The position numbers were made by a program, and so were the translations under genes. Of a stretch of DNA of 33,850 nucleotides, positions 1-33,850 are shown piece by piece. A model generated the notes under the pieces. It did no database searches. It saw only the letters and a program-made list of their open reading frames with translations, and had not been told where the DNA came from. Position 1 is the stretch's first letter, and every line of letters starts with the position of its first letter. The DNA is taken from assembly GCA_003153775.1 (NCBI GenBank), contig PMBI01000043.1, positions 1-33,850 of the forward strand. The letters run 5' to 3'. The stretch comes from Syntrophaceae bacterium (lineage in GTDB: Bacteria > Desulfobacterota > Syntrophia > Syntrophales > UBA2185).

Positions 1-122
1 CGAAATGACAAAGGATGGACTGGATTCCCGCCTCCGATCATGTCGAGAGCAGGCTCTGAGCGGGAATGACATGGACGGGCTTGTCGAATTGTGATCTGCG
101 GGAAGAACTGAGCGCATCGTAA
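1..122. repeat. Intergenic palindromic repeats at window edge
   Basis: Bases 1-10 match the tail of the longer repeat at 14251-14331 (ending TCGAAATGACA), so a copy is cut by the window start. Bases 19-70 form a second element beginning ACTGGATTCCCG and ending CGGGAATGAC, with imperfect inverted ends. The same end sequences recur near 1148, 4283, 14344 and 14409. No gene is visible on this stretch. Confidence 0.6.
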
Positions 123-962
123 TCATTGGTTACGAACAAACAGTTGACCCAAAAAATTAGATATTGCCCGCAAAAATTCAGTCGGGTTATCGGTGAGGAC
201 AGGGTGGGCAGCTTTCTGTATTTCCACAAATGTACACCGGGGTATCGTTTGACTCATTTCTCTCGCAATCGGCTCGGTCATTACCCGGCTTTCCTTACCG
301 CGGATGACAAGAGAGGGGCATTGAATATGCCGGAGGCAGGGTCGCAAATCATAATTATCAAAGTGAGAGAGGGTCTCCCGATCAAACCGGCAGCGGAACC
401 TGCCGTCTTCTCCTTGCACAAGAGCATGTGAGGCCATATCGTAAAGCAAATTCTCTTCTGCATAGGGACTGTTTTTCCGGAGCTCGCTGACATATTGATC
501 AACAGTTTCGTAAAAGGCAGGCAGTTCCTCATAGAGGTTGAGAAGATATTTCTTATTCCACTCGGGTGGACATGGTTCAATATCGGCATGAATGAGAGTG
601 GAAACCTTTTCCGGCCGCAAGGAAGCATAGCGGGTTGCATGCAAGGCCCCCATCGAGTGCCCCATGAGGATTATCCCTGTTAACTGAAGAGCCTGGATGA
701 CTTTGTCCAGATCGGCTACGTAATCATCACAGCGATATGCCGGTGGAACAGCCCAGTCGCTGAGACCGTGGCCCCTCTGATCCAGGGCAATAATTCTCAG
801 GTGACGAGCGGCATTCCGTGCAAAGTGGTCCCAGATGTGGGCATTGTCGCCGATACCGTGAAGCAGCACCATGGCCCGAGCTTGCTCATTCCCCCACTCG
901 AGATAATGTAACTGCAGGTTGTCTACATGGATGAATTTATCTGTGGGATGATTCTCGATCAT
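123..962 (-). CDS. Alpha/beta-fold hydrolase
   Basis: This is a predicted cytoplasmic hydrolase of the alpha/beta superfamily; its substrate cannot be read from sequence. Visible motifs are the oxyanion-loop segment LLHGIGDNAHIW, the strand-turn LDQRGHGLSDW, the nucleophile elbow GHSMGALHATRY with the catalytic Ser, and a C-terminal AAHPVLTDNP that supplies the catalytic His. Length, about 279 residues, is normal for the family. I placed the start at the ATG at 962; the frame stays open to a TTG at 1025, and an AAAGGAGG-like sequence lies between the two, so the true start is uncertain. The gene stands alone between two repeat-bearing spacers. No signal peptide is seen. The fold is secure, the function is not. 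Confidence 0.85.
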   Translation of the reverse strand: MIENHPTDKFIHVDNLQLHYLEWGNEQARAMVLLHGIGDNAHIWDHFARNAARHLRIIALDQRGHGLSDWAVPPAYRCDDYVADLDKVIQALQLTGIILMGHSMGALHATRYASLRPEKVSTLIHADIEPCPPEWNKKYLLNLYEELPAFYETVDQYVSELRKNSPYAEENLLYDMASHALVQGEDGRFRCRFDRETLSHFDNYDLRPCLRHIQCPSLVIRGKESRVMTEPIAREMSQTIPRCTFVEIQKAAHPVLTDNPTEFLRAISNFLGQLFVRNQ

Positions 963-1043
963 AGAATCTTGGGTGATGGTGATTACAGAATGCAGAGGGA
1001 AATCACCCGTTGCCTCCTTTGTCAAATGGGGCGGGCATAATTA

Positions 1044-1175
1044 TGTAGTGCAGGACTTTAGTCCTGCTAATATGGCGCACCTAAAGGTACGCACTACATT
1101 TAAATGGTGACACAGCAGACCTGTAGGTCTGCGCTACGGAGACACATTGGATTCCCGATCAGGTCGGGAATGACA
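1044..1175. repeat. Cluster of short palindromic repeats
   Basis: The first element, 1044-1098, has perfect inverted ends (TGTAGTGC and GCACTACA) and an inner hairpin, GCAGGACTTTAGTCCTGC. A second hairpin of the same style, CAGACCTGTAGGTCTG, lies around 1115-1130. A third, ATTCCCGATCAGGTCGGGAAT, occupies 1151-1171. The first type recurs at 14444-14500, and the third at 4289-4309 with one central base different. They fill the spacer between the hydrolase and the kinase and are probably non-autonomous, REP-like elements. Confidence 0.75.
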
Positions 1176-1227
1176 GTGGTGGCGCGCGGTAATGACATGG
1201 TGGGCGTCCCGCAGTTCATGGCGCCGG

Positions 1228-4113
1228 CTATTTTCTTTCCAGCTCTCTCCTCACGGCAAACCCCAGTTTCTCTATAATATAGGGCTTTCTCAGATAGGCA
1301 CCCGCACCGAGAGCCTGGGCGGTAATCACCCGCTCCGTCTCCGAAAAACCGCTGACAATAATCGCTTTCTGTGTAGGATGGATTTCAATAATTTTTCCGT
1401 ACGTGTCCAGCCCATCCATACCAGGGTCCATAATCATGTCGAGGACCATCAAGTCAGCTTGATGTTCCTTCAAATACGCTATCGCTCCTTCACCGCTGGA
1501 AACACTCACTACCTTGTAATTCAGTTTCCTGAGCATGCCTGCCGCGAGATCTTGCTGCTCTTCTACATCATCCACAACGAGAATGGATTCGCCTTTCCCC
1601 ATGTATTCAGATATTGATATGGCAGGCGCTTCAGCAGAGACGTCTTCCCTCGTGACGGGAAAATAAATGGTGAAGACGCTCCCCCTCCCTTCTTCGCTCT
1701 CTACGTTAATGTACCCTTTATGATCTTTCACGGTTCCCCAGACCACCGCCAACCCCAGACCGGTTCCGCTTCGCCCCATCACCTTCTTTGTGTAGAACGG
1801 CTCAAAGATACGTTTCAGATCAGCCGCCGCGATTCCTTCACCCGTGTCGGAAACGGAGAGGACAACATAGTCTCCTTCCCGGACTTCATCATATCCCTGA
1901 ATCGGCTCACCCAGATACTGATTGGCCGTCTTGATGATCAGGACGCCGCCTCTCGGCATGGCCTCGCTCGCATTCGAAACCAGGTTGAACAAGGTCTTGC
2001 CAAGATGTACGGAGGAGCCGGAGACATTGAAGAGCCGCGGATCAAGATCGGTCTTGATCTCTACAGCGGGGTGGTAAGAAGCTAATTTCTCAAACTCCGG
2101 CGACTTCCTGCAATCAGCGATGATCTTATTCAGATTAAGAACCTCTCTGCCGGAGACTCCTCTTCTGGCCAGGGTCAACAGATCCTGCACGATCGCGGCA
2201 GCCTTCTGTCCCCCGTTCATAATCTTCTCGAGACTCGGTCTGATCGATACTGGCTGATTAGCATCCATGAGGAGCATCTCGGAATAGCCGATGACGATCC
2301 CCAGAACATTGTTCAGATCGTGCGCCACGCCTCCCGCCAGGATCCCCATCAACTCCATCTTCTCCGCCCGCTGGAGACGTTCCTCCATTTCCCGGCGCTG
2401 AGCATCCGCACGCTTGCGGTCGGTGATGTCGGTGACGATCCCGCGGAAGCCCTGCGGCCTCCCGGAGGAGTCCTTGATGAGAGAAGCAGATACCTCGATA
2501 CTTCTTCTGACGCCGTCCTTTCTGATGATGTCCCATTCAAACCGCGTTAAGGTCTCTCCTGTCCTGTAGACCCTGTTGTAGGCATGGAAAATATTCCGGC
2601 TATTTTCTTCATCCGCCGAATATTGCTTATAGCTCATGCCCATCAATTCTTCCCGGCCGTAACCCATGATCCTCTCGAATGAATCGTTGAAAAAGGTGAA
2701 GTTTCCGGGAAGGTCCACCTCGTGATAACCCTCTTCAATGTTCTCCAGAATGGTGCGGTATTTTTCTTCCGACTTGTGAAGGGCTTCCTCCGCCAGCTTG
2801 CGCTCGGTAATGTCGCGTCCCACGCCCAATAAGCCGATGGGACTTCCCTGCGGGTCCCTGAGGAGTGTAACACGGGCTTCACTCCAACAGGTAGAGCCAT
2901 CCTTCCTGTAAAATTCCAATTCCAGTGTTCTTGATATGCTTAGATCCTTTTGCCGAAGCCTTTCCGGAGTCAATTCCTCTGATAACGTTTTGAGAATAGT
3001 TTCTATTGATTCAGGGGTGACATGCCTTTCCACCGGCAAGGCATTAATCTCCTCGAAACTGTACCCGCGGCTTCGCACCACGGATGGGCTGCACCATGTC
3101 GTCCTGAGGTCCATGTCCATGAGCCATAAGGTGTCGGTCATGTTGTCTGCGATCAGTTTGTACCGCGCCTCGCTCTCCGCGAGCGCCTCCTCTGCCTTCC
3201 TGCGGCCAGTGATGTCCATGAGAGAAGCAACACTTCTTTTCGTACCCGGTATCATGTCGACGGTTAAGATTATATTCTTCACGCGGCCGTCTCTGTGTAC
3301 AAGTCGAAACTCATAACTTTTCTTCGCGAGACCCGAATCTGCCCTTCGCAACTGATGCTGCGTCACCATCTTTTCCAAATCACCTTTTTCAATAAATTCC
3401 GTCCACTTCTTCTTCCCTTCTATCTCCTCGCGCTCGTACCCGGTCAGATTTTCAAATCCACGGTTTGAGAGGGAAATAGTCATATCTTCCTCAATGATCA
3501 GCATCGTAGTCCCCGTGGTTTGGAAAATTGTCCGGTATCGGTTTTCCGATTCCCTCAGCGCGTCCTCCGTTTGCCTCCGCTCGGTGATATTGTGAGCAAC
3601 CTCGATCACACCTTTCACTCCGCCCTTCTCATCAAAGACGGGGAAGAAACGCAATTCCCAGATCCTTCCGTCGGGAGTTTTGCTTTCTCCCACTTTCGGC
3701 TGCCCGGAGGCAAGACACTCCGGCGCGACACAGTATTCACAAGGTTCTGATCGCCCATGTTTTAACTGGTAACAGTGTGGATCGCTAATGTCCGAATGCT
3801 CTAAATGCCCTGACTTCGCCACTTCATTCTCCCAAACGACCTTCAAATCCGGCGAAAGCAGGATCAGACCGTCCGGAATGGCATCGAGAATCTCACGGAA
3901 TTCCTGAGAGAGGGATCTATACTTTCCTTCGTTCTCTCCGAGTTCTTCCTCTGCGCGCTCGCGGTCGGTTATGTCACGGGCTATGCCCATATGTGAAGAC
4001 CTTTCCTCATGGGACTCTTGTTTGTCCTTTGATACCTCAACCTCCGCCATTCGTTTACGGATGGCTGTCAGTTCATCGATGAGCTGCCTTTTTGTTTTCT
4101 TCTCGTCTTTCAT
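1228..4113 (-). CDS. Multi-PAS hybrid sensor histidine kinase
   Basis: A 961-residue predicted soluble sensor kinase. After a charged coiled-coil start come four PAS/PAC units at about 60-180, 190-305, 315-440 and 450-570. The dimerisation/phosphoacceptor helix follows, with GGVAHDLNNVLG and His598. The ATPase domain (about 690-820) shows the N box LVSNASEAM, DTGEG at 756 and GTGLGLAV. A C-terminal receiver domain (about 842-961) has the acidic pair Asp848-Asp849, phosphoacceptor Asp892 and Lys943. No membrane segment is seen, so the signal is likely cytoplasmic. PAS1 carries a Cys cluster (residues 114, 125, 128, 133). AGAGG lies upstream of the ATG. No response regulator gene is adjacent, so it is an orphan and its output is unknown. 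Confidence 0.95.
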   Translation of the reverse strand: MKDEKKTKRQLIDELTAIRKRMAEVEVSKDKQESHEERSSHMGIARDITDRERAEEELGENEGKYRSLSQEFREILDAIPDGLILLSPDLKVVWENEVAKSGHLEHSDISDPHCYQLKHGRSEPCEYCVAPECLASGQPKVGESKTPDGRIWELRFFPVFDEKGGVKGVIEVAHNITERRQTEDALRESENRYRTIFQTTGTTMLIIEEDMTISLSNRGFENLTGYEREEIEGKKKWTEFIEKGDLEKMVTQHQLRRADSGLAKKSYEFRLVHRDGRVKNIILTVDMIPGTKRSVASLMDITGRRKAEEALAESEARYKLIADNMTDTLWLMDMDLRTTWCSPSVVRSRGYSFEEINALPVERHVTPESIETILKTLSEELTPERLRQKDLSISRTLELEFYRKDGSTCWSEARVTLLRDPQGSPIGLLGVGRDITERKLAEEALHKSEEKYRTILENIEEGYHEVDLPGNFTFFNDSFERIMGYGREELMGMSYKQYSADEENSRNIFHAYNRVYRTGETLTRFEWDIIRKDGVRRSIEVSASLIKDSSGRPQGFRGIVTDITDRKRADAQRREMEERLQRAEKMELMGILAGGVAHDLNNVLGIVIGYSEMLLMDANQPVSIRPSLEKIMNGGQKAAAIVQDLLTLARRGVSGREVLNLNKIIADCRKSPEFEKLASYHPAVEIKTDLDPRLFNVSGSSVHLGKTLFNLVSNASEAMPRGGVLIIKTANQYLGEPIQGYDEVREGDYVVLSVSDTGEGIAAADLKRIFEPFYTKKVMGRSGTGLGLAVVWGTVKDHKGYINVESEEGRGSVFTIYFPVTREDVSAEAPAISISEYMGKGESILVVDDVEEQQDLAAGMLRKLNYKVVSVSSGEGAIAYLKEHQADLMVLDMIMDPGMDGLDTYGKIIEIHPTQKAIIVSGFSETERVITAQALGAGAYLRKPYIIEKLGFAVRRELERK

Positions 4114-4467
4114 AACAACGGCCTCTTCTAAACCAGATGGGTCTTGCGGATTGCTACCGGCGCTTTCAACGTGATTCCGACTGTGGTATACCTTTTTTCA
4201 TCACCACGCAAATATCACAAATGCGGATTGAAATCTTCCAATTTATTTAAGACAAAACAAATTCAGGACTTCGATCAATGTGGACTGGATTCCCGATCAA
4301 GTCGGGAATGACAGTAGTGGGAGCGGGAATGACGTAGGAGCGATGAGAAAATAGTGACGCTTCCATTTTGTTCTTGACAATGACCGGCATTCCGGAAAAA
4401 GTTTATCAAGGCAGGCAAGATAGATCTTGGCGGGATTAAAATCCATACCTCGAAGGGGATACAAAAT
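4114..4467. other. Divergent intergenic region with palindromic repeat
   Basis: This 354-bp spacer separates the divergently transcribed kinase and dehydrogenase genes, so it should hold both promoters. A hairpin, ATTCCCGATCAAGTCGGGAAT, lies at 4289-4309, followed by a partial repeat (GCGGGAATGACG) near 4323. TTGACA at 4374-4379 resembles a -35 box facing the dehydrogenase, but I found no -10 box at proper spacing. No ORF is convincing. Confidence 0.5.
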
Positions 4468-5541
4468 ATGAAACACCATAACATAGCAGTCATTCCGGCA
4501 GATGGGATCGGACAAGAAGTCGCTCCTGAGGGAGTGAAAGCGCTAAATACCGCCGGTGAGCTGACCGGCGAGTACAAATTAAAATACGAGCATTTCCCAT
4601 ACGGCTGCAACTACTATCTCAAGCACGGCAAGATGATGGCGGATGACGGGCTAAAGCTCCTCAGACAATTTGACGCGATCTATTTCGGCGCGGTCGGCTC
4701 CCCTGCCGTGCCCGATCACATTTCCCTGCGCGGCCTGCGCCTGCCGATTTGCCAGGGGTTCGAGCAGTACGTATGTTATCGTCCGACCGAGCTCCTGCCC
4801 GGTGTGAAGACGCCGCTCGCAAACAAGAAGCCGGGCGATATTGATTTCATCGTCATTCGTGAAAATACCGAAGGCGAGTATACCGGCGCGGGCGGCCGTG
4901 CGCACCGCGGCCTGCCGATTGAGATCGCGGTTGAAACGTCCGTGTTCTCACGCGTCGGCGTTGAGCGTGTGGCGCGTTACGCATACAGACTTGCACAGGG
5001 CCGTCGCAAAAAGCTGGTGAGTGCGACAAAATCGAATGCGCAGCAGCATTCCTTTACGTTCTGGGATGAAGTGGTAGCAGAAGTGGGCAGGGAATTTACG
5101 GATGTGACTGTCGAGCGTGTGTTGATCGATGCGCTTGCAGCACGGTTCATCTCGCATCCGGAATCGCTCGATGTGGTTGTCGCATCTAATTTGTTAGGCG
5201 ACATTCTCACCGACATCGCCGCGGCAATCAGCGGCAGCCTGGGCATTGCGCCCAGCGGCAACATCAATCCGGAACGCGATTATCCATCGATGTTTGAGCC
5301 GGTACACGGCTCTGCGCCCGACATCGCGGGCAAAGGCATCGCGAATCCAATCGCGATGATCTGGTGTGGTGCGATGATGCTGGACTTCTTGGGCCACAAG
5401 AAAACGGCGAAGCTGATAGATGCGGCGATCAAGGCCGTAACTGCGGAGGGCCGCGTACTGACGCCGGATCTGGGAGGCACTGCAAAGACCGGGGATGTCA
5501 CGAAGGCAATCATCGGCAAGATGCGCGCGATGGCAAAATAG
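4468..5541 (+). CDS. D-malate/tartrate-type dehydrogenase (IDH/IMDH family)
   Basis: This is an NAD-dependent beta-decarboxylating dehydrogenase of the isocitrate/isopropylmalate superfamily. Its closest recognisable match is the D-malate dehydrogenase (DmlA) and tartrate dehydrogenase (TtuC) subfamily: the order HGKMM..DD, RFDAIYFGAVG-like, VPDHISL, RENTEGEY, SATKSN, VASNLLGDILTD and EPVHGSAPDIAGKGIANP closely follows E. coli DmlA as I remember it. It would oxidise D-malate to pyruvate and CO2 or act on tartrate. Length (357 residues) fits the family. AAGGGG sits just upstream of the ATG. A convergent gene begins 46 bp after its stop, with a small terminator between. Exact substrate cannot be assigned because DmlA, TtuC and some isopropylmalate dehydrogenases share these motifs. 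Confidence 0.9.
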   Translation: MKHHNIAVIPADGIGQEVAPEGVKALNTAGELTGEYKLKYEHFPYGCNYYLKHGKMMADDGLKLLRQFDAIYFGAVGSPAVPDHISLRGLRLPICQGFEQYVCYRPTELLPGVKTPLANKKPGDIDFIVIRENTEGEYTGAGGRAHRGLPIEIAVETSVFSRVGVERVARYAYRLAQGRRKKLVSATKSNAQQHSFTFWDEVVAEVGREFTDVTVERVLIDALAARFISHPESLDVVVASNLLGDILTDIAAAISGSLGIAPSGNINPERDYPSMFEPVHGSAPDIAGKGIANPIAMIWCGAMMLDFLGHKKTAKLIDAAIKAVTAEGRVLTPDLGGTAKTGDVTKAIIGKMRAMAK

Positions 5542-5565
5542 CCGGCCTGCCTGTATGCTTTTCTT

Positions 5566-5586
5566 CCCGGAGCGGGCTTTTTTTAT
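5566..5586 (+). terminator. Candidate small intrinsic terminator
   Basis: A short hairpin (CCCG, loop GAG, CGGG) followed by C and seven T residues lies 25 bases after the dehydrogenase stop. The stem is only four pairs, so strength is doubtful, but its position between convergent genes fits. Confidence 0.45.
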
Positions 5587-5587
5587 T

Positions 5588-6058
5588 TCACGCCGTTATA
5601 TTAATGTTCCCGCCGATAGATTGAGAGGCGCTACTGGTTCCATTAGTCTGGCTGGAACTGTCGAGCAGGCTTGCGAGTGAGTTCTGAGCGCCGCCCGTTT
5701 TGTGATGACCGTGATGATGTCCCTTGTGCGATACCGACTGAACATTCTGTCTCAGTTTTGCAAAAGCAGACTTTGCTGCCGCCAGATCTCCCGACTGGAG
5801 CGCTTTACCGACAGCACTGAGATCTGTGAGAAGCGGGTTTTGGCTGCTGCCCTGCTGCCCGTTTTGCGACTGGCTCGCGGAAGATAAGTTGGGCATGAAT
5901 TGCTGGAGCGCCGCAAATGCCTGTTTGGCGGCATTAAGGTCGCCGGACTGCAGCGCCTGTCCGAGCTGCTGAAAGTCATTTTTGACTTGTCCGAATTTCG
6001 TTTGCGAGTTGCTTGTCTGGTTAATAGCGGTGTTCGCGAATATTCCGGATACTGCCAT
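5588..6058 (-). CDS. Small protein with two QALQSGDL-type helical repeats
   Basis: A 156-residue protein of unknown function. It contains two copies of a helical unit, at about residues 27-52 and 77-105, with shared cores QALQSGDLNAAKQAFAAL and KALQSGDLAAAKSAFAKL. A His-rich stretch HKGHHHGHHK follows at 111-120, and the tail is low-complexity Ser/Gln/Asn. There is no signal peptide or membrane segment. I chose the ATG at 6058, not the longer upstream frame, because AAGGAG lies immediately before it. A sigma-54-type promoter is visible about 65 bases upstream. Proteins with this repeat occur as hypotheticals in proteobacteria and acidobacteria; the His run could bind metal, but that is speculation. 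Confidence 0.8.
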   Translation of the reverse strand: MAVSGIFANTAINQTSNSQTKFGQVKNDFQQLGQALQSGDLNAAKQAFAALQQFMPNLSSASQSQNGQQGSSQNPLLTDLSAVGKALQSGDLAAAKSAFAKLRQNVQSVSHKGHHHGHHKTGGAQNSLASLLDSSSQTNGTSSASQSIGGNINITA

Positions 6059-6410
6059 AAGGATCTCCTTAATCAAAATATGCTCTCCCTTCCTCCTGTT
6101 ACGGTCTTTGCCGCACTTGTTGGTAGCAAGCCGCATGCCAGTGCGGGCATCCCAAATAGATGCGGCCAATATCCTGATTGAACAGGGGTTTCCGGAGAAC
6201 ATTTTTGGCGGTGAGCTGCACACCCCAAGATTACCGGGAAAGAAATGTTAATCCACAGTCTGAAACGGTAAAATTTTCCTGGAAGCTTGCCGGGGCGCTT
6301 TGAATGGAATACTATCGGACGGCCAAGCAAATATTTGGTTGTGTTCAGACAATCGAGAAAGTTCTTGCGACCTATCGGCTTATATGAACATATACAGAGG
6401 AGCAGCCGCT
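6059..6410. other. Divergent intergenic region, 352 bp
   Basis: This spacer lies between the repeat protein (minus) and the lipoprotein (plus). It contains the sigma-54-like site at 6125-6141, which faces the repeat protein. Frames open through it on both strands, but none has a good ribosome-binding site or family resemblance. I saw no repeat of the kinds found elsewhere and no clear promoter for the lipoprotein. Confidence 0.5.
6125..6141 (-). promoter_or_regulatory. Sigma-54 (-24/-12) promoter candidate
   Basis: Read on the minus strand the site is CTGGCATGCGGCTTGCT. Against the consensus YTGGCACGNNNNTTGCW it has one mismatch and the required GG-N10-GC spacing. Transcription would begin near 6114 and run into the repeat-protein gene at 6058 with a leader of about 55 bases. 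No sigma-54 activator gene is nearby. Confidence 0.6.
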
Positions 6411-7184
6411 ATGAGAAAACAAATTCCCCTCTTTTTTTGCGCCTTCATTATTGCCGCCTTAATAGGCTGTGGGCCCTCGTATCGAACGAAACCTCCCGCC
6501 GATTCATCTCCGAAAACATACACAATCGCCAATGCGGCTTATGACATATCTCTGATCTCTGTGGAAAAATCCACCGGGGACAAAAAGATGGGAGCGCAAA
6601 GAATTGAAGCAGTAGTCGAGGGAGGAATTTCAAAATTTTCTTTTGAAGATGAGACAGTAAGAATTAAGTGGCTGCCGTCGCCTTATGACATTGTTTTTAT
6701 GCTCAGTAATAAAACGGACGGGCCCGTGAAAATCATTTGGAATGAAGCGAGATTTATCGATGCGAAAGGCGCAAGGCAGAGATTGATACATTCCGGCGCC
6801 GGCTATGAAGATAGAAACAGTTCACATCCTCCGACGGTTGTTGCCGCAAGAGGCGCTCTTGAAGATTTCGTACATCCGGCAGATTATTTCCAGCGGGAAG
6901 AAGGCTACGGTGGGAGTTCAGACAAAGAACAAGGCTATTGGAAGAGGGCGCCGTTCCTGCCGGCCCAGATCAAGGGGACAGCAGCGGAATTGAGAGCGAA
7001 GGCTGAACCCTTCGTGGGGAAGACCTTTCAGGTGATCCTTGTTTTGGAAACCGGCAATATCCAGAATAAATACATCTGCACTTTCAAAATCAATAAAGTG
7101 ACTGTAGCTGAAGAGAAGCGTGAACAGGAAAAAGCCCCGGACAACAAGGAAAAAGGGAAACGATCCGGCAAAGGGATGCGGTGA
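6411..7184 (+). CDS. Hypothetical lipoprotein
   Basis: A 257-residue predicted lipoprotein of unknown function. The N-terminus has Arg/Lys, a hydrophobic stretch and a lipobox ALIGC with Cys20, so it should be lipid-anchored in the cell envelope. The mature region is mixed alpha/beta in character (VFMLSNKTDGPVKIIWNEA) and resembles small beta-sandwich lipoproteins. The C-terminal 25 residues are highly charged (Lys/Glu). I chose the ATG at 6411 over 6300 because it gives a proper signal sequence and has AGAGGAG upstream. The next gene, also envelope-directed, starts 87 bp downstream and may be co-transcribed. No enzyme motif is recognised. Confidence 0.75.
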   Translation: MRKQIPLFFCAFIIAALIGCGPSYRTKPPADSSPKTYTIANAAYDISLISVEKSTGDKKMGAQRIEAVVEGGISKFSFEDETVRIKWLPSPYDIVFMLSNKTDGPVKIIWNEARFIDAKGARQRLIHSGAGYEDRNSSHPPTVVAARGALEDFVHPADYFQREEGYGGSSDKEQGYWKRAPFLPAQIKGTAAELRAKAEPFVGKTFQVILVLETGNIQNKYICTFKINKVTVAEEKREQEKAPDNKEKGKRSGKGMR

Positions 7185-7271
7185 TAATCATGCCGGGCTG
7201 ATGGTGGGCGTAGACGGGAAGAAATAGCTGAAAACATGAAACGTATAGTTGAAAACCCAAAGGAAGTATTC

Positions 7272-8246
7272 ATGTCGAAAGTTCCAATGAGTATGATTCT
7301 TATCTTCTTGTGTGGGCTACTGATCTACTGTACCCCTTTAGAAGCACAGGAACTTTATCTGCTTGGCGGAATAATCGAAGATACCGCGAGCAGTGACCGC
7401 TCATACACCTGGTCTCTCGAATACATGCAGGCGTTGGGAGAATACACCGCAATTAGCATCTCGTGGTTGAATGAGGGACATTTGCCAAATAATCACCGCG
7501 ATGGCCCAACAGTGCAATTCTGGGGACACACCAAGCGTATATATAGACAGTTCGTCTTAGCTGCAGGGGCCGGACCTTACTATTTCTATGATACCGAATT
7601 GGCAAAACAAGGACGCGGTTTCTCCGACAGCCATGGCTTGGGAGGCGTCTTTAGCCTCGCAGGTTTTTGGTACACGGAAAGCCCATGGGTTATCCAGTTG
7701 CGCAGCAATTTAGTTAAAACGAATAATATCGATACATATTCTGCCGTGGTCGGAGTGGGGTATCAACTCGATTATTCATCGGCACGTGAGCCATCGTCCG
7801 GAGCAGGCCCTACGCGTGCGAAAACGACGGATAACGAATTAACAGTGATGATCGGGCAGACCACTGTCAACAGCGCAAATTCCCCGGAATCACTATCTCA
7901 GAGCATCGAATACCGCCGCGGTATTGCACGATACCTGGACTGGACTATCGCATGGCTCAACGAGGGTGATAATCGTCTCATCCGCCGCAACGGCATCCTT
8001 TCTCAAGCCTGGTTGGTCCGTGCTTTTTTTGACGAGCATTTAGCCTTGGGAGCCGGCGCGGGTCCTTACTTCCTTGTTGACACACACGGCAATGAAGATA
8101 GGTATACCGTGGCGGGAGTTATCACGTTATCGGCGAGCTATCGCTTCAACCCGAACTGGTTGGTACGTCTCTCCTGGAATCGCATTACCACAGATTACAA
8201 CCGCGATACCGACGTGATCATGATCGGGCCAGGTTATCGCTTTTAA
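7272..8246 (+). CDS. Predicted outer-membrane beta-barrel with internal duplication
   Basis: A 324-residue exported protein. A signal peptide (about 1-25, ending PLEAQ) is followed by two homologous units, residues 27-168 and 189-324. Aligned landmarks are ELYLLGG/ELTVMIG, ISISWLNEG/WTIAWLNEG, LAAGAGPYYFYDT/LGAGAGPYFLVDT and a final strand GVGYQLDY/GPGYRF. The protein ends in Phe, as expected for a BAM-assembled barrel. The alternating hydrophobic strands and the GAGPY core recall PagL-like small barrels, but no catalytic residues are assigned. The ATG at 7272 is preferred over 7236 because AAAGGAAG sits before it. It converges with the redox operon, with 47 bp between stops. Confidence 0.7.
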   Translation: MSKVPMSMILIFLCGLLIYCTPLEAQELYLLGGIIEDTASSDRSYTWSLEYMQALGEYTAISISWLNEGHLPNNHRDGPTVQFWGHTKRIYRQFVLAAGAGPYYFYDTELAKQGRGFSDSHGLGGVFSLAGFWYTESPWVIQLRSNLVKTNNIDTYSAVVGVGYQLDYSSAREPSSGAGPTRAKTTDNELTVMIGQTTVNSANSPESLSQSIEYRRGIARYLDWTIAWLNEGDNRLIRRNGILSQAWLVRAFFDEHLALGAGAGPYFLVDTHGNEDRYTVAGVITLSASYRFNPNWLVRLSWNRITTDYNRDTDVIMIGPGYRF

Positions 8247-8293
8247 ACCGGTTAAGAAAAATTGATGACATACTGACTCCACGAGAAGAGATG

Positions 8294-9580
8294 TCACAGA
8301 GATGCGACAGCGGAGGAAAGACGCTCTTGCAGAGCCTTCAAGTCTTCTTCCCTCGTAGAGATGAAGGAGAGGAGAGCGGCGTCGGTGATCTGCGGAAAAC
8401 GCAGGAGAAAAATGGGACAGACGCCGAGGACCATGGCGAGGGCAACCCTCTTTTCAAATAAATCATCCGTCCCGATGGGGGGCACGCCTCCTCCAAAAAT
8501 GCCTTGCCTCTGGGAAACGTCTTGCGTGCGAGTCGCGTTGTCAGATACGATTTTATCTATGGCGTTGAGATAATCCGGCAGCGTCTCGCCTTGAGGGAGC
8601 ATTTCCGCAACAGCCGTGGGATCAAGACCACAGTGCAGACAAGCCCGCAGAAGCGGCAGGGTATTCTTTCCCGCCTTTTTGGCAAGGGCCGCATAACCCG
8701 TATGATCGAGAAGCAGCAAGCCCTCCTCGGAATTTTTCATCTCACTATTTCCCGGATCATGCCACGAAAATATCACATGTGTCATGCAGGGCGAAGGGCA
8801 GTGATAGCAGGCCATGTCTTTCTTTCTCTCCGCCTTGAGCGATTTTACCGCATCTTTCCCGCCTTCCAGATTTTTCAGGACGGCGTAGAATCCCCTGCGT
8901 TTGAAATTCTTATCCGTGGAGATTATTTTTTCGAGTTCCTTCCCCTGCGCCGGATTGTCCTTGTTGAAGGGAAGACCGTCCGTGCCGCCCAGCATTATCC
9001 CCTTGAGGCTTTTGGCGGCCATGAGCGTTGCGAGACCCGCTTTGTCAAGGCTGCCGTTCGTACCGATTGAGACGGACGCAGAGGAACTGCCGCGGTCAGC
9101 CGCCGGTCCGGTTATAATTAAAGACTGAAAGGGAGGGGATGTTTTCTTTAATTCCCTGATCGCTTCGGGAACAGGCATATTCAGGATAGGCGGGGCGGGG
9201 AGTATCCTGATCTTTCCATGATCCACATGGACGACGGATGGTTCCGGCGCGGTGCCTTTCACCACGAGAAAATCAACTCCGGAAAATTTCATGTCCGGTC
9301 CGGTGCGGAGCATTAACGGGACATGGCAGACACGCTTGAAAATGGAAGACGTAAACGTTGCGATCATGAGCGGCGAGGCGGGAGCGAAACTTCCCGTCAA
9401 AGGGCCGGTGCCGAAGATGAGAGAGTCGGCCTGATGCTGCGCGTGGACGGCCGCGTTCAGGGCTGCGCCGCCAAGATACCTGCCCAGCTGCTCCTCTGTG
9501 AGAGGAACGACCTCAGCGTTTGAGGCGGAAAGATCGACAATGCCGATTTTCATATTGTAAAATGGCTGGAGGGGATTCAT
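8294..9580 (-). CDS. Shortened AOR-family (tungsten aldehyde:ferredoxin oxidoreductase-like) protein
   Basis: A 428-residue divergent member of the AOR family, about 180 residues shorter than the AOR at 18698-20521. The N-terminal fold is recognisable (KIGIVDLS, GRYLGGAALNA, FGTGPLTG). A cluster motif CYHCPSPC gives Cys258, Cys261 and Cys265, and Cys388 in LGVCPIF is a likely fourth ligand. The DxRG-type pterin segment seen in the full AOR (AHDARGDKARAY) is not found, so active-site binding of tungstopterin is doubtful. Start: the ATG at 9580 overlaps the upstream stop as ATGA and is preceded by GAGAAGG; the frame open to 9868 runs through the upstream gene and is rejected. It is the last gene of the formate dehydrogenase block and may be an accessory electron-transfer or structural subunit. 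Confidence 0.75.
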   Translation of the reverse strand: MNPLQPFYNMKIGIVDLSASNAEVVPLTEEQLGRYLGGAALNAAVHAQHQADSLIFGTGPLTGSFAPASPLMIATFTSSIFKRVCHVPLMLRTGPDMKFSGVDFLVVKGTAPEPSVVHVDHGKIRILPAPPILNMPVPEAIRELKKTSPPFQSLIITGPAADRGSSSASVSIGTNGSLDKAGLATLMAAKSLKGIMLGGTDGLPFNKDNPAQGKELEKIISTDKNFKRRGFYAVLKNLEGGKDAVKSLKAERKKDMACYHCPSPCMTHVIFSWHDPGNSEMKNSEEGLLLLDHTGYAALAKKAGKNTLPLLRACLHCGLDPTAVAEMLPQGETLPDYLNAIDKIVSDNATRTQDVSQRQGIFGGGVPPIGTDDLFEKRVALAMVLGVCPIFLLRFPQITDAALLSFISTREEDLKALQERLSSAVASL

Positions 9581-10902
9581 ATCCTGCCTTCTCCCGGAGT
9601 TGCTCTCTGCCAGCGGAAGCGGATCTTCGCTGCAGAATAGGGACAACGATCGACGCACCTCATGCACATGATACATTCCGTCATGGGAATTTTCGGCGAC
9701 AAACCTTCCCGGAGTTTGTCCGCGTCTATAATACCCACGGGACAAACTTCCGCACACTGGATGCAGGAGAACTTCTTGCATTTCTTTGCCCCGATGACTA
9801 TTTTGATCATGCGCAGCAGTGCCGTGAGCCCCAGCACGGCCCCTACAGGGCAGAAATATCTGCACCATGATCTTCTCTGCGCAATCTCAAGGCTTGCCAG
9901 GACGGGGACGATGGCTAGCTCGGCGCTCCTGAAAAATGACTGCACCCCGTAGGAGCGGCAGAGCGTCCCGATGGGACAGACGGTGCAGAAGACCTGGAAG
10001 CCGAGGGCATAGCTCCCCCCGACGGCGCCAGCCAATACACCGTACTTTGTCATCCGGCTCTTGAGAAACGACGGCCAGCCGATCTTCCTGGGAGTTATCT
10101 TATCGACAACGTCGAGGACAAAACCGAACGGGCATACCCATCCGCAGAAGAGTCTTCCCGCAAGAACGGTGAGGATGAGAAGAGCCAATGCCGATGAAAC
10201 ACCGACAAGCACGATGGTCCCCGACGATGCGATATTCTGAAGCGTCCCCGTGGGACAGGCGAAGCTGACGCTTCCCGTCCTGAAGTAGCAGAACGTGCCG
10301 ACAAAGACCATGACCAGGAGCAGAAATGATATGAGCTGGGAAGTCCAGCGGAGCCCCTTTATCCAGCGAACGGCCTTCCCCCTCGTAAAGGTCAGCGCAT
10401 TCTCAGGACAGTGTTTGACGCAGAGAGGGTCGCCTTCGCACAGGTCGCATTTGTGTATTTCCTGGCTGCCGGGGTCTTTGATGGGAGCTGCCGCCGGGCA
10501 CGCCATGGTACAGAGTCCGCACTCGGTGCAGAAGAGTTTGTCTATGCGCACGATGCCGTCATCGCCCTTTTCGATGGCCCTTGTGGGACAGGCGGGAAGG
10601 CAGAGCGGCTTTCTGCAGTGCTGGCAGAGAATGGAGAAGTTCTTGCCCTCCTTCTGATCTCTCACAACCTTCACGCTCGCGGATACGGGCGCGACTTTCT
10701 CCACGTTCCTCGTGGAGCAGATCATCTCGCAGGCGCCGCAGCCCGTGCACCTGTCCGGATGAAAGATTATAAACGAGTGGCGACGCGGCATGAAGTACTC
10801 GGAAAGATGCTTCTTCTCCTTTGGGCGCGGGCGCAGGTCCTCGAGGTTGAGGGAAAAATCCTGCTCTGCCATCGGTTTCTGTGTAGTTTCTTGTTTCATC
10901 AT
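9577..10902 (-). CDS. Ferredoxin fused to NapH-like membrane polyferredoxin
   Basis: A 441-residue fusion. The N-terminal part (about 45-170) is a four-cluster ferredoxin of the HycB/DmsB type, with CTGCGACEMIC, CQHCRKPLCLPAC, CTECGLCTMAC and CDLCEGDPLCVKHC. The rest is NapH-like: about four to five membrane helices with the Cys motifs FCGWVCPFG, CTVCPIGTLC and WCRYFCPVGA, then two more clusters (CIQCAEVCPVG, CIMCMRCVDRCPYSA). NapH proteins oxidise or reduce quinol in the membrane and pair with NapG ferredoxins; a NapG-like gene is the first gene of this region. The ATG follows the HdrC-like stop with no gap. The ferredoxin end probably faces the cytoplasmic enzyme, linking it to quinone or the periplasm (inference). 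Confidence 0.88.
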   Translation of the reverse strand: MMKQETTQKPMAEQDFSLNLEDLRPRPKEKKHLSEYFMPRRHSFIIFHPDRCTGCGACEMICSTRNVEKVAPVSASVKVVRDQKEGKNFSILCQHCRKPLCLPACPTRAIEKGDDGIVRIDKLFCTECGLCTMACPAAAPIKDPGSQEIHKCDLCEGDPLCVKHCPENALTFTRGKAVRWIKGLRWTSQLISFLLLVMVFVGTFCYFRTGSVSFACPTGTLQNIASSGTIVLVGVSSALALLILTVLAGRLFCGWVCPFGFVLDVVDKITPRKIGWPSFLKSRMTKYGVLAGAVGGSYALGFQVFCTVCPIGTLCRSYGVQSFFRSAELAIVPVLASLEIAQRRSWCRYFCPVGAVLGLTALLRMIKIVIGAKKCKKFSCIQCAEVCPVGIIDADKLREGLSPKIPMTECIMCMRCVDRCPYSAAKIRFRWQRATPGEGRI

Positions 10903-11364
10903 TTACGCATTTCTCAGAAGATAAATCTCCCGCCGGCATGGCGGACAAATATCGAGCACCCCGAACACATTCGCCGGTTCATCCTTCAACCTCGCGAAGA
11001 CGAAGTCCTCCACGGGAATCGCCACAAAGGCCCTGCCGCAGCATTTGCAGGTTTTTGCATTTTCGAGGAGGTTCTCATCTACTGCCGCCTCCCTGAGCTT
11101 TCTGATGAGATCCCTGCAGCTCACACCCTGCGGGCATGTATCCGTTCCGGCGTTGCACTCCGTGCAATACCAGATGTTCTTGTCCTCAACCACCGGGTCG
11201 CCCATGAGCGTCTTTTTTATGATGCCCCGCGGCGACATCTCGATGGAAAAGTTCGCATACATCTCCGCCATGGGACAGACGGCAACGCAGCGCCCGCACT
11301 CTACGCAGGAATCCGCGCCCGATGCGCGTTTCGCCTCGTCGATTTTATCTTTCGTGTTTTTCAT
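10903..11364 (-). CDS. HdrC-like iron-sulfur protein with extra C-terminal Cys pairs
   Basis: A 153-residue cytoplasmic iron-sulfur protein like heterodisulfide reductase subunit C. The first cluster motif, CVECGRCVAVCP, is complete. The second, CTECNAGTDTCP, has Gly where the third Cys of the usual C-x2-C-x2-C-x3-CP would be. The tail adds CKCCGR and CPPCR, which could form a rubredoxin- or zinc-ribbon-like site; the CCG domain of HdrB is absent. The start overlaps the end of fdhA by 20 bp and the stop abuts the next gene, so it is translationally coupled. It probably passes electrons between formate dehydrogenase and the membrane fusion protein. The family call is firm; the cluster count is less so. 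Confidence 0.8.
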   Translation of the reverse strand: MKNTKDKIDEAKRASGADSCVECGRCVAVCPMAEMYANFSIEMSPRGIIKKTLMGDPVVEDKNIWYCTECNAGTDTCPQGVSCRDLIRKLREAAVDENLLENAKTCKCCGRAFVAIPVEDFVFARLKDEPANVFGVLDICPPCRREIYLLRNA

Positions 11365-13396
11365 GCGGTTCCTTTTCTATCCGCGCGGCGCATGCCTTGA
11401 ACTCCGGTATTTTGGAGATCGGATCGAGAACCGGGTTCGTCAGGATGTTGGCGCGCGCTTCCGTAAAGTGGAAGGGAGCAAAAACAGATCCTCTTGCGAC
11501 CCGCTTCGTAATTCTCGCAGCTGTGACGATGCTCCCCCGCCTGCTCGTTATCCTGATCCTGTCGCCTTCTCTGATGCCCGCTTTTATGGCATCTTCGGGA
11601 TGCATCTCCGCATATGCCCCTTCCATCTCCCTGCTGAGAAATGCGGAACGGCGGGTCATGGTGCCCGTGTGATAGTGCGCAAACATCCTTCCCGTGCTGA
11701 GCCAGTACGGATATTCGCCGTCCGGTGTTTCAAAGGGCGGCGTGTATGCCGGTACGATGAAGAGCCCCTTGCCGCGCGTAAATTGGACGTCATGAAGAAA
11801 GCGCGTCCCTTCGTGTTTCAAGTCTGGACACGGCCATTGCAGGCCTGCCTTCTCCAGCCTGTCAAAGCGAATGCCGCCGTATTCGGGCACAAGCTTAGCG
11901 ATTTCCTCCATGACCTCACCGGGATGCTTGTACGGGAAATCGAGACCCAGTGCGTTGGCAAGGAGACAGATAATTTCAAAGTCTCCCTTTGCCTCGCCGG
12001 GCGGTTCGACCGCTTTTCTCAATAGCTGGAATCTTCTTTCCGTGTTCGTGTACGTCCCCGTCTTTTCGGCAAAGCAGACCGCCGGCAAAACCAGGTCTGC
12101 GAATTTCGCGGTCTCTGTAAGAAAGATATCCTGGACGATCAGGAAGTCCAGCTTCGTGAGGGATTCGAGCACGTGGTTAACATCCGGATCGCTGAGGGCG
12201 GGGTTCTCCGCCATGATGTAAAGCGCACGGATGTCTTTGCCGGCAGAGCCGATCATCTCCGTTACGGTGAGGCCGGGTTTCGCGGAAAGCTCCCTTCCCC
12301 ATGCCTTCTCAAATTTTTCTTTCACGGCCGGCACGCTTACGCTTTGATATCCCGGGTAGACATTCGGGAGCGCTCCCATGTCACAGGCGCCCTGGACATT
12401 GTTCTGACCGCGAAGCGGATAGACGCCGGAAAATGTCTTGCCGATCTGGCCGCATAGCATCGCAAGGTCACAGACGGCATGTACGTTCGCCGTGCCGCAG
12501 GCGTGCTGGGTGATTCCCATGCAGTAAACAGCGGCGGCATCCTTCGCCCTTGCGTACATCTCTGCAACTCTTCTAATCTCTTCTTCCGCTATCCCGCATT
12601 CTTTCGCGGCACGTTCCACCGGCCAAGATCGAAGGAATGTTTTTAGTTCATCGAACCCTTCCATCCTGTCGTGGATGAATTTCTCGTTATGCAGTCCCTC
12701 ATCGATAATGTGCCTCATCATGCCGCAAAGGAGGGGGATATCCGTACCCGGATTTATCCTCAGATGAACCTGCGCGTTCTCGGCAACAGCCGTCTTTCGC
12801 GGGTCCACGACGACCACCGCCGCCCCGCGGTCTGCGGCCTTGTATATTTCGCCCATGATGATGGGATGGCTCTCCGCCGCGTTGGAGCCGATGATCAGGA
12901 TGCACTCCGCCCCTGCCAGATCGGAGATGGAGTTTGTCATGGCGCCGCTCCCCGTCGTCTGGCCCATCCCCACGGCCGTAGGGGCATGGCACAGGCGCGC
13001 GCAGTGGTCCACGTTATTCGTTTTGAAGGCCATGCGTATCATTTTCTGGAAAAGGTAATTTTCTTCATTCGTGCACTTCGCGGAAGAGAGCCCGCCTATG
13101 GCATCCCCGCCGTAACGCGCCGCCGTGGACTGCAGTTTCTCCACCGCAAGCGCTATCGCATCGTCCCAGGATATTTTCTCAAACGTGTCTCCCCTTTTTA
13201 CGAGAGGCGTTTTTAATCGGTCCGCGTGATGAACGAATTGATGCGCAGACCAGCCCTTGATGCAGAGCGTGCCGCGGCTGACGGGGTGTTCTTTGTCCGG
13301 GTACGTGCCTACGACCTTGCCGTCCTCTACCTTCAGGACCAGGCCGCAGCCGACACCGCAATAGGGACAAATGGTTTTTATAAAATCAGGATTCAT
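11345..13396 (-). CDS. fdhA: Formate dehydrogenase catalytic subunit (Cys type, cytoplasmic)
   Basis: A 683-residue molybdenum/tungsten bis-pterin enzyme that oxidises formate to CO2 or runs in reverse. The N-terminal 4Fe-4S site uses Cys10, Cys13, Cys17 and Cys45, with the conserved Lys47. The metal ligand is Cys136 in HCARLCHAPT, aligning with the selenocysteine of E. coli FdhF; its codon is TGC, so no recoding is needed. The signatures GSNAAESHP, VVVDPR, YPLRGQNNVQGACDMG and the C-terminal MTRRSAFL pterin domain are present. There is no Tat signal, so it is cytoplasmic. It overlaps the FdhB-like gene by 11 bp and the HdrC-like gene by 20 bp. Length matches FdhF/FdhA without an N-terminal NuoG-like extension. 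Confidence 0.93.
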   Translation of the reverse strand: MNPDFIKTICPYCGVGCGLVLKVEDGKVVGTYPDKEHPVSRGTLCIKGWSAHQFVHHADRLKTPLVKRGDTFEKISWDDAIALAVEKLQSTAARYGGDAIGGLSSAKCTNEENYLFQKMIRMAFKTNNVDHCARLCHAPTAVGMGQTTGSGAMTNSISDLAGAECILIIGSNAAESHPIIMGEIYKAADRGAAVVVVDPRKTAVAENAQVHLRINPGTDIPLLCGMMRHIIDEGLHNEKFIHDRMEGFDELKTFLRSWPVERAAKECGIAEEEIRRVAEMYARAKDAAAVYCMGITQHACGTANVHAVCDLAMLCGQIGKTFSGVYPLRGQNNVQGACDMGALPNVYPGYQSVSVPAVKEKFEKAWGRELSAKPGLTVTEMIGSAGKDIRALYIMAENPALSDPDVNHVLESLTKLDFLIVQDIFLTETAKFADLVLPAVCFAEKTGTYTNTERRFQLLRKAVEPPGEAKGDFEIICLLANALGLDFPYKHPGEVMEEIAKLVPEYGGIRFDRLEKAGLQWPCPDLKHEGTRFLHDVQFTRGKGLFIVPAYTPPFETPDGEYPYWLSTGRMFAHYHTGTMTRRSAFLSREMEGAYAEMHPEDAIKAGIREGDRIRITSRRGSIVTAARITKRVARGSVFAPFHFTEARANILTNPVLDPISKIPEFKACAARIEKEPHEKHER

Positions 13397-14237
13397 CGTC
13401 TTTTCTCAAACTGTTTACCCAGTCCGGCAGCGCCTGTCCTGCTGCAGGCTCTTTGCACAGATCATACAGGATCGGGGAATTCCTTTCCGGGTCAAGCCCG
13501 GCATCGTAGCCATAGGTCTCGCGGAGCATCTCCCGCATGGACAGCTGGAGGGCCATGAGCGGAATATTCACCGGGCAGGCCTCCTGACATGCCCCGCAGG
13601 CCACGCATGTATCCGACAGATGAAACGCCCGTATCAGGTGGTACGAAAGCACCTCCGCAGGTATGACGCCTGTTTCCACCCAGACCTGGTCTTCCAGTTT
13701 GCAGGGTACGCAGACACAGATGGGGCACGAGTTCCGGCATCCGTAACACTTGATGCATCGCTTAAGGATGTTCGCCCATTTTTCCATTCTCGCCGGGCCG
13801 TCGCCGGCAAGCAGCTCCTTCACGCTTTCAATCGAGAACGGATCAACACCTGCTACAGCATCGCCGCAATCGAGCTTTTGCGGGTACGGACGGTCGCAGA
13901 TGCACGCCTGCGCCTGCTCCGCCGTGCAGGCAATTCCGATTGTTACGAGCCGTTCCTTTTCAATCTGGTTCCTTTTCACAAGTTCCGTGAGCGCCCTTTC
14001 ATCGCAGCCGCGCACAACGACTGCCAGCCTGTAGCCCTCCCTTGAAGACCGCAGGACGGTCATCGCCATTTTTGCGAGCAGCCATTTGGGTTCAATCACA
14101 AGGGCATCCACCTCGACCGGACTTTCGAAGATGTGGGGCTGGATGATATCCCACTGCCCTTTCATCAGACCGAGGACTCCGTCTGCCTGCTTTTCTGCAA
14201 GAACCGTCCTCGCTATCTCTTTTACTTTTTCCAGCAT
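13386..14237 (-). CDS. FdhB/FrhB-like iron-sulfur protein
   Basis: A 283-residue cytoplasmic protein. The N-terminal half (about 30-125) resembles the FrhB/FdhB domain in style, with VVVRGCDERAL and TIGIACT. The C-terminal half carries Cys-rich motifs CIKCYGCRNSCPICVCVPC and CVACGACQEACPV, suggesting two 4Fe-4S clusters with extra Cys. Proteins of this kind sit next to FdhA and HdrA in anaerobes and hand electrons from formate dehydrogenase to a flavoprotein. It begins the second gene block and overlaps fdhA. I do not see a complete F420/FAD site, so flavin binding is open. It is separated from mvhD by a repeat-filled gap, and whether the promoter lies there is unknown. Confidence 0.8.
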   Translation of the reverse strand: MLEKVKEIARTVLAEKQADGVLGLMKGQWDIIQPHIFESPVEVDALVIEPKWLLAKMAMTVLRSSREGYRLAVVVRGCDERALTELVKRNQIEKERLVTIGIACTAEQAQACICDRPYPQKLDCGDAVAGVDPFSIESVKELLAGDGPARMEKWANILKRCIKCYGCRNSCPICVCVPCKLEDQVWVETGVIPAEVLSYHLIRAFHLSDTCVACGACQEACPVNIPLMALQLSMREMLRETYGYDAGLDPERNSPILYDLCKEPAAGQALPDWVNSLRKDDES

Positions 14238-14250
14238 AGTACTCTTTAAA

Positions 14251-14331
14251 TGTCATTCCGAACGCACGTGAGGAATCTTTAGCTTTCCTCTTCGGTCCAA
14301 ACTAAGATTTCTCGCTTCGCTCGAAATGACA
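14251..14331. repeat. Long imperfect palindrome (TGTCATTCCGAAC family)
   Basis: The left arm starts TGTCATTCCGAACGCACGTG and the right arm ends CTTCGCTCGAAATGACA; the arms are imperfect inverted copies with AAGATT/AATCTT also mirrored. A second copy is cut by the window start (bases 1-10). This is a mobile-looking intergenic repeat that lies between mvhD and the FdhB-like gene. Confidence 0.7.
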
Positions 14332-14343
14332 GAAAATAATTAG

Positions 14344-14437
14344 TGTCATTCCCGTCCCCGACAAACACATTCGAGGACAGGCTCCGGCGGGAGTCCAGAT
14401 ATTTAAACACTGGATTCCCACTTTCTCGGGAATGACG
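14344..14437. repeat. Two GTCATTCCCG...CGGGAATGAC-type elements
   Basis: One copy runs 14344-14396, from GTCATTCCCG to CGGGAGTCCAG. A second, shorter one runs 14408-14437, from ACTGGATTCCC to CGGGAATGAC, in opposite orientation. The same end sequences occur at 19-70, 1148-1175 and 4283-4312. Confidence 0.7.
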
Positions 14438-14443
14438 GAATAA

Positions 14444-14500
14444 TGTAGTACAGACTTTCAGGTCTGCCTTCTTTTCGCAGGACTGAAGTCCCGCACTACG
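14444..14500. repeat. TGTAGT...ACTAC palindromic element
   Basis: This element has inverted ends (TGTAGT and ACTAC) and two inner hairpins, CAGACTTTCAGGTCTG and GGACTGAAGTCC. It matches the design of the element at 1044-1098. It ends just after the mvhD stop, so it may act as an RNA hairpin at the 3' end of that gene block. Confidence 0.7.
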
Positions 14501-14504
14501 TCTT

Positions 14505-14909
14505 TCATAACGATGCTGTCCACGCTACCGTGGACGGCATCGTCTTCAGTTCTTCAAAGAATGTTTTTACGACCTCTGCATACTGGTAACCCTCGTGTGC
14601 CGTCCCGAAACTGATCAACAGTCTCTTACCGCCGATCCCCGTTGCGTCCAACAGCGTCTTCAGGAGCTCCAGCCTTTTGATGGCGGCATGGTTCGCGTCG
14701 TTGAACCGGCACCCTCCCAGATGGCAGCCTAAGACCGCCACCCCTGTCATTCCGGACGCAAACGCCCTGATTACCGCATCAGGCTCGACGAGCGCCGCGC
14801 ACTCCACCGCAATCACCCGGAACTCCGGGGGAAGCTGTATTCTCTTTTTCCCCGCGCCGTCGGCGCCGATGAGGCCGCACCACTTGCATGCAAAGATCAG
14901 GATTTTCAT
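14505..14909 (-). CDS. MvhD-type 2Fe-2S electron-transfer subunit
   Basis: A 134-residue protein of the MvhD/FrhD-type hydrogenase-associated family, related to BamF and to the C-terminal domain of QmoB. Cys8 and Cys11 in FACKWCG, the Cys in AVECAAL, and GCHLGGCRF match the family pattern; a 2Fe-2S cluster is expected. It connects an electron donor (hydrogenase or formate dehydrogenase) to HdrA. The start overlaps the HdrA-like stop as ATGA, so the pair equals a split QmoB. No selenocysteine is needed, because position 11 is an ordinary Cys. The gene ends the upstream block, right at a repeat cluster. Confidence 0.88.
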   Translation of the reverse strand: MKILIFACKWCGLIGADGAGKKRIQLPPEFRVIAVECAALVEPDAVIRAFASGMTGVAVLGCHLGGCRFNDANHAAIKRLELLKTLLDATGIGGKRLLISFGTAHEGYQYAEVVKTFFEELKTMPSTVAWTASL

Positions 14910-16618
14910 AAAGCGCTCTCTTCGCCAAAGGCCTGTTTAATCATGGCTGCTACGGCCCGGTAATCCTGTTCAGGCAACTGCACTGTACCGTTTGGACAGA
15001 CGGATACGCAGTTGCCGCAGGCCTTACACCGGAGCTTGTTGATCCTGCTGATTGATTTCCTTCCCATCTTCTGAAGCCGGCACGCAGCGAATGGACAAAC
15101 AGCCACGCAATTGCCGCACCCTGTGCACTTCTCGGCATTGACTGCGGCATGGCCGAATTTTTCTCCGGGAACCCGGCTCAAAGACAGGGCCGAAACGGCT
15201 TTGCTCCCCAAGAGCGCCGCAGCTTTAGCGGCGGCCCCTTCCCCCTGCACCATCGCATTATCGGATGACACGGGCCACCTCGCAGAACCGCAGATGAAAA
15301 CCCCGTCCATTCTTGTTTCGAGGGGATGGAGCGGATAGATTTCCGAAAAGAAGCCGTAGCGGTCAACCTGCAGACCGAGCATGTGGGCAAGCTTTACGTT
15401 ATCGTCATTCGGAATGAGAGGCGTACTCAGGACGACGAGATCGCATTCGAGCTTCCTCTTCATCCCGCTCACGCTGTCAATAACCTCCACACCCTCTACA
15501 CGTTCATTACCGAGCATTTCGGGAGGGTTCGTCTCTTCAAAGCGGATAAACTGCACCCCTTTAGCAAGGGCGTTTCTGTAGTAGGCCTCGAGGACGCTTC
15601 CGGGCGTCATGATATCGCGATGGAGTATGAATACCCGCGCATCGGGATTTTCTTCTTTTATTCTTACGGCGTTTTTCAGGCTCGAAGGACAGCACATTGT
15701 CGCGCAATAAGGCCGCTCATGATTCCTCGCGCCCACGCACTGAATGAAGACGGCGGCCTTGACCTCACGCGGACCCTTGATGAATTGCCTCTCGAGCTCC
15801 ATCTGTGTGATCACATTCTTAAGCTTGCCATATCTGTAAAGGCCGTGGGGAAGCCACACCCGCGCACCGGACGCAAGGATCACGGCCCCTACCCGGAGCC
15901 TCTGTTCACCTGCAGAAGAAGAGACCTGCACATTGAAGTTGCCGGCAAAGCCCGTAATCGAATTTATCTTCGCCTTCGGATAAAAATTGATGAGAGAATT
16001 TTTATCCACTTCATCAACGAACGTCTTGATTTTTTCGGACGCCTTCTCATCGGATGGATACACGTGGGAGATCAGGTTCAGCATGCCGCCGGGGTTTGAC
16101 CCCCTTTCGACAAGATGCACCTTGAAACCCATTTGCGCAAGCGTCCGCGCGGCGGAAAGCCCCGCCGGGCCGGCGCCGACAATCATGGCTTCGGGACACA
16201 CACTGACTGTTACGTCATCCGATGCCCGCCTGTGATGAAGGCCGGCGATTTCCATACTGATCAGGTCCCATGCCTTCTCCGTTGCTCCTTCCGGATGATC
16301 CTTGTGAATCCATGCACACGCCTCCCTCAGGTCGACGAGACCGATCGCGGAGCGCTTGATTCCGCGCTCGACGAGAGCATCAACAACCGCGCCGCCCCTT
16401 GCCAGATGCGAGCATCCGCCGATCACGACTTTTTCGGCACCGGACTCCCTGATGCGGGAAGCCGTCTTCTCGATATCATCCGCGAGACAGAGGGATTCGC
16501 AAACGGCAGAAGAAACGACATCGTTATTTCTCTCTGCTTTTTTTTGCAGTGAATCGAGGTCAATCACGCGATTGACTTCTCCGAAACATCTGCAAAGAAA
16601 AACTGCGATACCCGACAT
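14906..16618 (-). CDS. HdrA/QmoB-like FAD and iron-sulfur flavoprotein
   Basis: A 570-residue HdrA-family protein. The N-terminal domain (1-130) has FLCRCFGE and IGGCSHLARG, as in HdrA and QmoB. The FAD/NAD fold starts at about 143 with MIVGAGPAGLSAARTL, followed by the middle Cys motif FIQCVGARNHERPYCATMCC. Two C-terminal 4Fe-4S clusters are CTGCGNCVAVCPFAAC and CKACGNCVSVCPNG. HdrA binds FAD and can split electron pairs between high- and low-potential acceptors. With the next gene (MvhD) it matches the domain order of QmoB, and with the preceding QmoA-like gene it makes a Qmo-like pair; no QmoC is present. The ATG is 3 bp after the upstream stop. Bifurcation is inferred from the family, not shown. 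Confidence 0.9.
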   Translation of the reverse strand: MSGIAVFLCRCFGEVNRVIDLDSLQKKAERNNDVVSSAVCESLCLADDIEKTASRIRESGAEKVVIGGCSHLARGGAVVDALVERGIKRSAIGLVDLREACAWIHKDHPEGATEKAWDLISMEIAGLHHRRASDDVTVSVCPEAMIVGAGPAGLSAARTLAQMGFKVHLVERGSNPGGMLNLISHVYPSDEKASEKIKTFVDEVDKNSLINFYPKAKINSITGFAGNFNVQVSSSAGEQRLRVGAVILASGARVWLPHGLYRYGKLKNVITQMELERQFIKGPREVKAAVFIQCVGARNHERPYCATMCCPSSLKNAVRIKEENPDARVFILHRDIMTPGSVLEAYYRNALAKGVQFIRFEETNPPEMLGNERVEGVEVIDSVSGMKRKLECDLVVLSTPLIPNDDNVKLAHMLGLQVDRYGFFSEIYPLHPLETRMDGVFICGSARWPVSSDNAMVQGEGAAAKAAALLGSKAVSALSLSRVPGEKFGHAAVNAEKCTGCGNCVAVCPFAACRLQKMGRKSISRINKLRCKACGNCVSVCPNGTVQLPEQDYRAVAAMIKQAFGEESAL

Positions 16619-16621
16619 TTC

Positions 16622-17851
16622 TTAACTCTTCCTTTTCGCGAGAATTGCCCTCACAGCCGCTGAAGACGCCTGTATGACCGACTCCGCCACATCCGCAGGC
16701 GCCGCGCTGAAGCCGCAGGAGAAGCGGGAAATATCATCGGACGCCGCATTCACAAACCCTTCACCCGAAAGAACAGGTGAAAAATGTTTTTCCTGGTCTT
16801 TCTTTCTCAGGGAAGACCCGATATTGCCGTTCAGGACAACCATATCGAATTTCCAGATCTCCCTTTTCTGGGTCATGGTATTTTCAAACTTTATTGCGAT
16901 GCCGTCCCGCCCGGGGAGCGGATAGATGTGAGATGGCCTCCCCCTTATAAGTCTCACGCGGCTCCCGCTTATCTCCCTTTGGGAGTAGTCGTAATAGTCG
17001 CGTCCCACCGTCCGTAGATCGGTGTAGAAGACGACGCACTGAATGACAGGATTCCTCCTTATCGACCACTGGGCCTGCTTGAGCGCATGCATGCAGCAGA
17101 CGGCGGAACAGTATGAGAGTAGCCTTTGATCCCTTGCGCCTGCGCACTGTATGAAGGCGATATTGCGTGGGGCTATGGAATTTGATTTTTTTATGATTGC
17201 CCCTCTATTGACGCCTGCCTCTCCCGTCCAGTCCTCAAACTCCATCGCCGTCATGATGTCCGGATGTTTTCCCAGCCCGAACTCCGGAAGCGGTGAGAGA
17301 TCGACTTCCATAAAACCGGAAGCCCAGATTACATCGTCGAACATAAGTTCAGACTTCTCTTCTCTCCTCTGAAAATCGATAGCTTTCGTGGGACATGCCT
17401 TTACGCACTCTTCGCACCTGTTGCAGATTTCCTCTCTGACCAGGTAAGTAGGCGGGTAAACATGCTCACCCGGGGTCTCTATCGCTGCTTCGGTACAAAC
17501 GCCTGCGCATCGCCCGCAGAAGACGCAGAGGCCTTCATCGATGACCGGAGGTTTTTTTACCATGGCCGCGTGGACGCGGCCGCCCTCTCTCTTGAGCTCT
17601 TTCACTTCGGTAGATGTATGGACGGTAACCAGAGGATTGTCCCTCAGTTTTTTGATATCCGTCCAGAGCGGACAAAAGGCGCAGTGATCCGTAGGATAGA
17701 GTTTGTCGAGCCTGGCAACCTGGCCGCCGAGGATTTGCTCCTTCTCCACGAGATGGACGGCATGGCCGCAACAGGCGAGGTCGAGAGCCGCGCCGATGCC
17801 GGCGACGCCGCCGCCAATGATAAGAACAGAAGATGCATTCGCGCTGTTCAT
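16622..17851 (-). CDS. QmoA/HdrA-like flavoprotein
   Basis: A 409-residue FAD protein of the short HdrA group to which QmoA belongs. It opens with SVLIIGGGVAGIGAALDLA and the substrate-side motif GGQVARLDKLYPTDHCAFCP, close to the pattern in QmoA. Two 4Fe-4S motifs, CVFCGRCAGVC and CNRCEECVKACP, lie at about 108-155, then FIQCAGARDQRLLSYCSAVCC in the C-terminal half. In sulfate reducers QmoA works with QmoB and QmoC between menaquinol and APS reductase; no APS reductase gene is in this window. Here the partners would be the HdrA/QmoB-like protein, MvhD and formate dehydrogenase. It directly follows the NapG-like stop with no gap. Length agrees with QmoA. Confidence 0.87.
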   Translation of the reverse strand: MNSANASSVLIIGGGVAGIGAALDLACCGHAVHLVEKEQILGGQVARLDKLYPTDHCAFCPLWTDIKKLRDNPLVTVHTSTEVKELKREGGRVHAAMVKKPPVIDEGLCVFCGRCAGVCTEAAIETPGEHVYPPTYLVREEICNRCEECVKACPTKAIDFQRREEKSELMFDDVIWASGFMEVDLSPLPEFGLGKHPDIMTAMEFEDWTGEAGVNRGAIIKKSNSIAPRNIAFIQCAGARDQRLLSYCSAVCCMHALKQAQWSIRRNPVIQCVVFYTDLRTVGRDYYDYSQREISGSRVRLIRGRPSHIYPLPGRDGIAIKFENTMTQKREIWKFDMVVLNGNIGSSLRKKDQEKHFSPVLSGEGFVNAASDDISRFSCGFSAAPADVAESVIQASSAAVRAILAKRKS

Positions 17852-18550
17852 TTACTCATCTTCCTCTTCTTTGATGATCCCGTATGATTTGCCGAGCTTC
17901 TTGACCCTTTCCACAAACCAGTCCTTAAAATCCTCTTCGCCGTGTTTCTTGCCTGCTTCATCGGGAAGGCGCATGGAGACCCCCTTCTCCGGCGGCAGGA
18001 ACCTTTTTACCTTTTCGTAATATACGACGATGGATTTCGGATTCGTCGGGCACTTTCTCTCGCACGCCCCACAGCCCGTGCAGGGATCTTCGAGAACCAC
18101 GGGGTAAATCTTGTTCTCCAGTTTGATCGCGTCGTAGCGGCAGGCGTTATAGCAGATGTCACACTTGCTCTTGCCCGACCATGTAAGGCACGTACCCGGG
18201 TCGATTACGGCGTTCCCGATATCGATATCGTCCCGGGAGATCCTCTTTATGGCCCCCGTAGGACACGTCCTGATACAGTTCATGCAAAAGATGCACTTCT
18301 TCCAGTCCAGAACCGGTGTTCCAAAATTGGGAATGCCGCCGGAAATGCCCGCCGGATGAAGTGCGTCGGCAGGACACACATCTATACACTGGTAGCACCG
18401 TGTGCAGTACTTGAGAAATTCCGGTTCGATGAGCGCACCGGGCGGGCGGGGTAATGCTTTTGCACCACTGACTTTAAAAGATGTAAAAATAAGGGTGGAA
18501 ACCGCGCCGCTAACCAGAATATGGAGCGCATCCCTTCTTGAAAAACTCAT
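17852..18550 (-). CDS. NapG-like Tat-exported ferredoxin
   Basis: A 232-residue iron-sulfur protein like NapG/MauM. The twin-arginine motif SRRDALHI at residues 4-11 plus a hydrophobic segment predicts Tat export. Four 4Fe-4S sites follow: CTRCYQCIDVCP, CIFCMNCIRTCP, the Cys set CDICYNAC with an upstream Cys, and CTGCGACERKCP. The C-terminal 40 residues are charged. NapG normally receives electrons from membrane NapH; here the NapH-like fusion is encoded eight genes downstream on the same strand. It is the first gene of the block, about 150 bp after the AOR operon, so the promoter should lie in 18551-18640. Periplasmic location is predicted, and the terminal electron partner is unknown. Confidence 0.88.
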   Translation of the reverse strand: MSFSRRDALHILVSGAVSTLIFTSFKVSGAKALPRPPGALIEPEFLKYCTRCYQCIDVCPADALHPAGISGGIPNFGTPVLDWKKCIFCMNCIRTCPTGAIKRISRDDIDIGNAVIDPGTCLTWSGKSKCDICYNACRYDAIKLENKIYPVVLEDPCTGCGACERKCPTNPKSIVVYYEKVKRFLPPEKGVSMRLPDEAGKKHGEEDFKDWFVERVKKLGKSYGIIKEEEDE

Positions 18551-18640
18551 GACAAACGATTACCTATTTTACTCCAATAAAATAATTCGTCTTGATAGCT
18601 ACAAGATGATCCGTACGCTTGAATATATAGCATGCAGCCC

Positions 18641-18684
18641 CAAAAAGCAAGGGCGGGTGAAACCTCGCACCCGCCCCGTTTGCT
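18641..18684 (-). terminator. Strong intrinsic terminator after AOR gene
   Basis: Read on the minus strand, arms GGGCGGGTG and CACCCGCCC pair perfectly around an eight-base loop. Flanking AGCAA/TTGCT extends the stem, and CTTTTTG follows. It begins 13 bases after the AOR stop and separates the AOR operon from the NapG/Qmo/Fdh genes. Confidence 0.85.
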
Positions 18685-18697
18685 CTAAACTGCTCTT

Positions 18698-20521
18698 CTA
18701 CAAATTGTACTCCTTGCGGGCCCGTGCGATATCATCGATGGAGTATTCAAGACCGTAAGCCTTCAATGTCGCATCCGTCGGGATACCTTTTGCATCCCAG
18801 CCGACGAAACTGTAGAATTCATCCTGCATCTTCTTTGTATCTTCCTCAGTGAAGATGGCTCCCTTCTTCGGTCCCGCAGGAAGCTTCTCCGTCCTCATGC
18901 GTACCGGCAGGATATCATCCTTGCGGCTGATGCCTTCCCTTACGTTGAAGACGCGCTCCATGGTGAGGATCCGCTTCCCCGTCGTCCAGTAATCATCTTC
19001 CGTCATATTCCACCCGCAGAGCGGATTCAGCATGCCGACGGTGATCTTCGCGTTTTCGCCGCCCCAGATGAGTGCGCTTGCGAATGAGCACGTGGAAAGG
19101 GAATTGATCATCGCAAAAATGACGAGGGCTCGCGTTGAAGCGCCCTCATGGTGATCCCCTCCGCAGGAACCGAGAGCGTAGCTATATGCCCTGGCCTTAT
19201 CGCCTCTTGCGTCATGGGCTGCCAATTCCTTGCCCTTCACGTGGACGGCATATGCCTCGGACCCCTTGCCTATCTCCGCAGACATCTTCTTCACACCCTT
19301 GGAAAGAAGTTTGCCCGCTTTGCCTTCCTTGTAGACTATCTTCCTGATAAGTTCCATATAGGTATCCCCATCGCCCCACTTCGGTTTGAGACCATCAAGG
19401 TCGGCGGGTTTGAGGACGCCCTTCTCCACAAGCTCTGTTGTAAATCCGAGAACGCCTCCAGTAGAGATGTTGTCGATGCCGTAGGCGTCGCAGGCCTCGA
19501 TGAGGGCGATCATGTCGTTGAAGTTAGTCATTCCGAGGTTGCTGCCCAAAAGTCCGCCGGATTCGTACTCAGGACCTTCGGCAATCAGCCCCTTGTACTT
19601 GCCTTCACGGATTACGCCCAGCTTCAGGCAATGGATGGGGCAGTGATTGCACGCCACGTGCCGCTTCCAGAATTTCCGGTTTGCCTCCTCGGCGCCGATC
19701 TTTACAACGTCAGGATACCATGTTGTCTGGTAGTTCTTTGTGATGAGTGACCCGGTGAAAAAATTATTCTGCTCCATGAGACCGGCAGTTCCCCACCTCT
19801 TGATGCCCTGCCAGGCTTCTTTTTCCACTGCGAGCTTCTTGGCATAGGTGGCCATCTCCATGAATTTCACGTTGTCAACAACAGGCACACCCTTGCTTCC
19901 TCTGACGGCCAGGCCTTTCAGCTTCTTGTTGCCCATCAGCATACCCGTTCCGCTTCTTGCGGCGGCGCGGAAACGCTCCACAATCACGCAGGAGAAGGGA
20001 ACCTGGTTCTCGCCTGCCGGGCCGATAACCGCCGTCCGGGCATAGGGGTCATTCATCCCTTTGATGATCGCTTCGTGCGTCTCTTCCGTGTCCTTGCTCC
20101 ACAGCTTTGTGGCATCCTTGAATTCTACTTTATCGTCCACGATAGAAAGCCACACAGGCTTCTTCGATCTTCCCTTGATGTAAATGCCGTCCCAGCCGGC
20201 CCATTTAATTTCGTTGCCGAAATGGGCGCCTGTCTCTGCGTGGGAGATCAGGCCCGTGTAAGGGCTCATATGGGCGAAGCTTGTGCGCGTGGATACGCAG
20301 AACGTGCCATTAAGTGGTCCCGGACCGATGTAAATGAACGCATCTTCCGCCAGGGGGTCTTTATGAGCCTTGTACTCAGTCGTGAGAAAATATGCAGCGA
20401 GCCCGTTGCCTCCGATGGCCTTCTGATAGATTTCATCGGGGACTTCGCGGGTCTTATATGTCTGTTTACTTAAATCAATCTCGAGAATTTTTCCGAAACA
20501 TCCGCCTTTTGTTGCTGTCAT
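18698..20521 (-). CDS. aor: Aldehyde:ferredoxin oxidoreductase family enzyme
   Basis: A 607-residue full-length AOR-family tungsten (or molybdenum) bis-pterin enzyme, which would oxidise aldehydes to acids or reduce acids with low-potential electrons. The N-terminal domain shows GGNGLAAYFL and IGPGPLNGTF. Three cluster ligands are Cys291, Cys294 and Cys298 in CNHCPIHC; Cys478 in SLSTCSF is the expected fourth. The pterin region AHDARGDKARAYSYALGSCGGDHH is intact. No signal peptide is present, although the gene directly downstream of a Tat-exported ferredoxin gene (2 bp apart) would be its natural redox partner. Specificity is undetermined: BamB-type and YdhV-type homologs share these motifs. 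Confidence 0.92.
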   Translation of the reverse strand: MTATKGGCFGKILEIDLSKQTYKTREVPDEIYQKAIGGNGLAAYFLTTEYKAHKDPLAEDAFIYIGPGPLNGTFCVSTRTSFAHMSPYTGLISHAETGAHFGNEIKWAGWDGIYIKGRSKKPVWLSIVDDKVEFKDATKLWSKDTEETHEAIIKGMNDPYARTAVIGPAGENQVPFSCVIVERFRAAARSGTGMLMGNKKLKGLAVRGSKGVPVVDNVKFMEMATYAKKLAVEKEAWQGIKRWGTAGLMEQNNFFTGSLITKNYQTTWYPDVVKIGAEEANRKFWKRHVACNHCPIHCLKLGVIREGKYKGLIAEGPEYESGGLLGSNLGMTNFNDMIALIEACDAYGIDNISTGGVLGFTTELVEKGVLKPADLDGLKPKWGDGDTYMELIRKIVYKEGKAGKLLSKGVKKMSAEIGKGSEAYAVHVKGKELAAHDARGDKARAYSYALGSCGGDHHEGASTRALVIFAMINSLSTCSFASALIWGGENAKITVGMLNPLCGWNMTEDDYWTTGKRILTMERVFNVREGISRKDDILPVRMRTEKLPAGPKKGAIFTEEDTKKMQDEFYSFVGWDAKGIPTDATLKAYGLEYSIDDIARARKEYNL

Positions 20522-20523
20522 GG

Positions 20524-21300
20524 TTACGACCTCCTCGTCTTTTTAGTCTTAGCGGGGGTGGGTCTCTTCCCGTCGACATTAGGATAGAACGTGAGATCCA
20601 GTAGATCCTTACCCGCCTCGTTGGGCTTCACATCCCTGAAAGCCAGATTGACGCCAAACCCAAGTTTGTTTGTCATAAGGCAGGGCCCCTGCGGATTGCC
20701 GGACTGATCTTTGCAGGCCTTCACGCAGGCGGGATCACCGGCGCACATGTCACACATGAGGGGCATACCCGTGTCAGGATTCACCCAGACAAACTGTGCC
20801 GGACACGCCTCCTGGCATTTCAGACACTTCCTGCCCAGACAGGTTTTTTCATTCAAGATAATGCCGTTGTGATTGGGATCTGGAATTATCGATTTCGGAG
20901 TCGTGGGACAGGCCGCAACGCATGGCGCGTCGTTACAATGCCAGCATACAACAGGAACATCTATCGAATCCTTGTACTTCAGCACGTGAATGCGGGATAC
21001 CGAGGGTCTTACGACGCCTGTATGATAGACAGAACATGCATATTCACAGGCCCTGCAACCTGTGCAATTTTCCCTCTCGGCAAACAGATACTTCATTAAA
21101 TCTTTTTGGGGGGCAGGTGCTGCGGCCTGAGCATGGGCAGCCTTGGCCGCCAAGCCTCCGACCGTAACCATGGCAACAGCGCTGCCCGCTGCCACTGCCG
21201 TCCCTCTCAAAAAACCACGCCGCGTAGTTTCCTTCGGGAACAGATCGGGTAATTTCTTTTCCTTTCCTTCCATAACATAACCTCCATTCTGGTCATTCAT
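20524..21300 (-). CDS. Tat-exported multi-cluster ferredoxin, AOR partner
   Basis: A 258-residue iron-sulfur protein. The Tat motif TTRRGFLRG at about residues 26-34 and a following hydrophobic stretch ending in AHAQA predict export of the folded protein. The mature part has DmsB/HycB-type cluster motifs: CTGCRACEYAC, CWHCNDAPCVAACP, CLGRKCLKCQEACP and CDMCAGDPACVKAC. The C-terminus is basic. It lies 66 bp after the cytochrome gene and 2 bp before AOR, so co-transcription with AOR is nearly certain. Similar gene pairs (an AOR-family protein with a ferredoxin) occur in E. coli ydh. Whether AOR travels with it by piggy-back export is unknown. Confidence 0.88.
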   Translation of the reverse strand: MNDQNGGYVMEGKEKKLPDLFPKETTRRGFLRGTAVAAGSAVAMVTVGGLAAKAAHAQAAAPAPQKDLMKYLFAERENCTGCRACEYACSVYHTGVVRPSVSRIHVLKYKDSIDVPVVCWHCNDAPCVAACPTTPKSIIPDPNHNGIILNEKTCLGRKCLKCQEACPAQFVWVNPDTGMPLMCDMCAGDPACVKACKDQSGNPQGPCLMTNKLGFGVNLAFRDVKPNEAGKDLLDLTFYPNVDGKRPTPAKTKKTRRS

Positions 21301-21366
21301 TTAACGTGTTGACTCTATACTGCCTAAATAAACTCCGGCGCCTCTTAATTTTTATCTGCCGTCCGT

Positions 21367-21867
21367 TTACTTAAGTTTGCTCGTGTAGACGTAGTCATTT
21401 CCTTTCTGGGCGACATGGCATTTTATGCACTCGTCAACCTTTCCTTCCGCTTCGATCCTTCCATCAGGCTTGTACTGCGCCCAGAACCAGTCCCCGTCCT
21501 TCGCGTTGTAGCCTTTAACCTTGTACATGACGGAAATAAATTTGAGCTTCTTGTCTTTCGAAAAGTTATCCTGTGCAATTATTGCCCCGTCCAAGAACTT
21601 CCCCTTCTTGGCGCCGATGGACTTCAAGGCCGCGTCATTGACATAGGTTGTCAAAAATGCGCCGTGCGGTTCCGGCCCCTGATACATGGGCGTCGTTCCG
21701 GGCCACATCTTCCAATTCTTTGCATACGTCTGTTTCTTCAGATAATCCCATACCGAAGCCCCCGTCGCCGCAAGGGCGCCGCCCTTCTTGGCCTGAGCAA
21801 AGATCATCCCGGAGAAGACAAGACTCAAGATAATAAGAAGCAAAATCAAAAACACCGTTTTCTTCAT
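21367..21867 (-). CDS. Exported cytochrome P460-family protein, single heme c
   Basis: A 166-residue periplasmic protein. The first 25 residues are a clear Sec signal peptide (hydrophobic run, ending IFAQA). One heme c site, CIKCH, lies near residue 149. The mature region has the cytochrome P460-type order HGAFLTTYVND, FISVMYKVKGYN and GDWFWAQYKPDGRIEAEGKVDECIKCH. P460 proteins oxidise hydroxylamine or bind NO; many homologs in anaerobes have no known substrate. GGAGG lies upstream of the ATG. The ferredoxin-AOR pair follows after 66 bp with no terminator seen, so they may form one operon. A divergent ModE-like gene shares the upstream region. Confidence 0.8.
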   Translation of the reverse strand: MKKTVFLILLLIILSLVFSGMIFAQAKKGGALAATGASVWDYLKKQTYAKNWKMWPGTTPMYQGPEPHGAFLTTYVNDAALKSIGAKKGKFLDGAIIAQDNFSKDKKLKFISVMYKVKGYNAKDGDWFWAQYKPDGRIEAEGKVDECIKCHVAQKGNDYVYTSKLK

Positions 21868-22172
21868 ATTAAACTATCCTCCGCATTTTGGTTGGTGTGA
21901 TACAGAATAAAATTGCGAGATATGCTTATCTGTGGAGCTGCTCTGAGAATATTGCTGTTTTTAATGCCGTTCATATAATTACTTATCTGAGCTGTTTATG
22001 TAATCCATCCATGCCTTGTTGTCAATCATTTTTTTCGCAATAGGATAATGATTTCAACTGGTTATGTCATTATTGACATATCAGAATTGAAATAGCTTGC
22101 TATAGAAGATTCCATCATGTTAATTTTATAAAAATATTCTTTGCGTCCGCTTTTCGCTTATGGAGATTACCA
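21868..22172. promoter_or_regulatory. AT-rich divergent regulatory region
   Basis: This 305-bp AT-rich region separates the cytochrome gene (minus) and the ModE-like gene (plus). A perfect palindrome TATGTCA-TTAT-TGACATA lies at 22063-22080. On the minus strand TTGACA (22020-22025) with TACATA 17 bases on is a weak promoter candidate for the cytochrome-AOR operon. I saw no ORF. Its position beside a regulator gene and its symmetry suggest an operator. Confidence 0.5.
22063..22080. promoter_or_regulatory. Perfect palindrome TATGTCA-TTAT-TGACATA
   Basis: Seven-base arms are perfectly inverted around four bases. The right half, TATTGACATA, recurs exactly at 23214-23223 before the FeeM-like gene. 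A dimeric regulator, possibly the adjacent ModE-like protein, is a natural candidate to bind it; the sequence differs from the E. coli ModE box as I recall it. Confidence 0.5.
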
Positions 22173-22502
22173 GTGGAAATCAAACACAAATTATGGCTCG
22201 AGCGTGATGGCCGCGTGATTTTTGGGCCTGGTCGAGAAGGATTGCTCAGGGCCGTTGAAGAATGCCACAGTCTGAACGCGGCGGCTAAAAAATTGAAAAT
22301 GTCCTACAGGGCTGCATGGGGGAGGATCAAGGCGTCCGAAGAAAGGCTGGGTATGAAGCTTGTGGAGATGGACAGCGTTAAACACGGCATGCATCTTACG
22401 GATGAAGCCAAGGAACTCATGAATTGTTTCGATCAACTTGAAAGCGATATTGCACGCCTTCTTAATAAAGCCAACGGCAAACTGCCATTGAGACGTTACT
22501 GA
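22173..22502 (+). CDS. ModE N-terminal-type winged-helix regulator
   Basis: A 109-residue DNA-binding protein with only the N-terminal domain of ModE-like/LysR-type regulators. The pattern LWLERDGRVIFGPGREGLL, then SLNAAAKKLKMSYRAAWGRI (helix-turn-helix), and a wing region is typical. The molybdate-binding TOBE/DiMop domains of E. coli ModE are missing, so metal sensing would need another protein or is absent. The start is GTG at 22173, with GGAG eight bases upstream. It is divergent from the P460-ferredoxin-AOR operon and close to formate dehydrogenase and AOR genes, all Mo/W enzymes, which supports a role in their control (inference). It converges with the GlcG/HbpS gene. Confidence 0.85.
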   Translation: MEIKHKLWLERDGRVIFGPGREGLLRAVEECHSLNAAAKKLKMSYRAAWGRIKASEERLGMKLVEMDSVKHGMHLTDEAKELMNCFDQLESDIARLLNKANGKLPLRRY

Positions 22503-22558
22503 TATACCTCAAGAAAGATAAGTCGCCGAACCATGTTTGCGAGTACAAGAAATAAAAA

Positions 22559-22596
22559 AGGGGAGACCCTTCGTGTATGGACCTCCCCTCTTGCAC
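22559..22596 (-). terminator. Intrinsic terminator between convergent genes
   Basis: Arms AGGGGAG (22559-22565) and CTCCCCT (22583-22589) pair. On the minus strand, TTTTTTATTT follows the stem, so it ends the GlcG/HbpS transcript; on the plus strand the following sequence is only mildly T-rich, so termination of the ModE-like transcript is less certain. Confidence 0.75.
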
Positions 22597-22618
22597 CCGT
22601 TAGACAAAACGTTGCGAG

Positions 22619-23104
22619 TTAGTTTATCACTTTGGCCCCAGCCGTCGCGACCTGGCCATCCTGCGCTGCTGCTCCGCCCGACACGCCTATCGCGCCTATG
22701 ATCTTGCCATCTTGAATGATCGGCACACCGCCTTCAATTGCGATTATACCGTCCAGGGTCAGATATGCCGTCTTTCCACTCCCGATCGTATCCTCAAATG
22801 CCTTCGTCGGTCTCTTGTAAGCAACAGAACACTTTGCCTTGTGGAGCGCCGCATCGACACTGCCGTACTGGACAACATCGAACCGTTCGAGATAGAGAAG
22901 ATTGCCGCCCGTATCCACAACGGTGATCACGACATTTATCTTTATCTTCATCGCTTCCGATGCCGCAGCAGCAGCCACCTTCTTAGCCGTTGCCAGGCTT
23001 ATATTCGGGCCATATGGATTTGGCATCTGCTGGGCCAGGGCTACGCCGGAAAAAACAAACAACAAGACCACAGAAAGGACAGTTATGACTTTTAGTATAC
23101 GCAT
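22619..23104 (-). CDS. Exported GlcG/HbpS (DUF336) family protein
   Basis: A 161-residue exported protein. A Sec signal peptide (residues 1-25, ending GVALAQ) precedes the GlcG/HbpS domain: VVTVVD-like ITVVDTGGNLLYLERFD, AHLKA-like ALHKAKCSVAYKRPT, and the Gly-rich end IIGAIGVSGGAAAQDGQVATAG. HbpS of Streptomyces binds heme and senses redox stress; other homologs are of unknown ligand. AAGGAGG lies just before the ATG, and a good sigma-70 promoter is seen upstream. It sits between a ModE-like regulator and the divergent FeeM-like operon. With nearby cytochrome and AhbB genes a heme link is tempting but unproven. Confidence 0.88.
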   Translation of the reverse strand: MRILKVITVLSVVLLFVFSGVALAQQMPNPYGPNISLATAKKVAAAAASEAMKIKINVVITVVDTGGNLLYLERFDVVQYGSVDAALHKAKCSVAYKRPTKAFEDTIGSGKTAYLTLDGIIAIEGGVPIIQDGKIIGAIGVSGGAAAQDGQVATAGAKVIN

Positions 23105-23149
23105 ATTTCCTCCTTCTTAGATTAGAATTCCGTTTTACTGGTTGTGCCG

Positions 23150-23177
23150 AGTATACCAAGAGGTTCTTGTCTGTCAA
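23150..23177 (-). promoter_or_regulatory. Sigma-70 promoter for GlcG/HbpS gene
   Basis: On the minus strand, TTGACA (23172-23177) and TATACT (23150-23155) are separated by 16 bases, close to consensus. The predicted start lies about 40 bases before the ATG at 23104. Confidence 0.7.
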
Positions 23178-23202
23178 TAAAAATTCTGCATCGTGCTTTC
23201 TG

Positions 23203-23244
23203 TGACATACCAATATTGACATACAAACCTCTTTCTTATACGCT
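23203..23244 (+). promoter_or_regulatory. TGACATA direct repeat and candidate promoter of FeeM-like gene
   Basis: TGACATA occurs at 23203-23209 and 23217-23223, spaced by seven bases. TTGACA (23216-23221) inside the second copy with TACGCT 17 bases on (23239-23244) could be a promoter for the FeeM-like gene. The ten-base TATTGACATA (23214-23223) equals half of the palindrome at 22063-22080. The -10 match is weak. Confidence 0.4.
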
Positions 23245-23284
23245 ATTAGCATAAGATCGGCTCAGTTTTAAAGGAGAAAGCGCC

Positions 23285-24136
23285 TTGGGCGGCAGATTAC
23301 TGGAAGGGAATGAATACCGGTTCGGACCGAAAAATGACTGGACCATCGTTGTCGCAAACGCGCGGCAGTTGCGTGAGAAGGCATTTAAGGTCGTCCATGA
23401 CATCTACGCCGCCAAAGGATACGCTCTGGCGCCGAACCTGGAGAGCGGGTTATGGTGCACGCTGCACCACCTGCATCCCCAAGCATTGACCTTTCTCGCC
23501 CTGAAAGCAGGACAGGCGGCGGGGACTGTCAGTATTGTTCCCGACTCCCGGCTGGGGCTGCCTGCGGATATCATATTTCCCGAGCAGCTCGCAGTTTTAA
23601 GAAAGGACGGACGGCGGCTCAGCGAGATATTTTCGCTCGGCGTGGATGAGGGAATCACCCACAGCGCCATCGATCTCACGATGCACCTGTACAGACTTGT
23701 CCATCTTGCCGCTACCCGCCTGTTCCATAATACAGACATTGTTGCGTCTGTCATGGCCCATCATTCCGTATTTTACTCAAAGATTCTTCTTTTTGACGAG
23801 GTATCGCCGGAGTCGCGACAAAGCCCGAAGACGGGTGAACAGGTGATCTTTACACGGATGAACCTGGAAACGATGGAAAGCCGGTATGCGGATCGATACG
23901 GCAGGTTGAAGGGCAAGAGAAATCTCCACCGCTGGTTCTTCCGCAATGATGAGGAGCAGGCCATGGTTGACTGGATTCGTAGGAACAGGCAGCTCATGAC
24001 TGCCGGCGAATTGAATTATTTCGGGGCGGAGAAGTCCCATGCGCTCGCCGAGGCTGGTTCCGACGCCGTTGCCATCCTCATGGATTACTGCCGGGAGTCT
24101 AAGGTCGACGGAGGTCCGAAACGATGCGAGGATTAG
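23285..24136 (+). CDS. FeeM-like N-acyl amino acid synthase / autoinducer-synthase-fold acyltransferase
   Basis: A 283-residue protein of the GNAT-related FeeM/LuxI-type acyl transferase group. Typical elements are KAFKVVHDIYAAKGYAL near residue 35, TFLALKAGQAAGTVSIVPDS, GLPADIIFPEQLAVLRKDGR and SEIFSLGVDEG, the last resembling the aEISRLAV motif of FeeM. FeeM joins a fatty acyl group from acyl carrier protein to an amino acid. No signal peptide is seen. Start: TTG at 23285 with AAAGGAG nine bases upstream; the frame has no better ATG before the domain. The ThiF-like and MFS genes follow closely on the same strand, suggesting a joint pathway making and exporting an acylated product. Substrate is unknown. 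Confidence 0.8.
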   Translation: MGGRLLEGNEYRFGPKNDWTIVVANARQLREKAFKVVHDIYAAKGYALAPNLESGLWCTLHHLHPQALTFLALKAGQAAGTVSIVPDSRLGLPADIIFPEQLAVLRKDGRRLSEIFSLGVDEGITHSAIDLTMHLYRLVHLAATRLFHNTDIVASVMAHHSVFYSKILLFDEVSPESRQSPKTGEQVIFTRMNLETMESRYADRYGRLKGKRNLHRWFFRNDEEQAMVDWIRRNRQLMTAGELNYFGAEKSHALAEAGSDAVAILMDYCRESKVDGGPKRCED

Positions 24137-24138
24137 AC

Positions 24139-24180
24139 ATGCGCCGAAAAAAGCATAATGAATTTTGTGCGGGAAGGTAA
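24139..24180 (+). CDS. Possible 13-residue mini-ORF before thiF-like gene
   Basis: An ATG at 24139, two bases after the FeeM-like stop, opens a 13-codon frame reading MRRKKHNEFCAGR and ending TAA at 24180, two bases before the ThiF-like ATG. GAGG lies eight to eleven bases upstream of the ATG, suitable as a ribosome-binding site. In microcin C systems a very short peptide gene precedes the ThiF-like mccB. Coding is unproven; such a short frame can arise by chance. Confidence 0.2.
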   Translation: MRRKKHNEFCAGR

Positions 24181-24182
24181 TT

Positions 24183-25082
24183 ATGACTTGGAAGGATATC
24201 GTCAACCGAGAGCAGGGGATCGTTAATTTTACGGAAGAGCTGATCTCCGTAATAGGAAGAACGCGCGTCCTTGTGATGGGAGCGGGGGGGAACGGTGCGG
24301 TTATCGACTTCCTCCTGCGCGTAGGCTACCAGCACTTTGTCATTGTAGATTTCGATGTGGTTGAGGCCACGAATCTGAACCGCCTTCCCTTCACGCCGGA
24401 ATATGTAGGCAGGGCCAAGACGGAGGCATGGAAGGAATATCTGGAGAAAGTCAATCCCGGTTGCAGTGTTACGACCTATAGCCGGAAGGTAACCCGGAAT
24501 GACGAGAAACGGGTGGAAGAAATTGTTTCCGCCGTGGACATTGTGGCCCTCGGGACATCAGACGCCGAGGCGAACCTTGTGGTCGCGCGGGTATGCCACA
24601 GGCTCCGGAAGCGGATGGTTATCGGTCCCGGCACCTCCAATTGCTGGATTGTCAGCACCGTAACCCATGAAGGCGATATCTCAATCGAGAGCGTGGGAAA
24701 ATTCGGCGTCGAACATCTTGATGTCCGAGACGTCGACTACCAGGCCCTCCTGCCCATGTACATGAAGATTTATATGTTCCCGGGACGGACGGAAAAGCTA
24801 TATCCGGAGACCCTGAAGAAGGTGCAGAGCCGGGAGATACCGCCCAGGAACTGCAAGATATTCGTTTCCATGGTGAATGCGGCGGCCTGCTGGGAGATCG
24901 TGAAGAATACGGCGGTGATGAACGGCATGACACTCGAGAACACGAAGGTAATAGAGTTCCCCATTATACAGGTCTTTGACCCCTTCAAGGGGAGTGCCTA
25001 CTATTACGACGCGGCAAAGGAGCAGATCGGGATACCGAACTGGCTTACCGGCAGGATAAGATGGCATCAGACGACGCGGTGA
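24183..25082 (+). CDS. ThiF/E1-like adenylating enzyme
   Basis: A 299-residue ATP-dependent activating enzyme of the ThiF/MoeB/MccB/E1 superfamily. The nucleotide site is VLVMGAGGNGA (about 35-45), followed by IVDFDVVEATNLNRLPF, where Asp and Asn-x-x-Arg contact ATP, and LGTSDAEANL with the conserved Asp. No CxxC zinc pairs like those of MoeB are visible, so a thiol-transfer role is less likely than simple adenylation. It would activate a C-terminal carboxylate of a peptide, ubiquitin-like protein or small acid. I chose the ATG at 24183, with GGAAGG upstream, rather than the TTG at 24165. No ubiquitin-like partner gene (ThiS/MoaD) is nearby. The neighbours suggest natural-product modification. 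Confidence 0.85.
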   Translation: MTWKDIVNREQGIVNFTEELISVIGRTRVLVMGAGGNGAVIDFLLRVGYQHFVIVDFDVVEATNLNRLPFTPEYVGRAKTEAWKEYLEKVNPGCSVTTYSRKVTRNDEKRVEEIVSAVDIVALGTSDAEANLVVARVCHRLRKRMVIGPGTSNCWIVSTVTHEGDISIESVGKFGVEHLDVRDVDYQALLPMYMKIYMFPGRTEKLYPETLKKVQSREIPPRNCKIFVSMVNAAACWEIVKNTAVMNGMTLENTKVIEFPIIQVFDPFKGSAYYYDAAKEQIGIPNWLTGRIRWHQTTR

Positions 25083-25087
25083 CCCCA

Positions 25088-25198
25088 ATGAGAGAAAAGC
25101 CATCGACCGCTGCAAGACATGGCGGGTGTGAGCCGCGCATCCCGGCAGGATTGGCGCCACGTGAGATCAGACGATGCTTGGCCGAGAGGTCGCCGTAG
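25088..25198 (+). CDS. Possible 36-residue small ORF between thiF-like and MFS genes
   Basis: An ATG five bases after the ThiF-like stop opens a 36-codon frame ending TAG at 25198, three bases before the MFS ATG. The peptide starts MREKPSTAARHGGCEPRI and has two Cys and many Arg. GGTGA before the ATG is only a weak ribosome-binding site. The tight fit between neighbours favours translation, but the region is GC-rich and open in several frames, so I rank it low. It could be a peptide substrate or simply leader-like spacer. Confidence 0.25.
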   Translation: MREKPSTAARHGGCEPRIPAGLAPREIRRCLAERSP

Positions 25199-25201
25199 AA
25201 T

Positions 25202-26392
25202 ATGCCTCCTTCCAGAAGCAACGGCGCCTTCGTCGTTCTCATAGCCGCCGCCATAGCGGTAGGTCAATTAGGTGTAAGTCTCTACCTGCCGGCAATACCG
25301 GGGATCGGCGCTGATCTCCGCATCTCTTCTTCCTGGATGTCCTTGACCCTCACCGTATATTTTGCCGGATTTGCGTTTTTCAATCTCTTCTCAGGCCCAT
25401 TCTCGGATGCCCTGGGAAGGCGTTTCATGATTCTCCGGGGTTTGGAAGTGTACGCTGTTGGCACTCTGCTCTGCGCCATGGCTACTGACATCACCATGCT
25501 CTTGGCAGGAAGAGCCCTCCAAGCCCTCGGCGCGGGTGTGGCCCCCGTGGTAGGCAAGGCCATGATCCAGGACACGTCGTCCGAGGATCGCACTGTGATG
25601 CTCATGGGCTGGCTGGGGGCCGCCATATCGATAACCCCGGCGGTCGCTCCTTTCCTTGGCGGCATTATAACTGAACATTTAAGATGGCAATGGACATTCT
25701 GGTCACTACTTATCTTTAATGCAGTCGTCTGGATTCTTAATTTCTCCCTGCTCAAGGAAACCCTTCCCTCCCCTTCCTCCCGCCGCATTGCGGTTATCTC
25801 TGTCCTTAAGACCTATCGGAATTTCCTTGGAAACCGGATCTACATGGGATACGTTCTCCTTCTCGGTGCATGCTTCGGTGGTTTGGGGGCTTACTATACG
25901 GCATCGCCCTTCATCTTCATCAGTGGTTTTCGCATGAGCCCTTCTTCCTACGGCCTGATCACCCTGATAGCTGCGACGGGCTTTATCATGGGCAACATTG
26001 GTGCGGGATACATCGTTCGCAATAGACCATCAGGGCGAATATTCTCTGCAGGGGAAGTCATTCTGCTGATAGGGGCTCTCGGGATGTTTTGCATGCCGAG
26101 GGAGATGGTCACGGTGACAACGATTTTGGGAATGACCTTTCTCTTTACCGTGGGTTTCGGTATAATCTTTCCCATAGCGACGAAAGAGGCTCTCGGTTGT
26201 TATGTGGCGCAGACAGGCGCGGCAGCCGCACTGATCGGGTTTTTCCAACTCGGCGGATCCGCGCTCAGCAGCCTTGCCGTAGGCTTCCTGCAAGCCCGGG
26301 GCGTCTCTTCTTACAGTGCCATGGCCTCCGTCATGTTTCTATTTGTCGCTCTTGCACTTGCCAACATTCACCGCATACAGCGCGGCAGATGA
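25202..26392 (+). CDS. MFS exporter, Bcr/CflA drug-resistance family
   Basis: A 396-residue inner-membrane transporter of the major facilitator superfamily with about 12 hydrophobic segments. The first helix ends VSLYLPAIPGI, and the loop 2-3 motif is GPFSDALGRRFMIL. GRALQALGAG and AAISITPAVAPFLGG (motif C-like, antiporter signature) place it with Bcr/CflA proton-driven exporters, which pump drugs, peptides or sulfonamides. It follows the ThiF-like gene by about 120 bp and is probably in its operon. By position it would export the product of the FeeM/ThiF-like enzymes, much as MccC exports microcin C. AGAGG 12 bases upstream of the ATG is a weak site; a coupled small ORF may help. Confidence 0.9.
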   Translation: MPPSRSNGAFVVLIAAAIAVGQLGVSLYLPAIPGIGADLRISSSWMSLTLTVYFAGFAFFNLFSGPFSDALGRRFMILRGLEVYAVGTLLCAMATDITMLLAGRALQALGAGVAPVVGKAMIQDTSSEDRTVMLMGWLGAAISITPAVAPFLGGIITEHLRWQWTFWSLLIFNAVVWILNFSLLKETLPSPSSRRIAVISVLKTYRNFLGNRIYMGYVLLLGACFGGLGAYYTASPFIFISGFRMSPSSYGLITLIAATGFIMGNIGAGYIVRNRPSGRIFSAGEVILLIGALGMFCMPREMVTVTTILGMTFLFTVGFGIIFPIATKEALGCYVAQTGAAAALIGFFQLGGSALSSLAVGFLQARGVSSYSAMASVMFLFVALALANIHRIQRGR

Positions 26393-26458
26393 GCGGATAT
26401 AACTGTTTCGATTTTTTTTATTGCTCCATATGTTGCTGACGAGAAAGGAGGTAAGGAA

Positions 26459-27091
26459 ATGAAAAAAATATGCATGGTTTCAGGTCTGGCAGCAATTCTT
26501 GTCTTTATTTCACTACCGCTCGGGGCGAAAGAAGTGAGAGGCCCCATGAAACCGATCGCCCCTCTCATGATCGAACACCGTCTCATCGAGCGCATGGTTG
26601 GAGTAATGGAGGACTATGTGGCTTCCGCACAGGGAAGCAAAAAAGTGAACCCCGCTTTCGTCGACATGGTGTGCGATTTTTTCAGAACATACGGGGATAG
26701 GACACACCACGGGAAGGAAGAGGATATCCTCTTTGTTCGATTGGCCAAGAAGAACCTCTCAGACGACCATAGGAAGATGTTGAATAGGCTCATAAATGAA
26801 CACGTTCAGGCAAGGAAAATGATAGCGAAGCTGGCACAGGCCAGGGAAACATACGTAAGAGGGGATGAAGATGCCGGCAGTGATATCCTGAACAGCCTGA
26901 AAGCGATCACAGTTCTTTATAGAAAACACATCGAACTTGAGGACAAACATTTTTTCATTCCGTGTCTGCAATATTTCACGAAGGACGAGATGGACGCTAT
27001 GCTAAGCGATATGTGGGAATATGACAGGAACATGATTCATGTAAAATACAAGGAAGTTGTGGGACAGGCCGGAGACTTGATCATCAAGTGA
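26459..27091 (+). CDS. Exported hemerythrin-domain protein
   Basis: A 210-residue predicted periplasmic O2-binding diiron protein. A Sec signal peptide (1-23, ending LPLGA) is followed by a hemerythrin HHE domain. Iron ligands are offered by His in IEHRLIERM, HHGKEED, NEHVQARK and HIELEDKHFF, spaced as in the family, with the Glu in GKEED. A perfect ribosome-binding site, AAAGGAGG, stands eight bases before the ATG. Most bacterial hemerythrins are cytoplasmic; export here suggests capture of O2 or iron in the periplasm. The Tat-exported rubredoxin gene follows in the same direction and may supply electrons. Signal export is predicted, not shown. Confidence 0.88.
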   Translation: MKKICMVSGLAAILVFISLPLGAKEVRGPMKPIAPLMIEHRLIERMVGVMEDYVASAQGSKKVNPAFVDMVCDFFRTYGDRTHHGKEEDILFVRLAKKNLSDDHRKMLNRLINEHVQARKMIAKLAQARETYVRGDEDAGSDILNSLKAITVLYRKHIELEDKHFFIPCLQYFTKDEMDAMLSDMWEYDRNMIHVKYKEVVGQAGDLIIK

Positions 27092-27153
27092 TGCGTGCAT
27101 AAGCTCCGCCTTTCCCAACGAAGCTCTCATGCAAGACTACCGGAGGAAATACC

Positions 27154-27453
27154 ATGAAAAACATATGGGACACCCTGAGCCGCCGCCAGTTCATAAAATC
27201 AGCAGCCTTGACCTTTTTCGGGCTCTTGTCTTTCATACTTTCGGGTCTTCCCGAAAGAGCGAGAGCACAGTCAGGAACGGACGCTCCCGCCATGTCCAAG
27301 TATATCTGCGAGATCTGCGGTTACATTTATGACCCGGAAAAGGGAGACCCTTCAGCAGGCATTCCGGCCGGAACTTCCTTTGAAAAACTGCCGGACAGCT
27401 GGAGATGCCCGATCTGCGGCGTTGATAAGACGATGTTCAAGAAAATGAACTGA
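27154..27453 (+). CDS. Tat-exported rubredoxin
   Basis: A 99-residue protein: Tat signal ([13 protein letters not shown] at residues 9-21, ending ARAQ near 39), short linker, then a complete rubredoxin domain. The iron ligands are the Cys of [10 protein letters not shown] and RCPICGVDK. Typical [22 protein letters not shown] is intact. Rubredoxins are almost always cytoplasmic; folded export through Tat is sensible because the iron centre must be built first. GGAGG lies upstream of the ATG. Paired with the exported hemerythrin 62 bp before it, it suggests an outside-facing oxygen-reduction or electron-carrier role. The partner reductase is not seen nearby. Confidence 0.92.
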
Positions 27454-27479
27454 GAGTCTGACAAAGCAGGGATCAGGGG

Positions 27480-28232
27480 TTAGAGATCTCTGGCCAGACG
27501 AAACCCTATGTCATTGGACTGCACGACCGCATAGTCTTCACTGCGAAAGGTGCACTGCAGGGTCGTTGTGCTGCCGAGCCAGGCACCGCCCCGCAAGACC
27601 TTGTGCTGCGCGGATGAGGCGCCCTTCGGGTCTATCACCTTGCCTGTCGGATAATCATCGTACCAGTCCTGACACCATTCCAGAACATTGCCGTGCATGT
27701 CATAAAAACCCCAGGCATTGGGTTTCTTCGTAGATACAGGATGCGTCTTTCTATCTGAATTGGCATCATACCAGGCATAGTCTCCAAATTCATCTTTCTT
27801 CGCGCCAGGCGCGTCTTTCACTGCGGAGCCCGCCTCACAGGCAAACTCCCACTCCGCCTCCGTAGGCAGGCGATATTTTTTTACCCCTTCTTTCTGGTTG
27901 ATGCGCCTGATAAATTCCTGAACATCAACCCAGGAAATATTCTCCACCGGGCAGTCATCGCCACAGGCGTTGAACAATGAGGGATTGCTTCCCATGATTT
28001 TCCGCCATTGTCCCTGAGTCACCTCCGTCACCTGCATGTAATAAGGCTTGCTGATTACAACCTGGTGCTTTACAGCAGCCCCCATCATGAACGTCCCTCC
28101 CGGAATCAATACAAATCCCGCTCCAATCGTGGGACTGGTGAAGCTCTTATCTTGTGCTGCAGCATCAATGGCAAAGGACGAGGCGGCTATCAGCATGGCC
28201 ATCATGACAAAAAAACGAAATATCCTTTTCAT
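27480..28232 (-). CDS. SUMF1/formylglycine-generating-enzyme-fold protein, exported
   Basis: A 250-residue protein with a signal peptide (1-27, ending DAAAQ) and a SUMF1-type domain. Landmarks are FVLIPGGTFMMG, MQVTEVTQGQWRKIMG, VENISWVDVQEFIRRIN, RLPTEAEWEFACEAG, WGFYDMHGNVLEWCQDWY and VLRGGAW, then FRSEDY and IGFRLARDL. In formylglycine-generating enzymes two Cys in the C-terminal region oxidise sulfatases; here only one Cys (LQCTFRSEDY) is seen there. It is therefore likely to be one of the many SUMF1-fold proteins with another role, and no sulfatase gene is near. It converges with the rubredoxin gene, stops 27 bp apart. Confidence 0.88.
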   Translation of the reverse strand: MKRIFRFFVMMAMLIAASSFAIDAAAQDKSFTSPTIGAGFVLIPGGTFMMGAAVKHQVVISKPYYMQVTEVTQGQWRKIMGSNPSLFNACGDDCPVENISWVDVQEFIRRINQKEGVKKYRLPTEAEWEFACEAGSAVKDAPGAKKDEFGDYAWYDANSDRKTHPVSTKKPNAWGFYDMHGNVLEWCQDWYDDYPTGKVIDPKGASSAQHKVLRGGAWLGSTTTLQCTFRSEDYAVVQSNDIGFRLARDL

Positions 28233-28349
28233 GATCCACTTCCTCGGGTCAAATATCTGCTCTGCAAAAGAAATGTGTACAGGTCAGTCTTTAGAGGAAA
28301 TTATCACAGAGAGTTTATGAATGCAAATGCCCTCTTTTGACCCGTTTCT

Positions 28350-29936
28350 TCAAGAAACAATCTTTTGTGCAGCCCTGATCCCATCCAGGGCGGAACTGAT
28401 GATCCCGCCTGCATACCCGGCGCCTTCGCCGCAGGGATAGAGACCGGCTACATTGACACTCTGGCAGTCCGGGCCTCTCAATATCCGGACCGGCGACGAT
28501 GTCCTGGTCTCCACACCGATCAACGTCGCCTCCTCCGTGACGAATCCCCGCATCTTCCTGTCAAACTCCATGATGCCCTGTCTTAATGCCTCGACTGCAA
28601 AAAGAGGCAGGGCCTCACGCAACATTGCAGGCTTCACTCCGGGAACAAAGCTCGTCCTGTTGATGGTTGTCCCTTCTGAGTCTTTTATAAAATCCACCAA
28701 GCCTTGCGCGGGCGCGTAATAATTTTCTCCACCCAGGACAAAGGCCTTCTCCTCCCATTGTCGCCGAAACGAGAGGCCGCGGAGCGGATGGGGTGCGGTA
28801 TCCGAGAAATCCTCGCAGCGGACAGCAACCACGACGGCGCTGTTGGCATACGGACTTCCCCTCCGGCGGCGGCTCATGCCATTGGTGACAACTGTCCTCT
28901 CCCCCGAACTGCACCCGATAACCGATCCGCCGGGACACATGCAAAACGTATAGACGGACCGGTTCATCTGAGGGAGCCTGGCCGTAAGGAAATAGTCCGC
29001 AGGAGGCAGGTCCGGATGCCCGCGCCACTTGCCGTACTGGATCTCATCGATCAGTTCCTGGGGATGTTCCGCCCGCAAGCCGATGGCAAAGGGCTTCGGC
29101 TCCAAAGCCACACCGAGCTCATACAGCCTGCCGTACGTGTCTTCCGCACTCTGACCCGCGGCAAGAACCAGATGATCCGTCTTTATCTCTTCACTGCCTC
29201 TGACAACAATCCCCTCGAGCCTCCGGCGGTAAAGCAAAAAATCTGTGACCTTGGCCTCGAAGCGAACCTCACAACCCAGTTCAATGAGTCTCTTTCTGAG
29301 ATTGATCACCACTTCCCTCAGCCTGTCGGTCCCTACGTGCGGCTTTGCATCAAACATAATTTCCGATGGAGCGCCTGCATCGACAAGCCTCGTCTTGATC
29401 CAAGCCGTGAATGGATTCGTAATACGGCTCGTCAGTTTCCCGTCAGAAAATGTACCCGCTCCGCCTTCCCCGAAATGGACATGACTCTCCGTATTCAGAA
29501 TACCCTTGTCCCAGAAAGCCTGGACATCGGCTATGCGCTCGGTGGCGCTTTTCCCCCGTTCGAGGAGAAGTACAGGAATGCCTCTCTCCGCAAGGGTGAG
29601 GGCTGCGAAGATACCGGCCGGGCCGCATCCAACGATGATGGGCCTTTTGCCCGTCCTTATCCTTGCCGGTGATAGGAGCGGTTTCTTGCCCTCGTCGATC
29701 ACCTCTATCTTTACACCTGCTTTACCGGTCGCCTCGACGCCATCCGGCGTGGACACATCCACAGAATAAATGAAGCGAGGCGGTTTTCTTCTCCTTGCAT
29801 CGATTGATTTCCTGACCACAGTCAGAGATGAAACATCTGCATCCGGGATGCGTAAAATGGCTGCAACTTTCCTTTTCAATACGTCCTCTCCCTCGCCAAG
29901 GGAAAGTACGAGACCTGTGATCCTCAGTTTCCGCAC
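28350..29936 (-). CDS. COG2509-type FAD-dependent dehydrogenase
   Basis: A 528-residue flavoprotein of the widespread, uncharacterised FAD-dependent dehydrogenase family (COG2509). An N-terminal domain (1-95, starting MRKLRITGLVLSL) precedes the FAD fold at about 100, PIIVGCGPAGIFAALTLAERG. Family-typical segments are SHVHFGEGGAGTFSDGKL, HVGTDRLREVVINLR and CMCPGGSVIGCSSGE; the end, YPCGEGAGYAGGIISSALDG, closes the FAD site. Substrate is unknown for the family. It is transcribed away from the NusG-like gene, 95 bp apart, so the promoter lies in 29937-30031. No further operon partner. Confidence 0.88.
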   Translation of the reverse strand: MRKLRITGLVLSLGEGEDVLKRKVAAILRIPDADVSSLTVVRKSIDARRRKPPRFIYSVDVSTPDGVEATGKAGVKIEVIDEGKKPLLSPARIRTGKRPIIVGCGPAGIFAALTLAERGIPVLLLERGKSATERIADVQAFWDKGILNTESHVHFGEGGAGTFSDGKLTSRITNPFTAWIKTRLVDAGAPSEIMFDAKPHVGTDRLREVVINLRKRLIELGCEVRFEAKVTDFLLYRRRLEGIVVRGSEEIKTDHLVLAAGQSAEDTYGRLYELGVALEPKPFAIGLRAEHPQELIDEIQYGKWRGHPDLPPADYFLTARLPQMNRSVYTFCMCPGGSVIGCSSGERTVVTNGMSRRRRGSPYANSAVVVAVRCEDFSDTAPHPLRGLSFRRQWEEKAFVLGGENYYAPAQGLVDFIKDSEGTTINRTSFVPGVKPAMLREALPLFAVEALRQGIMEFDRKMRGFVTEEATLIGVETRTSSPVRILRGPDCQSVNVAGLYPCGEGAGYAGGIISSALDGIRAAQKIVS

Positions 29937-30031
29937 AATTTCACCGTTGAAAAAATATTGTGATTAGTGTAAATGAAAAAACCCCCTCATGGGATACCCT
30001 GAAGAAAGAGTGACTGACTGAGAAATCCGCT

Positions 30032-30535
30032 ATGCCATGGTACGCAGTTCATACACGCAGCCGTCATGAAGACCGCGTATATGCCGGCCTCGCCCAGAAA
30101 TCGGTCCGCGCCTTTCTGCCTAAAATAGAGATGTGGAGCCGGCGCAAGGACAGGCGCAAAAAGATCGAAATTCCCATGTTCCCGGGGTACCTCTTCGTGG
30201 AGCTTTTCTCCCTCGACAGCGAAACGAAGTTGAATGTTCTCAAAACTTTCGGCGTTGTCCGGATACTCGGAAACCCGAAAGGGGCCGAGCCGATACCGGT
30301 TCCCGACGCCAAGATAGAAGCCATCCGGCGCATAATCGAGTCAAAAGTGGAAGTGCAGCAGATCCAGTACCCAAAGGTCGGAGAACCGGCCCTGATCACT
30401 GACGGACCTTTCACCGGCATTGAAGGAGTGGTTGTCAGCACGGATTATAGCAAAGAACTCTTCGTCATATCCATCGAGCTTCTCCAGCGGTCGGTAGCCA
30501 TAAAGCTCGAGGGCTTCCAGATAAAAAAGATATAA
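30032..30535 (+). CDS. NusG paralog (RfaH/UpxY-like antiterminator)
   Basis: A 167-residue NusG-family protein. The N-terminal NGN domain opens MPWYAVHTRSRHEDRVY and has FPGYLFVEL; the C-terminal KOW domain contains GEPALITDGPFTGIEGVVV. Housekeeping NusG is usually next to secE and rplK, which are not here, so this is likely a specialised paralog of the RfaH/UpxY/LoaP sort that binds RNA polymerase and assists transcription of long operons, often for polysaccharides. No such operon follows: the next plus-strand gene is the GTPase at 31800. No ops-like element was identified. The ribosome-binding site is weak (TGAG). Confidence 0.88.
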   Translation: MPWYAVHTRSRHEDRVYAGLAQKSVRAFLPKIEMWSRRKDRRKKIEIPMFPGYLFVELFSLDSETKLNVLKTFGVVRILGNPKGAEPIPVPDAKIEAIRRIIESKVEVQQIQYPKVGEPALITDGPFTGIEGVVVSTDYSKELFVISIELLQRSVAIKLEGFQIKKI

Positions 30536-30602
30536 GCACTGCGCCTTCCAGGAATTGCCGTCACTCTATCAGAGCGGACATCATTATTGTCGCAGATAAT
30601 CA

Positions 30603-31610
30603 TCAAGACTCCCGACCATCAAATGCCGCCATTGCTTCCTCGAAGAGAACATCTCCGGCCCCTTTGTATTTCGGAGAATAATGGAAGAGTGTGATTCTCT
30701 TCGCCCCCGCCCTGCGAGCCAATAAACCTGCCTGGCGCGCAGTCAAGTGATACTTCTCCGCTGCTTTATCCGCGTCTTCATGAAGGAACGTCGCTTCTAT
30801 GAACATCAAGTCCGAGCCATCAGCCAATTCGACGATCTTTCGCGCATTATCTTCGTTATAGACGGCGTCAGTGATGTAGGTGATCTTCTGGCCCGGCGTC
30901 ATCTTCACGATTGTCTCCTTCAATTCGCCCAAGGGAATGAATTTTTCTCCCGCCTCCTGTCTGCCTTCTTTCCACCACACGCGTACAGGCGTATCATCGG
31001 GGTCGCCCCGAAGAATCCGGTCTTTCAAGTCCATCAGCCACGCCCCGACAGGCAGCCCCATTTCGAGCAGGGTATTCTTCTTTATATTGACGCGGCTCCT
31101 TTCTTCAAATGTGTATGCGAGACACGGAATTTTATGATCGAGGAATTCGCCTTTGACGGCAAAGGAGCTGTTCTCAACGAGGGTGCCGGCAAATTTTTCA
31201 CTCGCATCCTGGATCTCCGGTTCAAAGGCCTTCCGGCAGTGATACGTTCTCAGCAATTTATGTCCCGGATGAACTTCCGTAACATGGAGGGCAAAATCAT
31301 TGGTGTAGTTCTCGACAAGATTCCAGGTATAGGCGTTGATCTTGTTTTCTATCTGCCGGTGGAAACCGGGAGGGCCGAACATGGAGATATGGCAGTCGCG
31401 GCCCAAACATACCCGGAGCAGAAAATCGAATCCTATGAAGTGATCCATATGCGTGTGAGAAACGAAGATATGATTGATCTTGAGAAGTTTTCTCGGACTC
31501 AGATTGTGAAGATCACCGAGGTCGAAAAGAATGGCGGAGCGTCTATACTTGAATTCTACGTATACCCCCGGGTCGCCGAAGGGATCATTGATCAGATGGG
31601 CGCTGAACAT
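30603..31610 (-). CDS. Metallo-beta-lactamase-fold hydrolase, ribonuclease Z-like
   Basis: A 335-residue metallo-hydrolase. The metal motif is SHTHMDHFIGF near residue 52, and the C-terminal part has FIEATFLHEDADKA and HLTARQAGLLARRAGAKRITLFHYSP, matching RNase Z and its relatives. It may process tRNA 3' ends or be a paralog with other substrates; the insert of about 70 residues between the metal motifs is longer than in compact RNase Z. It is a single gene between the NusG paralog (convergent) and the GTPase (divergent). RNA processing is the best guess. Confidence 0.82.
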   Translation of the reverse strand: MFSAHLINDPFGDPGVYVEFKYRRSAILFDLGDLHNLSPRKLLKINHIFVSHTHMDHFIGFDFLLRVCLGRDCHISMFGPPGFHRQIENKINAYTWNLVENYTNDFALHVTEVHPGHKLLRTYHCRKAFEPEIQDASEKFAGTLVENSSFAVKGEFLDHKIPCLAYTFEERSRVNIKKNTLLEMGLPVGAWLMDLKDRILRGDPDDTPVRVWWKEGRQEAGEKFIPLGELKETIVKMTPGQKITYITDAVYNEDNARKIVELADGSDLMFIEATFLHEDADKAAEKYHLTARQAGLLARRAGAKRITLFHYSPKYKGAGDVLFEEAMAAFDGRES

Positions 31611-31730
31611 ATAATTTCCGTCTCAGAGAAAGTATCATGACAATGCTTCTTCATATCGACAGCCGCTTGGGCTATGACGCAGTATCAAGTCCAACACGTT
31701 TAGAATATCATGATTTTCAATAAATTCAAC

Positions 31731-31760
31731 TTGACTTTCGCAGGTGAGTACGAAAATACT
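31731..31760 (+). promoter_or_regulatory. Candidate sigma-70 promoter for GTPase operon
   Basis: TTGACT (31731-31736) and AATACT (31755-31760) are separated by 18 bases. The predicted start is about 33 bases before the ATG at 31800, which has AAGGAGAT upstream. Confidence 0.4.
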
Positions 31761-31799
31761 TGTTTACTGTTACAGCGGATTAGAAGGAGATAACGGTTC

Positions 31800-32786
31800 A
31801 TGCCAGCCAATCTGCCCCCGCATTATTTCGAAGCGGAACGAAGATTCCGGGAAGCCAAGACGCCGGAAGATAAGATCGAGGCATTGGAAGAGATGCTTGC
31901 CATTATGCCGAAACACAAGGGCACGGACAAGCTCAAGGCAATGCTGCGTGAACGTATCTCAAAATTAAAAGACCAGGCCCTGAAGAAAAAAGGTGTTTCG
32001 AGACAGAAAACGGCCTATGACATTGAGAAGGAAGGGCCGGCCCAGATGGTAATTATCGGACCTCCGAACACGGGCAAGTCCTCCCTCGTTAAATTAATAA
32101 CGAATGCCTCCCCGGAAGTGGCCGACTTTCCGCACACTACCCAAAAGCCGATGCCGGGAATGGCGCAATATGAGAACATCCAGTTCCAGCTTATCGATAC
32201 CCCGCCCCTCACAAAAGACTATACGGAGCCCGGCCTTATCGATCTGATCCGCCGGGCCGACATTGTGGTCATTCTGCTCGACCTCACCGCGGACCCGGTG
32301 GAACAGATGGAGGAAACCCTCCGGATCCTCCACTCATTTCGCATTTACTCTCACGCATGCACGATTCCGGAGGACCTAATAAAACCTCCCAGGATAAAGA
32401 AGATGCTCGTCGCCGTGAACAAGATGGACAGGCCCGAAGATAAAGAAACCCTGGACATCTTCTTGGAACTCTCGGACATCAAATTGCCGTGCATCGGTAT
32501 TTCGACCCGCACGTGCAAGAACATTCTGGTATTCCTGGATAAGCTTTATGGCCTCTCCGGTATTATCCGCGTATACACCAAACCTCCCGGGAAAGAGCCG
32601 GATAAGAAATCCCCGTTTGTGGTCCCCATAGGGAGCACGCTGGCGGAATTGGCAGGCAAGGTTCACAATGATTTTGTTTATAAATTGAAATACGCGAGGG
32701 CCTGGGGCAAATCAGTCCGTGATGGCCAGATGGTGCAGCGTGATTACGTCCTTCAGGACGGTGATGTAGTTGAATTATGCATATGA
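31800..32786 (+). CDS. DRG/Obg-type GTPase with C-terminal TGS domain
   Basis: A 328-residue GTP-binding protein. A helical N-terminal region (1-75) is followed by the G domain with the P-loop GPPNTGKSS, DTPP (G3) and NKMD (G4), then a TGS domain (about 275-328) with VVPIGSTLAELAGKVHNDF and ending DGDVVELCI. The order matches the DRG/RBG branch of Obg-family GTPases, which act around ribosomes. The start ATG has AAGGAGAT upstream. The release-factor-like gene begins eight bases after its stop, so the two are probably one operon, in keeping with a translation-related function. Confidence 0.88.
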   Translation: MPANLPPHYFEAERRFREAKTPEDKIEALEEMLAIMPKHKGTDKLKAMLRERISKLKDQALKKKGVSRQKTAYDIEKEGPAQMVIIGPPNTGKSSLVKLITNASPEVADFPHTTQKPMPGMAQYENIQFQLIDTPPLTKDYTEPGLIDLIRRADIVVILLDLTADPVEQMEETLRILHSFRIYSHACTIPEDLIKPPRIKKMLVAVNKMDRPEDKETLDIFLELSDIKLPCIGISTRTCKNILVFLDKLYGLSGIIRVYTKPPGKEPDKKSPFVVPIGSTLAELAGKVHNDFVYKLKYARAWGKSVRDGQMVQRDYVLQDGDVVELCI

Positions 32787-32794
32787 TGTAGCCT

Positions 32795-33214
32795 ATGAGC
32801 CTTTTTAATGTATCCCCGGAAAAAGAAAAGGGCTTAAGCGAGCGGATGGAGCGCCTCGGTGTTAGCGAAGCGGACTTGCGGGAGACGTTTGTCCGGTCGT
32901 CAGGCCCCGGCGGGCAGAAGGTCAACAAGGTGTCTTCCTGCGTCCAACTCGTGCATATACCATCGGGGCTATCCGTTAAATGCCAGCAGTCTCGATCTCA
33001 GACTTTGAACCGATTTACCGCAAGGCGCCTGCTCCTGGACAGGATCGAGGAGATTAAGCACGGGGCGGTGCAGGCGCAAAGACAGCAGGCTGAAAAGATA
33101 AGGCGGCAGAAGCGCCGCCGCTCAAGGCGGGCTAAGGAAAAAACGCTGAAGCTCAAACATATGCAGGCGGAAAAGAAGTCACTCAGGTCGAAGACTTCCT
33201 TGCCACTGGAATAA
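32795..33214 (+). CDS. GGQ release-factor-like peptidyl-tRNA hydrolase
   Basis: A 139-residue protein with the class I release factor catalytic domain. SSGPGGQKVNKVSSCVQL contains the GGQ loop that hydrolyses peptidyl-tRNA, and LVHIPSGLSVKCQQSRSQ follows as in RF1/RF2. The tail (about 95-139) is rich in Arg and Lys, as in ArfB and related rescue factors, which use it to bind the ribosomal mRNA channel. No stop-codon-recognition domain is present, so it is a rescue-type or assembly-related factor, not RF1 or RF2. It may rescue stalled ribosomes. Its position next to a DRG-like GTPase supports a role at the ribosome. Confidence 0.85.
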   Translation: MSLFNVSPEKEKGLSERMERLGVSEADLRETFVRSSGPGGQKVNKVSSCVQLVHIPSGLSVKCQQSRSQTLNRFTARRLLLDRIEEIKHGAVQAQRQQAEKIRRQKRRRSRRAKEKTLKLKHMQAEKKSLRSKTSLPLE

Positions 33215-33244
33215 AGCATAGAAAACTGGTACAGGGAAACCACC

Positions 33245-33718
33245 ATGTTAACAGCTTTGGAAAAGAATATCTCAAGACTCATCCAGCAGGATATCACCCT
33301 CGAAAAGAGGCCCTTCAAATACATTGCAGAAAAGGTGGGAGCTTCCGAAGAAGAAGTTCTCGCAACCATCCATGGCCTCATGACAAAAGGCGTGGTCCGG
33401 AAGTTCGGAGCCATTCTGAGACATCAGAAAGCGGGATTCCCGCACAACGCCATGGTCATCTGGGCCGTTTCGCAGGATAGAATTGAAATCGCCGGTAATA
33501 CCCTGGCCTCCTTCAAAGAGGTGACACACTGTTATGAAAGAACCCCGCCATTTGCGGGGAAGTATAACGTCTTCACGATGGTTCATTCCTCGGGAGAGGA
33601 CCAGGAAAGTGTAATTCATAAACTCTCGCAAAAGACGGGGATCACGGACTTTAAAGTCCTCACCAGCATAGAGGAATATAAAAAAAGCAGCATGGAGTAT
33701 TTCACAGATGCCCAGTAA
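33245..33718 (+). CDS. ahbB: Siroheme decarboxylase subunit beta (Lrp/AsnC-like)
   Basis: A 157-residue AsnC-fold enzyme subunit. With AhbA it removes two carboxyl groups from siroheme to make 12,18-didecarboxysiroheme in the alternative heme pathway of sulfate reducers and archaea. An N-terminal winged helix ([17 protein letters not shown]) is followed by [24 protein letters not shown] and the active-site motif THCYERTP, then [10 protein letters not shown] at the end; these fit AhbB better than AhbA. AhbA is not in the window. The start has AGGGAA upstream. It overlaps the next gene, hemL, by 11 bp, linking it to tetrapyrrole synthesis. Confidence 0.87.
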
Positions 33719-33850
33719 ATCTTCCAAAATTCTTTTTAGAGAGGCGAGCAGATACATACCCGGAGGTGTGAACAGCCCCGTCAGGGCATTCAGGTCTGTT
33801 GATTCGACGCCGATTTTTATCGAAAGGGCCGCCGGTTCCAGGATCTACGA
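33708..33850 (+). CDS. hemL: Glutamate-1-semialdehyde 2,1-aminomutase, partial
   Basis: The first 47 codons of HemL are present before the window ends. [12 protein letters not shown] at about residues 18-29 is the family signature; HemL makes 5-aminolevulinate from glutamate-1-semialdehyde, the first tetrapyrrole precursor. The ATG at 33708 overlaps the ahbB stop region by 11 bp, so translation is coupled. Only the N-terminus is visible, so no active-site residues can be checked. Confidence 0.9.

Follow-up and report, generated by a model that had tools for sequence, protein, structure and literature searches.

The pairing of a FeeM-type gene with a ThiF-type gene has already been described: OxzAB, TyzABC and TrzAS each acylate an amino acid and close the product, after activation with ATP, to an acyl-oxazolone, and a flavin desaturase that needs O2 takes part. 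In Mycobacterium, TyzA acylates tyrosine or phenylalanine, the ThiF-type enzyme TyzB cyclises the product with ATP, and TyzC desaturates it with O2 (PMC10404671). TrzS is a fusion of the cyclisation and desaturation functions, and the cyclised, non-oxidised compound accumulates when O2 is limited; oxazolones are opened by methanol as well as by acid (PMC12856293). In the stieleriacine clusters, genes for an N-acyl amino acid synthase (NAS), a ThiF protein and a nitroreductase occur together; no oxazolone was seen, and the role of ThiF was left unsettled (PMC12479983). A first-pass annotation of the DNA studied here had regarded acylation of a substrate followed by activation of its carboxylate and export as new, but the combination of a FeeM-type acyltransferase with a ThiF-type ATP-dependent cyclase is thus already published (PMC10404671, PMC12856293; for the stieleriacine clusters, PMC12479983).

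We analyzed a stretch of 33,850 nucleotides (the window) from a genome whose nearest kin are Syntrophaceae MAGs. As in TyzABC and TrzAS of Mycobacterium and OxzAB of Pseudoalteromonas rubra, a FeeM-type gene stands beside a ThiF-type gene in the window. However, the window pair differs from these systems in having no adjoining flavin desaturase, in the MFS gene that follows it, in a ThiF homologue that forms a separate clade and has an unaligned C-terminal half, and in its presumably anaerobic host. A Pfam scan of window proteins found no flavin-dependent oxidase (FDO) of the nitroreductase superfamily adjacent or fused to the pair. We infer from the sources of related MAGs that the host bacteria are anaerobes of sediments, which fits the missing adjoining O2-dependent desaturase. 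In the stieleriacine, thalassotalic acid and kyonggic acid clusters, an N-acyl amino acid synthase gene likewise adjoins a ThiF gene (PMC12479983), but their nitroreductase has no counterpart beside the window cassette. Within the same phylum, there are also PRK14852-type ThiF proteins and ThiF–nitroreductase fusions, several with FeeM nearby (e.g., in genomes G264 and G223); in trees, however, the window FeeM and ThiF fall outside the groups of these systems.

Gene order at the locus

The cassette spans positions 23285 to 26392 and comprises FeeM-type, ThiF-like and Bcr/CflA MFS genes, all on the forward strand. Open reading frames and family profiles bore out these three annotated genes, their common orientation and the outer coordinates. 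The FeeM-type gene (23285–24136) starts with TTG, which is preceded by a conserved AAAGGAG ribosome-binding site and lies downstream of a promoter-like TTGACA block near 23220. When the upstream DNA of four genus members was aligned, this region (23200–23284, forward strand) was strongly conserved; a simple promoter scan did not report the TTGACA block. After a gap of 46 bp follows the E1/ThiF-like gene (24183–25082), for which the ATG at 24183 was preferred over the TTG at 24165 because the orthologs start at M(x)W. A further gap of 119 bp separates it from the Bcr/CflA-type MFS exporter gene (25202–26392), which scored 221 bits with TIGR00710 (cut-off 201).

Downstream, on the same strand, lie genes for a hemerythrin HHE protein (26459–27091; PF01814) and for a rubredoxin with a Tat-like signal (27154–27453; PF00301), which by synteny are possible, uncertain members of the operon. 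The order ThiF–MFS–HHE–rubredoxin is common to the window's genus and G004. In G007, the MFS gene is away from ThiF and adjoins a rubredoxin remnant and an FGE-like gene, so the right flank stayed together there.

Upstream of the cassette, a ModE-domain-like regulator and an HbpS-like protein (22173–22502 and 22619–23104) lie between it and an aldehyde ferredoxin oxidoreductase (AOR) operon and are kept in the genus. That operon (13386–21867) includes FlpD-like, FAD/Fe-S (HdrA-like) and 4Fe-4S proteins, with a cytochrome P460-like gene at 21367. Further upstream is a protein in which an AOR N-terminal domain alone was detected (8294–9868); its neighbours are 4Fe-4S proteins and, at 11345–13396, a gene for a molybdopterin oxidoreductase.

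The FeeM and ThiF homologues

The window FeeM belongs to the PF21926 family (102 bits against a cut-off of 27; E 3.9e-29), and among solved structures its only relative is FeeM itself (2g0b; E 1.1e-9 with a profile). It retains the FeeM-wide residues, defined as those common to at least 80% of the other Desulfobacterota FeeM proteins: Y41, G45, D87, GLP 91–93, D95, R106, E114, H160, F163 and Y164. In the FeeM tree, the protein and its orthologs form one clade.

The window ThiF matched PF00899 (E 2.8e-28) in its N-terminal half alone, and its orthologs are 68–97% identical over their full length. In an alignment of 12 sequences, R9, GxGGNG 33–38, D58, N64, R67 and K79 were invariant or nearly so; from alignment to MoeB and general knowledge of E1 enzymes, we take these to be ATP-site positions. 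The counterpart of the E1 catalytic Asp is Asp127 only if the alignment is shifted by one residue, and one ortholog has Glu there. No zinc CxxC pairs were seen in the alignment of the window ThiF and its orthologs. When profile–profile alignment to E1 profiles was tried, only about residues 1–170 were covered, and the C-terminal half (about 165–299) aligned with none of the profiles tried; an OxzB-like profile aligned to that of MoeB over 204 columns. The adenylate could therefore have a different fate. The predicted structure was fair in the N-terminal half, with pLDDT under 50 at residues 152–209 and in several later parts. Its fold matches were ThiF, MoeB, TcdA and AclA (PDB 9egb), and because pLDDT was low in those parts, they inform on the E1 fold only. 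PADLOC returned only generic E1 matches, the NF005901 (Rv1355c family) profile did not match the window ThiF, and no description of its family was found among open-licence papers.

Phylogenetic trees contained PRK14852-type (OxzB-like) sequences as well as E. coli MoeB and ThiF, TyzB and OxzB themselves being left out. The window ThiF clade (100/100) was apart from all of these. In the comparison with MoeB and ThiF suggested by the first-pass annotation, the protein stands apart from the E. coli enzymes, but the AU test did not reject a joint clade with the MoeB/ThiF rows (p 0.16), nor did it reject one with the OxzB-like sequences (p 0.14).

A ThiF relative of 59% identity occurs in G262 (L074 5389–10565), after an AsnRS gene and one for an AsnA-like class II aaRS paralog; upstream of these are genes for PEP mutase and a flavin reductase. 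No FeeM of the window's clade was found in that genome at E 0.001.

Distribution of the pair and its neighbours

FeeM and ThiF orthologs were present in an identical 10 of 60 relatives, and the other 50 had neither, a match beyond chance (Fisher p about 1e-11, with shared ancestry ignored; ThiF orthologs called at E under 1e-140). A wider search of the class added G490, G491 and G492, together with a ThiF fragment at a contig end in G529. In 12 of 13 genomes, which belong to two families, the two genes adjoin each other and share a strand; the exception is G004, where each lies on a contig of its own. The neighbourhood search proposed at first pass thus recovered a conserved FeeM–ThiF pair. 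A scan of genome contigs with two short peptide patterns (YMFPGR[TAI]E and PRN[CG]KIFV) found close relatives only, including records that duplicate the genomes above; silence elsewhere is no evidence of absence. Plasmid searches gave remote matches only.

The MFS ortholog was present in 7 of 14 ThiF-bearing genomes (G000–G004, G007 and G529), adjoining ThiF in six of them, and in none of the 17 non-ThiF genomes checked (31 genomes in all; Fisher p about 1e-3, again ignoring shared ancestry). It was missing from G006 and from all six genomes of f6, one of the two main pair-carrying families. The inclusion of the exporter in the annotated cassette therefore holds for one genome group, where MFS is part of the unit, but not for f6. 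On the co-occurrence and adjacency counts, the FeeM–ThiF pair is solid and MFS is a lineage-specific third member; that is, a conserved pair is joined by changeable third partners. In G003 (L027 9104–10164), the MFS frame is broken, residues 235–278 being absent between two matched pieces, which may reflect assembly error or decay. In G529, of family f10, contig C22 ends within ThiF (82% identity over 62 residues), next to MFS (60%), and both orthologs were absent, at the cut-offs used, from its genus-mate G056 and its family members G017 and G047. The ThiF–MFS unit was possibly acquired by transfer; alternatively, the contig may be mis-binned. Genes for ParB, a DNA methylase and type III restriction lie on this contig as well (L132 1–9349).

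Other neighbours were found in f6. An AOR gene lies right after ThiF on the same strand in G013, G031, G045 and G490, with ferredoxin next in G013 and G031, and a divergent nitroreductase gene lies upstream of the pair in three of the six genomes (G013, G491 and G492). The one nitroreductase scanned, from G013, was generic and had no good match to any FDO model. As the f6 genomes are one genus, these arrangements represent at most a few events each. Nitroreductase genes read beside FeeM in G031 and G045 were rejected as a misread out-of-frame ORF, since tblastn found the gene only in G013, G491 and G492.

Proposed chemistry and alternatives

We propose that the FeeM homologue would take an acyl group from either acyl-CoA or acyl-ACP and attach it to the amine of its substrate, an amino acid or a small amine whose carboxylate stays free, and that the ThiF homologue would adenylate the carboxylate of this product using ATP. 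In the simplest ending, the activated carboxylate would be attacked by its own amide oxygen to give a saturated 2-alkyl-oxazol-5(4H)-one, as with TyzB and TrzS; in another, it would be transferred to a different nucleophile. The MFS protein, where present, probably exports the product. With the substrate and step order supposed here, we lean slightly towards acylate-then-adenylate chemistry as the function of the pair. The perfect co-occurrence of FeeM and ThiF, their adjacency, the retained FeeM and ATP-site residues, the lack of zinc CxxC pairs, the match to FeeM alone among solved structures and the Tyz/Trz precedent argue for it, as do the confinement of the MFS ortholog to ThiF-bearing genomes and the fact that the lone ThiS/MoaD has a ThiF of its own. 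Against it count the position of ThiF outside the OxzB-like group, its unaligned C-terminal half, the Asp127 shift, the G262 relative without FeeM and the absences of MFS. An oxazolone ring is the leading candidate for the product, although we put it forward only tentatively.

The same chemistry could end otherwise: FeeM may make an N-acyl amino acid whose adenylate ThiF passes to an amine, a thiol or a second amino acid, yielding an amide or thioester instead of an oxazolone. This possibility, which we rate as real but below even, would suit the clade-specific C-terminal half of ThiF and the G262 relative, whose position beside AsnRS and the AsnA-like paralog without FeeM suggests that the enzyme uses amino-acid carboxylates as substrates in at least two pathways. 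In RiPP pathways, ThiF-like enzymes also form thiolactone, phosphoramidate and indolylamide bonds (PMC12150305). However, the cassette has no obvious enzyme for a second substrate, and cyclisation is the demonstrated reaction of FeeM-linked ThiF enzymes. A microcin C-like system, the first-pass analogy, in which ThiF would modify a tiny ribosomal peptide, FeeM acylate it and MFS export it, appears highly improbable. The window does share an E1-like adenylator and an MFS exporter with MccB/MccC, and FeeM could acylate a peptide amine; but, unlike microcin C systems, it has a FeeM gene, its ThiF is not close to MccB (MccB matched the profile at just E 1.1e-6, while UBA1/UBA5, TcdA and MoeB matched it better), and only 46 bp separate FeeM from ThiF. 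No conserved small ORF was found in the ThiF–MFS gap, and microcin C is therefore a poor model.

The ThiF homologue might instead be the E1 for assembly of a tungsten or molybdenum cofactor, with a MoaD/WorX-type partner, serving the nearby AORs, with FeeM a neighbour by chance. An AOR gene does follow ThiF in the four f6 genomes, and an AOR operon adjoins the cassette in the window and in G004. Moreover, AOR–MoaD–MoeB neighbourhoods have been described by Iyer et al. (PMC1779556), and thiF beside a WOR gene has been interpreted as pterin-cofactor biosynthesis (PMC13328260). The window genome has the arrangement of Iyer et al. on another contig, however: its sole ThiS/MoaD gene lies on C44 (L133 7487–11252, G000:C44), between a second ThiF and an AOR gene, and this second ThiF groups with MoeB/ThiF in trees, whereas the window ThiF does not. 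The absence of a ThiS/MoaD partner noted at first pass is thereby confirmed, and the window ThiF appears distinct from MoeB/ThiF enzymes that act with a sulfur carrier. Furthermore, ThiF is tracked perfectly by FeeM and not by AOR, the neighbouring AORs of family f1 share only some 30% identity with those of f6, and G491, G492, G006 and G007 had no AOR match in the stretch covered, some contigs ending nearby. We therefore consider this explanation unlikely.

More speculatively, a distinct E1-like family with its own C-terminal domain, acting with FeeM in anaerobes, may form, without oxygen, N-acyl amino acids of a new class that are activated or cyclised and then exported, and may be a general activator of small-molecule carboxylates; the latter part is suggested because the family may also work with the AsnRS/AsnA-like pair elsewhere. 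If the proposed function of the cassette holds, chemistry like that of the acyl-oxazolones, which has until now been demonstrated together with a desaturase dependent on O2, would extend to presumably anaerobic bacteria, and its product would be tied to an exporter, bearing on what such lipids do. The E1-like clade, with its uncharacterised C-terminal half, is a target for biochemistry.

Paired, tandem ThiF domains were also observed at L036 (9288–11246), L037, L038 and L040; at L036, they form one 652-residue frame, which adjoins an AOR operon homologous to that of the window.
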